A DNA stretch of 52,189 nucleotides, from contig NZ_JANUCS010000015.1 in the NCBI RefSeq assembly GCF_024808815.1, positions 1 to 52,189 on the forward strand, given 5' to 3'. Below are positions 1-52,189 of the stretch, piece after piece; position 1 is the stretch's first letter; each line of letters opens with the position of its first letter. Both the position numbers and the translations under genes were made by a program. The stretch comes from Methanosalsum natronophilum. Lineage in GTDB: Archaea; Halobacteriota; Methanosarcinia; Methanosarcinales; Methanosarcinaceae. The notes below the pieces were generated by a model, which had not been told where the DNA came from, made no database searches, and saw only the letters and a program-made list of their open reading frames with translations.

Positions 1-65
1 CTTTGACCTGGCTGGGCAACCCTCGCACAATTTTGCTACTGACTATTTTATTTTAACATATATAA

Positions 66-125
66 CGAACACTTACGAAGAAGACCCTCAACCTATCGCC
101 TTTGACCTGGCTGGGCAACCCTCGC
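66..125 (-). pseudogene. tRNA-Leu(GAG) 5' fragment, second copy
   Basis: Same structure as the copy at 165-224, with A instead of C at the first base after the D-stem. It also lacks a T-arm and a 3' acceptor strand. A third 5' end begins at 26 and continues beyond the left edge. That one may be the intact tRNA gene, which cannot be seen here. Confidence 0.7.
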
Positions 126-164
126 ACAATTTTGCTACTGACTATTTTATTTTAACATATATAA

Positions 165-224
165 CGAACACTTACGAAGAAGACCCTCAACCTAGCGCCT
201 TTGACCTGGCTGGGCAACCCTCGC
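165..224 (-). pseudogene. tRNA-Leu(GAG) 5' fragment, outermost copy
   Basis: On the minus strand, the acceptor strand GCGAGGG, the leucine-type D-arm (GCC, AGCCAGGTCAAA, GGC) and the anticodon loop TTGAGGG (anticodon GAG) are all recognisable. The 3' anticodon stem reads TCTTC and does not pair fully with CTAGG. After the variable-arm-like GTGTTCG the T-arm and the 3' acceptor strand are missing and AT-rich DNA follows. This is therefore about the first 60 bases of a class II tRNA and cannot fold as a full tRNA. A tRNA-Leu is known to lie in the S9/L13 ribosomal operon of haloarchaea, which fits this position next to rpoD. Confidence 0.7.
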
Positions 225-290
225 GCAAATGTGTCGCTAACTATGATATTTTGATATTTAACATTAACTAATTTTTGTTCTTTGAAAAGG

Positions 291-315
291 TAAAAAAATC
301 TGGTTTTACCAGATT
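291..315 (-). terminator. Intrinsic-type terminator after rpoD
   Basis: A perfect 8-bp inverted repeat (AATCTGGT, 3-base loop, ACCAGATT at 297-315) lies 10 bases after the rpoD stop. On the minus strand it is followed by a run of seven T. It separates the ribosomal operon from the tRNA-Leu repeats. Confidence 0.75.
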
Positions 316-324
316 CTTTTCCTC

Positions 325-1113
325 TTAAAAATGTTCAAGTACCTCTAACATCCCATCTGACTTCTTTTTAAGAGCCTTGCTAGCTTGCTGTATCAGTTCT
401 TCAGCACTGTATGACCCATCAGATTCTACATTAAATATAAATGCTCTTTCATCTTGATCAACAGTTATCGCATTGATTCCACAAACATCAGCACATGATC
501 TACAAAGTGTACATTCCAACATATCATTATCCTGTATCTCTGCTCCAGATGGTCCCATTTGGATTATATCTTTAGGACACGCTTCGATACATGAACGACA
601 TTTATCACAGTTATGAAATGTCACTACTGGATATGTCTTGTATCCACAGGCTATCCCAGCTTGCCATCTCGAATGATTTTTCCCATGTCCAACATGTGCC
701 AAGGCTTCGAGAAAGAGTTGTTGACCATCTTTCAGCTCAACTATTGGAATGTTTTCATCTGATGGGAATATCTCTGGGTCAGAAGAAACAAAATCACCTG
801 AATATACCATCTTTGGTCCTTCTGCACTTAATGTCATCGATACTTCACAAGCAGGACAATTATCGTCGCACATGCATTCTTCTTTTGGAACAAGTTCATC
901 GGTGTTAGCTTTAATTGGGATTAGAGATAATCTTAGACCTAGTTGTTCATCATAAAGAACAGAAGTGTTATTATATAAATTCACTTCAGTTATCGCAAGG
1001 GTTGGAACTTCTGCCAACATTGCTCTTCTTAGTCCATTTGCAAATGCAATCGATGCATCTGAAAGCACGAACTTTGCAAATCTGTCAGACATTTCTAGAA
1101 CTTCGATTTTCAT
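325..1113 (-). CDS. rpoD: DNA-directed RNA polymerase subunit D (Rpo3) with two iron-sulfur motifs
   Basis: Archaeal homologue of the bacterial alpha N-terminal domain and eukaryotic Rpb3. It nucleates RNA polymerase assembly with subunit L. The N-terminal dimerisation segment is clear (residues 1-60, including FANGLRRAMLAEVPTLAI). The insertion domain has two ferredoxin-like motifs of CxxCxxCxxxC spacing: Cys169, 172, 175, 179 and Cys201, 204, 207, 211. Such clusters are known in the Methanosarcinales D subunit. A further Cys-rich patch lies at residues 80-89. It is the last visible gene of the rps13-rps4-rps11-rpoD operon. The length of 262 aa is normal. The ATG at 1111-1113 is the only start that keeps the conserved N-terminus. 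Confidence 0.97.
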   Translation of the reverse strand: MKIEVLEMSDRFAKFVLSDASIAFANGLRRAMLAEVPTLAITEVNLYNNTSVLYDEQLGLRLSLIPIKANTDELVPKEECMCDDNCPACEVSMTLSAEGPKMVYSGDFVSSDPEIFPSDENIPIVELKDGQQLFLEALAHVGHGKNHSRWQAGIACGYKTYPVVTFHNCDKCRSCIEACPKDIIQMGPSGAEIQDNDMLECTLCRSCADVCGINAITVDQDERAFIFNVESDGSYSAEELIQQASKALKKKSDGMLEVLEHF

Positions 1114-1152
1114 ATTGATAAACCCGATTGTTCATTCTTGGTATTATTTAAC

Positions 1153-1536
1153 TTATACACGCCTTCCGCCTTTTGGCCTTGTACCATCATGTGGAACTGG
1201 AGTTACATCTTCAATCCTACCAATTTTGATACCTGCTCTTGCAAAAGACCTTATAGCTGCTTGTGCACCTGGACCTGGACTACGTTGTTTATTTCCACCC
1301 GGTGCTCTGACTCTTATATTAACTCCTTCAATACCCTTATCTTTAAGTATATCTGCTAGTTGACTTGCCATCTGCATTGCAGTATACGGTGAGCTCTCGT
1401 CTCTTGCAGCTTTCACTAGCATCCCACCTGATGCTTTTGCAATAGTTTCAGCACCAGTCAAATCGGTAACAGTTATAATTGTATTATTGAAAGAACTATT
1501 GATGTGAGCTACGCCCCATGTACCTTTTGTTGCCAT
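1153..1536 (-). CDS. rps11: 30S ribosomal protein uS11
   Basis: Small-subunit protein of the platform, binding 16S rRNA. The 127-aa protein begins [12 protein letters not shown] and contains the uS11 hallmarks: [12 protein letters not shown], the GGM motif near residue 37, the [20 protein letters not shown] stretch and the basic C-terminal tail ending GGRRV. It sits 13 bp after rps4 and 39 bp before rpoD in the same operon. Plus-strand frames across it are shadows. Confidence 0.97.
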
Positions 1537-1549
1537 ATTTTAACCCTCC

Positions 1550-2104
1550 TTATTCGCTTGCAATGGATGATGCAACCTGTGCTGGTCTTTCTGGATGTGA
1601 ATCGTTATTTAATGGTGATTGCCCATAATAACCGATAGCCATCTCCTCTTCCTTTGATACAAGCTTACTTGGGATAGTGACTCTTTTCCCGTTAATTGCT
1701 ATATGGCCATGAGTGATGAATTGCCTTGCTTGTTTCATAGTCATAGCAAGTCCTAGCCTATGTACTTGGGTCTGTAGCCTTCTCTCAAGAATAGCATCAG
1801 TGTCAAGTGCAAGAATATCATCAATATTAGAATCTGGTTTTAATATAGAATATCTAATCAATCTATTAAGAATTTGATCAGCTTCATTTCTTAAATGGCC
1901 TGTTAGTTCAGCTTCAGCTGATTCTGCTAGTAATCTACGTGCATCTGCCCTATACATCCTAAGAATACTTTGTACTTTCCACAGTTCTTTTCTGTTACGT
2001 AGCCCATACCTTGTGATAAGTTCAACTTCAGTGGCCATTCTGGCAGCTTGCCATGGGTGTTTTGGTGTATCAAAACTCTTTTTCTTTTTACCTGGATATA
2101 CCAT
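1550..2104 (-). CDS. rps4: 30S ribosomal protein uS4
   Basis: Primary 16S rRNA-binding protein that starts 30S assembly. The 184-aa archaeal form opens with [18 protein letters not shown] and carries an S4 RNA-binding domain in the middle ([20 protein letters not shown], then [18 protein letters not shown] at about residues 115-150). The C-terminus is short and acidic (ending ASSIASE), as usual in archaea. It lies 12 bp after rps13. Its Shine-Dalgarno lies within the short intergenic gap (plus-strand ttcacc). Confidence 0.97.
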
Positions 2105-2116
2105 CTTTGTTCACCT

Positions 2117-2563
2117 TTATTTCTTCTTACTCACACCAATAGTACTTCCGCCTCTACCTGTAGACTTCGTTCTCTGGCCTCTGACCTTTAGACCACGTTC
2201 ATGGCGTATACCACGGTACGCTCGGATCTTTTTAAGTGTATTAAGATCCTCTCTTATAGTCAAGATGATATCTTGGCCTAGAAGATGTTTATCATCGCCT
2301 GTCAGTGGATCTTTTCTTCTGTTTAGCATCCATGCAGGAACATTCTTTTCAAAATCATTGATGTTCTCGTTCAATTTTTGAACATCTTCGTCTGACAAGT
2401 AACCTATCTTTTCAGTAGGGTCAACATCTGCTCTTTCGGTCAAAATCCTTGCAGTACGTCTTCCTATGCCACGAATTCCAGTAAGTGCATACTCTACTGG
2501 CTGATCACCTTTAAGATCAGTGTTCATTATACGCACTAAATGTCTCATTTCTTCTTCTGCCAT
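2117..2563 (-). CDS. rps13: 30S ribosomal protein uS13
   Basis: Protein of the 30S head that contacts the 50S subunit and P-site tRNA. The 148-aa archaeal form contains the helix-two-turn-helix ([12 protein letters not shown] near residue 29) and the basic tail [20 protein letters not shown]. The C-terminus ends in SKKK. It is the first gene of the operon, with a strong Shine-Dalgarno (GGAGG) 6-7 bases upstream and a leader of roughly 140 bases that holds hairpins. Confidence 0.97.
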
Positions 2564-2740
2564 TTATTTTCCTCCTTAAGGACAATCTTAAAGTACTCAA
2601 GTACTGATTATCCCGTAGCCCTGATACAAAAACCTCGTATCAGCACAGCCAATTAAGGCTCAAGATAAATGAATTAGTAAATTCAATCTTCTAATCTTAA
2701 TTGCTCGGCAGTATATAATATAAGTGGTATATAACTTTAA
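2564..2740 (-). promoter_or_regulatory. Promoter and structured leader of the rps13 operon
   Basis: On the minus strand a TATA-like element lies at 2726-2733 (TTATATAC), with a second TATA-like stretch at 2711-2720. Downstream in the putative leader, CTGATAC and GTATCAG form a 7-bp stem with a 9-base loop at 2621-2643. A second small stem (AGTACT, two-base loop, AGTACT) is at 2591-2604. The Shine-Dalgarno follows. Archaeal ribosomal operons can be controlled at leader structures by one of their products, but no known S4 or S13 target motif was recognised. Bases 2741-2878 are AT-rich and show nothing clear. Confidence 0.5.
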
Positions 2741-2878
2741 TTGTAGTTACAGTATCTCCGAATGAAATACAGCTTTTTGATAGTTTCAACTAAATAAAGC
2801 GATTCAAAAAAGTTTTTGTTTCTTTATCTTCCAGGGTTACTATCTTAATCCATCTAATCTAAATAAAAAATACATTAA

Positions 2879-4246
2879 TTAAAATATTTTAAAGGCGCAT
2901 GGTTGCATAAACTCCATCATACCTATGCGGTAAAGTTCTCTACCAACTCCACTTTTTTTGACACCACCAAATGGTACCCGGGGATCTGATGCTACTGGAC
3001 TGTTTATTCCAAAAATACCTGCATCTATTGAACTTGCAACTGATAAAGCATTTCTTTTGTCTCTACCCCATATACTTGCACCTAACCCAAATTCTGTACT
3101 GTTAGCAATTTTCACAGCTTCATCCTGGGTTTTAAATGGTACAATAGGTGCAACTGGACCAAATACTTCTTCTTGCAACACAGGTGACTTCGAATCTAAT
3201 CCATTGAGGACGGTGGGGTTGTAGTAATAACCTTCTCTTTTATCTAAACCACCTTCAATTAAAATATTAGCCCCCATCTTTATTGTGCGTTCAACTTGAT
3301 CAATTAAAATGTTGAGTTGTGTTTCATTAGCCAGTGGGCCAATATCTGTTTGTTTGTCAAAAGGATGACCAACTCTAAGCTCTTTCACATAGTTCAAAAA
3401 ATAAGAAATGAACTCTTCCTCAACTGTTTCATCTACTAATATCCTTTTAGCCGCAATACAGCTCTGTCCATTGTTCTGGAACCTACTTTTCACGGCAGCT
3501 TTTGCTGCATCCTCAATATCTGCATCTTTTAGTACAATGAAAGGATCACTACCACCTAATTCTAACACAAATTTCTTTATGTTCTTACCTGCCATTTGAG
3601 CTACCATTGAACCTGCATTCAAACTGCCCGTGAGTGTAACAGCGTTTATTTCAGGCCTTGATATTAAAGACGAAGCAGTTGGACCATCTATTAAGAGTGT
3701 TTGGTATATGCCTTCAGGAAAGCCAGCCTCCACAAATATACGCTCAAGTTCTATCGCACATAATGGTACATTACTAGCATGTTTTAAAAGAACTGTGTTT
3801 CCACCTGCAACTGCAGGTACACCAAACCTTAGAGCTTGCCAGAATGGAAAATTCCAAGGCATTATACTCAATACAGTTCCCATAGGACGGTACTCTATAA
3901 AAGATTCTGATGCGTCGGTATTCAACTTTTCAACCTTGAGAAAAGATTCCGTCTTCTCTGCAAAATAATCACATGCCCATGCACACTTTTCTATTTCTGC
4001 AAGAGATTCCTTTATAGGTTTACCCATTTCTTTAGTAATTAAGGTAGCAAGCTCATTTTCTCTTCTTCTAATGATCCTTGCTAATTCTTCAAGTAAAAAT
4101 GTTCTCTCAACAACATTTTCATCACTCCAATCATTAAAAGCAGCCGTTGATTTAACTACTTTCTCATTTATATCCTCATCTGAATGGTATGGAATCTCTT
4201 CGTTCAACATACCAGTTGCAGGATCAATCGACCTTAATTTAGACAT
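2879..4246 (-). CDS. NAD(P)-dependent aldehyde dehydrogenase (succinate-semialdehyde dehydrogenase-like)
   Basis: Oxidises an aldehyde to the carboxylic acid with NAD(P)+. At 455 aa it has the short SSADH-type architecture. The signature residues are visible: Asn132 in MPWNFPF, Glu229 in LELGGSDP, the catalytic Cys263 in NNGQSCIAAKR, and EEVFGPVAP near residue 360. It begins at an ATG with GAGGT 9 bases upstream. The closest named relatives are succinate-semialdehyde dehydrogenases and lactaldehyde dehydrogenases; the substrate cannot be told from sequence. It is a single gene, divergent from the small frame at 4328. Confidence 0.92.
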   Translation of the reverse strand: MSKLRSIDPATGMLNEEIPYHSDEDINEKVVKSTAAFNDWSDENVVERTFLLEELARIIRRRENELATLITKEMGKPIKESLAEIEKCAWACDYFAEKTESFLKVEKLNTDASESFIEYRPMGTVLSIMPWNFPFWQALRFGVPAVAGGNTVLLKHASNVPLCAIELERIFVEAGFPEGIYQTLLIDGPTASSLISRPEINAVTLTGSLNAGSMVAQMAGKNIKKFVLELGGSDPFIVLKDADIEDAAKAAVKSRFQNNGQSCIAAKRILVDETVEEEFISYFLNYVKELRVGHPFDKQTDIGPLANETQLNILIDQVERTIKMGANILIEGGLDKREGYYYNPTVLNGLDSKSPVLQEEVFGPVAPIVPFKTQDEAVKIANSTEFGLGASIWGRDKRNALSVASSIDAGIFGINSPVASDPRVPFGGVKKSGVGRELYRIGMMEFMQPCAFKIF

Positions 4247-4327
4247 ATAACATACCTCAGCTTCTAATCAAATTACAAAATATAGTTGTTATGTTGAATC
4301 AAATAATATAGTATTCTAAATAACGTC

Positions 4328-4564
4328 ATGAAATCGTTTAAGCTTATTGCTCTATACATTTTTAAGCCTATTTTACATGCTCTAGAAAAAATCGGGGGTG
4401 ACAAAGCCAGTTTACTTGTGATGCGTCATGTGAAAAAATCAACTGGGGAATGGGATCATGACTTTGATAAGTTCCAAGAAGTTTACAATCTGGCTTTGTC
4501 TATTATTTTATACAGCATAACACTAAATAAAACTTACCTTAGAAACTATGTTCAGAAAAAATAG
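4328..4564 (+). CDS. Small hypothetical protein
   Basis: A 78-aa frame that I do not recognise. It has a hydrophobic N-terminus (FKLIALYIFKPILHAL), a polar middle rich in Lys, Asp and His, and a second hydrophobic patch (NLALSIILYSI). There is no Shine-Dalgarno. A TATA-like stretch at about 4302-4312 would put transcription start near the ATG, so it could be leaderless. It is divergent from the aldehyde dehydrogenase, 81 bp apart. It could be a chance frame. Confidence 0.35.
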   Translation: MKSFKLIALYIFKPILHALEKIGGDKASLLVMRHVKKSTGEWDHDFDKFQEVYNLALSIILYSITLNKTYLRNYVQKK

Positions 4565-4889
4565 TTAGATTTATTTATGTGAATTATTTTCTGAAAACAA
4601 CTCTGTTTTAATCGTCAAATCTAAGTTAAATAACACATTTTGAACCTAGTTTTAAAATTTACCCGATATCTCATGTATTGTGTTCAATTCATTGACCCTT
4701 TACACATGATTTATTCTTATATCAACAACATGTTTTCCATTTAAAACATAGATTATAATTATTCATAGAATACGTAACTCTGTAATAAATATCTGTTTAA
4801 AAATGATTATACTTTTTCAAACACAATTAAAAAGCATAATAACTAATCAGAACAAAATCATAGTTGCCAGATATAAATATGAGTGAGGT
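4565..4889. other. AT-rich intergenic stretch before the potassium channel
   Basis: No coding frame or RNA was recognised. A TATA-like run (ATATAAATATG, about 4872-4881) lies just before the channel gene and may be its promoter. Confidence 0.5.
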
Positions 4890-4895
4890 ATCAAT

Positions 4896-5657
4896 ATAAA
4901 AATTCCAAATGATGAACTTGCCTCCAAAATACAAAAGATCATCGAAATACCAATGATCCTACTTGCTATTGCAGTCTTACCACTTGTACTTATAGGAACA
5001 GGTTTCTTGGAGACTGCATTTATGGATACTCAAACCGCACGTTTAATCGATGACATAATTTGGATGATTTTCCTTTTAGAATACATTGTAATGATAACGT
5101 TGAGTTCTGATAAAAAACAGTATTTTAAGAACAATAAACTCTTATTTTTCATTATCATACTTACACCACCATTGATTGTTCCCGATACAGCCTCTGCTTT
5201 CAGAGTATTAAGAGTTGCAAGAGTCCTCAGATTACTTATTGTGGTTGAGAAGGGAATAAAACCTTTAATGGAATCTTTCACTCGAGATTCATTCAATTAT
5301 ATATTGATATATTCAATTACATTGGTAGCAATTTCAGGTATTGTATTCAGTGTAATTGAAGAAATTGATATTTTTGACGGTATCTGGTGGGCCATCACTA
5401 CAGTTACAACGGTTGGATATGGAGATATGTATCCTACAAGCGATGCTGGAAGAGTCGTTGCTTTTTTAGTAATGATTGTTGGAATAGGTTTTGTATCGGT
5501 TCTCACAGCAGCAATAGCAGCTCATTTTGTAGATATTGATCAAGATGATACAAATGAAGAACTAATTGCTAAATTAGATGATCTGGATGAGCATGTGCAA
5601 CACCTTTCAGGCCAAATTAAAAGCCTAGAAAATGAGTTGGATGAATACAAAAAATAG
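4896..5657 (+). CDS. Six-TM voltage-gated-type potassium channel
   Basis: Ion channel of the Kch/VIC family in the cytoplasmic membrane. Counted from the ATG at 4953, it has S1 (residues 1-18), S2 (33-50), S3 (63-77), an S4-like segment with regularly spaced arginines (RVLRVARVLRLL, 84-95), S5 (115-135), the selectivity filter TVGYGD at 153-158, S6 (168-192) and a C-terminal coiled coil that probably tetramerises the protein. The frame is open upstream to 4887. The translated extension IKIPNDELASKIQKIIEIP looks like a genuine cytoplasmic N-terminus, and the only Shine-Dalgarno (GAGGT, 4885-4889) sits 6 bases before AUA at 4896. The ATG at 4953 has no Shine-Dalgarno and would start inside S1. 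I therefore place the start at AUA, tentatively. Confidence 0.85.
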   Translation: MKIPNDELASKIQKIIEIPMILLAIAVLPLVLIGTGFLETAFMDTQTARLIDDIIWMIFLLEYIVMITLSSDKKQYFKNNKLLFFIIILTPPLIVPDTASAFRVLRVARVLRLLIVVEKGIKPLMESFTRDSFNYILIYSITLVAISGIVFSVIEEIDIFDGIWWAITTVTTVGYGDMYPTSDAGRVVAFLVMIVGIGFVSVLTAAIAAHFVDIDQDDTNEELIAKLDDLDEHVQHLSGQIKSLENELDEYKK

Positions 5658-5779
5658 TCATTAATAGTTCATGAAGAAAAAGACAGAAGGTTCTTTGGAA
5701 AAATATTGAATAATAGGTAAATAGGTATAGAGGCATCAAAAAGATGAATTAACCATAAAAAGCAATATATCTATTTGTT

Positions 5780-5804
5780 ATCTCAGAGAAACAAAATCTG
5801 AGAT
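5780..5804 (-). terminator. Hairpin directly after the FTR gene
   Basis: ATCTCAGA and TCTGAGAT form an 8-bp stem with a 9-base loop immediately after the stop codon of the minus-strand gene at 5805. T-rich sequence follows further on. It lies between convergent genes and may stop transcription from the redox operon. Confidence 0.5.
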
Positions 5805-6149
5805 TCACTCTAATTCTGTTATGGGTATTTGTTCTAATTGGCTAGTATCGGTTATATCTTTGTGAACATAGAGTTGACACCAACATGCCTTCATAGCATC
5901 AAAATGTTTTCTGTGGTAGGGAATACAAGGGCATACGAGTTTCATTCGGTCCTCCCTCCTTTCAGGAAGAGCTTGACATGGACAAAATGGAGCTCCTGCT
6001 TCTCTTTCGAGCTTAACTTCTTGTTCCATTATAAAATCAACCAGTTCATTATCAGGATTAAACTTGTACCCTAATGGATCAATTACTCGTTGAAACATTT
6101 TCATCAACTGTTTTTTCCTTGCCTCAATTGACCTTTCACTCACTTCCAT
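5805..6149 (-). CDS. Ferredoxin:thioredoxin reductase catalytic subunit
   Basis: Passes electrons from ferredoxin through a [4Fe-4S] cluster to a disulfide in thioredoxin-like partners. The 114-aa protein has three Cys-x-Cys pairs: Cys56/58 (CPC), Cys73/75 (CPC) and Cys89/91 (CWC). These match the FTR beta-chain layout, although the last pair is CWC instead of the usual CHC. Its start overlaps the end of the glutaredoxin gene by 14 bp, so the two are translationally linked. No variable (alpha) subunit is present, as is usual in methanogens. Confidence 0.9.
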   Translation of the reverse strand: MEVSERSIEARKKQLMKMFQRVIDPLGYKFNPDNELVDFIMEQEVKLEREAGAPFCPCQALPERREDRMKLVCPCIPYHRKHFDAMKACWCQLYVHKDITDTSQLEQIPITELE

Positions 6150-6399
6150 CCCCCAGGTTCAAAGCTTTAGCATACTCTTTAGGTCTATATCCAACTATAA
6201 CAATATCATCTATAATAACAAAAGGTGTTGCTGTAGTACCACCAAGTTCCTTCATTTTTGTTATGATCTCTTTTTGAGATTCCTTATCCTCTAAATCATA
6301 ATCAATTGATTCAAAGGTTATGTCATTCTCCTCAAAAAATGTCTTTGCTTTCTTACACCATGGACATGTACTTAACGTATACATGACAATTTTAGCCAT
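6136..6399 (-). CDS. Glutaredoxin/NrdH-like thiol oxidoreductase
   Basis: An 87-aa thioredoxin-fold protein with redox motif CPWC (Cys12, Cys15) and a cis-proline loop (TATPFVII near residue 58). Methanogens lack glutathione, so the electron donor is probably the adjacent FTR. The gene is the middle one of a Rieske-glutaredoxin-FTR operon, 4 bp after the Rieske gene and overlapping the FTR gene. Confidence 0.9.
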   Translation of the reverse strand: MAKIVMYTLSTCPWCKKAKTFFEENDITFESIDYDLEDKESQKEIITKMKELGGTTATPFVIIDDIVIVGYRPKEYAKALNLGDGSE

Positions 6400-6403
6400 A
6401 ATA

Positions 6404-6745
6404 TCATCCTTCCATCTTTATTAATACATCATTTTCATCTATCTTACATTCAAATACAGGTATTTTTAACTCATCAGCCATCAAGTGTTCTCCCGTCCTA
6501 ATATCAAACTCCCAGTCATGACAAGGACATTTTATAGTATAGCCTTCTAACAATCCTCTGTGCATTGGGCAGTTCATATGGATACATGTGTTCTCAATCC
6601 CGTAAATTTTCCCTTGAACCTGAATCAATAAGATTCTTTGATCTCCTACAGATACAACTTTCATTGAACCATCCGAAAACTCTGAAGATACACTGACAGA
6701 CACCCATTTGTTATTCTCTTTTAAGTTAACCCCTCCAGCATTCAT
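6404..6745 (-). CDS. Rieske [2Fe-2S] ferredoxin
   Basis: A soluble 113-aa electron carrier. The cluster ligands are Cys54/His56 (CIH) and Cys73/His76 (CPCH), with the HDWEFDIRTGEH loop of the ferredoxin type. No TM segment or signal peptide is present. The ATG at 6743-6745 is preceded by a TATA box at about 6763-6773 (minus-strand TTTATATACTT). This places transcription start within a few bases of the ATG, so the mRNA is probably leaderless. It is the first gene of the three-gene redox operon. Confidence 0.9.
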   Translation of the reverse strand: MNAGGVNLKENNKWVSVSVSSEFSDGSMKVVSVGDQRILLIQVQGKIYGIENTCIHMNCPMHRGLLEGYTIKCPCHDWEFDIRTGEHLMADELKIPVFECKIDENDVLIKMEG

Positions 6746-7046
6746 ATAAGGAATTTTTATTTTTAAGTATATAAAGATATATGTTTTATAGATAATATTG
6801 CCTCTAAACTTTAATCATAACATAGCTCCTTAAAGAAAAAGTGTCTCATAAATTGAATTCACTCAACTAAAAAACAGGAGTCACCTTCAGTAAGGGAGGG
6901 ATAGTTGACTATATCTGTTCCAACCAATTTGATAATTGATGTAAAGCTTTTGTAAAAAGTTTTTCTTGGACCTTCCTTAAAATAAGCAAGCTAACATCTA
7001 AAACCAAAAAGCATCTTTACTAAATATCAATATCCTAAGTATTAGT
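6746..7046. other. Intergenic region with one copy of a dispersed repeat
   Basis: The left end is the promoter of the Rieske gene. Bases 6869-6909 are a copy of an element found inverted at 51811-51852 (about 36 of 42 bases the same, core ACAGGAGTCACCTTC). The rest is AT-rich without a frame. Confidence 0.6.
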
Positions 7047-8975
7047 TCAAATAGTGGAAATCTCTTCTTTGTGTCCTTCAAGATCTGTTAGGTATTTTTT
7101 ATATTTTGAATAATCTATGAATAACCACAGGTAATGTGAGTCACTAACATTAACTAAACTCGTATGAATATAAAGCATATTCCCATTAATGTCCAAAAAT
7201 ATCAGCTTATCTTCATGTGATTTTATGGTTTCCAAGCCCTTAATAAGCTCCCTACCCTTATCAAGAGACTCAGGAGCTAGAAGATCAAGGATATTCATAC
7301 CTACAAGTACATCATGCTCATAACCTAGAATCTGCACAAAAATATCATTGACTTCTATAATCTCCCCATCAACTTTAGATATGAACATACCAATTGGGGC
7401 TTTTTTCATGTAATTGACTTTTTTCTCTATAATCTCAAATTCAATTTCGAGTTTTTTCTGCTCATTGATATCTATAATATATCCAATTGTTTTCAGCTTT
7501 TTACTTTTATCATCGTAAAATGTATTAGCCACTTCTCTAACCCATATAGTTTCACCACAGTTGCGTATAATCCTATGCTCATATTCTAGTGGGTAACATT
7601 TATTGATATCTATGAGATCTCGGCTGTGTCGAATAACAGTATCTCTATCATCTGGATGCACTCGTTTTATGAAATCAGAAAAAGTTCCTTCAAATTCTTT
7701 TTCATTTAAGCCAAATATTTCTGCGCATTCTCTTGACCATACAAGTTCATCAGTTGATGGATCATATTCCCATTCCCCTAAACGTGCAGCATTTTGTGCA
7801 ATGTTCAACTTAAGTTTGCTATCAAGTAATTCTCTTTCAATCCTAACACGTTTTGTGATTTCACTTGCAACACCTGTAATTGAAATAAGATTTCCGTGTT
7901 CATTAATTACACCTTTTTCCTTTATATTAAACCATTTAATGCTCCCATCAGTAGTAATAAATCTTATATCAAATTCTTTTATTTCATTACATTTCATTGA
8001 ATCCAAGTCTAAATGGTCCAATAGAATACAATGGTCATCAGTATGTACAAAATCCTTTAAAGGTCTATGAATCACATTAGCTATTTCATAACCCAATAGT
8101 TTAGTCCAAGCTGGTGATGCAAATATGACAATACCACTAAGGTCAAGTGAATAAAGTAAGTCATTAGCATGAAATAGCAAGTTTCTATACTTACCTTCAC
8201 TTTTCTTTAAAAGATCCTCTGATATTTTTAGTTCAGTAATATCTACTGCAGAGCATAGAACGTGTTCCACATTTCCAGAAGTATCTAAAACTGGTGTTCT
8301 TAATATTGAAAGATACACTATATCCTCAAATGCACTGATTAGCCAATTTCGAGTCTCTATTTGAGTACCGGATTCAAACACTTTCTTATTCCCTTCAACA
8401 AAAACTTCAAGCATTTCATCACAGAGAACATGATTCATTTTATGGAACTCAATATCTTTTTGGTCAAGTCCTATGAACTCTGCATGAGCTTCATTTACTG
8501 TACCATAGGTATCAACATCTATCATAACCCATAATTGTGGTTCTACATTATGAGAGAGTATCCGGCTATGTTCCCTCAATTGATCAGTTGCCCTGTAATG
8601 TTTTCCAATTTCACTAAAAAGTGTTACAAAATAATCTCCTTCCGTCGAAAAAACAGTCACTTGATACCATTCATTTAAAGGTTTAAAATGTTGTTCAATT
8701 GACCTTTCAGCACCCTGAGAAACTATCAATCCAAAATATTCAATCCAATCAAAGTCATCATCTCGAATATTTGAAAAATAATGAGAAGCTCTATTTCCAA
8801 TAATAGCTTCTTTCTGTAAACCAAACATCTCTTCAAACTTAGAATTCACTTCAATGAATTCATAATCAATTGGATTGCCTAACTCATCATAAATTAATTT
8901 ATTATAAGCATATCCATCTGATATTTTTGATAAAATATACGAAGTATCAAGCTTACGCGGGTGCTTTTGCGACAT
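7047..8975 (-). CDS. Multi-PAS sensor protein without output domain
   Basis: A soluble 642-aa protein built from about five PAS domains. The first is divergent (DFDWIEYFG motif); the others carry typical S-box and PAC features (GYEIANVIHRPLKDFVHTDD, VSTG-like ITGVASEITKR, then GEWEYDPSTDELVWS and GYEHDVLVGMNILD). No HisKA, HATPase, GGDEF or receiver domain follows; the protein ends after the fifth PAS. I chose the ATG at 8973-8975 because the first PAS domain aligns from there with the PAS-only protein at 27695-28069. The longer frame from a GTG at 9074 adds an unrelated 33 residues. It probably senses a ligand or redox state and acts by protein contact. Confidence 0.85.
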   Translation of the reverse strand: MSQKHPRKLDTSYILSKISDGYAYNKLIYDELGNPIDYEFIEVNSKFEEMFGLQKEAIIGNRASHYFSNIRDDDFDWIEYFGLIVSQGAERSIEQHFKPLNEWYQVTVFSTEGDYFVTLFSEIGKHYRATDQLREHSRILSHNVEPQLWVMIDVDTYGTVNEAHAEFIGLDQKDIEFHKMNHVLCDEMLEVFVEGNKKVFESGTQIETRNWLISAFEDIVYLSILRTPVLDTSGNVEHVLCSAVDITELKISEDLLKKSEGKYRNLLFHANDLLYSLDLSGIVIFASPAWTKLLGYEIANVIHRPLKDFVHTDDHCILLDHLDLDSMKCNEIKEFDIRFITTDGSIKWFNIKEKGVINEHGNLISITGVASEITKRVRIERELLDSKLKLNIAQNAARLGEWEYDPSTDELVWSRECAEIFGLNEKEFEGTFSDFIKRVHPDDRDTVIRHSRDLIDINKCYPLEYEHRIIRNCGETIWVREVANTFYDDKSKKLKTIGYIIDINEQKKLEIEFEIIEKKVNYMKKAPIGMFISKVDGEIIEVNDIFVQILGYEHDVLVGMNILDLLAPESLDKGRELIKGLETIKSHEDKLIFLDINGNMLYIHTSLVNVSDSHYLWLFIDYSKYKKYLTDLEGHKEEISTI

Positions 8976-9118
8976 TTGATTAAATGGTATAACCTTTAAC
9001 AATATAACTCTTATGTCTGATATACATCTACTAGAGCTGTTTTTTGTTGATAGCACCACAATATTTAATTTCACGTATATTTAAACAAAATCATTGATTA
9101 GTTCAATATATACACATT

Positions 9119-9433
9119 TCAATCCATTATAGACTTTAGATAAAGATTTGATTCGAATCCACCTATTTCAGTTCGTTTTTCTAACCTCATCTTTTCAAGC
9201 TTTGTTTTTGAGCAACCTTTCAGTTCAGCTATACGATAGATAATTTCAAGCATGTCTACCAATTCATCGATATTATGCTCCTCTAGGTATTCATTATACT
9301 CTTCTAAAAGTTTAGACTCAAGAACCGATAAATACTCGATATCTTCCATATTAGTTATTAATGCTTTGCTTCCAGAACTTCTGATAATTTCAGGAACATT
9401 ATCTCTTATAGCTTTGTTATATTGATTAACCAA
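9119..9433 (-). CDS. MazG-like / phosphoribosyl-ATP pyrophosphohydrolase-like protein
   Basis: A predicted all-alpha NTP pyrophosphohydrolase of the small archaeal type. It has the opening YNKAIRDNVPEII, the acidic metal-binding helix (SKLLEEYNEYLEE) and DELVDMLEIIYRIAELKG, ending in EKRTEIGGFES. I set the start at TTG 9431-9433 because GGTGGT lies 6 bases upstream and the family begins just before this YNK motif. The longer frame to 9526 adds 31 hydrophobic residues not seen in the family. It is a housecleaning enzyme whose substrate is unknown; it is not HisE of the histidine operon. Confidence 0.75.
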   Translation of the reverse strand: MVNQYNKAIRDNVPEIIRSSGSKALITNMEDIEYLSVLESKLLEEYNEYLEEHNIDELVDMLEIIYRIAELKGCSKTKLEKMRLEKRTEIGGFESNLYLKSIMD

Positions 9434-9772
9434 ATAAATACCACCATACAAAATTAAGGACACTTTGGAAATATAAGTTATCAAACATATTCGTTTTGTA
9501 AAAATATAATGCCTGAAAAATTCCACATAAGTGCTAATATCGAAAAATTTGACATAGCACAGGAGGATTTTTTTGCTAACAGTAAATAATCTCTACAAGA
9601 GTTAGCTTTGTTCAAAACGTTCTCTTATTTGCTTACAATAAAAAAGATGAATAAATATATTTTTTAGAAACTTATTGAAGAGAAAATATTCACGTATCTA
9701 ATTCAACAAATAACTTTATCAATTAGTTAATCCAAGTAGGCTTAAATTAAAAGCTATCTACGAATAAATCAT
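9434..9772. other. Intergenic, nothing firm
   Basis: AT-rich. A strong Shine-Dalgarno-like AGGAGGA at 9561-9567 is followed by a TTG frame of only 10 codons (9573-9605). No other feature was seen. Confidence 0.4.
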
Positions 9773-9781
9773 GGTGAACAA

Positions 9782-10555
9782 GTGGTAACTAAAAACGAAA
9801 ATGACAAACTTGCAGTTTTAATAGATGCTGACAATGCCCAACCTTCTATAATAGAAGGATTAATGGATGAAATAGCTATTTACGGCGTTGCTAGCGTTAA
9901 AAGAATCTATGGTGATTGGACAACAACAAAACACAGCTCATGGAAAAATGAATTACTTGAACATTCAATAAATCCAATTCAGCAATTCACTTACACTACT
10001 GGTAAAAATGCTGTTGATAGTACCTTAATAATAGATGCAATGGACCTTCTTTATACCGAAAAACTTGATGGATTTTGTATCATATCAAGTGATAGTGATT
10101 TCACACGGTTGGCACAGCGAATAAGGGAAGAGGGACTGAAAGTGTATGGATTTGGTGAAGAGAAAACACCTCTTCCTTTCATTGCAGCTTGTGATAAGTT
10201 CATATATACAGAAAACCTGCGGAAAGATGAAAAGGAAGAGGATTCAAAAAGGTATCAAAGTATATCTAAGAAACCTACATCAAGACAACTTAAAGGTAAC
10301 ACCAAGCTTGTAAATCTCCTCAGGACAGCTGTTGAGGACTCCGCAGACGATGACGGCTGGGCTCTGTTGTCAGCAGTTGGGGAAAATATAGTTAAAAGAA
10401 GACCCGATTTCGATCCAAGATCATATGGATGTAAAAAATTGGGGGAGCTTGTTGAAACTATTGACCTATTCGAGATAGATAAAAAAGCACAAAATGGGTC
10501 AAATAAAGGGTTCACAATATATATCAAAGACAAAAGGAATCTGAATAAAAAATAA
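9782..10555 (+). CDS. NYN-domain nuclease-like protein with C-terminal LOTUS/OST-HTH domain
   Basis: Residues 8-145 form a NYN (DUF88, LabA-like, PIN-fold) domain with acidic metal-site residues: Asp15/Asp17 in LIDADNA, AVDSTLIIDAMD, and SSDSDF in the middle. Residues 170-250 form an OST-HTH/LOTUS domain (LLRTAVEDSADDDGWALLSAVGENIVKR..., with DPRSYGCKKLGEL). This NYN-LOTUS pairing suggests an RNA-directed nuclease. The start is GTG at 9782 with GGTGA 4 bases upstream (9773-9777). It is monocistronic. Confidence 0.88.
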   Translation: MVTKNENDKLAVLIDADNAQPSIIEGLMDEIAIYGVASVKRIYGDWTTTKHSSWKNELLEHSINPIQQFTYTTGKNAVDSTLIIDAMDLLYTEKLDGFCIISSDSDFTRLAQRIREEGLKVYGFGEEKTPLPFIAACDKFIYTENLRKDEKEEDSKRYQSISKKPTSRQLKGNTKLVNLLRTAVEDSADDDGWALLSAVGENIVKRRPDFDPRSYGCKKLGELVETIDLFEIDKKAQNGSNKGFTIYIKDKRNLNKK

Positions 10556-10733
10556 TCCGTATAAGTTTCGGTTTAATAAATTTAAGCAATACACATTTAT
10601 TATTAAATTTGTCCCAATAATGTTATAGATTCATTTTCTGCGTTTGACTCTAAATATAACAAATATAAAAATACCAACTGATGCAAAAAGCTAACTAAAT
10701 CCAAGAAACTTCTACCCAGATACCTTTTCGGTT

Positions 10734-11080
10734 CTAATGCACAGATTTTTCAACAACTATAGCGTTTATTGCTAAATGTGAAAGTCCTGTTACTTGGGCA
10801 TCGAAATTCATTTTATCGTCATCTACATTTACTTTTAAAGTTTCAAGATCATTCCACCCACCCCTAAAATATCTCTTTAATACGAGATCTCCTCTATAAC
10901 CAGAGGTTTTGAATGAATTTTAATAGCCTATACACCGGCTTCCTCGAATCAAATTGTTTTCTTCGTACCTGATGTTCCCATTCCCATTACACTTTCTTCT
11001 CGAATATCTATTGGAACAGTTTCGGTTGTATTAGTAACTGAATTGCCATAGTTTCTAATATTAAATAGATATTTACGCAT
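10734..11080 (-). pseudogene. Remnant of a PGF-pre-PGF domain surface protein
   Basis: Translating the minus strand gives broken pieces. From the ATG at 11080 comes MRKYLFNIRNYGNSVTNT, continuing to MGMGTSGTKKTI before stops. After a frameshift and stops comes RGDLVLKRYFRGGWNDLETL, then DAQVTGLSHLAINAIV and a TAG at 10734. The second part matches the end of the PGF-pre-PGF domain typical of Methanosarcinales cell-surface proteins (LYRYHDGEWNPLET..., ETPGFSPFAIVG). At least two stops and a frame change make it a relic. The flanks 10556-10733 and 11081-11238 hold nothing recognisable. Confidence 0.6.
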
Positions 11081-11259
11081 GTTTCTCTATAATAATATAT
11101 TCTAATTTGTTAAAATTTACCATATCTAGCTGCCCCGTTTGGACTTTAAATTGATCATTAAAATAACAAATGATTAGCATCATTAAAACTAGTCAAATAT
11201 TGTCAACAAAAAAAGTTATAACATATATCAAGTGTATAGGAGATTGAGGTTTGACCAGA

Positions 11260-11469
11260 ATGATACACAATTGTCCAGGATGCAAAGCGGTACTCGAGGA
11301 ATACAAGAAAATACATGAAAACATAGTTTATTGTATTGCGACTAATCAATCGCCATTTTACTCAGGACTTACTACAGAATTTGGATCCTATAATTGCAAA
11401 TATTGTAATGCAAATGTCGTAGAAATCATAAATGATCCAGAAAAGCAATCCTGCGAATTATCAAATTAA
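11260..11469 (+). CDS. Small zinc-ribbon-like protein
   Basis: A 69-aa protein with two Cys-x2-Cys pairs (CPGC near the start, CKYC near residue 46) that can bind one zinc. I do not recognise the family. The ATG at 11260 has GAGGT 9 bases upstream (11246-11250). A TTG at 11251 with GGAG 8 bases before it is a second possibility and adds three residues. It has no partner gene. Confidence 0.6.
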   Translation: MIHNCPGCKAVLEEYKKIHENIVYCIATNQSPFYSGLTTEFGSYNCKYCNANVVEIINDPEKQSCELSN

Positions 11470-11659
11470 AAATAAGTACTACTCTTGAAATTTTACTTTT
11501 TTTGGTACTGTAAAAATTCTTCATACTTGAACAACCATTTACAGTTACAATAATCCAATATGCTAGCTATTATCTGTATGTGATGATGTCTTATTTTTCT
11601 ACAGACTTCAGTAAACTATCGAAACATTATTATTCATATTCAACTATATAATTACTCTA

Positions 11660-11839
11660 ATGACAAATAATAATACTAATGATTTTTCTCGAAAGAATAA
11701 AAAGTGTAATTTAGGTGATATTGATCAAACACCATTAAGCGAAGATACACTTAAAAGGCTTGAAGAGGCCAGAGAAGACTGTAAAAAGGGGAAGCTATGT
11801 ACATTAAAACAACTTAAGTCCGAGTTTGGATTAGAATGA
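11660..11839 (+). CDS. Putative antitoxin
   Basis: A 59-aa frame whose stop TGA overlaps the ATG of the RelE-type toxin (ATGA at 11836-11839). The N-terminus is polar and Asn/Lys-rich. The C-terminal half (DTLKRLEEAREDCKKGKL, then LKQLKSEFGLE) looks like the helical toxin-wrapping tail of short type II antitoxins. A TATA-like run (ACTATATAAT, 11643-11652) just upstream suggests a leaderless transcript. Its position and the overlap are the main evidence. Confidence 0.75.
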   Translation: MTNNNTNDFSRKNKKCNLGDIDQTPLSEDTLKRLEEAREDCKKGKLCTLKQLKSEFGLE

Positions 11840-12126
11840 ATTACCAAGGTCTCTTCACTAATGCATTCAAAAAAGACCTCAAGTCAATACAGAAGAAACA
11901 TCAACTTGATCTGAAAAAGATTATTGATGCAATTGAGGATATAATATTGATTGACCCGTATTCAGCTGACTTGAAACAACTAGCATGTTTTAATTATTAT
12001 AGATATAGAGTTGGAGATTACAGAATAGTTTTCGATATAGAGAATGAAACTGATATAATTTTTCTTGCTGTCGATATGAGATCCACAATTTACAATAAAT
12101 TAAGGAATAGAATGAATAAATGTTAA
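11836..12126 (+). CDS. RelE/ParE-family toxin
   Basis: A 96-aa protein with the RelE-fold pattern: an N-terminal strand, a helical hairpin rich in Lys (NAFKKDLKSIQKKHQLDLKKI), then YYRYRVGDYRIVFDI and LAVDMRSTIYNKL at the C-terminus. Family members are ribosome-dependent mRNA interferases or gyrase inhibitors. The arginines and tyrosines in the last two strands would be the active residues. It is coupled to the antitoxin by a 4-bp overlap and lies in an accessory region. Confidence 0.85.
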   Translation: MNYQGLFTNAFKKDLKSIQKKHQLDLKKIIDAIEDIILIDPYSADLKQLACFNYYRYRVGDYRIVFDIENETDIIFLAVDMRSTIYNKLRNRMNKC

Positions 12127-12545
12127 TTCTTTCATTCTGTATCTACACTTTTTTTAAAGTATTTTAAAGATATTTCTTTTTCCTTACAAGCTATTACTAT
12201 TTAATCAATCTCTTTGCAACTAAAGACAATATACATATTTTTCAATTCTAGTTTCTTGTGCTTTGTTAATTTAAGTTTAAGGATTTTTTTGGTAAAATAA
12301 CCTGCTGAGAAAGCTATAAAGCAATTCTAATATCTGAATAAATGGTTCTATACCAAAACTAAGCTGAAGCTGTTAAGGAATGGCAAAATGAAACTACTCT
12401 CAATTTCAATATATCATCACCTTTCTTTTTCTTGACCAAGGTTCTTTGTATCTAACCAGAACAAAATAATTAACACTCATTCTAGTAGACAAATTTTCTG
12501 AATTGAAACTAAACTTTTATAACTATTGAATAACAATATTAAATC
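12127..12545. other. Intergenic, nothing recognised
   Basis: AT-rich DNA without a convincing frame, RNA or repeat. A TATA-like element (TTTTATAAC, about 12513-12521) lies just before the HTH gene. Confidence 0.4.
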
Positions 12546-12962
12546 ATGGGAAGATCAGAAAAAATCAAAGTTGAAAAACATATTAGCAAGTCAGAACTAA
12601 TTAAAAAAATAAGACAACTAGAAATACAAAAAAAAATCTTAAAAAGACTTTATTTCATAAAATTAAGATATGATGATGTTCCTGTAGAAAAAGCATGTAA
12701 ACAAGTTGGTGTATCAAAGACTGTAGCTTATGAATGGCAAGAAAGATGGAATAATGAAGGATATAGAGGAATAATCCCAAAATTTGCTGGTGGAAGACCT
12801 TCAAAGCTCACAAAAGAGCAGCAAAATGAAATAAAACAAATATTGAACATGAATGAAGATATAAGCATAAAAGAGCTTAGAGATTTAATATATAAAAAGT
12901 ATAATATCAAATATAGTTTAAAGCAGGTTCGAGAAAATTTGAAAAAATGGAAAGATAGATAA
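12546..12962 (+). CDS. IS630-type helix-turn-helix protein (transposase N-terminal half)
   Basis: The 138-aa protein matches the DNA-binding half of IS630-family transposases: RLYFIKLRYDDVPVEKACKQVGVSKT...YEWQERWNNEGYRGIIPKFAGGRPSKLT, then a second winged-helix-like segment ending YSLKQVRENLKKWKDR. The DDE catalytic half that would normally follow after YSLKQVRR is absent, because a stop follows at once. No plausible second frame is present downstream. It is either a truncated IS630 element or a stand-alone HTH derived from one. Confidence 0.75.
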   Translation: MGRSEKIKVEKHISKSELIKKIRQLEIQKKILKRLYFIKLRYDDVPVEKACKQVGVSKTVAYEWQERWNNEGYRGIIPKFAGGRPSKLTKEQQNEIKQILNMNEDISIKELRDLIYKKYNIKYSLKQVRENLKKWKDR

Positions 12963-13328
12963 ATCATTTAAATTTTTGGCTCTGTAAATATGGATAATAG
13001 GCTATTAGATTATACTATAATGATGCTTTTTAACCTAAAAAATACATCATATCACCTATATACAAATAAATAACAAACAAAAGTTTTTTTTGTTAGAAAG
13101 GTTTAGTTTTTTGATATCAGAGCAAAAGAGAAAGTGTCCCAAAATATATAAATATCAATGTTGTTTTCAAGATTATAGATTTTAAAAATAGACACTAATA
13201 TGGATATCAACTTCATATTAGCAATTAATAATTCCTATAGAGATGTTTCATCTCATAATTAAAAGAGGGATATTTAGAATATACTTAATCAATGTATTCA
13301 TATAGAATGATTAATATTACAAGATATA
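12963..13328. other. Intergenic with possible insertion-sequence debris
   Basis: GGCTCTGTA at 12980-12988 also occurs at 52045-52053 near the right edge and resembles methanogen IS ends, but only 9 bases agree. The rest is AT-rich. A short frame at about 13200-13262 is not convincing. Confidence 0.3.
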
Positions 13329-14345
13329 ATGTGCCCTAAGCAAACCTTTAGAGTACTTTCCCCTGATATCTATTGGTCAATAAAAACTTTTATCCTAGTT
13401 AGTGTAGTAGCGTTCACTTTAAGCTTGCTAATTTATTTATTATCAATACTACTCTTCTCACAACCTGAAGTAATAAGTGAAACTATTGAGACTACCGCCG
13501 AAATTTCATTAGCTAAAGTTACTACAACAGCACAATATTCTTCACTTATGATTTCTATTCTTTTATATAACACAATCGCAATGGTGGTTGCATGCACAGG
13601 CTCTGCTTTTATGTTATATATTCATAAATTGATTTTATCTGAATTCAAGGTACGACATGGTAGTAGATTTTATAATCAAATTTCAAGGATATTCGAGCAA
13701 GTTCTAAAGCCACTTATTTTACTATATATATGGGCTGTCCTAAAAATAAAGCCTGAGATTAGTAATATACTACGTTCAGAGTTAGATGAAAAATCCAATG
13801 ATTCTATATGGTTCTGTTCAATATACAAGAAAGAAGATTATACCTTATTCGCATACACTGTTCCATATGCTGTCCCAATATTGGTACTTATTGCAAATGG
13901 AACATTGATTGGAATACTTTTCGCATACACTAATTTTATCAATGCTCATGCAGGATTTGTTGAACTTGGGTTAGAAGGAGCTATTATAGGAATTGGTTAT
14001 GCATGGACGTTTTTTATATCATCTATAATCTTACATGGACTCATTGAAATACCTGTAATTCTTTTTGCAGTAGCTATAGGTTACAGGTTTGCTAAGATAC
14101 AATCCAGTGCAGTTATAGAAAACAATATGTTCAGTAGCGATTATTACAATGAACTTAAAAAAGATGTCAATAAGATAAATGAAATCACAACTAATTTCCT
14201 CATGTCACCATATTTATGGACCTTTCTTATACTTGGATACATGTTTCTTGCAATGGCAGCATTCATTGAAGTCAATTATACCCCTTTACTGGCAGAATGG
14301 GCAATTGATCAATATTATATTTTAGTTCAAATGAGATATAGCTAA
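13329..14345 (+). CDS. SpoIIM/DUF95-like multi-pass membrane protein
   Basis: A 338-aa protein with six or so TM segments: about 18-45, 72-98, 175-197, 210-235 and 295-320, plus one overlapping the HGLIEIPVILFAVAIGYRF motif around residues 238-256. That motif, preceded by a Gly-rich segment, is the signature of the stage II sporulation protein M (DUF95) family. Members are widespread in archaea with no known reaction. The cytoplasmic loop around 110-170 is polar. There is no Shine-Dalgarno at the ATG. The gene stands alone and converges on the histidine kinase. Confidence 0.75.
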   Translation: MCPKQTFRVLSPDIYWSIKTFILVSVVAFTLSLLIYLLSILLFSQPEVISETIETTAEISLAKVTTTAQYSSLMISILLYNTIAMVVACTGSAFMLYIHKLILSEFKVRHGSRFYNQISRIFEQVLKPLILLYIWAVLKIKPEISNILRSELDEKSNDSIWFCSIYKKEDYTLFAYTVPYAVPILVLIANGTLIGILFAYTNFINAHAGFVELGLEGAIIGIGYAWTFFISSIILHGLIEIPVILFAVAIGYRFAKIQSSAVIENNMFSSDYYNELKKDVNKINEITTNFLMSPYLWTFLILGYMFLAMAAFIEVNYTPLLAEWAIDQYYILVQMRYS

Positions 14346-14363
14346 CAGAAGTATACTTTTTTA

Positions 14364-15440
14364 TTAAAAATAAGGAAAGGTTATTCTCAACTCAAAACCA
14401 TTTTCTGCCTTAATTTCCATAATACCTTGAAGTTGTTGTACTAACATATTTATGATTTTTAGTCCCAATGATTCAACGTTTTGAATATCTATTGTCTCCT
14501 TCGCTCCAGGACCATTATCAATCAAAAGTAGCATAATCTTTGACCCCTCTTTAGTCAAAGTTAATGTGAACTTATTATTATCAGAATCTCTTTTAAATGC
14601 ATGTTTTATTGAGTTCGTAAGAGCTTCGTTCACTATCAGACCTATGGGAGAAGCAGTCTCAAGATCGAAATCAATATTATCAATCTCAAGTTGAAGGTCT
14701 ACATGAGACATTTCATGAGATTCAAGTATATGAGTTGTAAGGTCACTAATATAATGATTTATATTAACTTTGTTCAACTTATTTGAACAATATAATTTTT
14801 CATGTGTGATTGATATTGTTTTCAATATGTTTCTACAATTATTAATGAGTGTAATTGAATCTTCGTCTTTGAAATATTTGATTTTTAAGCTTAAAAGGCT
14901 ATCAATTGATTGAAAGTTATTCTTGATTCTGTGATGAAGTTCTTTAAGCTGGATAGATGCTATCTCATAATTTTGTTCCTTATTAAGGATTGTTTCATCA
15001 GTTATACTTTTTTTTTCTGACTCGATATAGTCTAATAAAAATACCATTTGTGCTGGTTTATTATCCACATAAATTGTTGTCATCCCAACAAAAGATGTGA
15101 TTGGTTGATCTAACATGGTCTTGAAATTAGCTTTAGAATAGCCATTAATGTTTTCAATTGACTTAATTTCTAAATAACCAAATTTATCTAAAAATTGTTC
15201 GTGTATAGGATAAGATGGATTAAAGTTTAATGAAAAAATATTGCCAAATTTTTTATTTGCAAATATAATATTATTGTTTTGAAGTACAATTAATGGAATT
15301 GGGAAATCATTATATTCTCCTAGGACACTATGGAATTCACATGAATCTTTTTTTCCACCTGAGCGATATAGTTGTTCAGAGGGAAAAACTCCAATCGAAT
15401 TCCAAATACCTTCTTTTGTTAAAGAGTTATCTCCTTTCAT
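14364..15440 (-). CDS. Sensor histidine kinase, PAS + HisKA_2 + HATPase_c
   Basis: A 358-aa soluble kinase. Residues 40-140 form a PAS-like sensor. The phosphoacceptor motif ELHHRIKNNFQ (His169/His170) is of the HisKA_2 type. The ATP-binding domain has NEALTNSIKHAF (N box, about residue 268), DNGPGA (G1) and ESLGLKIINMLVQQLQG (G2). No TM segment is present, and no response regulator lies next to it. A GGAGAT motif lies inside the first codons; the ATG itself has no Shine-Dalgarno. Confidence 0.9.
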   Translation of the reverse strand: MKGDNSLTKEGIWNSIGVFPSEQLYRSGGKKDSCEFHSVLGEYNDFPIPLIVLQNNNIIFANKKFGNIFSLNFNPSYPIHEQFLDKFGYLEIKSIENINGYSKANFKTMLDQPITSFVGMTTIYVDNKPAQMVFLLDYIESEKKSITDETILNKEQNYEIASIQLKELHHRIKNNFQSIDSLLSLKIKYFKDEDSITLINNCRNILKTISITHEKLYCSNKLNKVNINHYISDLTTHILESHEMSHVDLQLEIDNIDFDLETASPIGLIVNEALTNSIKHAFKRDSDNNKFTLTLTKEGSKIMLLLIDNGPGAKETIDIQNVESLGLKIINMLVQQLQGIMEIKAENGFELRITFPYF

Positions 15441-15604
15441 TAGCTAGTCTCCATTCAATTACTATAATAACAAAATTTTTCTAGTGTTTTTTATATTCCT
15501 TATGTATCCATTTTATTTAACTGTTGGGTAAAAATATAACTACAGTATATCAAAATGAACTGTGCTATCTTAAAAATAGTTAACTAAATAACTCCAGTCT
15601 TAAA

Positions 15605-16021
15605 TCACTGATATTGTACTGTTATATTGTAAATATACTCTAATTGGTAGTCAACTATACGTATATTATTTACCAAGTTATCGCGAATAAGTGATTTTAA
15701 TTGTGATTTAGTATCATCATTACCATGTTTATAGAATCCTAGAATTGACATATCAGTCACATTCTCCTCAAGAAACCTTGTTACTGGAATATGTATTGAA
15801 TCAGCCGCACAATAAGCTGAAGTAAGTAAATTAATTTCAGCTTTATATATATCATTTTTTGAATATGTAGATAAAACATATTTTGGGATTATTACATAAT
15901 AAGTATCATTTGAATCATGGACAGCATACTGTAATATTATTGAATTAATTAACTCATTTTCATTTAGACTAAGAATCAGTTTATCGACTTGTGTTTCTTT
16001 TTCAATGATTCCCCTTTCCAT
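15605..16021 (-). CDS. Hypothetical protein
   Basis: A 138-aa acidic soluble protein that I do not recognise. It has alternating predicted strands and helices (NSIILQYAVHDSNDTYYVIIP, a run around LLTSAYCAADSIHIPV) and ends in Tyr/Gln-rich sequence. No motif, signal or TM was seen. It lies between the histidine kinase and another hypothetical gene of the same direction, 160-240 bp from each, so they are probably separate transcripts. Confidence 0.55.
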   Translation of the reverse strand: MERGIIEKETQVDKLILSLNENELINSIILQYAVHDSNDTYYVIIPKYVLSTYSKNDIYKAEINLLTSAYCAADSIHIPVTRFLEENVTDMSILGFYKHGNDDTKSQLKSLIRDNLVNNIRIVDYQLEYIYNITVQYQ

Positions 16022-16263
16022 GATACCTGTTCCATTTTCTTACAGTTTTAAATGAATTTTGCAAGTATAAAATGGTTTTGACTTTCATATAAATACTAAT
16101 TTTTAAAAATCAATTCATTACAAATTAATATAAATTTAAGGAGTTTATTTGTATCATTTTAAGAAGAATTACTTTCATTGATGATAGATGTAAATAAATA
16201 AAATAGACGAAAGAAATAAATTTAATGCACATAAAATTAGTACAACATAGCATTTGAGAACAA

Positions 16264-16617
16264 TTAATATGTTTGTATCCAAGAAAGTTCTTCATTGCTC
16301 ATAATATCATGTGGTTTAAAGATTTTATTTGGCTCTTTTTTTAAATAAGCATCAGATATAATGTTTTGATATTCCAATATATTTGGATGTTGTGAATCAT
16401 CATTAACTGATAATACTTTTAGTTTGATCTTATTATTTTCCTGTAGCTTTAGAGTGAAAAAAACCTTATCATCGTTGAAAAAAATACCTCGAAACTTAAA
16501 TTCTGCAGCTCCATTTTCACAGATATATTGCTGAATTTCTTTTTTCATATCTACTCGGTTCTCACTACAGAGTTTATTTTGTGCGTTCATTTTTTCAACT
16601 TCCGTTCCACTTATCAT
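16264..16617 (-). CDS. Hypothetical protein
   Basis: A 117-aa soluble protein of unknown function. The middle is beta-rich (AAEFKFRGIFFNDDKVFFTLKL, then KIKLKVLSV). The ATG at 16615-16617 follows a good TATA element on the minus strand (TATATATAGCG, about 16630-16640), so the message may be leaderless. Internal ATGs at codons 10 and 24 are alternatives. Confidence 0.5.
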   Translation of the reverse strand: MISGTEVEKMNAQNKLCSENRVDMKKEIQQYICENGAAEFKFRGIFFNDDKVFFTLKLQENNKIKLKVLSVNDDSQHPNILEYQNIISDAYLKKEPNKIFKPHDIMSNEELSWIQTY

Positions 16618-16957
16618 ATATTAATCCCGCTATATATAATATACGGGATTTTTGATCCGAATTACATAATTAAAAAGACATTTCGCTCGGATATAGTAAA
16701 CACAATTTCATTCTCCTGAGTATACTCTATTTATCGAATTTGATTGCTATTTACCATAAGATCTCTAAAAAGACTTAATTTCTTAAGTTCAAAGTTGCAA
16801 CTTATTTAATTGTTGATTTTAAATTTAATTTCTACTGTTTTAACATACCATCACAAAATATAAAACATTATATGCTAGTTATTACTTTAGTACTAATGCA
16901 GTTTAACTAGGGAACATAGTATTTATAATAATTATTTGAAAATTTGAGTGTGTTATT
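16618..16957. other. Divergent promoter region before the chemotaxis operon
   Basis: The left edge carries the promoter of the minus-strand hypothetical gene. For the MCP operon, TATA-like runs are present at about 16919-16931 (TATTTATAATAAT), with weak GAGTG 9 bases before the MCP ATG. No other feature was seen. Confidence 0.45.
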
Positions 16958-19102
16958 ATGAAATTTAATTCTGAAAAGTTAAAAGAAAAAACTAATATTG
17001 ATTTAAGTTCTGTAAAGATTAAAACTACTGTATATGTAGTTGTAGCTTTGATTGCAATATTTGCTGTTTCTGGTGTTTTGATTATAAATTCTGTTAATGA
17101 AATGCAAACTGAAATGGCATATGATGCTGTAATGGATGAAGCTGAGATATATGCTAATGATATTGATTCTGATTTGAGAGAGTATATGACTGCAGCTAAT
17201 ACCTTGTCAGCAACTCTTTCTCAATATGAGTCTAATGATAGAGATGAAGTTAATAGAATAGTAAGACAAATACTGCTCAATAACGAAAATTTTGACGGTG
17301 TTTATGTTGCTTATGAGCCCAATGCTTTCGATGGGAATGATGAGGCTTTTGTCGATGAAGTGGGCCACGATTCTACAGGTAGATTCATTCCATACTGGTA
17401 TCGTGATGGAAATACAATTGAATTAGAGCCTTTGGTTGATTATGAAATTGAAGATTATTATCAATTGCCTAAACAGTTAGAAAGAGATGTAGTGACTGAA
17501 CCTTATATGTATCAAGGTCAACTCCTATCAAGCTTTGTATCTCCGATAATTGTAAATGGGGAATTTATTGGTATAGCAGGTACTGATGTAAGTTTATTTT
17601 ACCTTGACGAAATGATGGATGATGTAGTACTGTTCGATACGGGTTATGCGTTACTTCTTAGTAATGAAGGGATGATAATAACTCATCCAGAAGATAAGAG
17701 CCTCATGGGAACTCAAAATATAGCTGATTTTGATGACCCAATATTCGATGAAATACAGAGAGATGTAGCAAATGGTATATCTGGACAAGTATCAGGTATC
17801 AGCCCAGTAACAGGTGAAAATGTGGTTTATTCATACAGTACTATAGATACTGGTGAATATGCCGTACTAGCAGTAGTTCCTGAAAATGAAATGTTAGCTG
17901 GTGTCAGTGCATTACAAACACAGATAATAACTATATTCATCATTGCAGTCGGTCTAATGGCGCTATTAAGTTATTTCATAATAGGTTCAATTGCAAATCC
18001 TATGCGTGCAGCTGCCACACGAGCCGAGAACATAGCAAACGGCAACCTTACTGGACAAATTGACAAAAAATTCATTGGTAGAAAAGATGAGGTTGGAATA
18101 CTCGCTACTTCATTTGGAACAATGCTAGAGAATCTCAATCAGTTAGTTTCAGGAATTAAACAAAGTGCAGATGATACTTCTGCAAGGGCACAGGAAATGT
18201 CAGCCACTTCTGAAGAAACCACAGCTTCTGCAAATCAAATCGCAGATACAGTGTCAGAAATTTCAAGGGGAGCACAAACTCAATCAGCTAAAGTAGAAGA
18301 AGTCGCAAGGGCAATGAACGATATGAATGATAGTGTACAATCAGTTGCCGAAAATTCACAAAAAGCTTCTGAAGATGCAGATGATATCAGTTCTAAAATA
18401 CAAGTGATTGGTAACGCTTCACAAGACCTGTTACAGAAAATGAATGGTATAAGAAAGACTTCAGAAAAAAATGCAGCTGTTATAAGTCAATTGGATCAAA
18501 AATCGACTGAGATTGGAAAGATCGTTAATTTGATCACAAACATTGCTGACCAAACCAATCTTTTAGCACTAAATGCAGCGATTGAGGCTGCTAGGGCAGG
18601 AGAACATGGAAGGGGATTTGCAGTTGTTGCAGATGAAGTTAAAAAGCTTGCAGACGAATCTGGTTCAGCAGCAAAACAAATTGAAGAACTCATTACCGAA
18701 ATACAGGATAGTACACATAATGCTGTAGAATCCATGAACGAAAGTAAGTCTGAGATTGAAACTGGTGCCAAATCACTTGACGAAACGGTAGAATCTATAC
18801 AGGCAATCGTTTCAGATGTTAATGAGATATCTAAAATGGTTCAAGAAATCGCAGCTGCTGCACAAGAACAATCTGCATCAATAGAAGAAGTAACAGCTTC
18901 TGTTGAAGAAGTTTCTTCAATTTCAGAGGAATCTGCAGCAAGTACTCAAGAAGCATCTGCTGCAGTAGAGCAACAAACTGCATCTATGCAGGAAATTTCA
19001 AACGCTGCTCAAGAACTCGCTGAAATGGCTGATAAGTTGCAAAGAGATGTATCTTATTTCAAATTGAACTCTGAAGACGGAGAGAATGACAACAATAAAT
19101 GA
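16958..19102 (+). CDS. Methyl-accepting chemotaxis protein with dCache sensor
   Basis: A 714-aa transmembrane chemoreceptor. TM1 is at about 26-47. A large extracellular double-Cache domain (about 50-320, with [27 protein letters not shown] and GIAGTDVSL) binds small ligands such as amino or carboxylic acids. TM2 is at about 328-350, followed by HAMP (350-405) and the long coiled-coil signalling domain. The latter contains the hairpin tip [32 protein letters not shown]. Many Glu/Gln/Ala-rich heptads are candidate methylation sites. It is the first gene of the che operon. Confidence 0.95.
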
Positions 19103-19127
19103 GGTTATTTTAAACATAAAATAACCT
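19102..19127 (+). promoter_or_regulatory. Perfect stem-loop between MCP and cheW
   Basis: A 10-bp perfect stem (AGGTTATTTT, 6-base loop, AAAATAACCT) overlaps the last base of the MCP stop codon. A short T run follows only 7-12 bases later. It could be a partial terminator or an mRNA processing site that sets the receptor to CheW/CheY/CheA ratio. Confidence 0.5.
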
Positions 19128-19151
19128 TATAACCATTTTTTGGTGAAGATT

Positions 19152-19670
19152 ATGGAAGAAAAGACACTCAAAATCGATAGGAAAATGGATGAAGACGATG
19201 ATAATGAAAATGTGTTACAATTAGTCATCTTTCAGTTAGGTGGTGAGGAATTCGCTGTTGATATAATGCAAGTGCAAGAGATAATAAGGATGCCAGAGAC
19301 CACCAGAATACCGCAAGCACCCGAATATGTGAAAGGTGTAATCAACCTGCGTGGAAAAATAATAGTTGTAGTTAGCTTAGATGTAAAGTTCAACATCGAG
19401 GCTAAAGAAGTAGATGAAAATTCAAGGGTGATAGTGGTAGAGGTCGACGATACTATATTAGGTATGGTCGTTGATTCGGTAAGTGAGGTTATCAGATTAC
19501 CTCATTCAAATGTAGAAAATGCACCTGATATCATTACCTCTAAAATTAAGGCCGAATATATTGAAGGTGTTGGTAAATTAGATGAAAGGTTATTAATATT
19601 ACTAGATTTAAAGAAAGTTTTGCAGGAAAGTGAAATGGATCAGATTTCCAATATTAAGAAAAATACATGA
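19152..19670 (+). CDS. cheW: Chemotaxis adaptor CheW
   Basis: Couples receptors to the kinase CheA. The 172-aa protein has an acidic N-terminal extension of about 25 residues, then the CheW SH3-like fold (LVIFQLGGEEFAVDIMQVQEII, the VKGVINLRGKIIVVVSL signature, VDSVSEVIRL, and EYIEGVGKLDERLLILLDL). The ATG at 19152 was chosen because GGTGA lies 5 bases upstream; a TTG at 19140 gives a longer frame without a Shine-Dalgarno. The stop TGA overlaps a start codon of cheY. Confidence 0.95.
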   Translation: MEEKTLKIDRKMDEDDDNENVLQLVIFQLGGEEFAVDIMQVQEIIRMPETTRIPQAPEYVKGVINLRGKIIVVVSLDVKFNIEAKEVDENSRVIVVEVDDTILGMVVDSVSEVIRLPHSNVENAPDIITSKIKAEYIEGVGKLDERLLILLDLKKVLQESEMDQISNIKKNT

Positions 19671-20059
19671 AAAACGATCAGATTCAAGGGACTGATAAAA
19701 ATATGGCAGATATAATGATTGTAGACGACGCGGCATTCATGAGGATGGTTATTAAGGACATTCTTACCAAGAATGGACATAATGTTGTAGCCGAAGCAGG
19801 TGATGGGCTTGATGCAATTGAAAAATACAAAGAAAGTAAACCTGACCTAGTTTTCTTGGACATAGTTATGCCTAACATGGAAGGTACTGATGCATTGAAA
19901 AGTATCATGGAAATCGATGAGAACGCTAAAGTGGTAATGTGTTCATCTATTGGTCAACAATCTGTTGTCACCGAGGCTATCAATAATGGTGCTCAAGATT
20001 TTATTGTGAAACCTTTTGATGCAACTAAAGTATTAGAGGTCATGAACAATGTTTTATGA
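19667..20059 (+). CDS. cheY: Chemotaxis response regulator CheY
   Basis: A single receiver domain phosphorylated by CheA that signals the archaellum motor through CheF. Counted from the internal ATG at 19703, the acidic pocket is Asp8/Asp9, the phosphorylation site is Asp53 in LVFLDIVMPN, and the Ser/Thr and Lys positions are in MCSSIG and FIVKPFD. The ATG at 19667 overlaps the cheW stop (ATGA), suggesting coupled translation, but adds 12 residues unusual for the family. The ATG at 19703 (118 aa) gives the family length and has AAGGG 12 bases upstream. Confidence 0.95.
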   Translation: MKNDQIQGTDKNMADIMIVDDAAFMRMVIKDILTKNGHNVVAEAGDGLDAIEKYKESKPDLVFLDIVMPNMEGTDALKSIMEIDENAKVVMCSSIGQQSVVTEAINNGAQDFIVKPFDATKVLEVMNNVL

Positions 20060-20085
20060 TTATCTACAGGAATGGAGAGTTAAAA

Positions 20086-22089
20086 ATGAGTATGTCTGAA
20101 TATTGTGACATGTTCAAAGCAGAAGCTAACGAACATCTCCAACAACTAAACCACACATTACTTGAATTAGAACAAGATAATTCAAACCTTGAAAATATAA
20201 ACATAATGTTTCGTGCGGCACATACTTTGAAAGGAATGGCTGCAACAATGGGTTACAACAAAATAGCTGAAGTGACCCATGAAATGGAAAATTTAATGGA
20301 TAGTATAAGAAACCAAGAGATTGACATTAATAGTACCATAATAAATGTATTATTTGAATGTTTAGATCAGTTAGAATTTGGTATTGAAAACATTGAAACT
20401 GAATGTGATATGGACATTTCAGCTATCTTATTAAGATTAAATGAAGTAAGTTCAAGTGCTGAAAAGCATGAACATGTTGCTGAGAATGTGACATGTGTAT
20501 CTGAATCAATTGATTTGAAAGAAGATGATATTAAAAAATGCCAGTCCCTCTGTGAAGATAAAGATAGTTCAATATTCAATGTTCAGGTAACCCTTGACGA
20601 AACCTGTCTTTTAAAGACGGCACGTACAGGCTTAGTGCTACGAGAATTAGATAAAATGGGAACTGTTGTGAAAACAGTACCTTCTCAGGAAGATATTGAT
20701 TCTGGAAACATAGATAATGAAATCAATATTGTTTTTGTAACTGCAAACAATGAAAATGTGGTAATTGAAAAGATAAGTAAAGTCTCGGAAATCAGTAATG
20801 TTAAGATAGATCCACTTGACCTTGATAATATTTTAGCTGCTGAAAAAACTGAATCCATGCCAAGTATTCCTTCAACACCCACTTCTACATCCAAATCGAT
20901 GAAGAACAGTATGAATGAAGATAATGTTAAGTCTGTTCAAAGTGTTAGAGTTAGTATTGAACGACTTGATAACCTGATGAATATGGTTGGAGAACTTCTT
21001 ATCAATAAGAGCAGATTAAACCAATTAGCCATTGAGCTTGAAACCAAAAAATTAGATGAAACCCTTGCAAGTCTTGACAGATTAACAAATGATATTCAAG
21101 TAGAAGTCATGGATGCACGAATGGTACAAATTGATCAAGTTTTTAATCGATTTCCACGTATGGTTCGTGACCTTTCAATTGAACAAAAGAAAAAGATCAG
21201 TTTTTTAACCGAAGGTAATGAAATCGAACTTGACAGAACTGTTTTAGATGAGATTGGTGATCCTTTAGTTCATCTATTAAGAAATGCGGTGGATCATGGT
21301 ATAGAAACTCCTGAAGAAAGAATAGCTAAAAATAAAACAGAAACTGGATCTCTTAACTTAAAAGCTTCAAGGTTAAGAAACAATGTCTTGATCGAGCTGC
21401 AAGATGATGGTAGAGGAATTGATCCGGTTAAAATGCGAGATGTAGCTATCAAAAAAGGACTATTTGAACGAGCTCAGGCAAATGATCTTTCAGATAGAGA
21501 AGCAATGTATCTTATTTTCGAACCCGGGTTCAGTGCTGCTGAAGAAGTGACTGATATATCCGGCCGAGGCGTAGGTATGGATGCTGTGAAAAACAAGATA
21601 GAAGATCTTGGAGGATCTGTTGAACTTGAATCTGTAGTAGAACAGGGTACAACGATCAGGTTAAAATTACCATTAACTGTTGCAATCATACAGTCATTGC
21701 TTGTGAATGTAGGTGAAGAAACTTATGCAGTCCCAATAAACAATATTGTACGAGACGAAGTTATAGAGCAAGACGATATCAGATCAATTAAAGGTGAGAA
21801 AGTAGTAAATCTTCGTGGTGAGGTATTGCCTCTTGTGGACCTTCATGACGTACTTAGCGTCCCACATAACAAAGAAAACTATAGAGATAATAACAATCTA
21901 TTAGTCGTAGTAGTAGAAAAAGCAGGTCAACATATAGGTTTAATAGTCGATAAACTTTTAGGACAACAAGAAGTTATTATAAAAACACTTGATAACAAGT
22001 TATTAAAAAACGTAAAAGGATTTTCAGGTGCAACTATTTTAGGTAATGGGAATGTAGCCCTTATCTTAGATGTTCCTACGTTGGTATGA
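20086..22089 (+). CDS. cheA: Chemotaxis histidine kinase CheA
   Basis: A 667-aa kinase that phosphorylates CheY. It has a P1 Hpt domain with phosphoacceptor His46 in AAHTLKGMAAT, then a P2-like CheY-binding region (about 165-265). The P3 dimerisation helices (VSIERLDNLMNMVGELLINKSRL) follow, then a P4 ATPase with LLRNAVDHGIETPEER (N box), DDGRGI and GRGVGMDAVKNKIE. The P5 CheW-like regulatory domain is at the end. The ATG at 20086 has GGAG 8 bases upstream; an ATGA overlap with cheY at 20056 would add 10 residues. It lies 10 bp before cheC. Confidence 0.96.
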   Translation: MSMSEYCDMFKAEANEHLQQLNHTLLELEQDNSNLENINIMFRAAHTLKGMAATMGYNKIAEVTHEMENLMDSIRNQEIDINSTIINVLFECLDQLEFGIENIETECDMDISAILLRLNEVSSSAEKHEHVAENVTCVSESIDLKEDDIKKCQSLCEDKDSSIFNVQVTLDETCLLKTARTGLVLRELDKMGTVVKTVPSQEDIDSGNIDNEINIVFVTANNENVVIEKISKVSEISNVKIDPLDLDNILAAEKTESMPSIPSTPTSTSKSMKNSMNEDNVKSVQSVRVSIERLDNLMNMVGELLINKSRLNQLAIELETKKLDETLASLDRLTNDIQVEVMDARMVQIDQVFNRFPRMVRDLSIEQKKKISFLTEGNEIELDRTVLDEIGDPLVHLLRNAVDHGIETPEERIAKNKTETGSLNLKASRLRNNVLIELQDDGRGIDPVKMRDVAIKKGLFERAQANDLSDREAMYLIFEPGFSAAEEVTDISGRGVGMDAVKNKIEDLGGSVELESVVEQGTTIRLKLPLTVAIIQSLLVNVGEETYAVPINNIVRDEVIEQDDIRSIKGEKVVNLRGEVLPLVDLHDVLSVPHNKENYRDNNNLLVVVVEKAGQHIGLIVDKLLGQQEVIIKTLDNKLLKNVKGFSGATILGNGNVALILDVPTLV

Positions 22090-22099
22090 GGTTTAAAAT

Positions 22100-22717
22100 A
22101 TGGCAGAAATGGATGAAATGACAAAAGGTGCGTTACAAGAAGCAGGGAATATAGGTATGGGACACCTTGCAACCTCGTTATCAAAAATAGTTAAAAGAGA
22201 GGTCAAAATCGATATCCCTGTAGTAGAGATAGTATCATTAGATGATATTTTGAATGAAAGTGAAGGAGACTCGAGAAATAAAATCGTTGCAGGTATACAC
22301 GTTGATATTAAAGGTGATGTTAATGGCGGCATGTTGCTCCTGTTCCCAAAATTCTCTGCACTCTCATTCTCAGATATTTTGACTAAGAAACCAGTTGGTA
22401 CAACTAGCATTTTGGAAGAAATACATATCACAAAATTAGAGAATATGGGTTTCCAACTATGTAGCTCTTATATGAAAGCAATCAATGAATTTATTGGTCT
22501 AGAACTTAAACTTCAAGAGACTTTAATTAAAGTGGATATGGATGGAATTACCGATTTCATTTCAGATGAAATGAAAGGACTGGCAGACGAATTCATAGTT
22601 ATCCGGAACGAATGTTTTGTTCCATCCACCAACTCGAGACATAAATTCAATATGTTGTTTGAACCTGATGCTTCCGATACAATACTAACAGCTGTAATGC
22701 AAAAAATGATGGGGTAA
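22100..22717 (+). CDS. cheC: CheY-P phosphatase CheC
   Basis: A 205-aa CheC family protein that dephosphorylates CheY-P. The first conserved phosphatase motif (MTKGALQEAGNIGMGHLATSL, with Glu and Asn four apart) is at residues 6-26. The second copy (EEIHITKLENMGFQLCSSYMKAI) is degenerate: the Asn of the usual ExxN motif remains but the Gly-Asn-Ile context is altered. CheC normally works with CheD, which is not encoded here. GAGGT of the cheA end serves as its Shine-Dalgarno. Confidence 0.93.
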   Translation: MAEMDEMTKGALQEAGNIGMGHLATSLSKIVKREVKIDIPVVEIVSLDDILNESEGDSRNKIVAGIHVDIKGDVNGGMLLLFPKFSALSFSDILTKKPVGTTSILEEIHITKLENMGFQLCSSYMKAINEFIGLELKLQETLIKVDMDGITDFISDEMKGLADEFIVIRNECFVPSTNSRHKFNMLFEPDASDTILTAVMQKMMG

Positions 22718-22850
22718 CCTGCATTACGTCAAACAGCTTCTAATTTTTAATTCTAATGTTAACTCTGTTAAAATATAACGGCAATGTTATATACTACTAA
22801 TTATATACCTTTATTGTTAAAAAAGTCAAACGGAAAAGCGGAGAAACAAA

Positions 22851-23090
22851 ATGGCCCCAAAATCGCAAATTGGTGAAGTACGAATCTTACATCGTCAAGG
22901 TAAATGTACAATTATCCAAATTGAAACTGATGAAGAGATAAAGTTATTCACATCATGCGAGATGGGAGATCCTGAGATTGGGTCAAAAGTTTTTATCGAT
23001 AAAGAGTTTGTTGATGGTTTTGAAACTATCCTTGATATGATCCATGGAAATTGTTTAGGATATTCAATTGAGCCAATTAATAAAGATTAA
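22851..23090 (+). CDS. Small hypothetical protein after the che operon
   Basis: A 79-aa beta-rich protein (GEVRILHRQGKCTIIQIETDEEIKLF..., GSKVFIDKEFVDGFETIL). No family was recognised; too short and unlike CheD. A good Shine-Dalgarno (GGAGA) lies 7 bases before the ATG, and a TATA-like region (TATATACTACTAATTATATACC) is at about 22786-22808, so it probably has its own promoter. Confidence 0.65.
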   Translation: MAPKSQIGEVRILHRQGKCTIIQIETDEEIKLFTSCEMGDPEIGSKVFIDKEFVDGFETILDMIHGNCLGYSIEPINKD

Positions 23091-23118
23091 ACAAAAGCAA
23101 AGCTTAAATTATACGAAG

Positions 23119-23598
23119 TTAACCTAGCAAATCATCTAAGTTTCTCTCTTCCTTAACATAGAATTTTATAGTATCAATAAAAAAGTCTTTTTTTATGGCT
23201 TCTCTATAATATAGTAAATAGACAAATAATTCGAGTTCTCTTTGGCGTAGGCTCACTTCCTTTTTAATCTCATTGAAAGATGTAGGTTTTTCTCGAACTA
23301 TATTATATATTGATTCGTACTTTTCTTTTATATAGTCGGGATAATCCGTTATTCTTAGCTTGAAAGTATCATAATCTTTACGAGCTAAGTCTAAGTATAA
23401 TTTCAAACCAAATTCGGTGAGTTCCCATTCTGAATGCTTTGAAGACAATACAGATTCACGTACAATATCGAGATTATTAAGTGTCTCAACTACAGATTTT
23501 GTATTATTCAATGAAATACCAGTTATAATCGATAGTTTTGTGGTTGGTAAATTGTTAAATATGAATAAAGCATCTATAACCTTAAGTCCTTCAATCAT
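23119..23598 (-). CDS. Predicted winged-helix protein of the SMC-like/RdfA-like cluster
   Basis: A 159-aa protein. The N-terminal half looks like a winged helix (LKVIDALFIFNNLPTTKLSIITGISLNNTKSVVETLNNLDIVRE..., then ELTEFGLKLYLDLARKDYD), and a second similar segment may follow (PTSFNEIKKEVSLRQRELELFVYLLYYREA). No specific family was recognised. The ATG at 23596-23598 has GGAGATG 8 bases upstream; the longer frame to 23646 would overlap the gene before it. It is the third gene of the block 26379-23119. Confidence 0.7.
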   Translation of the reverse strand: MIEGLKVIDALFIFNNLPTTKLSIITGISLNNTKSVVETLNNLDIVRESVLSSKHSEWELTEFGLKLYLDLARKDYDTFKLRITDYPDYIKEKYESIYNIVREKPTSFNEIKKEVSLRQRELELFVYLLYYREAIKKDFFIDTIKFYVKEERNLDDLLG

Positions 23599-23642
23599 TG
23601 TACGTACATCTCCTGATAAATTTACTTTATTTAGAATTAATA

Positions 23643-24374
23643 TCAATCAGAATTTTCAGAATTGTTATTCTGGTTTAATTCTCCCTGACAATCATGCCTT
23701 GTTTCAAAAAGGTCATCTTGAGTGATTTTTTTATGACATTTTTCACATCTGAAAATAAGCTCTGCATTTATATATGAGGGTACAGCTTTTCGTTTGGCTG
23801 CACGCTGTAGTGCTTTATTGGACACTTTCAACGCAAAATCTAATCCATCCTTTAAATTAACAAGATATTTATTTTTATCATTATTGGTTTCATGTTTTAT
23901 TTGCATGCAGTTTTCAAGATGTTTTTTAACAAAATAAGTTGTGATCAAGTAATTGGACCAATGAAATACATTAATACCATATTGTTGTTCTATAGCTGCA
24001 CCTTTAGAATATATCTCATATGTTAGCTTTTCATTTATTTTAAAACCATTAACTAAAACATATTTACGAAAGAGATCTACGTCAAAAACCATTGTTTGTT
24101 CTGGATACTCTTGTTTGAACAAGTTTGATAGAATATTATTATTCAAGTAATCAACAATATTAGAATAAGACATTGATATCCCGGATTCGGTATTCTCAAA
24201 ACTTTGCCTTAATATATATTCCGTATTCTTCTGATCAAGTAAACCGTTATTGATCAAGTTGCATAGAATACATTCAGTTAAATTATACCTTCTCTCTTTA
24301 GGACTTGGTATTACCTCATACTTATCAAAGTCAGAGGTTTGTGTCCTGTATCCAAGCTGTTCGAATATGTCCAT
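23643..24374 (-). CDS. Zinc-finger protein resembling haloarchaeal rod-determining factor RdfA
   Basis: A 243-aa protein. The N-terminal part has a helical segment (RRYNLTECI, then ISMSYSNIVDYLNNNILSNLF). A middle segment has a Gly-Ile turn followed by ITTYFVKKHLENCM. The C-terminal part has a helix (LDFALKVSNKALQRAAKR) and a zinc-binding motif CEKCHKKI with a late HDC. From memory, haloarchaeal RdfA proteins share the same order: a short YGL motif, a SLR-LA-FN helix, a GVD...HLRDCL region, and a terminal CEDCG...CDC finger. They sit beside the same SMC-like protein. The similarity is in layout rather than high identity, so the call is tentative. It follows the SMC-like gene on the same strand. 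Confidence 0.5.
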   Translation of the reverse strand: MDIFEQLGYRTQTSDFDKYEVIPSPKERRYNLTECILCNLINNGLLDQKNTEYILRQSFENTESGISMSYSNIVDYLNNNILSNLFKQEYPEQTMVFDVDLFRKYVLVNGFKINEKLTYEIYSKGAAIEQQYGINVFHWSNYLITTYFVKKHLENCMQIKHETNNDKNKYLVNLKDGLDFALKVSNKALQRAAKRKAVPSYINAELIFRCEKCHKKITQDDLFETRHDCQGELNQNNNSENSD

Positions 24375-24465
24375 ATTATCTTACTACAAAGAAATATATA
24401 ATGAATTAAATGTTTTATGATACTGTTATTCTAACAATAGGTAAGAATAACAATTACTAATGATA

Positions 24466-26379
24466 TTATACATCACTATCTAATACTTGAAAGTGGGCAG
24501 ATACATTAAGGTTACCTTCTGGAAGTTTAGTAAGGATAATCGATTCTACCTTTTGTTGGAGATAATCCATGAGTTTTGTAAGTCTATCAACATCAAGATA
24601 CGTAAGTTCATCGAGGATTAGTACAGGGAACTTTTCATTTACCTTATATGCAAGATATCCACTTAACATTACTATTAAACCAACAACTTCTAGTTCTGAA
24701 GTACTGAGTGTCTGTAAAGAATACCTATCAGGTTTTTTCTCTTCCTCGCGTACCACTACTAAGTTATATTTGTCATTCAACACTTCTAATCTCACATTCT
24801 TGATATTCTCAAAACCAATTATATCTTTGATATGATTTATATTCTCATTAAAAGTGGTACGAACTGCTGACTGGAGATACTCTTTTTCTTTAACAACTTC
24901 TTTCTTTTTATCTTGTAAAGAGTTAAGCTTTGATTTTATGTTGTTTAGTTGATCTTGTTTGGTAGCAAGAGCCTCTAACATAGATTCGGTTTCATCCATT
25001 TTTTCTTTTAATATTCCATGCTTTGCTTTTAGTTCAATATAATTATTATTTAACCCTGTTTTTTTATCATTATGTTTTTTACTAACAGAGTCAAGTTTGT
25101 CTTTGAGTATAGTTAGATCCTGTTGATATTGTTCAAGTTTCTCTTTTTCAGTAACTAGATCAGATTCAAGTTCATTCACTTGTAAATATGTGCGATTTAG
25201 CTCAGACCTGTATTTATTATACTTTGATTGCTGTGATTCAACATCATCCAATTCTTGTTGAACCTGGTAAATTTGGTTTTTTATTTTATTATTCGTTTCA
25301 ATAAGGTCACTTGATATTGAATGCAAGTGTTGAAGATGTTTTTTTAAATTCTCATCATCGGTTCTCGAACCACATGTAGGACATGTCTTTTTAGATTTAC
25401 CTAGAAGTCCAGTTTCCAATAATTTCTCATTCATTTGTTCATTATACTGATCAATAATAGTATGGTCTGAATGTAGTGTTTTCTCAAGGTTGTCAATATA
25501 TACGTTTACAGTATCTATTTTTTCCGTATTCTCACTTAATTTAGATTTGAGCATGGAATGTTGAGATTTTAGTTCCATGACCTTTTCAGGATTAAACTCT
25601 TTTAAGTTCTCTAATTCGTTTTCCTTATTCCTTACCTCTTGATTAAGGTTCTTTAACTGGAACTCTTTATTCTCAATACTAGATTTTAATTTTGCTATTG
25701 ATTGTACTAGATTAGTATAAGATGATTTTAAGTCCATATATTGTTGATGAGACTCATTATCTTGAACATCATCGTCCTTTGAACTCATTTCAATCAGATG
25801 TATCTCTTTCTCCACTTGTTTTATTTGAGAATTTAATTCTCCTTTTTGATTGATCAATTCGTCTTTCCTTTTTAGCTCCGATTGTAATGTTTTCATTTCT
25901 TGTCGATATTTTTGGAGTGATACATTATATTCATGTTCCCTAGCCTCAAGTTCATCCAAATTAGTATGTTCAATTATTGCGTTTCTTATATCTCCACCAT
26001 TCCTTATAGTAGTTAAAAGTGTGTTTGTATTGTTTCCAATAGCAAACCGGGTGATTAAGTGACCCATATTTTCATCAAATAAGTTGTCTCCTTTAAAATT
26101 AAGAGTGCGATTATCAATATATTCAAGTGATTTTACATACTCTATCCCATCACCATCAATTATCTTTACATAGCCTTTCTTATTGCCACTCTTTAAGAAA
26201 TAGTTCTTATCCTTCACTAAACCATTTCTAATCATAAGTACCTGGAATGCACGCAGAAATGATGTTTTCCCAGTAGCATTAGGAGCCTCTATTACATTTA
26301 GACCTTTCTTAAAGTCAAGTTCATGTGACTCAATTCCCCCAATATTCTTGACTTGGATTTTAAAATTTTTTAGATCCAT
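24466..26379 (-). CDS. Archaea-specific SMC/Rad50-related ATPase
   Basis: A 637-aa ABC-type ATPase with Walker A at residues 32-40 (APNATGKTS). Two long coiled coils surround a Rad50-type zinc hook, Cys333-Pro-Thr-Cys336 (CPTCG). The signature motif is a degenerate LSTSE (about residue 555), followed by Walker B (VLILDEL, about 588). It is too short and has no Mre11 partner, so it is not Rad50. It matches the layout of the archaea-specific SMC-related proteins best known in haloarchaea. The ATG lacks a strong Shine-Dalgarno. It is the first gene of the set with the RdfA-like and winged-helix genes. Confidence 0.82.
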   Translation of the reverse strand: MDLKNFKIQVKNIGGIESHELDFKKGLNVIEAPNATGKTSFLRAFQVLMIRNGLVKDKNYFLKSGNKKGYVKIIDGDGIEYVKSLEYIDNRTLNFKGDNLFDENMGHLITRFAIGNNTNTLLTTIRNGGDIRNAIIEHTNLDELEAREHEYNVSLQKYRQEMKTLQSELKRKDELINQKGELNSQIKQVEKEIHLIEMSSKDDDVQDNESHQQYMDLKSSYTNLVQSIAKLKSSIENKEFQLKNLNQEVRNKENELENLKEFNPEKVMELKSQHSMLKSKLSENTEKIDTVNVYIDNLEKTLHSDHTIIDQYNEQMNEKLLETGLLGKSKKTCPTCGSRTDDENLKKHLQHLHSISSDLIETNNKIKNQIYQVQQELDDVESQQSKYNKYRSELNRTYLQVNELESDLVTEKEKLEQYQQDLTILKDKLDSVSKKHNDKKTGLNNNYIELKAKHGILKEKMDETESMLEALATKQDQLNNIKSKLNSLQDKKKEVVKEKEYLQSAVRTTFNENINHIKDIIGFENIKNVRLEVLNDKYNLVVVREEEKKPDRYSLQTLSTSELEVVGLIVMLSGYLAYKVNEKFPVLILDELTYLDVDRLTKLMDYLQQKVESIILTKLPEGNLNVSAHFQVLDSDV

Positions 26380-26635
26380 TTATCTTCAGTTTCTCCTAAT
26401 AATTTGAAACAATATACTATATCATTTGATTATTATTAATATAAAAGATTAATGAATTAATAATACTAACAGTTTAAGTTACCTGTTTTCTAAAATTAAG
26501 TTTTAACTAGCTTCAGCTAATTTAGAATGTTGAAAGTAATTTTTTACTTTTTTAAATGCGTGCAATGATTTAAATATAATACGTGCATGTTCAACACAAT
26601 ATTTGTTTATATTTCAAATCCTGGAGCAAAGTGTT

Positions 26636-26854
26636 ATGGGTTCAAGAGTAGTAAAAATGTCAGATTCCCAAGATCAAGGTAATGGCGTTAAGTGTATTGA
26701 TGAAAATGTCACTGAATTTGAACCTACTTTGGTAAAACAAGTACGTAAATCTGGTGATATCTATGTTGGCAGAAAACATTCTGGTAAAACTGCATATATC
26801 TATTTCAAGAGAACTGAAGTCAATGATAACTTAAAAGGAGATGAGAGTGAATGA
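26636..26854 (+). CDS. Small protein with AbrB/DUF2080-like C-terminus
   Basis: A 72-aa protein. The first half is polar; the second half (LVKQVRKSGDIYVGRKHSGKTAYIYFKR) resembles DUF2080/SpoVT-AbrB-type swapped-hairpin proteins (pattern GNSG-IYVPK-GK). The ATG at 26636 has GGAG 9 bases upstream; an upstream ATG at 26603 adds 11 hydrophobic residues with no Shine-Dalgarno. Its stop overlaps the start of the KaiC-like gene (ATGA), so the two are translated together. Confidence 0.6.
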   Translation: MGSRVVKMSDSQDQGNGVKCIDENVTEFEPTLVKQVRKSGDIYVGRKHSGKTAYIYFKRTEVNDNLKGDESE

Positions 26855-27612
26855 GAATTCCTTCAGGTATTGATGGACTGGATGAACTAATCGAAGGGGG
26901 ACTCTTATCCAATCGAGTCTATCTCATCTCAGGATCACCTGGGGCTGGAAAGACCACTTTTGGATTACAGTTCTTGGTACAGGGTGCAAAGATGAATGAA
27001 ATAGGTTTATACATAACTTTACTTGACAGCCCACATAACATTATTGAAGATTTTTCAAGTTATTCATTTGACCTTAATGCATACCTTCAACAAAACAAGA
27101 TCCTATTCGCGGATGTCGGACCGAGATTAGATTATGGGTATATGGATGAATTAAATAGTATTTTTAGTGTTGGCAATGGTAGTAATAATTTCGAAACTGA
27201 AAGCGATGCACCTTCACCAGCATCTGTCTTTAAAGAAATTGAAACTTACGTGACGCAATATAATGTTACAAGGTTGGTCATAGATTCACTTTCTGCTATG
27301 AGATTCACTAAAAGCGATCGGATTGTAGAAGAAAAAGAAATTAGTAGATTTATTAGACAACTGAAACGGTTGGGTTGCACGACTGTGCTTTTATCTGAAT
27401 TAAGTGGCCAAGATAGTTATAAAACTGAACAATATGCTGCTCATGGTGTCATTATATTGCACAGCTTTCTTAGAGATGATGAGCTTGTACGTGCATTTCA
27501 AATAGTCAAGATGAGAGGTACTAGACATCCTTGTACATTAATGGAACTCAAATTCAGTGATAATGGTCTGAAAATACATCATAATAAAATCTCTAGTAGA
27601 AAAACTAATTAG
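26851..27612 (+). CDS. KaiC/RAD55-family RecA-like ATPase
   Basis: A single KaiC domain of 253 aa: Walker A GSPGAGKTT (about 27-35), Walker B LVIDSLSAM, and the C-terminal strand pair KMRGTRHPCTLMELKFSDNGL. Archaeal single-domain KaiC proteins are signalling ATPases. It is not ArlH, which lacks this C-terminal motif and has a different Walker A context. It overlaps the small AbrB-like gene by 4 bp. Its place between chemotaxis and archaellin genes suggests a role in taxis or archaellum regulation, but that is inference. Confidence 0.9.
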   Translation: MRIPSGIDGLDELIEGGLLSNRVYLISGSPGAGKTTFGLQFLVQGAKMNEIGLYITLLDSPHNIIEDFSSYSFDLNAYLQQNKILFADVGPRLDYGYMDELNSIFSVGNGSNNFETESDAPSPASVFKEIETYVTQYNVTRLVIDSLSAMRFTKSDRIVEEKEISRFIRQLKRLGCTTVLLSELSGQDSYKTEQYAAHGVIILHSFLRDDELVRAFQIVKMRGTRHPCTLMELKFSDNGLKIHHNKISSRKTN

Positions 27613-27694
27613 TATTCAAAAACGTTATAGTCGTATTTACAATAAATACTGTACTTTTTTAAAAAGGTAATTCTTGGAAATATAATGTATCTTA

Positions 27695-28069
27695 TTAACA
27701 GTTAGATAATATTAATGCAAAAAATGATTTGTACGGTGAGTATACTCTAACTTTCATCTCAGTTTCAAACAAATAACATTTTCGATCAAAAACAAAACTA
27801 CGATTGTCATTCAATGCTACTGTTCCAAAAAAATCAATCCAATCAAATTCTATATCTCTAAAAAAACAATTTAGTTTCGAGAATGATATGCTTCTCAAAA
27901 AATTATTATCAATACCTAACAGTTCTGAAAATTGGGAGTTAGCATAAATTAGTTCGGCATCTATGGGTTCACCTAAATCATTGACAACAAGTCTATTAAA
28001 TGACGTTGCGATATTGATATTATCAAGAATAGATTTATAGATAAAACTTTCATTCAATTCAGTTTGCAT
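27695..28069 (-). CDS. Stand-alone PAS domain protein
   Basis: A 124-aa protein that is one PAS domain. It aligns over its length with the first PAS domain of the protein at 7047-8975 (shared pattern: LV-DxxGxPIDxE, IYANSQFSELLGI, and EFDWIDFFG versus DFDWIEYFG). No output domain is present. It converges on the KaiC-like gene, 82 bp apart. It may be an adaptor that feeds a signal into the neighbouring taxis genes. No Shine-Dalgarno is visible before the ATG. Confidence 0.7.
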   Translation of the reverse strand: MQTELNESFIYKSILDNINIATSFNRLVVNDLGEPIDAELIYANSQFSELLGIDNNFLRSISFSKLNCFFRDIEFDWIDFFGTVALNDNRSFVFDRKCYLFETEMKVRVYSPYKSFFALILSNC

Positions 28070-28224
28070 ACTACCACATAAATACTGTATAATATATTAT
28101 GAAGATAATAGTTAAAAATCTTTTCTATTTAAATGAAAGTTCTTACTTATACAATAGCCAGTATTGTTATTTTTAGTATATTTAAAATAAAAATAAGGAA
28201 GCTTGGATGATTTAGCTATTAATA

Positions 28225-29208
28225 TTATTTTGCTCCAATGTTGATTGGATCATCGATCACACTAAGATACTTATTATTAGAATATTCAAAGAGCACACGA
28301 GTTTCTTCAATCGAATTCCAGCCTTTATTCAGTGGTATAACTGTTAGTGTTCGTGTAACAGTTTCTCCTGGTTTAATTGTCCCAAAATCCAAGATAGGAT
28401 CTTTGATACTTATGGTGGGACTATACTTAACAGCAATCTGGAAATTATTATATGGTTGTTTTGAAAAATTCTTTACCCAAAAATCAATATATGCTTTTTT
28501 GTTCACTTCATTTTCTTTAGATGGAATGATTCTGATGAAACGTTTTACCATACCTTTTTGAATCGGTTTTGCATTCCTTGTATCAAAACTAGCTTTTTTG
28601 GAGTTATTTTTCTTCTCTTTACTATTCACATACAAACCTAATAACAATAAAGCTACAGATAATCCAAACAATGGTACAGCATTATCTATCAGTGAATCTA
28701 CTGGTGTTTGTTCAATTACAACTGAATCTATTTCTTCCTGTGTTATCATCATAGGACCATCAAAAGAAATCCTATTGATTATCCAGCCAGTACCACTCCG
28801 TTGAAGTTTGAAAAATAATTCTTTTTCAACTTCTCCCGAAAGCCTACCAGCAGCATTAAATTGGAGTATTGTGCAGTTAGTTGATACAACTGCAATAGTT
28901 TCCTGAACCTCTATTTCAGTGATTTCTACATTATCAATACTGTTCCTGACAAAACCATTATTCCGCATCTCAACTTCAATGCTCGCGGGTGCTAGAAGTC
29001 TAGTAGTACCTATAGTTGCCTCGGGTGAAAAACCTCTGCCACCTGCAAGCTGGAACGCATCATCAAAATCTCCTTCATTCACATGTTCCATGAAATCCAA
29101 CACAACTTCTTGAACATCTTCCTCGTGATTAGGTTCAAGATCAATACAACCAGTACCCGTGAAAGATAAAATAACTAGTAGAGTGATTAGTATTAACCGA
29201 TTTTTCAT
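28225..29208 (-). CDS. Lipoprotein/membrane-anchored secreted protein of the archaellum island
   Basis: A 327-aa protein. It has a signal peptide with a lipobox-like end (SFTGTGC, Cys near 21). Residues 30-150 are a soluble domain resembling NTF2/DUF4878-like folds (VLDFMEHVNEGDFDDAFQLAGG). A TM segment is at about 176-195, followed by a basic linker and a beta-sandwich domain (about 230-325, CARDB-like: AYIDFWVKNFSKQPYNNFQIAVKY, FGTIKPGETVTRTLTV). The dual anchoring is unusual, and which face each half lies on is uncertain. AGGTG lies 5 bases before the ATG. It follows the gene at 29251 by 42 bp. Confidence 0.75.
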   Translation of the reverse strand: MKNRLILITLLVILSFTGTGCIDLEPNHEEDVQEVVLDFMEHVNEGDFDDAFQLAGGRGFSPEATIGTTRLLAPASIEVEMRNNGFVRNSIDNVEITEIEVQETIAVVSTNCTILQFNAAGRLSGEVEKELFFKLQRSGTGWIINRISFDGPMMITQEEIDSVVIEQTPVDSLIDNAVPLFGLSVALLLLGLYVNSKEKKNNSKKASFDTRNAKPIQKGMVKRFIRIIPSKENEVNKKAYIDFWVKNFSKQPYNNFQIAVKYSPTISIKDPILDFGTIKPGETVTRTLTVIPLNKGWNSIEETRVLFEYSNNKYLSVIDDPINIGAK

Positions 29209-29250
29209 ACAGGCACCTATTAAATTGATATAGTAAACAATGTTTTTATT

Positions 29251-30048
29251 TTAATTTTTCTTTTCTCTTCTATCTTTTTTTAGAGAAAGAATTGCTAATC
29301 CCATTAAGATGATGAAGATCAATCCTAATATAGGTAAAAAGTATGGATGTTCATAAAATGCTTTTTTGTTGACATTCACTTGTGTAGCGAATTCGAACGT
29401 AGTCTTGCCATCGATTACTGTAGAACTAATACCACTTCCACCAGTTAGCAAAACCCTTTCATTCTCAGTAGAGGTTTCAGAATCGTCTAATCCATGATAA
29501 CTTATGAGTTCAAAACCTTCTGGTAGAATTATCTGTTTTTCTTCTATTGAAGGATGGCCTTGAATCCAAATGTGGTTCTCACCTGTCGAAATTGAGTCCA
29601 CAAATTCAAACTGTATATCTGTAGTAACTAGGACATTATCATCAGTTTCATTGATATTACCTTCAATTTCACCAAGGTTCATTTCAATTGAAGTTAGATT
29701 TAGTTCAGTTTCACCATCATTTATAATAATATATTCCTTAAATTCATCTTCTTTGATATTGATATATGTTTCAATAAACTGATTAATCTCAGAACTATTA
29801 ATAATACCATCATTGTTCATATCAATCAAATTTTTGAGCTCAATAGCATAAGTTCCAGAGTATTCTTCAATTATCTTAAATTTGATATGATATTCTTGGA
29901 TATCTATATAGTTAGAATAAGTTGCCATTGAAGTTTCGAGTTCCATTTCATCCATATCGACATGGTTTACATCTGCAGTTACCGGTACTATTAATAACGT
30001 GACTAATAAAATGGTAATACTTATCAATAAAATCTTTTTCTGAATCAT
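29251..30048 (-). CDS. Secreted membrane-anchored protein with one EF-hand-like loop
   Basis: A 265-aa protein with an N-terminal signal peptide (about 1-26, ending VTADVN), a beta-rich ectodomain, an EF-hand-type calcium loop DMNNDGIINSSE near residues 75-86, and a C-terminal TM helix (FLPILGLIFIILMGLAILSL) followed by a basic tail. The ATG at 30046-30048 was preferred over an upstream GTG. It sits between the archaellin at 30098 and the lipoprotein gene, probably in one operon. Function unknown; an archaellum-envelope contact role is inferred only from position. Confidence 0.75.
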   Translation of the reverse strand: MIQKKILLISITILLVTLLIVPVTADVNHVDMDEMELETSMATYSNYIDIQEYHIKFKIIEEYSGTYAIELKNLIDMNNDGIINSSEINQFIETYINIKEDEFKEYIIINDGETELNLTSIEMNLGEIEGNINETDDNVLVTTDIQFEFVDSISTGENHIWIQGHPSIEEKQIILPEGFELISYHGLDDSETSTENERVLLTGGSGISSTVIDGKTTFEFATQVNVNKKAFYEHPYFLPILGLIFIILMGLAILSLKKDRREKKN

Positions 30049-30097
30049 GACTAACACAAATTACAGTTTTTTTTGTTTATTAAATTTATGGAGATAT

Positions 30098-30886
30098 TTA
30101 AGGGTATAATCCAACAATCATATTAACCCCATAAGCAGAAGGTGTATAAAATCTTGCAGAGACATCTGGCCCATATTCTGAAGAGATAACAATACTCATA
30201 CGCGTCCTTGGGTTTAATTTAAGATCCGAACTTTTCAATTCAAGATCATCATAAGAATACAATGATGTATATCCAGAAGCATCCCTAGATACGGTTGCTA
30301 CATATAATGAGATTAAGTCACCTTTGCTCATTAAAGGATCTGATTGCGAGAATGAACCATCTTCATCTCTGTGTGGATTTGCAGTGAAGAATAATTTTGA
30401 ATTAGGTCCATCATTAGTAGTTCCATTGAGTAATAGTTCTAAGTTAGTTGAATGGTCAGTATCAAATCCTTCCATTGTGGTACCAAAAATTCTTTCATTA
30501 CCAGCATAGACTAAAGTATTTGTTCGACTACCATCAGAAACTGTGATTATTGTCTGGCTTATATCAATTTCACTGGTACCTACATGTAAGCCCGCGTTTA
30601 TCTTTATCATATCAATTGTATCTGATGGCCCACCTTGACCCCCAGTATCATTTGCACGGTACCCTTCAATGTTGCGAATCAAAATATTTGAAGATACTTC
30701 TTGGGTAGCTTGTCTGCCTGTTTGAGCTGCTTGTTCCTGCAAAATACCGGATGTTTGAATCATTACAGCTGCAGCTATGGAAGCAATTAAAATCATTGCT
30801 ATAAAAATTATTAATGTCCCAATACCTATTTGAGCATCAGTATTTTTCTTAAACCCTAAGCTACATTTTCTGGTCAAACCATCCAT
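30098..30886 (-). CDS. arlB: Archaellin (archaellum filament protein)
   Basis: Filament subunit. The class III signal peptide is basic ([18 protein letters not shown]), processed before [13 protein letters not shown] by an ArlK/PibD-type peptidase, and followed by the hydrophobic assembly helix. The C-terminus has the archaellin end [17 protein letters not shown]. The ATG at 30884-30886 was chosen to give a normal signal peptide; the open frame continues to 30991 with unrelated sequence. This is the most diverged of the short archaellins here and has no clear terminator after it, so it may be joined with the two secreted-protein genes downstream. Confidence 0.92.
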
Positions 30887-31061
30887 CCTAGTAAAAATAT
30901 ATGATTTATATTGGGTTGGATAACATATAAAGTTTATGAATAGCCTATAGCTATGAAGTCTTATAGACTGAGAATAAAAGAAAATATTCAATTTAAAAAT
31001 AAATGAAACAAAAATAGAATTTTTACTTTAAGTAAATAGAACAAAATAAAAATAGAGAGAA

Positions 31062-31080
31062 GTTCTCAATGAATGAGAAC
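31062..31080 (-). terminator. Terminator after archaellin gene 31083-31841
   Basis: A 7-bp stem (GTTCTCA/TGAGAAC, 5-base loop) lies just after the stop codon and is followed on the minus strand by a T-rich run. Confidence 0.65.
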
Positions 31081-31082
31081 TC

Positions 31083-31841
31083 TTATGGATATAGCTTGAC
31101 TATATCAGTTACACCATAAGTAGATGGGGTAACAAATGTTGCTTGTGAGATAGCTCCGGCTTCAGGTGTCATTACAATACCAACTTCTGTACGTGGATCG
31201 ATTGTCAATCCGGTGTTAGTTAAAGTACCATCACTTGAGTCTGCTCCATCAATTTCAATTGAATAGCCTTCTCCTGATCCTTCTTCTGATGCACTTGCAA
31301 TATAAAGATTGACAAGATCACCAGTATTCATAACAGGATTTTCCTGATTAAAGGATTCATCTTCATCACGAATATCATTAGCAGCAAATTCTGTTGTGGC
31401 TGCATCATCATCTGTCATTATTCTTTCTAGATTATCTGTCCAACTGTCATCATCTTTAACATGTTCTTCATCAATATAAGTCAATGTATTTGTTACACTA
31501 CCATCAGTAATGGTTACAACCAATTGATTGAGATCGACTGGTGAACTACCTGCTTGAAGACCTAGTTGTAATCTAAGTAGATCAACAGTATCGGATAAAC
31601 CATCATCAGTATGTGATGCTCTTACACCTTCGATACTTTTAATATCAATATTCGATGATACTTCTTGTGTTGCTTCTGAACCTGTCTGTTGTGCTCTCTG
31701 TTGTAACACTCCTGAAGTCTGGATAAGTACTGATGCAGCGACTGCTGCTACTAAGACCATAGCGATAAATATAATCAGAGTACCAATACCCACCTGACCT
31801 TTATTGTTCTTTCTAAAATTCAATTTTCTGTTTGCTTTCAT
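31083..31841 (-). CDS. arlB: Archaellin
   Basis: A 252-aa filament protein. The short basic leader MKANRKLNFRKNNKG is cut before [20 protein letters not shown]. The assembly helix continues to [21 protein letters not shown]. The C-terminal conserved motif is FVTPSTYGVTDIVKLYP. The central domain is variable and acidic. The ATG at 31839-31841 has GGAG 7 bases upstream; the frame is open to 31928 but the extension is not conserved. It is very close to the archaellin at 31957 (recent duplication). Confidence 0.95.
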   Translation of the reverse strand: MKANRKLNFRKNNKGQVGIGTLIIFIAMVLVAAVAASVLIQTSGVLQQRAQQTGSEATQEVSSNIDIKSIEGVRASHTDDGLSDTVDLLRLQLGLQAGSSPVDLNQLVVTITDGSVTNTLTYIDEEHVKDDDSWTDNLERIMTDDDAATTEFAANDIRDEDESFNQENPVMNTGDLVNLYIASASEEGSGEGYSIEIDGADSSDGTLTNTGLTIDPRTEVGIVMTPEAGAISQATFVTPSTYGVTDIVKLYP

Positions 31842-31922
31842 AAAAAAACTCCATATTCTATTTGATATAAAGAAAATTATCAGGTTTGAATTATATATTT
31901 TTGGTATATGGGATAAAAAAAG

Positions 31923-31945
31923 ATTCATATTATTAAAATATGAAT
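31923..31945 (-). terminator. Terminator after archaellin gene 31957-32709
   Basis: A 9-bp stem (ATTCATATT/AATATGAAT, 5-base loop) 11 bases after the stop codon, followed on the minus strand by a run of seven T. This archaellin therefore probably ends its own transcript. Confidence 0.7.
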
Positions 31946-31956
31946 CAAAACTTTGT

Positions 31957-32709
31957 TTATGGATATAGACTTACTATATCAGTTACACCATATGTAGATG
32001 GTGTAATAAAAGATGCTTGTGAAATAGCTCCTGCTTCAGGTGTCATTACAATACCAACTTCTGTACGTGGGTCTAATGTTAAACCAGATTCACTGTTTTC
32101 AGTAGGGAAATCCTCTCCATCAATATTTATTTGATGGTTTTCAGTATTTGCTTCTTCGGATGCTGTTGATATGTACATATTAACGAGATCACCAGTGTTC
32201 ATAACAGGATTTTCCTGACTGAAAGATTCATCTTCATCACGTATTTCTCTTACTGCAAAAAGGTCTGTAGCACCATCTGTGGTTTGTAGTCTTTCTAAAT
32301 TTCCATTTTCTCCACCAAATTCACTTGCTGGATCATTACCATCAGTATATGTCAGTGTGTTTGTACTACTTCCATCAGTAATTGTTACAACTAGTTGATT
32401 AAGATCTACTGGTGAACTGCCTGATTGGAGACCAAGTTGTAATCTTAACATATCTACAGTGTTGGTTAATTCATCACCGTTTGCTGCTCTGATACCTTCA
32501 ATATTTTTAATATCAATATTTGATGATACTTCCTGGGTTGCTTCCGAACCTGTCTGTTGTGCTCTTTGTTGTAGAACACCAGAGGTTTGAATCAATACAG
32601 CTGCAGCAACCGCTGCTACAAGAACCATTGCAATGAAGATAATAAGTGTCCCAATACCTACCTGGGCACTAGTATCTTCACTGAACCGTACATTCTTATT
32701 TGCTTTCAT
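31957..32709 (-). CDS. arlB: Archaellin
   Basis: A 250-aa filament protein. The leader MKANKNVRFSEDTSA is cut before [20 protein letters not shown]. The variable acidic middle (about 90-200) differs from the neighbour at 31083 while both ends are nearly identical. It ends FITPSTYGVTDIVSLYP. The upstream region carries a TATA run and the conserved archaellin promoter element at 32776-32806, so this gene has its own promoter. The Shine-Dalgarno is GGAAG. Confidence 0.95.
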   Translation of the reverse strand: MKANKNVRFSEDTSAQVGIGTLIIFIAMVLVAAVAAAVLIQTSGVLQQRAQQTGSEATQEVSSNIDIKNIEGIRAANGDELTNTVDMLRLQLGLQSGSSPVDLNQLVVTITDGSSTNTLTYTDGNDPASEFGGENGNLERLQTTDGATDLFAVREIRDEDESFSQENPVMNTGDLVNMYISTASEEANTENHQINIDGEDFPTENSESGLTLDPRTEVGIVMTPEAGAISQASFITPSTYGVTDIVSLYP

Positions 32710-32772
32710 AGTACAATCTTCCTATAATTTTATACAATAATAAATCTTATGATACATACACTTATTCTTTAA

Positions 32773-32958
32773 TCATATATATATACTTTGGTTTGATTTA
32801 TTTAACGAGTTTCTTATGGAAATGCAATGATCATGTTTAACTAAAGTATTTATTCCATAAGTCGATGGTGTAAAAAGTGGAGCCTCCTTAGAACATAAAG
32901 CTTCTGGGGGCTTAGGGACATTCTCTTCAATGAATCTTACCTTCTTACTTGTTCTCAT
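32773..32958 (-). pseudogene. Archaellin with its centre deleted
   Basis: The N-terminus MRTSKKVRFIEENV equals the archaellin leader (compare MKANKNVRFSEDTS). It runs straight into PPEALCSKEAPLFTPSTYG, which equals the archaellin C-terminus (TPEAGAISQASFITPSTYG). The signal cleavage site, the assembly helix and the whole central domain (about 200 codons) are lost. The normal stop is gone, so the frame reads on into the next promoter for about 17 residues. It follows the archaellin at 32996 by 37 bp on the same transcript and cannot make a filament subunit. Confidence 0.85.
32776..32806 (-). promoter_or_regulatory. Archaellin promoter: TATA run and conserved GTTTGA element
   Basis: The plus strand shows an ATATATATATA run (32776-32785) followed by TTTGGTTTGATTTATTTAAC (32787-32806). 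On the minus strand this is GTTAAATAAATCAAACC directly before the TATA box of the archaellin at 32709. Near-identical elements lie at 33811-33830 and 46402-46421. The element partly overlaps the out-of-context tail of the deleted-archaellin frame. Confidence 0.75.
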
Positions 32959-32995
32959 AGAATCTTACCGTACAGTATAAAAATAATAGAACTTT

Positions 32996-33739
32996 TCAAG
33001 GATAGAGTCTTGTTACAGGATCCACTTCATAACGTGAAGGTGTAATAAAGCTTATGGTTGAAGGTGTACCTGTTTCATATGCAAATATGATATCCACCGG
33101 TGTTCTTGTATCCAGCTGCAAGTTAGAATTTTTAACCGTTGATAAGGCATCATCATAATTAGTTAAATTAATACCGGAATCAGAGCTTGAGGTGCCAATA
33201 TAGATATATATTATATCACCTGAACTTATAACTGGATCTTTCAACTGAAATGAACCATCATCATCACGGATAGGATTAGCAACAAAATATGTTGTGATAT
33301 TTTCCCTGTTTTTTAACAGATACTCCAAGTTTTTAGTAAAATTATCTTCATGTGAGTCATTGATATATTCTAAAGTGTTTGTAGTACTACCATCTGAAAC
33401 TGTTAGAATTACCTGCCCCAAATCAAGTGAAGAACTACCAGGTCTAAGACTAGCTTGAATCTTTAACAAATCATATGTTTTGGAATAACCATCTTCATTT
33501 TCTACATCTAAATTGCCTCGTATACCATCAATGTGCATTATATTCAAATTAGAAGATACTTCTTGGGTAACTTCGGAACCCGTTTGTTGTGCTCTTTGTT
33601 GTAATACACCGGATGTTTGAATTAGGACAGCTGCAGCAACCGCTGCAACTAGAACCATAGCAATAAATACGATAAGTGTCCCAATACCAATCTGGGCACT
33701 AGTATCTTCATTGAAACGCAGTTTATTATTTGCTTTCAT
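32996..33739 (-). CDS. arlB: Archaellin
   Basis: A 247-aa filament protein with leader MKANNKLRFNEDTSA, cleavage before [20 protein letters not shown], and C-terminus FITPSRYEVDPVTRLYP. The C-terminal TPS(T)YG motif is altered to TPSRYE, unlike its paralogues. The central domain has several N-x-S/T sequons (NDS, NFT, NIT, NLT) that may be glycosylated. GGAGAT lies 7-8 bases before the ATG. Its promoter element is at 33801-33830. It is the first gene of the short-archaellin block. Confidence 0.94.
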   Translation of the reverse strand: MKANNKLRFNEDTSAQIGIGTLIVFIAMVLVAAVAAAVLIQTSGVLQQRAQQTGSEVTQEVSSNLNIMHIDGIRGNLDVENEDGYSKTYDLLKIQASLRPGSSSLDLGQVILTVSDGSTTNTLEYINDSHEDNFTKNLEYLLKNRENITTYFVANPIRDDDGSFQLKDPVISSGDIIYIYIGTSSSDSGINLTNYDDALSTVKNSNLQLDTRTPVDIIFAYETGTPSTISFITPSRYEVDPVTRLYP

Positions 33740-33800
33740 AGAATAAAATCTCCATCTACAGGTGATATTGTTTATAGATGAAATGTATTTTCCACTTACT

Positions 33801-33830
33801 ATATAAGAACTATGGTTTGATTAATTTAAC
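33801..33830 (-). promoter_or_regulatory. Archaellin promoter: TATA box and conserved GTTTGA element
   Basis: The TATA-like ATATAAG (33801-33807) is followed on the plus strand by TATGGTTTGATTAATTTAAC (33811-33830). Both lie upstream of the archaellin at 33739 with a leader of about 35-40 bases. The same element is found at 32787-32806 and 46402-46421. Confidence 0.8.
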
Positions 33831-33970
33831 AGCCCAAGAAAGAATTACTAAAGTTTATAAGACATAAAGTTGCTTTATTCAGATATAAGTGCATTGTGAA
33901 TAGATTGTGATTAGTTTCTTAGAAGTTGTTATCGTATATCATATATATTTGTAATCATAAGAGGGTAAAA

Positions 33971-34765
33971 ATGACATCAGGTCTATTATTAAACGCAGTG
34001 ATTTGTTTTGCAATATCGATTTCTGCTTTGACATTAACATGGCTACTAGTCAAGAATTCGGCTGATTATGATGCTAAAGCAAAACCTGCCTTATGGGCAC
34101 TCATTTCTTTCTGGGTACTTGTAGGGTTCATATATATCCCAACTACTTTAAGAATGATTGCAGCATATCAAGGAAATACATTATTTGATTTAATTTTCTA
34201 TCATTTAGCTTCAATTTTTTTCGCTTTTGTAAGTGTACCTATAATATTTTTTATCGTGTATATCGTAACAGGGAACAAAAAGGTTACATTCATAGTTTCC
34301 TTTTTTTTCACTATTGTTGGTATAATATATCTGTATATTTTGAGCACCTATGGTGTAGTAGGACCTGTAGTGCTGGATTGGAGTTCTTTAATAACAGTGA
34401 ACAGTGATTTTGCAATTCATCTATACTTAGCTCTGCTTTTCGTAATTCCCACTGCAATGATATTAGGCTTATTTTTCCTAATGTTAATACAAAGAATTAA
34501 ACTGGGTATATTATACAAAAAAGCTTTACCACTAGTAGCCATCTCGTTTGTTCTCGATTTTATCTTAATTGACTTTATTGTCATGATAGATCCGATGCAG
34601 CTCTTTGCACGCACGTTTATACTTATAGGTATTATTTTAGCATTTCTTGCATATTTCCCACCAGAAGTATTGAAAGAGGAAAAGTTTGATTATGAAGATA
34701 TAGATCTCGAAATTGAGTTAGAGAGTGAAGTTAATGGGTCATTGGGGGACATTAATGAAAAATGA
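33971..34765 (+). CDS. Seven-TM membrane protein
   Basis: A 264-aa protein with about seven hydrophobic segments (roughly 6-26, 40-62, 70-95, 105-127, 150-180, 190-215, 220-238) and a highly acidic C-terminal tail (EDIDLEIELESEV). I do not recognise the family. The ATG at 33971 follows GAGGG at a good distance; the longer frame from 33926 adds unrelated residues. It is divergent from the archaellin at 33739 and overlaps the next gene by 11 bp. It may be an archaellum-island membrane component, by position only. Confidence 0.75.
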   Translation: MTSGLLLNAVICFAISISALTLTWLLVKNSADYDAKAKPALWALISFWVLVGFIYIPTTLRMIAAYQGNTLFDLIFYHLASIFFAFVSVPIIFFIVYIVTGNKKVTFIVSFFFTIVGIIYLYILSTYGVVGPVVLDWSSLITVNSDFAIHLYLALLFVIPTAMILGLFFLMLIQRIKLGILYKKALPLVAISFVLDFILIDFIVMIDPMQLFARTFILIGIILAFLAYFPPEVLKEEKFDYEDIDLEIELESEVNGSLGDINEK

Positions 34766-35117
34766 GATAGATCCTGAGTTTGAGAATGATGTTGCTAATT
34801 TCTATCAATCCCTTGGAGTTAATCAAGGACCGGGAGATATACAATATAGATTAATTCTAAAAGTATTAGAGAAAAATAAAGATAAATCAACTGAATTCTC
34901 TGATATAAGATATTATACTGACGAGTTTGCTGAGAGAGGGAGTATCGGAAGTAAAATGAAAACTGTTTTTTTACGAAATGAGTTAGCAGTGAAGATCAAA
35001 CATGGTGGATATAAAATTACTGATAAGGGTCTAGTAGCTTCAAATATGTTGAAATTATCCACCATATTTTATAAGGAAGTAACTAAGTTGAGTAATATAA
35101 TCGAAAGAATGCCTTAA
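34755..35117 (+). CDS. Hypothetical winged-helix-like protein
   Basis: A 120-aa soluble protein overlapping the membrane-protein gene by 11 bp. A possible wHTH is in the second half (MKTVFLRNELAVKIKHGGYKITDKGLVASNML). No family was recognised. The ATG at 34755 has GGGGGA 5-6 bases upstream; the longer frame from 34725 would overlap its neighbour more. It is probably co-translated with the membrane protein. Confidence 0.65.
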   Translation: MKNEIDPEFENDVANFYQSLGVNQGPGDIQYRLILKVLEKNKDKSTEFSDIRYYTDEFAERGSIGSKMKTVFLRNELAVKIKHGGYKITDKGLVASNMLKLSTIFYKEVTKLSNIIERMP

Positions 35118-35192
35118 TATCCACATTTTTTGCCACAATAAAAGCTACAACTAAATTAGAATACCTTATTAACTCAAATATTCGGTGATGCT

Positions 35193-36107
35193 TTGAACAA
35201 TAACATGTTGCTTGTTTTCACATCTACTTTTGTAATTGCAATATTAGTTGTATCTGTTGCCGGGTATATATACGAACCATATGATATGAAATCAATACCT
35301 CCCGAAGAAATTGTAGATTATGATGATACTGAACTAAAAGTCCATTTTATTGATGTAGGAATTGGAAATGCAGTATTGATATCATATCAGAACAAAAATA
35401 TGTTGATTGATGCGGGGGTTGATGAGCTTGGTACTAATATCATCCCATATATGTACACCTATGATATAACAAGGCTGGACTATATGATACCGTCTTCACA
35501 TGATCAAGAAAACATTAATGGAATGATAGGTATTCTTACAACTATGTTAGTGCAAAAATATATGGATAACGGACATGTTCTGGATACACAAAGTTATGAG
35601 TCACTTTATCATATGATAGATGTCACTAGTACTAATAACACAATTTTGACTAGAGATGATACTATAGATTTTCATCCAGATATTGAAATTACAGTATTGA
35701 ACCCTGAGGAATTAACTGGAAACTTTGCTAAAGATAGCATCGTTATTAAATTGACTTATGAAGATATTTCATTTTTATTTATGGGTGAGGCAGGCTTTGA
35801 GGTTGAGAATGAATTAATTAAAAATGATTATGACCTTGATGTTACTTTTCTGAAAATAGGTCAGTATGGATCTAAGTATTCCAGTAGCGATACATTTTTG
35901 GAATATGTGAATCCTAGTTACTGCATAATACAAGAAGGACCACATGAAGATTATGTTAGCCCCCATACTGAAACAATGAATAGATTAAAACAAGCTGATA
36001 CCGGTATTCTGGATAATAAGTTTCATGGCAATATTGTAGTCACCACGGATGGTACAAATTATAACATTTACACACAGAACGTTTTGGATCATCGTATATT
36101 CCATTGA
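35193..36107 (+). CDS. ComEC-type metallo-beta-lactamase-fold protein lacking metal ligands
   Basis: A 304-aa protein: an N-terminal signal/TM (about 5-24), then a ComEC C-terminal-like MBL fold (LKVHFIDVGIGNAVLISY..., MLIDAG). The HxHxDH motif is replaced by SSHDQENING, the GD motif by FMGEAGFE, and the HHGS loop by LKIGQYGSKYSSS. The later Asp/His ligand region reads ILDNKFHG. Most metal-site residues are thus lost, so the protein is probably not a hydrolase. The start is TTG 35193 with GGTGAT 3-4 bases upstream; an ATG at 35205 is the alternative. It follows the small gene at 34755 by 75 bp. Confidence 0.82.
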   Translation: MNNNMLLVFTSTFVIAILVVSVAGYIYEPYDMKSIPPEEIVDYDDTELKVHFIDVGIGNAVLISYQNKNMLIDAGVDELGTNIIPYMYTYDITRLDYMIPSSHDQENINGMIGILTTMLVQKYMDNGHVLDTQSYESLYHMIDVTSTNNTILTRDDTIDFHPDIEITVLNPEELTGNFAKDSIVIKLTYEDISFLFMGEAGFEVENELIKNDYDLDVTFLKIGQYGSKYSSSDTFLEYVNPSYCIIQEGPHEDYVSPHTETMNRLKQADTGILDNKFHGNIVVTTDGTNYNIYTQNVLDHRIFH

Positions 36108-36283
36108 CCGGGTATAAAAAACGAATCTAGATTAAAAAAAATATTCAAACAGAGTCAAATTGAGAAAAGATAAATAATTATATCAGTTTTCCTACATAAT
36201 CATGAAATCAATTTCAACTACATCTAGATAATTACTATATTGAAGCAAAAAAATATCAAAATATATCACATTTAAAAAAATGT

Positions 36284-37531
36284 TCAAAGTCCATACATTT
36301 CGCCTAGTCCATGTTTTACTTTAGTCATTTCACGATCGAGTGTACCTAAAACGTTCTTATCAATCTTTCTTCCACTTAATCTTTCAATAAATAACAATGA
36401 TTTAGTGTGATCCTCAGGCAATAGCTTCCACGTGGGTTTCTCAATATTATAGTCAATACCCCTTGCATATGCCAGTATCTCTAACCTTACATCTTCACTA
36501 ATCCATCCAATATCTATATAGTAATCTAGTGCATCCATTAGATTATTTCTACCAACTTTCTCTATCAAAAACTCAATCCAATTAAGTAAGACAATTACGC
36601 GTGTAGGATCGGCCTTTATTGTTTCGAGTTTAACAAGAGGTGTTTCTATAGAGGTGATGTCTTGCTCGCTGCTCATATCAATATCATTTAAGGGTTTTTC
36701 GGAAGACAATATTGTTTCTATCCTATCCAATCTTTCTATTATACTTGAATTGAGTTCATTGATATCTGATAGATTATCTTTATTCTCCTCAATTTGTTTT
36801 GTGTTAGTTTCAAGTTGAGTATTGATATCATTTACATTATCATTGAGCAGAGATAAGGCTTGTGAAAATGCATCCAATTTCTCTTCAATCTCAGAAACCT
36901 TACTTTCAGTATCCTCAGACATTCCCATATGATCAAGCTGATACCTTAAAGATTTAATTTCATTCTTCATTTCGGATGTAGTATTCCCAATATCATTAAT
37001 TCTTTTTTCAGCTTTATCAAATCTTTCAATTGTGTCCCGGCCTGATTCATTATCACCAACAAAAGGATTTACTTGATTTGATACTACTTCATAAAGTGAT
37101 AAGAGCTCAATTACACTTTGATCTATCTTATCCACTGATTCCTTGATATCCTTGTTCTCCCTTTCCATCGTTTTAAAGCTCATTTCGAACTTGGATATCT
37201 TTTTTTCAAGAGTATTGATCTTGGTCTTATTCTCTTCTATTTCCTTTGTGTTAGGTGCAGAAGTTTGGGGCGAGTCGGGATTGAAACCATCCCCCATACT
37301 TTCAGAGAATTGATTGAAATCAGGTAAATTGTTAGATTGATTTTCATTCAAATTAGGTTCTGATAAATCAGGAACTGATCCAAAATCTGGAACATCAGTA
37401 TCAAATGGTACTGAATCTGATCCAAAGGGATCTTCACCATTTCCAAATGGGTCATTGGGTGTGGATGAATCTCCTTTATCTTTATTAACTACTGATTTCA
37501 ATGATTCTAATTTAGATTTTAGATTGACCAT
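36284..37531 (-). CDS. Archaellum protein ArlC/ArlD/ArlE-type fusion
   Basis: A 415-aa cytosolic switch/scaffold protein. It begins with a disordered Asp/Phe/Pro-rich region with DPFG repeats (20-100), then a coiled coil. An ArlC/E-type motif (SVIELLSLYEVVSNQVNPFV, about 138-157) follows, then more coiled coil. The ArlD/E C-terminal domain is NWIEFLIEKVGRNNLMDALDYYIDIGWISEDVRLEILAYARGI, then TKSLLFIERLSGRKIDKNVL. In other archaea ArlCDE form the ring that links CheF to the motor. It is the last gene of the minus-strand block 43865-36284. Confidence 0.92.
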   Translation of the reverse strand: MVNLKSKLESLKSVVNKDKGDSSTPNDPFGNGEDPFGSDSVPFDTDVPDFGSVPDLSEPNLNENQSNNLPDFNQFSESMGDGFNPDSPQTSAPNTKEIEENKTKINTLEKKISKFEMSFKTMERENKDIKESVDKIDQSVIELLSLYEVVSNQVNPFVGDNESGRDTIERFDKAEKRINDIGNTTSEMKNEIKSLRYQLDHMGMSEDTESKVSEIEEKLDAFSQALSLLNDNVNDINTQLETNTKQIEENKDNLSDINELNSSIIERLDRIETILSSEKPLNDIDMSSEQDITSIETPLVKLETIKADPTRVIVLLNWIEFLIEKVGRNNLMDALDYYIDIGWISEDVRLEILAYARGIDYNIEKPTWKLLPEDHTKSLLFIERLSGRKIDKNVLGTLDREMTKVKHGLGEMYGL

Positions 37532-37683
37532 AATCCCACTACAGCTTTTTTAACCTTAAATAATAAACATATGTTGACTTTTCTGTATAATGTATGTTCA
37601 TATTAGTTAAATATATTTTTGTTTAATTTATAGTGAATGAATCAATTGTATTTTTCTTCGTATATCTTCTTAATCCAATTAAT

Positions 37684-38019
37684 TTAGTTTTCGGGTGGCT
37701 TATATTCGTTCTTGGAAGAGGAAACCATCTGTTGCTTAAGATACCATGTAATGAATTCAGTATACACTATAACAGATATTAATGCTGCCCATGCAAAGAA
37801 CAATATATGAAAGTTTGTTATCTGAACCAGCCCTTCAAATAATAAAAGATGTTCGTATGAATAAAATTGTAATGATGTTGCTGGCAATATTAAGACTGAC
37901 ATTAAAGGAACCAATATCAATACAAGAGCTGCAACTATTGTGGAAACTCTCACAAGTATAAATAATGTAATCCCAATAAAAAGCATATATATGAATATTG
38001 ATAATAATGTTATTTCCAT
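37684..38019 (-). CDS. Small three-TM protein of the archaellum island
   Basis: A 111-aa protein with hydrophobic segments at about 1-23, 25-48 and 65-88, then a short polar tail. Unknown family. GGAGT lies 9 bases before the ATG. It is 15 bp after the 583-aa secreted protein gene, so they are probably co-translated and may form a membrane complex. Confidence 0.7.
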   Translation of the reverse strand: MEITLLSIFIYMLFIGITLFILVRVSTIVAALVLILVPLMSVLILPATSLQFYSYEHLLLFEGLVQITNFHILFFAWAALISVIVYTEFITWYLKQQMVSSSKNEYKPPEN

Positions 38020-38034
38020 ATTAAATACTCCAAT

Positions 38035-39786
38035 CTATTTTAGTGTTCTCATGATAGTTAGATACGCCATAAGTGGTACAGTTGAAATGAGTACGAACAT
38101 TGAAATAAATATACTTATTAAAAATCCGAAGCTGTTCCATCGACTTACTGAAATGTTCTCATCATCTATTTGTTCAATAGAAGCTGCAGTATCTTCATTT
38201 ACATTAAATTCTATTTCCTCTAAATGTACAGTTCTATATTTGTCATTAAGCTCATCATAATATTGTACCTCTAGTTCAGGAATTGTATGGGTTCCAGGTT
38301 CAAGTGGATTAATGATATATGTGAATCCATGAACTTCACCTGAACTTAAAGAACCTTTCCAGCTTAAATCACCATAAAGTAGTTCCATACCTTCTCCTAT
38401 TTCATCTTCAAACTCTATATGACCAACTGATGTTCCTCTATTTTCAAGATGAATAGTAATAGTTATATGTTCATTTATTTGGAATTCATCGTGTGTGAGA
38501 TAACGATCAGCCTTTAGCTTAACTCCATGTAAAGTAAAGCTAGCACTTGAACTTTTGATCCTATACATGTTACCATTATGTTTGAGTTCTAATGTAGCAG
38601 GTTCAAGTTCATATTTACCTGGTAAATCAGTTTTTATTTTATATGAAAGTGTTAGATTTTCATTAGGTTCAAGATTCAATTCCCAGTCCAGATCAGAACC
38701 CTCAACTAAACTAATATAATCTGGAACTGTATCACTAATTATTATTTCTTTTGCAGTTGGTGCAAGATTGTCTATATTTATAAAAACTTCAAATTCGGAG
38801 TCATTTAAGGTTGATTCTCTTGGCCTAACATCTTTCTCAATACTAATATAGCCAGGTATTTTTGTAGTACTTGAATTCGATTTACTTACCCTTTTATTAC
38901 TGTAAGTATAAGCTATCAAATTCCCCTCGATATCTAGCAATGTTTCTTTTGGGTCAAGTACACCATCAATTTCTATTAGTTCTTTGTACATCTCTGAAGG
39001 TTCGAGGTTGGAAATCGTTATATCATCTCCAAACTTAACATTATTCATTTCAAGATTAAAATCAATGTTTCTTAAAGGAACATCACCAGTATTCTGGATA
39101 ATTAAATAATAACTTATATCCTCTCCAGGCTTATAGCTCTCATTCAAACCTTCAAAATATATATCTATTTCAGGTACTGGTCTATCATATAATTTGACTC
39201 TAGTACTGTTATCGCTGTCACCTATTTCAACTACTTCCAAAAAATAGTGGCCGAATATAATCTTTGAATCGTTCTCATTCAGTTCAACTGATTTTGATTC
39301 TGATTCGTAATTAATTAAAATTCGAACTTTTCCTTGATTCAATTCAATCAATTCAAATTGAAGTTCATTTATTTCTTTCAGTACACCTTTTTCAAGTTTC
39401 ACGGATTCCAAATATAGCCATTTTGGTTCTTCAGTTAACAAATAAAAATCAACTACTAATTCATCTTCTGTTAAACTTTTTACTTCTACTTTTATCCTGT
39501 TAGAAACAATAAAATCACTATGTATATCCGTATCTACTTGATATGCTCGTTGAAATCTATCATTATCATATAATATAAGTGTAGCTTTACCTTCATCAAA
39601 AATAATTTCATGTAACTTGAAAGTATAGCTTTCAACCTCAACTTTATCATTGTTTTCAAGTTCAAAAGTTCCATAGAATTTCCAAGTCTCTTCGTAATGA
39701 ATTGTATCATTTGCCGTAACTGGGACAGATACCAATAAAGCATAGAGGATAATTAAAATGGAAATAAAGAAATATTTACCACTCAT
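38035..39786 (-). CDS. Secreted membrane-anchored beta-sandwich protein of the archaellum island
   Basis: A 583-aa protein with a signal peptide (1-25, ending PVTAND). Several immunoglobulin-like/DUF11-like repeats follow (YKPGEDISYYLIIQNTGDVPL, then PGYISIEKDVRPRESTLNDSEFEVFINIDNLAPTAKEI, and INEHITITIHLENRGTSVG), and a C-terminal TM helix (about 553-577) with a basic tail. It shares domain layout with the gene at 42603. Many N-x-S/T sequons are present. Known ArlF/ArlG stator proteins are much smaller and begin with a pilin-like helix, so this is not either of them. It may connect the motor to the S-layer. Confidence 0.75.
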   Translation of the reverse strand: MSGKYFFISILIILYALLVSVPVTANDTIHYEETWKFYGTFELENNDKVEVESYTFKLHEIIFDEGKATLILYDNDRFQRAYQVDTDIHSDFIVSNRIKVEVKSLTEDELVVDFYLLTEEPKWLYLESVKLEKGVLKEINELQFELIELNQGKVRILINYESESKSVELNENDSKIIFGHYFLEVVEIGDSDNSTRVKLYDRPVPEIDIYFEGLNESYKPGEDISYYLIIQNTGDVPLRNIDFNLEMNNVKFGDDITISNLEPSEMYKELIEIDGVLDPKETLLDIEGNLIAYTYSNKRVSKSNSSTTKIPGYISIEKDVRPRESTLNDSEFEVFINIDNLAPTAKEIIISDTVPDYISLVEGSDLDWELNLEPNENLTLSYKIKTDLPGKYELEPATLELKHNGNMYRIKSSSASFTLHGVKLKADRYLTHDEFQINEHITITIHLENRGTSVGHIEFEDEIGEGMELLYGDLSWKGSLSSGEVHGFTYIINPLEPGTHTIPELEVQYYDELNDKYRTVHLEEIEFNVNEDTAASIEQIDDENISVSRWNSFGFLISIFISMFVLISTVPLMAYLTIMRTLK

Positions 39787-39825
39787 TGTTGGATAAATGT
39801 TTACATTACTATTAAATTGTTACTA

Positions 39826-42489
39826 TTAAATAGAGTTATACAACCGTACACCTTTCTTAATATTAGCAACTTCACGGTCTATTAGAGTTAAAACATTCTT
39901 ATCAACTTTGACACCAGCTAACCTTTCAATGAACCAAATGGATCTAATATGATCATCTGGAGTTAATTTCCAAGTAGCACCGTCTGCAAAGTAATCAATA
40001 CCATCAGAATACCTTAATAACTCTAATCTTACTTCATCACTTATCCAACCCATCTCCACATAATAAGACAAAATATCTGTCATGTTATTCCTACCAACAA
40101 GACATAGTAAAAACTCAAGCCATTCCATACATAATTTCATGTTATAAGAATTTTTATCTATATGGTCAAGGTATACATTTTGCTCAAACGACGGTCTATT
40201 ATTCCTTTTATTCTCAGAGTTCTTTAACTCATTATTAACATGTTCAATAAAGTTGTTCATTTCTTCCTGTAATTTATTAATATCTTCCTTAAAGCCTAAC
40301 TTCATTTCATTGTTACTATTATGCACTTCAGATAAATCGTCGAGAATCATAGAAATACTATCACCTATCATTTCCAAAGATTGTTTTGTATTTTCTTGAC
40401 TCTTTTTTAAATTATAAGTGGTATCATGAAGTTCATCTATATGATCAATTTTAGATACCTGCTCCGTTAATTCATTAATGATAACGTTATTTTGTTCACT
40501 AGTTTCTTGTAAACGTTCTTCAAATAAAGAAAAAGATTTTGCGCTTTGTTTTATTTCAGTTTTGAGAATATCCACAGATTCTTTTGTATCCTTACTTTCC
40601 TTATTGAACTCATCTAAAGTATTTAATAATGCGATCAAATGACTTTCGAGACCTTCTGTTTTTGTATTAACAACATTTATTTCAGATCCAATCGTAGATT
40701 CAAGCTCTTCTTGTAATTGTTCAAACTCATGAGGAATACTTTCAAGTGATGAAACCGTGTTTGCTAGAGAATCTAATTCTTGTTTTAATAATAGCAATTC
40801 ATGCTTTGTTGAACTTTCATCGATATTTTCCTTAACAGTTTTTTCAGTATCAATGTCATCCAGTTCTTGTTTCACATCTTCGATTTCAACTGACCTATTA
40901 TTCAAATCCTTATTTGATTTTCCCACGTGAGTACTTTCTTCCCCATATTGGTATTCAGGAACTAGTTCTTTAGCCTGTCTTAGAAAAGTTTCTTCTGCAT
41001 TTTTTGTTACTGAATCTTTAGACACACCATGAATACTCCTGAATTCATCGATTTTTTCTGGATATGATGCATCTAAATCGTTCTCATTTTCCTGTTTAGG
41101 TGGAAATGATAAGATATCGCCAAGTTGTTCATTTGGAGTGTGGTTCAAATCTTCAGATTGTTTACTAATAGGAGTATTAAATGAAATAGAGTCAGAGCTT
41201 TCTTTCTTTTCTTTCTTAAATGGATATAATTTATCCGTATCAACAGTTTCATCTTGATTGTAAATATCGTCAAATAAGCTAGGTTCCTTTTCAAATAACG
41301 GATTTCCTATCTCCGAACTAGTACTTTGTTTTTTATACAAATCTTTACTAATATCTTCCATCCTATCTAAAAAGTTTCTACTCCCTTTTAAATTACTTAC
41401 AGCCATTTTGAAAAAATTCTTGAATTTGCCAGCAACTTCATCTAAAGTTAGATCACTATCAGTGTCATTCAAATCAGGCTCTTCCGTTGTTGTTGAAATA
41501 TTTTTATTTTCTTTTCTAGTGTCTGACATGAAATGATTTCCAGGAAAATGTTTGGAACCATCTGAAATTTTAGACTCAGTATCATTTCTGACACTTTGTT
41601 GATCTACCATATTTTGTGGTGATTGACTTAACTGACCTAAATCCATTGAGGGGGTGCTACTAAGTTGCCTTCCAATATCATTTGTACCTAACTTTTTTAA
41701 ATATGCCTCAATTTCATCTAAACTTATATCGTAATCTTGTTTTTTAGATAGAGTATCAGTAGCTTTTTCTAAAGGTTCGGTTCTAGAGACAGCTTCTTCA
41801 TCTTTTGAAGGTTCATCTGATACTAGGTTGTCATTATCAAATGAAGTGTGTTTGACTTCATTCTCTTCCAGCCGATCATATGCATAATTGCAACCTATAT
41901 CACCTTTTGTCTCATAGTTTTCATTCAACTGTTCATTTTTTCGTGATAAATTGGTAATTGGAATTGAATGGCCGATATCATTCTCTGTTATTGCAGCACT
42001 GCTCTTTTGGTTAAATTCGGTTTTATCTGCTTGAACCTTGTAATTACCTATCTCCTTATCTGACCTTATATTTGGATTCTCACTAGTTAACATATCTTTA
42101 GCAACCTGCTGAACACCCTCATTCTTATCAATCATATCATTACCTATTTCATTATTTCCAGATATTCCAGCGTGTTCTGATTTCAAACTTGAAAGGCTCT
42201 TTTCAAGGTTTTCATTATCTGACCCAAGTAAGCTTTTTCCTATTATACCACTATCATTTCGATTTTCAATAGAATCAATTTCATCCAAATCATCAAGGAA
42301 TGTAGGAGTCGATGAGATATTCTTATTATTCTCTTCAGTTAAATTTTGATTGTTATTACTCTCACTTAATTCATTACCCGAAGCTATTTTATTTATACCT
42401 TCAATATCCCCACTTTCCCATGAAAGTTGATTGATACCAATCTTTTTATCATCAATCTTCCTATTTTTACCATTTGACGATTCTACCAT
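39826..42489 (-). CDS. Giant ArlD/ArlE-domain protein
   Basis: An 887-aa cytosolic protein. Residues 1-560 are low-complexity, Asn/Asp/Ser/Glu-rich and likely disordered. Residues 560-780 are coiled coil. The C-terminal domain is ArlD/E-type (MEWLEFLLCLVGRNNMTDILSYYVEMGWISDEVRLELLRYSDGI, then RSIWFIERLAGVKVDKNVLTLIDREVANI) and aligns with the end of the protein at 36284. There is no ArlC-type LLSLYE motif. Its length is more than twice that of usual ArlD. GAGG lies about 9 bases before the ATG. It lies between the two secreted beta-sandwich genes. Confidence 0.9.
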   Translation of the reverse strand: MVESSNGKNRKIDDKKIGINQLSWESGDIEGINKIASGNELSESNNNQNLTEENNKNISSTPTFLDDLDEIDSIENRNDSGIIGKSLLGSDNENLEKSLSSLKSEHAGISGNNEIGNDMIDKNEGVQQVAKDMLTSENPNIRSDKEIGNYKVQADKTEFNQKSSAAITENDIGHSIPITNLSRKNEQLNENYETKGDIGCNYAYDRLEENEVKHTSFDNDNLVSDEPSKDEEAVSRTEPLEKATDTLSKKQDYDISLDEIEAYLKKLGTNDIGRQLSSTPSMDLGQLSQSPQNMVDQQSVRNDTESKISDGSKHFPGNHFMSDTRKENKNISTTTEEPDLNDTDSDLTLDEVAGKFKNFFKMAVSNLKGSRNFLDRMEDISKDLYKKQSTSSEIGNPLFEKEPSLFDDIYNQDETVDTDKLYPFKKEKKESSDSISFNTPISKQSEDLNHTPNEQLGDILSFPPKQENENDLDASYPEKIDEFRSIHGVSKDSVTKNAEETFLRQAKELVPEYQYGEESTHVGKSNKDLNNRSVEIEDVKQELDDIDTEKTVKENIDESSTKHELLLLKQELDSLANTVSSLESIPHEFEQLQEELESTIGSEINVVNTKTEGLESHLIALLNTLDEFNKESKDTKESVDILKTEIKQSAKSFSLFEERLQETSEQNNVIINELTEQVSKIDHIDELHDTTYNLKKSQENTKQSLEMIGDSISMILDDLSEVHNSNNEMKLGFKEDINKLQEEMNNFIEHVNNELKNSENKRNNRPSFEQNVYLDHIDKNSYNMKLCMEWLEFLLCLVGRNNMTDILSYYVEMGWISDEVRLELLRYSDGIDYFADGATWKLTPDDHIRSIWFIERLAGVKVDKNVLTLIDREVANIKKGVRLYNSI

Positions 42490-42602
42490 GATATTAATCC
42501 TCTGGGGTTTAATTAAATCAAAATAAGTACATCTGGACCTTAATTATTGATGACAATATTTTAATTAAATTCATATAAATGTTCTGTTATCTAGATAAAT
42601 AT

Positions 42603-43865
42603 TTAAAAACTCAGCCAACCTCTGATATTTTCAATTAAATTTGCAAAAAAACCATTTTCATTATTTTCTTTTTCATCATAATGTGCTTTCTCTTGGCTAA
42701 TATCATCAATATCATCATCTGAGTTTTGGTTCTTTGATGATGCTTCATAATAATTAAGTTTACCAGATTCCAGCCTCAATCTTTCAGAATAAAAGTTATA
42801 CTGATTCCCACGTGTATCTGTAGCTATAGCCTTTGTGGCAGGGATGACTAGATTACCTGATTCTGTAATTTTAACAGAGTATTGTAATGTATCTGTTTCT
42901 TCAGGTTGAATTACACGATTTAATTCTGTTTCACCATTTACAAGCTCAAAGAATTCAGGGATTTGCTCTTCTATATTAACATTTGCTGCTCGATTACCGC
43001 TATTCATGACCTCTAATTTTATGTCTATTATATCCCCAACATCTACATTAGTTTCTGAAACTATCTTCTTAATATCAATCTGGGGCCCATAGATAGTAAT
43101 TTCAATATCTTCTGTTACCTTTTTATAAGTCACACCAAGATGAGTTAAATATAGTTCAAAACTTGGTAAAATGAAGTCCCCAGGTTCAAGTGACCTTAAT
43201 GAATAGCTTATAGAATATTTTTGATTCGGCCTTAGTTCAATATCCCATGATATATCTTTATCAGGATCATAAACAAAGTTTGATGGATGAGAGGCAACAA
43301 CTTCGACATCCTTGAAATGAATATCTTTTAAATTTTTAATGTCTATATCTATATATAGTCGTTCATCCAAGTGTACTGAACTACCTGATGCTACACTAAA
43401 ATCAACTGTTGAATTAATCCAGCTATCCTTTCTAATTTCAAGATCTTCTTTTTCTTCTTCTTCTAGTTCAAAAAACTCAAATTCGGCATAAGGAGATGTT
43501 ATGTTAAGTCCTGTAACTATTTTAGTCACATTCAGTTCAAATCTATCTTTGAAGGTTATATTATTTTTTTTTTCAGGGTTGTTTTTAGAAAGTATACCGT
43601 TCCAGCTATTGCCCTGGTCGTCCTCAACCAAAACAATAACATAATCTTCATTCGAATACTTCTTTATAGGTTCGGAGAATTCTAGTGCCCTAATTGAAAA
43701 ATTATATATTTCATTCACTTCACCCCAATATAACTTAAACTCATCTATCTTGACCCATTCAGGTTCAACATTATCTTCGTCTTCAGCATGCACTGGACTT
43801 GTTAGAACTATAAATAAGAAGCAGAAAATCAAAACACTTGACCTTAACAAAGATTTATTGTCCAT
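42603..43865 (-). CDS. Secreted beta-sandwich protein of the archaellum island
   Basis: A 420-aa protein with a signal peptide (1-29, cleavage after SPVHA). An N-terminal beta domain is followed by two DUF11/BatD-like repeats (ERLYIDIDIKNLKDIHFKDVEVVASHP, and VDVGDIIDIKLEVMNSGNRAANVNIEEQIPEFF) and a polar tail with an amphipathic end (FFANLIENIRGWLSF) instead of a clear TM helix. Related in layout to the protein at 38035. The ATG at 43863-43865 has AAGGT 8 bases upstream. It is the first gene of the block and is divergent from the CheF-like gene. Confidence 0.75.
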   Translation of the reverse strand: MDNKSLLRSSVLIFCFLFIVLTSPVHAEDEDNVEPEWVKIDEFKLYWGEVNEIYNFSIRALEFSEPIKKYSNEDYVIVLVEDDQGNSWNGILSKNNPEKKNNITFKDRFELNVTKIVTGLNITSPYAEFEFFELEEEEKEDLEIRKDSWINSTVDFSVASGSSVHLDERLYIDIDIKNLKDIHFKDVEVVASHPSNFVYDPDKDISWDIELRPNQKYSISYSLRSLEPGDFILPSFELYLTHLGVTYKKVTEDIEITIYGPQIDIKKIVSETNVDVGDIIDIKLEVMNSGNRAANVNIEEQIPEFFELVNGETELNRVIQPEETDTLQYSVKITESGNLVIPATKAIATDTRGNQYNFYSERLRLESGKLNYYEASSKNQNSDDDIDDISQEKAHYDEKENNENGFFANLIENIRGWLSF

Positions 43866-44021
43866 TAGACGACCTTCCATGAAATAATTTAGTTGTACCA
43901 AACATTTAAAGTATTTTATACAATAAATAAGTTTATGTTTATATTAAACATATTAAATGATAAACTATTTAAATCACTAACATGCACTATATTTAAAATA
44001 AAATGATCTCGAGGTAATCTT

Positions 44022-44615
44022 ATGACACAAGAGCAAGGTATTGCTAAGGTCGAATTGAATTATATCACAAAAGCTGTAATGATGGGAAACAGTTTATACT
44101 CAAATGATTGGCAGAAAGGGGTTATGTATCTTACTAATATGAATCTGTGGTTTTCTATGGGTGAAAAAGGATGGTCCACTATTCCATTAAAAAACATTAC
44201 CATGATTGGACGAGAGGTTCCAGATGCTTTAAAAATGAAAGCACAAAAGGCTACTGGAACAAATAATGTTCTGATTGTTGACTATATTCATCCATCAAGT
44301 GTAAGCCAACAATCTAGTGCAGCTTCTATAGCCCTACTTGCAGGAAGTGAACCTGTGATAAATTCACTCAAAGCATACTTAATGCCACTATGTGGTCAAG
44401 TATCCAAGAAACGGACTATTTCGGAAGTTGATAAGAAATTAATGTATATGTTTTATACCGGTGTAACAGAATTTGATAAGATCAATTTCTTAGTAGGTGT
44501 AGATATCAGTACTCTAGAAGAAAGTTTTGAAAACCTTAAAGAAAATGGTTTATGTGATGGTTCTAAGAGCCTTACAACTAAGGGTATGTCACAACTCAAA
44601 AAAATGATGGCATAA
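44022..44615 (+). CDS. CheF-like archaellum-chemotaxis adaptor (DUF439)
   Basis: A 197-aa protein with the CheF layout. The N-terminal PH-like domain reads SNDWQKGVMYLTNMNLWFSMGEKGWSTIPLKNITMIG (compare the LSN-RL-L...IPL motif of haloarchaeal CheF). The C-terminal winged helix reads DKKLMYMFYTGVTEFDKINFLVGVDISTLEESFENLKENGL...LTTKG. CheF binds CheY-P and the archaellum switch proteins ArlCDE. It is shorter than haloarchaeal CheF. GAGGT lies 7-8 bases before the ATG. Its position between arl genes supports the call. Confidence 0.8.
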   Translation: MTQEQGIAKVELNYITKAVMMGNSLYSNDWQKGVMYLTNMNLWFSMGEKGWSTIPLKNITMIGREVPDALKMKAQKATGTNNVLIVDYIHPSSVSQQSSAASIALLAGSEPVINSLKAYLMPLCGQVSKKRTISEVDKKLMYMFYTGVTEFDKINFLVGVDISTLEESFENLKENGLCDGSKSLTTKGMSQLKKMMA

Positions 44616-44708
44616 ATGTTTGCATTAAAGTATAAAAGTACATAGTAAAGCAATTATCCAAGTTAAGACATAAAATACTAACATAAGTAAACTACGAGGA
44701 ATTACTAT

Positions 44709-45068
44709 ATGAAAGAAGAGCTATCAAGTATTTTTTTGGAATCTTTATTAGAACTAGAAGGAGAATATATCCGTGTCCTTACCATTAGATCAGAATATCG
44801 TGGCATGTGCAAGCAAATTAACCCTGTGGACCATAGTTTATTGCTAAAAGAAGTTGTTGAAAAAAGAGATGATGGGTGGGTGGAAATAAGTAATCTTATG
44901 TTCATCCCTGGTAAATCAATCATAACAGCATATATAGACACCACATATCCATTTGATACACATGAATCACTTATTTTATCTGTAAAAGATGGAGAATTAA
45001 ATGATTATGGAGTACATGGTGAAAAAGAAGAAGATAAACATAATACTGATGAAAATATTATGAATTAA
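44709..45068 (+). CDS. Hypothetical protein downstream of the CheF-like gene
   Basis: A 119-aa acidic soluble protein. The N-terminal helix (SSIFLESLLELEGEYIRVL) is followed by beta strands; the tail is very rich in Glu, Lys and Asp. No family was recognised. GAGG lies about 10 bases before the ATG, 94 bp after the CheF-like gene, same strand. It is probably co-transcribed and may act in the same switch. Confidence 0.65.
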   Translation: MKEELSSIFLESLLELEGEYIRVLTIRSEYRGMCKQINPVDHSLLLKEVVEKRDDGWVEISNLMFIPGKSIITAYIDTTYPFDTHESLILSVKDGELNDYGVHGEKEEDKHNTDENIMN

Positions 45069-45210
45069 AGTTAACTTTTAAGGCTTTAAAATATTTACAC
45101 TTATTTTTTTTTAAACTTACCATCTGAAGTATTGCCATTTCATTAGCTCCCATATTCTAATTTTAGTTTATATAATAATACTACTAGATAAAATAAGAAG
45201 GAGATGAGGT

Positions 45211-45236
45211 ATTAAGTTCATATGAATGAACTTAAT
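45211..45236 (-). terminator. Strong hairpin after the long archaellin
   Basis: An 11-bp perfect stem (ATTAAGTTCAT/ATGAACTTAAT, 4-base loop) lies 10 bases after the archaellin stop. No clear T run follows on the minus strand, so it could act in 3'-end protection as well as termination. Confidence 0.6.
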
Positions 45237-45245
45237 AAAGCAAAC

Positions 45246-46325
45246 TTAGGACATTAGTAGAATATACCTATTATCAAAATATGCACCCGGTGTATTTATT
45301 TCAAATGGTACAATAGAACCTGCTTCTGGTCTTATCTGAAATGATAACTGTGATCTTGGTTCAATGCCTTCATATCCAGATTCTTGTGTTTGGAATACAC
45401 GTCTCATATCAATCGTGATTTCCATTATATCACCAGTCCTTAATACAGGTTGGTTTGCAACAAAGTTACTACTATCTCGAATCCTAATAGGGCTTACTGA
45501 AAAATAATTGCCATTAGGTACATGAATCGTTTCACCGGCTTCCAAGTGATTATATCTAACATTAGTCATCCTTGAGCCATCTGACAAATAGATAATTAAT
45601 TGTGAGAGATCAATATCCTGACTACCAGGTCCAAGTGAAACTGATACACGCAGTGTTGTTATATGACCGTGTTGTGTAGAACCTCGAGGATTTATTTCAC
45701 CTGATTTAAAATTTTCATTTCCATTATCCTCAAGTTTATCTCTATCATATGCAATTCTGAAATTAGATTCTTTTAAAATTCTAGCCGAAAATTGTTCACC
45801 CGGTTTTATTCTATAGCCAATTTCACCATCCGAATCTTCATAATAAATTGTTTTATCCTCAAAATATTCAAAGTAATCTTCAAACCAATTGTCAAGGTTA
45901 TCTGAAATTGCTGAGTTCTTATCAAACGCAATAAAAACATCGTTTTCTCTGGGGTCTTGATCCTGATCAGGTACTTCACGTTTGGAAATCCATTCAACCT
46001 TTGAGCTTGCTGGAATACTAATATTATCTAAAGTATCTCCATCTTTATTTACTAATTTAATGTAATCATTATCTTCTTTAATGTATATAGTTGTATATGA
46101 AGCTCTTTCGCCCTCTACTCTATCAACTCTCAGATTTGATGCTACTTCTCTAGTAGTCTCTTGACCCGTTTGAGCTGCAGTTTGCTGTAAGACTCCTGAC
46201 GTTTTTATCAATAAAGCTGATGCAACTGCTGCTACCAGCACCATTGATATGAAAATGATAAGCGTCCCAATCCCAATCTGTGCACGCTCATCTTTTTTAA
46301 ATTGGTGTCTCTGATTTGCTTTCAT
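45246..46325 (-). CDS. arlB: Long archaellin
   Basis: A 359-aa archaellin, about 110 aa longer than the other four. The leader [15 protein letters not shown] is cut before [25 protein letters not shown], and the assembly helix is intact. The extra length lies near the start of the outer domain (about residues 75-200), is Asp/Glu-rich, and precedes the usual strands ([21 protein letters not shown] matches the other archaellins). The C-terminus [19 protein letters not shown] differs from the usual TPSTYG...LYP. GGAGAT lies 8-9 bases upstream, and the conserved promoter element is at 46402-46421. It could be a minor, hook- or cap-type filament protein. Confidence 0.92.
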
Positions 46326-46392
46326 GATAAATAATCTCCTTCAAAATACAAGCTTAATTAGTATTAATTAAGCATAATTTCGTTATAAACCT

Positions 46393-46421
46393 ATTTATAA
46401 GTATGGTTTGAAATAATTAAC
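46393..46421 (-). promoter_or_regulatory. Archaellin promoter: TATA box and conserved GTTTGA element
   Basis: TTTATAAG (46394-46401) and TATGGTTTGAAATAATTAAC (46402-46421) lie upstream of the long archaellin. The element matches those at 33811-33830 and 32787-32806, in the same order and orientation relative to the gene. Confidence 0.75.
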
Positions 46422-47549
46422 AATATTATACTAAAGTAACTTTACATATAAACGTATCTTTTTATGATTCTCTAGAATTCAATTAACTTATTGTTAGAGA
46501 TATATATAAGAAAAATCTTTGATAGACCAAATTTCTAAAAATGAGCATTTTACATCATGTATTATTTTGCATGCTTTTATTAAACGTTGATTACATTTTA
46601 CTTATTAAGACTAAAGTTTAGTATATACTAAATTCAATGTTGTTTTTTTTGTGCTAGAGTCTTTGATTATGGTACTAACTGTAGTTTCACATCCTTTAAT
46701 TCAGGGTTGCCATATACATTTAAATTTAATTTCAATCACTTTACAACATAGATTAAAATGTAAATTAACATAACTTTTAAAACTAAAAATTAAAACTATC
46801 TTTTAATTAGAAATATTAATTAATAGATATAAAAATGTATAAAATTAAAATAAACATTAAATAGCAATTATATTAGTTTTAAAAGTAATTATTAATTTTT
46901 ATTTAGTTAAAAAAGTTAAATTATGAAATATATTAACTAATAAAGTTACATTAAGTTTTATAATTAAAATTAATGTCATATTTAAGTTGAATACATTTCT
47001 TTACATGTAAACATATACATGAGAATAATAAGTATAGATCTAAAAACTGCTTTCATTACAGAAATTTGATATAAATAAGCTAATTAATTAGATTATAACA
47101 CATTCAACTCTTTATACTAAAAGTTAAGTTCCAAATAGAGTAATTAATATATAGAAATCAGGCTTCAGTGAAATATTAATCTTTAAGTCATTGGATCTTT
47201 TGATATTGAGTCCACTTTGCCTCATATAAAAATTTGTATTATCTATCCACCTATATTTTGACAATGTGTTGTAATTAAGTTGCTTTAATTTATTTAGATT
47301 TTAATTAAGAAGCTTGAATGAAATTAATATATCTATTTTATCCAATTATAAAAATATATTTTACTTATAAGATTTTTAAACTGAATATTATTCTTTTTAA
47401 AGACTAATATAACTTTTATCCTATTATTAAGTCATAAAAATAGATTTCTCAAAATTATAAATTCATATAGTTGTTAAAAATAAAGAAATGTTTATTTAAA
47501 CAGATTAACAGTTACTTATAAATATAAGATAATATTATAAGAGAAATTA
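46422..47549. other. Extremely AT-rich 1.1-kb desert
   Basis: No coding frame, RNA gene or clear long repeat was recognised. Stretches such as 46780-46990 are almost wholly A and T, with many short TTAATTAA-like and TAAAATTAA-like words. It could be a scar of deleted DNA, a silenced or chromatin-binding region, or a regulatory leader for the miniprotein at 47560. Confidence 0.5.
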
Positions 47550-47559
47550 AGGAGGTATC

Positions 47560-47796
47560 ATGACTATGAAGTATATAGAATATTATTTATCAATTCTAAC
47601 ATTTTTTCTAGTCTTGGCTATAGCTTATTTAATTGGTAATGCATTAAACATAACTTGGTTGATGTTCTACTCATTTGCATCTACATCTACCAGCGGATTT
47701 GTGTTTGAAGCTGGTATTTCATGGATACCAATTATATTTGCGCTTATTATAAGCTATATAGCTTGGAAATATGAGTTTACACGTTTATATTATTGA
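47560..47796 (+). CDS. Two-TM miniprotein
   Basis: A 78-aa hydrophobic protein with two TM helices (about 8-30 and 50-70) joined by a Ser/Thr/Gly-rich loop (YSFASTSTSGFVFEAG). Unknown family. It has the best Shine-Dalgarno in the window (AAGGAGGT, 47550-47557) just before the ATG at 47560; a second ATG follows 6 bases on. It stands alone between the AT-rich desert and the endonuclease gene. Confidence 0.7.
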   Translation: MTMKYIEYYLSILTFFLVLAIAYLIGNALNITWLMFYSFASTSTSGFVFEAGISWIPIIFALIISYIAWKYEFTRLYY

Positions 47797-48023
47797 ATAG
47801 CACCTGTAAACTCATTTTAACTTTTTTTATTTGTTTATTAAAATATTTAGCTAAAAATATGTAAGATATAACTTTACTGCATCTTTTTTTTTTAATAAAA
47901 ACCTTTATTGTACCTAAAAATTGAATTAAAAGAGACTTGACTATGTCCTATAGTATTTAGTTAACTTTATGTAATGCATAATAACATCAAATGTTCATAT
48001 CTATAATATTTGGAGAAAGAACA

Positions 48024-48752
48024 ATGTTAGGCATATCATCATTTTCCTATAGTAACAAGACACTTTCTGAAGCACTTGAAGTAATTGAGAATAAAGTTGC
48101 TTGTGCTGAAATATTTTGTGAAGGAATGCATGATCTTTTTAAGTATACAGAAATACCTTTATCTTATAATTTGAAATATGCAGTGCATGCACCATGTAGT
48201 GATCTAAACATAGCAAGTATCAGAGAGCGAATTCGTAAAGCTAGCATCGGTCTCGTAGAAGATGTCGCTTATCTCTGCCAACAAATTGGTGCAGAAGTGA
48301 TGGTATTGCATCCAGGTTATTTCAGTTATTCTTGCGACCTTCCAGCTGTCATGAAAGCACTTGAAACATCACTCGATGAAATGGAATATATTAGAGAAGA
48401 GACTGGTGTGCTGATATGTTTAGAAAATATGCCAGCTGATTGGAATTGTTTTGTGTTCCAGAATCCAGGTATGGACTTAAAGAATCATGGTTTCACATTA
48501 GATATTGGACATGCTAATACTACAAATGCTTTAAATGATTTTTTAAAACAAACAATATCACATTTACATATCCATGATAATAATGGTACCTCTGATGAAC
48601 ATTTACCCGTTGGAGATGGAAATATCGACTTTAATTGCATGAGACATAAACTAAAGTCAAATGGGTGTATGAAAATTTTGGAGCATCGGACTGGGTTTGA
48701 TGTTGATAAAAGTCTGGAGACTATAAACACTAAATACAAGTACTTAAAGTGA
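48024..48752 (+). CDS. AP endonuclease family 2 / xylose isomerase-like TIM barrel protein
   Basis: A 242-aa TIM-barrel protein with metal-binding motifs spread over the strands: AEIFCE, YAVHAPCSDLN, VMVLHPGYFSYS, ICLENMP, LDIGHAN, HLHIHDNNGTSDEHLPVGDGNIDF and ILEHRTG. These fit the endonuclease IV/sugar isomerase superfamily. It is smaller than typical Nfo and may be an isomerase rather than a DNA repair enzyme. The ATG at 48024 has GGAG upstream; the 47991 frame is longer but unsupported. Confidence 0.85.
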   Translation: MLGISSFSYSNKTLSEALEVIENKVACAEIFCEGMHDLFKYTEIPLSYNLKYAVHAPCSDLNIASIRERIRKASIGLVEDVAYLCQQIGAEVMVLHPGYFSYSCDLPAVMKALETSLDEMEYIREETGVLICLENMPADWNCFVFQNPGMDLKNHGFTLDIGHANTTNALNDFLKQTISHLHIHDNNGTSDEHLPVGDGNIDFNCMRHKLKSNGCMKILEHRTGFDVDKSLETINTKYKYLK

Positions 48753-48766
48753 AATATGAACTAACT

Positions 48767-49318
48767 TTAAACAAAAAATGATACACCTATCAATATAAAG
48801 AGTATCCCAGCTACTTTGGAGACTAGATCCTTTGGAATCCTATCCATGATAAATTGACCCACAAAGATGGCTATCAAGCTCATTATGAAAAGAGCTAATA
48901 TCACTCCAATAAAAACAAGATAAGGGTCATATTGTGTTGCAAATACAGCAGTAGCTAATTGAGTCTTATCACCCATTTCTGCAACTAAAATCAGTCCAAA
49001 TGCTGTAAGAAATGGACTTTTCATTTCTGGGTTCACATTAGCTTCTTCGTCCTCTCTACTAACTAACATAAACAAACCGAAAAGAATAAACAAGAGTCCT
49101 GCACCAAAACTCACATATTCCATTGGAACTACCGTTGAAATATAATTACCTAAGAGAATAGCTAACCCCGTAGTAATTATAAAGGCTAACATAACCCCCA
49201 CTAAAAGAGGTAAATATTTTTTTGTTTTAGTTGAAAGTACTAGGATAGCTAACTGGGTTTTATCACCTAGTTCTGCAAGTCCAACCACTACAAAAGGCAC
49301 AATGATATCTAATAACAC
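48767..49318 (-). CDS. TMEM165/GDT1 family divalent-cation transporter
   Basis: A 183-aa membrane protein with two inverted copies of the E-x-G-D-K-T motif: Glu16/Asp19 in GLAELGDKTQ and Glu114/Asp117 in LVAEMGDKTQ. Six TM segments in two halves are linked by an acidic loop (REDEEANVNP). Members export Mn2+ or Ca2+ in exchange for protons. It is convergent with the TIM barrel gene and next to mgtE on the same strand. Confidence 0.93.
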   Translation of the reverse strand: MLLDIIVPFVVVGLAELGDKTQLAILVLSTKTKKYLPLLVGVMLAFIITTGLAILLGNYISTVVPMEYVSFGAGLLFILFGLFMLVSREDEEANVNPEMKSPFLTAFGLILVAEMGDKTQLATAVFATQYDPYLVFIGVILALFIMSLIAIFVGQFIMDRIPKDLVSKVAGILFILIGVSFFV

Positions 49319-49393
49319 GGTTTTAGTCCTTTGACTCTTATTTATATAGATATTCTTTCCTGAATAAAAAAAATAAAGGATTGTAGTATATTT

Positions 49394-50416
49394 TTATACC
49401 AAGCCTGGCAAGAGTATGGCAGCAAGTCCAAAGTATATCAAAAGTGCTGTTACATCCTTTATTGTAGTTATCATTGGATCCGAGACTGCAGCAGGATCGT
49501 ATCCAGCCTTATGTGCAATCCATGGTACACCAAAACCAATAGTTGAAGCAATGATAGAGACTAAAACTAAGGTTATAAATACAAGTAATGCCAGTTCAAT
49601 CATACCCTGCCAGACATATGCAATTGCAGCTGCAATCGAGCCAATAATAATTCCAATCGCTAAACCCATCCTTCCTTCTTCTAGGAAATGTCGAATAGCA
49701 TTTTTATCACCTATATGACCCACTGCAAGCCCTCGTACAAATATTGTGGATGCCTGTGTTCCAACATTTCCACCCATATCCATTATAACGGGAAGGAAAA
49801 ATGCAAGTGCTATAACCGCTTGAAGAGATTCTTCATAACCTTCAATGACAAGACCTGCTATTAGACCACCAGCAAGTGCAACAAGCAACCATGGTAAACG
49901 TATCCTAAGTATATTGAAAGCTGAAGATGTTAATATTGTATGACTCCTTGATACTTCTTCATCTGAGAATACCATACCTGCACTTTTGAAAATGTCCTCT
50001 GAGGCTTCTTCTTCCACAACATCCAACATATCTTCTGATCTCATCACACCTACAAGTTTCATATCAGCACTAGTTACAGGCACTGCTCTAAAAGGTATAT
50101 CTGACATCTTTCTTGCAGCAATCTCTACATCTTCATTTTCTTCTAATGTTGTCAGATCAGTTTTCATGATCTTAGATATTGGTTTATCTCCTTTTGCATT
50201 CAAGAGATCGCGTAAGGATACTACACCAACTAATTGTCCAAATTCATTTAGTACATATACATAATAAATACTGGTCTCATCCGATTCTGGCTGATATCTT
50301 CTGAACTGGTTAATAGTATCTTCTACTAAAGTTTCTTTTGTAACTGAAAAATATACTTCATCCATTACATCTCTTACAATATTTGCGTGGATGTGTTCGT
50401 CACCATTCTCATACAT
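49394..50416 (-). CDS. mgtE: MgtE-family Mg2+ transporter with CBS domains
   Basis: A 340-aa transporter. Two CBS domains (about 16-140, with VRDVMDEVYFSVTKETLVEDTI and ISKIMKTDLTTLEENEDVEIAARKM) sense Mg2+. The five-TM MgtE channel domain (about 170-340) contains the LAFFLPVIMDMGGNVGTQAST signature and a DPAAVSDPMITTIKDVTALLIYF end. The usual N-terminal helical superhelix domain is absent, so the protein is shorter than bacterial MgtE (about 450 aa). The ATG at 50414-50416 has GGAGG 7-8 bases upstream. The gene is controlled by an M-box. Confidence 0.95.
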   Translation of the reverse strand: MYENGDEHIHANIVRDVMDEVYFSVTKETLVEDTINQFRRYQPESDETSIYYVYVLNEFGQLVGVVSLRDLLNAKGDKPISKIMKTDLTTLEENEDVEIAARKMSDIPFRAVPVTSADMKLVGVMRSEDMLDVVEEEASEDIFKSAGMVFSDEEVSRSHTILTSSAFNILRIRLPWLLVALAGGLIAGLVIEGYEESLQAVIALAFFLPVIMDMGGNVGTQASTIFVRGLAVGHIGDKNAIRHFLEEGRMGLAIGIIIGSIAAAIAYVWQGMIELALLVFITLVLVSIIASTIGFGVPWIAHKAGYDPAAVSDPMITTIKDVTALLIYFGLAAILLPGLV

Positions 50417-50423
50417 ACAAATT

Positions 50424-50477
50424 CCTCCTTTCCTCACATTTTTTTAGAAACAGAAACCTTGGTGGAAGAGGAAAGTG
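50424..50477 (-). promoter_or_regulatory. Candidate expression platform: anti-Shine-Dalgarno hairpin
   Basis: In the mRNA, CTTTCCTC (50468-50475) is exactly complementary to GAGGAAAG (50428-50435), which abuts and overlaps the mgtE Shine-Dalgarno region. Between M-box and this stem, another 8-bp stem with a TTTG loop (AAGCAAAC/GTTTGTTT, about 50488-50510) can form. This arrangement suggests control of translation initiation. Confidence 0.5.
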
Positions 50478-50540
50478 TATTTTTTGGCAAACAAACCAAA
50501 GTTTGCTTGAACTTAGAAAAACTTAAAGTGAATCTACTAA

Positions 50541-50712
50541 ACACTCTCCTCGTTTAGTTTTAGCACTATCGAACGTAGAATAGATCTTTTATCTATTCAG
50601 CTGGTTGATAAAGCCTTAATCCGACAATACCTGTTTTACTCATTGGCATCTCTCGATGTTTTTGAGCACCAGCTTATGTTTCGATAGGAGCCTCACCCAA
50701 CAAGGTGTCTTG
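50541..50712 (-). promoter_or_regulatory. M-box (ykoK leader) Mg2+ riboswitch upstream of mgtE
   Basis: The minus strand carries the conserved M-box core in order: GGGTGAGGCTCCT (50686-50698), ATCGAGAGATGCCAATG (50641-50657), AAACAGGTATTGTCGG just after, a peripheral arm with CAGCTGAATAGAT and its partner, then AGTGCTAAA (50559-50567). The closing helix P1 pairs CCTTGTT (50699-50705) with AACGAGG (50548-50554). These match the bacterial M-box consensus that binds several Mg2+ ions. A TATA element at about 50745-50753 would start the RNA at about 50720. The region 50438-50795 otherwise holds only the expression platform. Confidence 0.93.
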
Positions 50713-50795
50713 TCCCTTTCTGAATAGGTGTAGTGAAATAATATTATTTAAAGGTTCTGCAGATGTTCAAAATTAATGCCTCACAATTATTCAAA

Positions 50796-51743
50796 TCAAA
50801 CATACCACATAATTAAACCTAGTATATATCCGATGTATAGTATGATCAATAGTATCCCCATCCAGCGCTCCAATCTTTTCAGCACAAGAGCAGGTATTAC
50901 GGCCACACATATCAGGACAAGCATGGCAGGTATGTCATAATAGAGAGATTGAGCCAATATTGGTATATCTCTAAAAAAAGGTGCTACTCCGAATATTAGA
51001 GTAAGACCCATCAAATTTGCGCCAATTATGTTTCCAATTGAAAGATCGTGATGTTTCTTAACAACAGCAGCAAGTGCAGTAACTAACTCAGGAGCAGACG
51101 TACCAAATGCTACAAGAGTTAAAGCAATTATCATTTCAGGAACGCCTATGATCTCAGCTAGTTCCACACCGCTATATACCAGCAGTCTACTACCAATTAT
51201 AACAAAAATAGCACCTAAAACAAAATATATCAATTCTTTTCGAATATGCACCAGTTTATTTCTATGAGTTGATGGATTTTCATCATTCCAAATATTTGTC
51301 TGATACTTGTAATTATAATAAATGAAACCTATAAACAAAAATAATAAAAACAATCCATTGAAAACAGTAATTACACCATTATATGAAAACAGAATTAGCA
51401 TTAATACAGCAATAACCATGAAAAGCGATTTCATGTAAAATTTATTCTCGATAGGAGATCTAGATCGTACTGCAATAACAAAACCCAATATTAGGCCGGT
51501 ATTGCATATTACAGACCCCAGTGCATTACCTACTGTCATTTCAGTATGACCTAAGTATGCAGCTATTGTAGATACAAAAAATTCTGGTGCAACTGTTGCA
51601 AAACTTACTATAGTAGCCCCAATTATTATTTTAGGTATCCCAAGCTTGTTAGATATGGATATTGCTGATTCAATGAACCAATCTGCACCTTTCAAAACAA
51701 TTAAAATACTCAATAAAAATAGTAATACAATGATAGCATCCAT
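50796..51743 (-). CDS. CaCA-family Na+/Ca2+ exchanger (YrbG type)
   Basis: A 315-aa membrane antiporter with the two alpha repeats: ATIVSFATVAPEFFVSTIAAYLGHTEMTVGNALGSVICNTGLILG and LVAFGTSAPELVTALAAVVKKHHDLSIGNIIGANLMGLTLIFG. About ten TM segments. Glu and Asn/Asp residues in these repeats bind Na+ and Ca2+. It is upstream of the mgtE riboswitch on the same strand, with its own ATG region. Confidence 0.94.
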   Translation of the reverse strand: MDAIIVLLFLLSILIVLKGADWFIESAISISNKLGIPKIIIGATIVSFATVAPEFFVSTIAAYLGHTEMTVGNALGSVICNTGLILGFVIAVRSRSPIENKFYMKSLFMVIAVLMLILFSYNGVITVFNGLFLLFLFIGFIYYNYKYQTNIWNDENPSTHRNKLVHIRKELIYFVLGAIFVIIGSRLLVYSGVELAEIIGVPEMIIALTLVAFGTSAPELVTALAAVVKKHHDLSIGNIIGANLMGLTLIFGVAPFFRDIPILAQSLYYDIPAMLVLICVAVIPALVLKRLERWMGILLIILYIGYILGLIMWYV

Positions 51744-51810
51744 ATTGCAACCTTTATACCTTTTTGTCTAACAATATCATATAAGCAAACTATTTAGTTT
51801 AACTGATTAA

Positions 51811-51852
51811 GTCAACTACCAGTCCCTTACAGAAGGTGACTCCTGTTTTTTT
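51811..51852 (-). repeat. Dispersed repeat copy, inverted relative to 6869-6909
   Basis: The reverse complement (core AAAAAACAGGAGTCACCTTC, then GTAAGGGA and TAGTTGAC) matches the sequence at 6869-6909 at about 36 of 42 bases. The elements could be ends of an insertion sequence, a MITE or a conserved regulatory site. Confidence 0.6.
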
Positions 51853-52189
51853 AATTGAATATGTCTAAAAAGTTTCAAAGTCCTAAGGTAGTATTTAAAG
51901 ATGAGTGACACTACTAAAAAAAATGAAATAATATTAAGTTATATTTTGAACTTCTTTTACTGCAGCTCTCCTTTCTCTGATTCTAGCTTGAAGCCTATTG
52001 GATATTCACACAGAAACTAGTATGTATAACTTATAAATTATTGGTATTTCGGCTCTGTAGAAATCCTATTTTCCATTACCACTTCAACCTAATATTATAA
52101 AAAGGATAAGTCCCCTGTTTTTTTTGTTTGTTTACCAAAAAAACACAGGGGATGAATGTTTTTGTCAGGAAAATACTTAAACTTTATTG
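51853..52189. other. Right-end intergenic with possible IS end
   Basis: No frame of note. GGCTCTGTAGAAATCC at 52045-52060 resembles inverted-repeat ends of methanogen insertion sequences. A hairpin CCCCTGT/ACAGGGG with T and A tracts (about 52112-52152) lies just before the window end. The body of any element would lie beyond the edge. Confidence 0.35.

Follow-up and report, generated by a model that had tools for sequence, protein, structure and literature searches.

A conserved gene trio encoding an archaea-specific SMC-related protein, an RdfA homologue and a tandem winged-helix protein in Methanosalsum natronophilum and other methanosarcinal archaea

Methanosalsum natronophilum carries, on the 52,189-nucleotide stretch of DNA analysed here (the window; contig NZ_JANUCS010000015.1), a gene for an archaea-specific SMC-related protein (ASRP, also Sph or coalescin) followed by genes for a divergent homologue of rod-determining factor RdfA and for a predicted tandem winged-helix protein, and the same three genes occur together in all seven genomes that an ASRP search of 237 genomes of the class picked out. 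The ASRP–RdfA pair as such was known, and the methanogen trio is new; the pair is not confined to haloarchaea. Three methanogen ASRPs had already been joined with the Sph clade by Yoshinaga et al. in 2022 (PMC9389158), with neither RdfA nor a third gene mentioned beside them in the sections of that paper drawn on here, and the literature searched, mainly open-access, held no report of RdfA in methanogens nor of a winged-helix partner of ASRP. We lean towards reading the trio as a methanosarcinal Sph–RdfA system with a third subunit, that is, an SMC-like complex which organises DNA and is coupled to a switch in motility or cell state. The three genes are as follows:

24466–26379, minus strand: ASRP, 637 aa (NF045487, 379.4 bits)
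23643–24374, minus strand: RdfA homologue, 243 aa, mostly helical (PF21811, 22.0 bits, E 1.5e-4)
23119–23646, minus strand: tandem winged-helix protein, 175 aa from a TTG start (AlphaFold2 model)

A sequence-only reading of this DNA had described three open reading frames on one strand in close order, and this description stands: all three are on the minus strand in the order ASRP–RdfA–winged helix, with a gap of 91 bp between the first two and an overlap of 4 bp between RdfA and winged-helix gene. For the latter an alternative ATG at 23598 (giving about 159 aa) is the likely start, as it lies closer to the start of the Methanohalobium relative than the TTG does. The same reading had taken the 637-aa protein for a zinc-hook SMC-like ATPase. 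The protein scores well over the cut-off of the NCBIfam family NF045487 (cut-off 300 bits, E 3.3e-113) and, having all the motifs listed below, is on sequence grounds an ASRP/Sph/coalescin. It is the single protein over this cut-off in its genome, which also has a canonical smc-scpA-scpB operon (labels read from sequence).

26260–26286, minus strand: Walker A, APNATGKTS, residues 32–40 (N34, A35, G37, K38, T39 and S40 invariant in 7/7 methanosarcinal ASRPs)
25372–25383, minus strand: zinc hook CPTC, C333 and C336 (C333, P334 and C336 invariant in 7/7)
24694–24708, minus strand: ABC-type signature LSTSE, residues 558–562 (L558, S559 and E562 invariant in 7/7)
24607–24624, minus strand: Walker B VLILDE, residues 586–591 (D590 and E591 invariant in 7/7)

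In a tree of 42 ASRPs, all of them kept (26 haloarchaeal, 7 methanosarcinal and 9 others; the ASRPs of G156 and L099 were omitted as split ORFs), a branch supported at 100/99 places the haloarchaeal and methanosarcinal proteins on one side and the 9 others opposite, and the methanosarcinal proteins hold together at 97/92, the tree being flagged for long branches and uneven composition. The motifs also bear on a rather unlikely alternative, namely that ASRP would form coiled-coil filaments at the envelope as a cytoskeletal scaffold with RdfA, the winged-helix protein being merely the transcriptional regulator of the operon. The phenotype in Haloferax concerns shape, and a cytoskeleton-like role for Sph3 was proposed by the authors who described it (PMC10869688); however, the four motifs listed above stay invariant across all seven methanosarcinal proteins, as in a DNA-clamping ATPase.

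The 243-aa protein is, by sequence comparison, a divergent RdfA homologue and not a called PF21811 member. Its match to PF21811 lies under the Pfam gathering cut-off of 27 bits, and a six-frame search of the window's own genome with this family gave no match at E 0.001. Its counterparts in the six other ASRP-bearing genomes all match PF21811 at E ≤0.001, five of them over the cut-off and the sixth at 25.3 bits, and these six are exactly the class genomes with a PF21811 match; the Methanohalobium copy is already named ‘rod-determining factor RdfA’ by NCBI. A profile built from the seven methanogen RdfA proteins alone retrieved a single RdfA protein at each of 23 out of 26 haloarchaeal ASRP loci, which were hand-picked with wide flanks from a longer ASRP list and are not a random sample. 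RdfA thus lies beside or near ASRP in these 23 loci (within 213 bp in 22, 1.6 kb away in one). In an alignment of the window protein with 29 methanosarcinal and haloarchaeal relatives, N78 is conserved in 30/30 rows, window protein included, and the following cysteines and histidine stand out:

24261–24272, minus strand: RdfA CxxC (C35, C38), possible zinc ligands, invariant in 7/7 methanosarcinal rows
23907–23921, minus strand: RdfA HxxxC (H152, C156), possible zinc ligands, invariant in 7/7 methanosarcinal rows
23688–23747, minus strand: RdfA C-terminal zinc-ribbon-like cysteines C210, C213 and C229, each in 27/30 rows, haloarchaeal ones included

The assignment as a divergent RdfA follows from the orthologues over the cut-off, the recovery of haloarchaeal RdfA by the methanogen profile, and the common N78 and cysteines. 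Of the RdfA-like layout read earlier from the sequence, the profile similarity is thereby upheld, clear only by way of the orthologues, the window protein alone falling below the cut-off. An AlphaFold2 model of the protein is helical with a zinc-ribbon-like end and is weak (pLDDT 72.4, pTM 0.55), and comparison of this model with solved folds yielded no usable match (Foldseek best E 0.78, VIA best Z 3.8). The idea of a zinc-stabilised helix-turn-helix, with CxxC and HxxxC placed round a predicted pair of short helices, came from the sequence and was confirmed by no tool result.

The third protein of the window scores over no Pfam cut-off and belongs to no named family, and its relatives match HTH_45 and TrmB over the respective cut-offs. 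An AlphaFold2 model made from five sequences (pLDDT 84.0, pTM 0.77) predicts two winged helices:

23365–23607, minus strand: winged helix 1, residues 14–94, MarR-like (profile match to 3nrv_A, E 2.3e-7)
23155–23337, minus strand: winged helix 2, residues 104–164, weakly ArsR-like (3jth_A, E 0.032; 5znx_A, E 0.033; profile positions 94–159)

VIA-align, mainly through winged helix 1, matches the model to MarR proteins and to the plasmid centromere-binding protein AspA with Z of about 11–12.6 (AspA 11.9). Foldseek with the full-length model gave no match at E 0.001; above that threshold ScpB appears at ranks 5, 13, 15 and 35 (E 4e-3 to 2.1e-2, query TM 0.27–0.30), together with chains of RPC62, TFIIIC and ESCRT-II. 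The ‘added DNA-binding member’ of the earlier reading is in this way substantiated as regards the predicted tandem winged-helix fold, for which the Pfam matches of the relatives, the model and the profile matches all speak. A relationship between the winged-helix protein and ScpB, or between RdfA and ScpA, was looked for and not found: hhalign against the ScpB group of the genome itself gave a probability of 1.8%, and RdfA against ScpA (own-genus-level group) 0.5%, both with thin alignments of 12 rows (Neff 2.1–2.7) and weak power. As modelled, the protein is a tandem winged helix built like a KITE; nothing found points to descent from KITEs, and a KITE-like role is possible. One could go further and regard ASRP, RdfA and the winged-helix protein as a minimal three-subunit SMC machine parallel to SMC–kleisin–KITE, in which RdfA would bridge and the winged-helix protein would play the part of the KITE, while haloarchaea would keep a two-subunit version that switches motile and sessile states through chromosome organisation; we consider this decidedly improbable.

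Conservation of the trio was assessed by an ASRP search of 237 genomes of the class at E 1e-40. ASRP is present in only seven of these, a very patchy distribution, and in all seven the three genes occur together, so that the gene-neighbourhood survey envisaged in the sequence-only reading found the neighbourhood kept throughout. Named carriers are Methanosarcina sp. UBA10923, the Methanosarcinaceae archaea E21 and UBA9310 and Candidatus Methanoperedens nzgw24, and plasmid carriers are Methanohalobium evestigatum (pMETEV01) and Methanomethylovorans hollandica (pMETHO01). The order is ASRP–RdfA–winged helix in six genomes and RdfA–ASRP–winged helix in the seventh (G151). A winged-helix profile matches something in 125 of 236 genomes at E 0.001, with only eight full-length matches of at least 77 bits, all beside ASRP, the remaining matches reaching 38 bits at most. 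The eighth locus, found through the winged-helix gene, is a 3.2-kb contig from the same genus as G151 that holds a split ASRP and then the winged-helix gene, with no RdfA on the contig. At each of the eight loci, no more than 14 bp separate the start of the winged-helix gene from the end of RdfA or ASRP, or the two overlap. This spacing bears on the regulator half of the scaffold proposal: winged helix 1 resembles MarR, whose fold is frequent in regulators of single genes, and an autoregulator is possible, although one would not need coupling this tight. As far as searched, the tandem winged-helix protein is seen in Methanosarcinales-type genomes only, and a profile search detected no such gene in the 26 haloarchaeal loci. 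A third conserved haloarchaeal gene besides RdfA was likewise looked for and none was found, an IclR-type regulator cluster (10/26 loci) turning out to mix antisense ORFs.

Between genera the proteins of the trio share roughly 16–45% identity, and their reading frames often overlap. The three genes diverge in parallel, their pairwise identities correlating at r 0.96–0.99 over 21 pairs and at r 0.83–0.97 over 15 pairs with one near-duplicate left out, as shared descent would give. That the three genes act separately and are co-inherited merely by linkage on mobile DNA would suit the different order in G151 and the varying neighbours between loci; the retention of the trio over such distances, the often overlapping frames and the parallel divergence argue against it, and we deem it very improbable.

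The trio of the window sits between cheC and archaellum genes, in the following setting:

16958–22717, plus strand: chemotaxis genes MCP, CheW, CheY, CheA and CheC (CheC, PF04509, 35.0 bits; the others read from sequence, with orthologues in the congener G006)
26851–27612, plus strand: KaiC-family ATPase, divergent from ASRP (PF06745, E 2.2e-49)
29251–46325, no strand assigned: archaellum genes (archaellins, arlC/D/E) and unnamed neighbours (PF04659 at 36371–36634 and 39913–40182; archaellins read from sequence)

A second KaiC-family copy, 58% identical to that of the window, lies on contig C7. Whether the KaiC neighbour corresponds to CirA, a KaiC-like regulator of Haloferax, was considered, and the idea was dropped, as close homologues occupy a different conserved locus and the copy in the window is a paralogue. 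Elsewhere the neighbours differ. Archaellum or chemotaxis genes flank the module in the window and on one Methanoperedens-type contig (G156), where an arlD/E-type gene runs convergently towards the winged-helix gene. In G041 and G184 the gas-vesicle genes GvpL/F, GvpK and Gas_vesicle lie beside it (all over the cut-off, scored on the G041 copies); these two Methanosarcina-type genomes are close relatives and their gas-vesicle cases therefore count as one. A type IV pilin gene follows the module in G151, and a common element with HerA, T2SSE-type ATPase and topoisomerase genes surrounds it in G014 and G037. Both complete genomes that carry the module have it on a plasmid. Archaellum or gas-vesicle neighbours are thus found in four of eight loci by plain count, and with the queries used none of the 26 haloarchaeal loci showed an archaellum, chemotaxis or gas-vesicle gene within the flanking sequence retrieved. 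The congener G006 has the archaellum and chemotaxis locus and lacks ASRP, which indicates that the module is not needed for having an archaellum locus. The placement ‘next to motility genes’ given by the earlier reading accordingly holds for the window and the Methanoperedens-type contig, and does not extend to the two gas-vesicle and two plasmid loci, which show that this is not a fixed motility cassette. The ASRP–RdfA pair is found in the company of archaellum, gas-vesicle and plasmid genes.

These surroundings raise the question of whether the module serves plasmid or mobile-element maintenance (partition or copy cohesion) or anti-plasmid or phage defence, and has sometimes moved to chromosomes. 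Its residence on pMETEV01 and pMETHO01, the element common to G014 and G037, its patchy distribution (7/237), ASRP matches in 128 plasmid records the resemblance of winged helix 1 to AspA and the match of ASRP to the PADLOC family LmuB (E 9.5e-21) would all fit such a function. Yet the matches to AspA and LmuB lack specificity, being surrounded by many other rows of the MarR fold or of coiled coils, no PADLOC family and no nuclease domain is matched by either RdfA or the winged-helix protein, the contig of the window carries RNA-polymerase and ribosomal-protein genes (read from sequence), and the Haloferax deletions affect shape and motility with growth normal (PMC10869688). We therefore judge this explanation unlikely. 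Among viral contigs, 39 stretches matched the patterns used and none of them holds a relative of the module.

The analysis shows gene identity, conservation and a predicted winged-helix fold; complex formation, action on DNA and an output we infer from the Haloferax work given below, and we picture the methanosarcinal Sph–RdfA system with its third subunit as follows. ASRP, judging by its family and motifs, would dimerise through the zinc hook and clamp and organise DNA with ATP. RdfA, its constant partner by conserved adjacency, may couple the ATPase to its site of action, while the tandem winged-helix protein might provide DNA-site selectivity or act as an accessory clamp subunit. Family membership and Haloferax genetics suggest the role in cell shape or chromosome organisation that the sequence-only reading proposed. 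Methanogen carriers are irregular cocci, so that the conserved output is likelier a motile or organelle state than rod shape, and a literal rod role is unlikely; it would probably consist in switching cell states, with links to motility, buoyancy and surface organelles, in the manner of Sph3 and RdfA in Haloferax. That the methanogen version includes a third, fold-assignable protein suggests that the Haloferax-type shape and motility system acts on DNA. In Haloferax volcanii, rdfA and sph3 deletion strains form disks only and are non-motile at normal growth, the need for RdfA in rods and motility being known for this species only (PMC10869688); an SMC-like gene adjoins 42 of 54 RdfA genes in the same source. 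The CsmR regulon, as given in a 2026 paper (PMC13286277), includes sph3 and rdfA along with archaellum and chemotaxis genes.

Compared with known systems, the module is closest to Sph3–RdfA of H. volcanii (HVO_2175/HVO_2174) and to Sph1 and Sph2 of Halobacterium, with which it shares an ASRP beside an RdfA-family protein, the side of the ASRP tree, and the conserved N and C-terminal cysteines of RdfA. It differs from these in its third gene, in gene order (RdfA downstream of ASRP in 6/7 methanogen loci, upstream in 16/23 haloarchaeal ones) and in neighbours that include archaellum, chemotaxis and gas-vesicle genes. Coalescin ClsN of Sulfolobus has the ASRP family and zinc hook in common with it (PMC9389158), whereas no RdfA link is described for ClsN in the parts of that paper used, and Sulfolobus, according to the same source, has no SMC, unlike the genome of the window with its smc-scpA-scpB. 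Lamassu and Wadjet defence systems likewise combine an SMC-like ATPase with small partner genes; the module lacks genes for an effector or nuclease, neither of the two partners of ASRP matches a PADLOC family or, in Pfam, a nuclease or effector domain, and the LmuA effector or LmuC expected of Lamassu was not found. With SMC–ScpA–ScpB (SMC–kleisin–KITE), finally, it shares the plan of an SMC-like ATPase with two small partners, one of them a tandem winged helix, and differs in the zinc hook of ASRP and in partners whose profiles, in the thin alignments compared, show no similarity to ScpA or ScpB.

The che-archaellum genes of the window's genome were compared with those of a congener that has such a locus and no archaea-specific SMC-related protein (ASRP), taking window 14364-46325 and G000:C1:17115-31884, on another contig (C1) of the same genome, against G006:C1:590800-631566 of the congener. 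In the congener these genes form a single locus, whereas in the window's genome they are divided between contig C1 and the window in an alternating and complementary fashion, with CheY present on both and with the contig C1 share bordered by the same flanking genes as in the congener. This split set looks as though the genes had been duplicated or relocated and the two places had afterwards undergone reciprocal gene loss. For the module-bearing stretch of the window (22851-28069), no clear counterpart was found in the congener's che-archaellum locus.

Near the module elsewhere lies a recurrent gene pair, in which an AAA_22 ATPase gene precedes one of 137-177 aa, adjoining the module in two Methanosarcina-type genomes and located some 10 kb from it on pMETEV01. 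On this Methanohalobium plasmid there is also an archaellin-like gene, which is separated from the module by about 70 kb.

L075:12315-14156, AAA_22 ATPase gene pair
L074:10463-11971, same pair
L202:27430-28955, same pair
L230:18303-19244, archaellin-like gene (pMETEV01)

A search of a plasmid collection gave ASRP matches in 128 records, some with several ASRP places within a single record; among the matches listed, the carriers are nearly all haloarchaeal.

Published accounts of deleting sph3, a Haloferax volcanii ASRP gene, conflict: the original paper (PMC10869688) gives a disk-only phenotype for rdfA and sph3 deletions alike, whereas PMC13286277 and PMC10570808 call the sph3 deletion rod-only.

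A second branch of the ASRP tree has a conserved operon of its own.

L079:6978-12270, second-branch ASRP operon (also in L080, L081, L083, L084, L085, L097 and L098)

It starts with the gene for a protein of 263-305 aa, continues with those for an AAA+ ATPase and a small protein, which in L079 has 261 aa, and ends with ASRP. The AAA+ gene is present in 8 of the 10 loci examined and absent from L082 and L099. A histone gene adjoins the operon in L083 and a PAPS-reductase-type gene in L079-L081. Both AAA+ ATPases tested match PF00004; PADLOC marks the second-branch AAA+ ATPase as TRIP13/IetA-like, and the PAPS-reductase-type gene of L079 is BrxP/SspD-like.

Follow-up and report, generated by a model that had tools for sequence, protein, structure and literature searches.

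The M-box or ykoK leader (RF00380) is familiar from bacterial mRNA leaders such as that of mgtE in Bacillus subtilis, and to our knowledge the class is essentially bacterial. Enterobacterial mgtA, also a Mg2+ transporter gene, has a leader that responds to Mg2+, but this sensor is another RNA with another mechanism. Among archaea, the fluoride class was the only natural riboswitch determined experimentally as of 2021 (PMC8241225), and few others had even been predicted by 2024 (PMC11549558). The fluoride (crcB) riboswitch of Thermococcus kodakarensis is, like the element described here, a natural archaeal ion sensor and presumed to be translational, but it has a different aptamer class, ligand and target (PMC8241225). 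Within the Methanosarcinaceae, a tetracycline riboswitch built into Methanosarcina acetivorans controls expression by sequestration of the ribosome-binding site in a stem (PMC8241225); this device is artificial and its aptamer unrelated. The element analysed here lies in a 52,189-nucleotide contig of Methanosalsum natronophilum (NZ_JANUCS010000015.1), the whole of which is referred to as the window. With the Bacillus subtilis type it shares a complete aptamer with all helices, the location in an mgtE leader and the expected Mg2+-off logic; it differs from it in the archaeal host, the TATA promoter, the lack of a terminator hairpin, the short MgtE as target and a proposed expression platform that covers the SD sequence and the AUG. 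We consider it probable that the mgtE mRNA leader holds a genuine Mg2+ riboswitch of the M-box class, which turns translation off when Mg2+ is plentiful. The features of the locus, all on the minus strand, are the following:

50745-50752 (-), TATA-like box TTTAAATA of the mgtE leader promoter, recognized by sequence
50538-50711 (-), complete M-box Mg2+ riboswitch aptamer, from RF00380 and covariation in eight archaeal copies
50701-50708 (-), 5' arm of the P1 helix, ACACCTTG, from the Rfam structure line
50541-50551 (-), 3' arm of the P1 helix, GAGGAGAGTGT, resembling the SD region, from the Rfam structure line; 11 bp with the switch strand
50487-50506 (-), linker hairpin GCAAAC...GTTTGC, from folding; terminator scans empty
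50466-50480 (-), putative switch strand ATACACTTTCCTCTT, a conserved island in five leaders with alternative helices
50448-50460 (-), third conserved leader island AAGGTTTCTGTTT, capable of weak pairing with the P1 5' arm
50415-50429 (-), ribosome-binding region under the proposed OFF helix, from the SD sequence to the first AUG bases; the switch strand can pair with 13 of its 15 positions
49394-50416 (-), mgtE, short form, CBS-CBS-MgtE transmembrane domain, 340 aa, from Pfam and NCBIfam

The covariance model RF00380 matched positions 50711-50538 over its complete length (model positions 1-169) with 145.6 bits and an E-value of 4.3e-33 (cmscan, Rfam), far above the gathering score of 44 bits, and the M-box that a preliminary description had recognized from its core motifs is thus a full member of the family. 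When the window was compared with all Rfam families, no other family exceeded its threshold and Mg_sensor, the enterobacterial mgtA leader, had no match. The description had further stated that P1 pairs perfectly; the Rfam alignment revealed one non-standard C.A pair in the window copy, which recurs in seven of the eight archaeal copies. Across these eight aptamers, 89.9% of the cells of the Rfam structure were paired, and 14 pairs had changes on both sides, compared with a mean of 4.2 in shuffled alignments; none of 500 shuffles reached 14, and slid structures used as a control gave 1 to 5 such pairs. Because of this excess of double changes the aptamer is seen as maintained as a structure, which supports the earlier view that its structure is kept up in the archaeon.

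The placement of the M-box between a TATA box and mgtE was likewise borne out. The TATA-like box lies 34-41 bases upstream of the aptamer, just outside the region covered by the preliminary description, so that transcription would start about 10 bases before the aptamer. The SD sequence GGAGG is located at 50428-50424 (-), the ATG of mgtE at 50416 and the stop at 49394. As described before, the product is a short MgtE: its 340 aa contain two CBS domains (PF00571) and PF01769, while Pfam and NCBIfam detected no MgtE_N domain, a domain that was found in the products of the genes behind two other archaeal M-boxes (L006 and L008). The missing MgtE_N domain assigns the protein to a short MgtE subfamily. 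It scored 251 bits against TIGR00400 (cutoff 232.75), aligned to positions 136-447 of the 450-position model, and its best match by sequence among solved structures was MgtE 2yvx. The gene lies between two antiporter genes, one for a GDT1-family cation antiporter and one for a calcium/sodium antiporter (window 48767-49318 and 50796-51743), and together they form a small divalent-cation transport gene cluster. Near mgtE, a protein with weak similarity to CbiR, below the cutoff, is encoded at 47991-48752; a similar gene lies near the mgtE of L003, the M-box locus of another Methanosalsum genome. A gene for CbiZ (adenosylcobinamide amidohydrolase) is located upstream of the second M-box of the host genome, L002, with a similar gene at the same place in L003. 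The CbiZ and CbiR-like genes are possibly cobamide-remodelling neighbours of the M-box-mgtE loci.

The same pair of M-box and mgtE was present in close relatives, and the host genome itself contains a second M-box (L002, 123.5 bits) before another short mgtE. The second copy and the relatives scored 119-137 bits, and all preceded Mg2+ transporter genes. Beyond these, the element is rare: five of 238 genomes of the host class had a match, four of them above the cutoff, and a sample of the phylum yielded matches in 4 of 393 genomes, hence about 1-2% of the Halobacteriota genomes searched. No M-box was obtained in the 243 genomes searched for the phylum of a Thermoplasmata genome. For comparison, M-boxes occurred in 25 of 61 Bacillota genomes, in 7 of 119 genomes of the phylum of an actinobacterium and in 6 of 118 of the phylum of Desulfonatronospira. 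In Natroniella acetigena (G595, contig 41; L111, L114, L116), one mgtE is preceded by three M-boxes in tandem, with a spacing of about 250 bases. Six copies of the short mgtE were detected in the host class, distributed over only 4 of its 238 genomes; five of the copies have an M-box before them. The sixth (L155; G149, 506559-507557), in the single-contig relative that also contains L003, has no M-box; its product is 61% identical to that of the window, and its short leader carries an SD-like GGGGG of its own. Two distant Halobacteriota genomes harbour full-score M-boxes, one before a full-length mgtE (L008) and one before an mgtA-type P-ATPase gene (L007, in G463). At codon 83 of the latter gene (1774-3180), counted from the ATG after the SD sequence, there is an in-frame stop; the gene is either broken or affected by a sequence error. 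The genes behind archaeal M-boxes thus comprise at least three types of Mg2+ transporter: short mgtE, full-length mgtE and mgtA.

The expression platform separates the archaeal from the bacterial elements. A terminator-like hairpin followed the aptamer in 44 of 49 Bacillota leaders, 5 of 9 actinobacterial and 4 of 6 desulfobacterial leaders, whereas none was found after the eight archaeal aptamers, including that of the window; shuffled leaders gave 5% for Bacillota and 0% for the archaea. The linker hairpin of the window is not followed by a T run and is therefore not a terminator of the bacterial type. As the terminator scans of the window leader were empty, an intrinsic terminator was rejected.

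The Methanosarcinaceae leaders are otherwise unalignable, the conserved islands being UACACUUUCCU, AAGGUYUCUGUCUU and the SD/start region. The conserved downstream strand ACACUUUCCU has two alternative potential partners, the P1 3' arm and the SD/AUG region. With the P1 3' arm GAGGAGAGUGU it forms 11 bp in the window, a helix matched in strength by 0.4% of shuffles for the window and by 4-6% for L002-L004; with the SD/AUG region it forms 13 bp in the window and 17 bp in L003 and L004. Compared with shuffles, the SD helix had values of 0.006-0.08 in L001 and L003-L005 and did not go beyond shuffles in L002, L006 and L007. In L005 a matching change was observed on both strands, AUAAAAAU with AUUUUUAU: the sequence before the AUG is UUUUUAU versus UUUGUAU, and the opposing strand AUAAAAA versus AUACA. 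L007 and L008 differ in sequence but have a similar layout, in which a pyrimidine strand can contact the P1 3' arm as well as the SD sequence. Since the P1 3' arm resembles the SD region, both are expected to compete for one strand. Folding of the window leader with and without the P1 arm gave only modest changes in predicted accessibility, from 0.05 to 0.16 for the SD sequence and from 0.35 to 0.58 for the AUG; outside the window leader, little or no change was predicted. Between switch strand and SD sequence, a third island (AAGGTYTCTGTCTT, window 50460-50448) is conserved and has its counterpart at this position in L002-L005. It is similar to the complement of the P1 5' arm, but its duplex energies did not go beyond shuffles, and a pairing between the two is no more than suggestive.

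From these helices a translational mechanism appears likely. At high Mg2+ the aptamer would fold and P1 would close, which would leave the downstream switch strand free to fold onto the SD sequence and the AUG; initiation would be blocked and no MgtE made. At low Mg2+, P1 would open and its 3' arm would take the switch strand, the SD sequence would be free, the ribosome could enter and MgtE would be synthesized. The Mg2+-off direction is assumed by analogy, because of the behaviour of the bacterial M-box class and the role of MgtE in import. The aptamer itself belongs to the known family RF00380, and the proposed SD/AUG expression platform is the new part. We found no report of an archaeal M-box in the open-access papers searched; an earlier listing elsewhere is possible, and a first discovery is not claimed.

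A control of transcription of archaeal type has to be weighed against the translational switch. Archaeal transcription terminates at U-rich tracts without hairpins, and the U/C-rich switch strand, pyrimidine-rich in all leaders, could serve as a U-tract at which the termination machinery, e.g., FttA/aCPSF1, ends transcription while P1 is closed, and which the P1 3' arm hides once P1 is open. Hairpin-free termination at U-rich tracts is established for archaea, but the U runs here are short and broken by C, and the complementarity to the SD/AUG region with its matching change in L005 would be left unexplained. We regard this reading as doubtful and retain the translational switch. It is very unlikely that the leader is left over from a transfer and now without function or nearly neutral. 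Archaeal copies can decay: L006, with the gene of a full-length MgtE as target, scored 36.9 bits, and the only further copy in the class of L007, L118 (G730, 2616856-2616686), scored 32.8 bits. L118 has a kinase-like and an isocitrate-dehydrogenase-like gene as neighbours and no transporter gene after it; it is a riboswitch fossil resembling L007. The window copy, however, scored 145.6 bits, its aptamer shows compensatory changes, and the same genome holds a second intact copy, in addition to intact orthologues in relatives.

The preliminary description had proposed that riboswitch and mgtE were transferred together from bacteria. The frequency of M-boxes in Bacillota and their rarity in archaea fit a joint move from a bacterium and retention as one unit, but the transporter does not. 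In the MgtE tree, the short MgtE falls into an all-archaeal clade with haloarchaea nearest, although the placement of deeper branches is less sure after a short tree search, and the genomes of these nearest haloarchaea contain no M-box. Of the 30 genomes with relatives of the short MgtE, mostly haloarchaea, only the two methanogens had one. Where an M-box precedes a bacterial mgtE in this sample, the gene product is full-length MgtE of about 455 aa, and the short form was restricted to archaea within this set. The full-length MgtE of L006 belongs to a different part of the tree, so that the same aptamer lineage precedes a different MgtE there. The joint bacterial transfer was rejected on the basis of the MgtE tree and the domain make-up, and we hold it to be highly improbable.

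To follow the history of the aptamer, a tree was computed for 72 M-boxes, those of the archaea together with those of three bacterial groups. With the P1 columns included, the eight archaeal M-boxes were on one side of a branch with a support of 98/94. Without the P1 columns, the six Methanosarcinaceae M-boxes, including L006, stayed together (99/95) and the placement of L007 and L008 was not fixed; the grouping of all eight appeared in 12% of the bootstrap trees, with an AU p of 0.5. In these alignments a common origin of the six Methanosarcinaceae M-boxes is firm, while one origin for all eight is supported only with the P1 columns. Because the aptamer of L006 groups with the Methanosarcinaceae and its MgtE elsewhere, aptamer and transporter genes have separate histories. 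Probably the aptamer is ultimately bacterial, but separate in origin from this mgtE. A possible course, put forward tentatively, is that a single M-box lineage entered the Halobacteriota once, lost the bacterial terminator, gained the platform covering SD sequence and AUG, which would suit gene expression in archaea, travelled as a loosely attached leader between Mg2+ transporter genes of three distant or unrelated kinds and decayed in some lineages.

Two genomes of the genus carry M-boxes; one is named Methanosalsum sp. CSSed162cmB_328 in the MgtE search, and the other, with L003, consists of one contig of 2,138,444 bases. The window contig bears five archaellin-like genes at 30098-33739 and 45246-46325, the call at 45246-46325 being checked against NCBIfam and the others made by the N-terminal motif; these genes mark the contig as archaeal. 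Bacterial contamination of the assembly, suggested by the essentially bacterial nature of the class as generally known, was rejected and has a negligible probability, since independent relatives, among them the single-contig genome and independent assemblies, carry the same M-box-mgtE arrangement, the archaellin genes share the contig and the MgtE is of archaeal type.

The host is one of the soda-lake methanogens of the Methanosalsum group, and the named relatives of its MgtE came, as read from their names, mostly from soda-lake samples or haloalkaliphiles. If the riboswitch is confirmed, it would extend the archaeal riboswitches by a metal sensor whose crystal structure is known and whose target is clear, and its genus has cultivated members. 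The terminator platform in bacteria versus the apparent ribosome-binding-site platform in archaea would make the crossing of the domain boundary by a riboswitch testable. Magnesium is scarce in carbonate-rich soda lakes, and a Mg2+-sensing leader of mgtE would fit this ecology.
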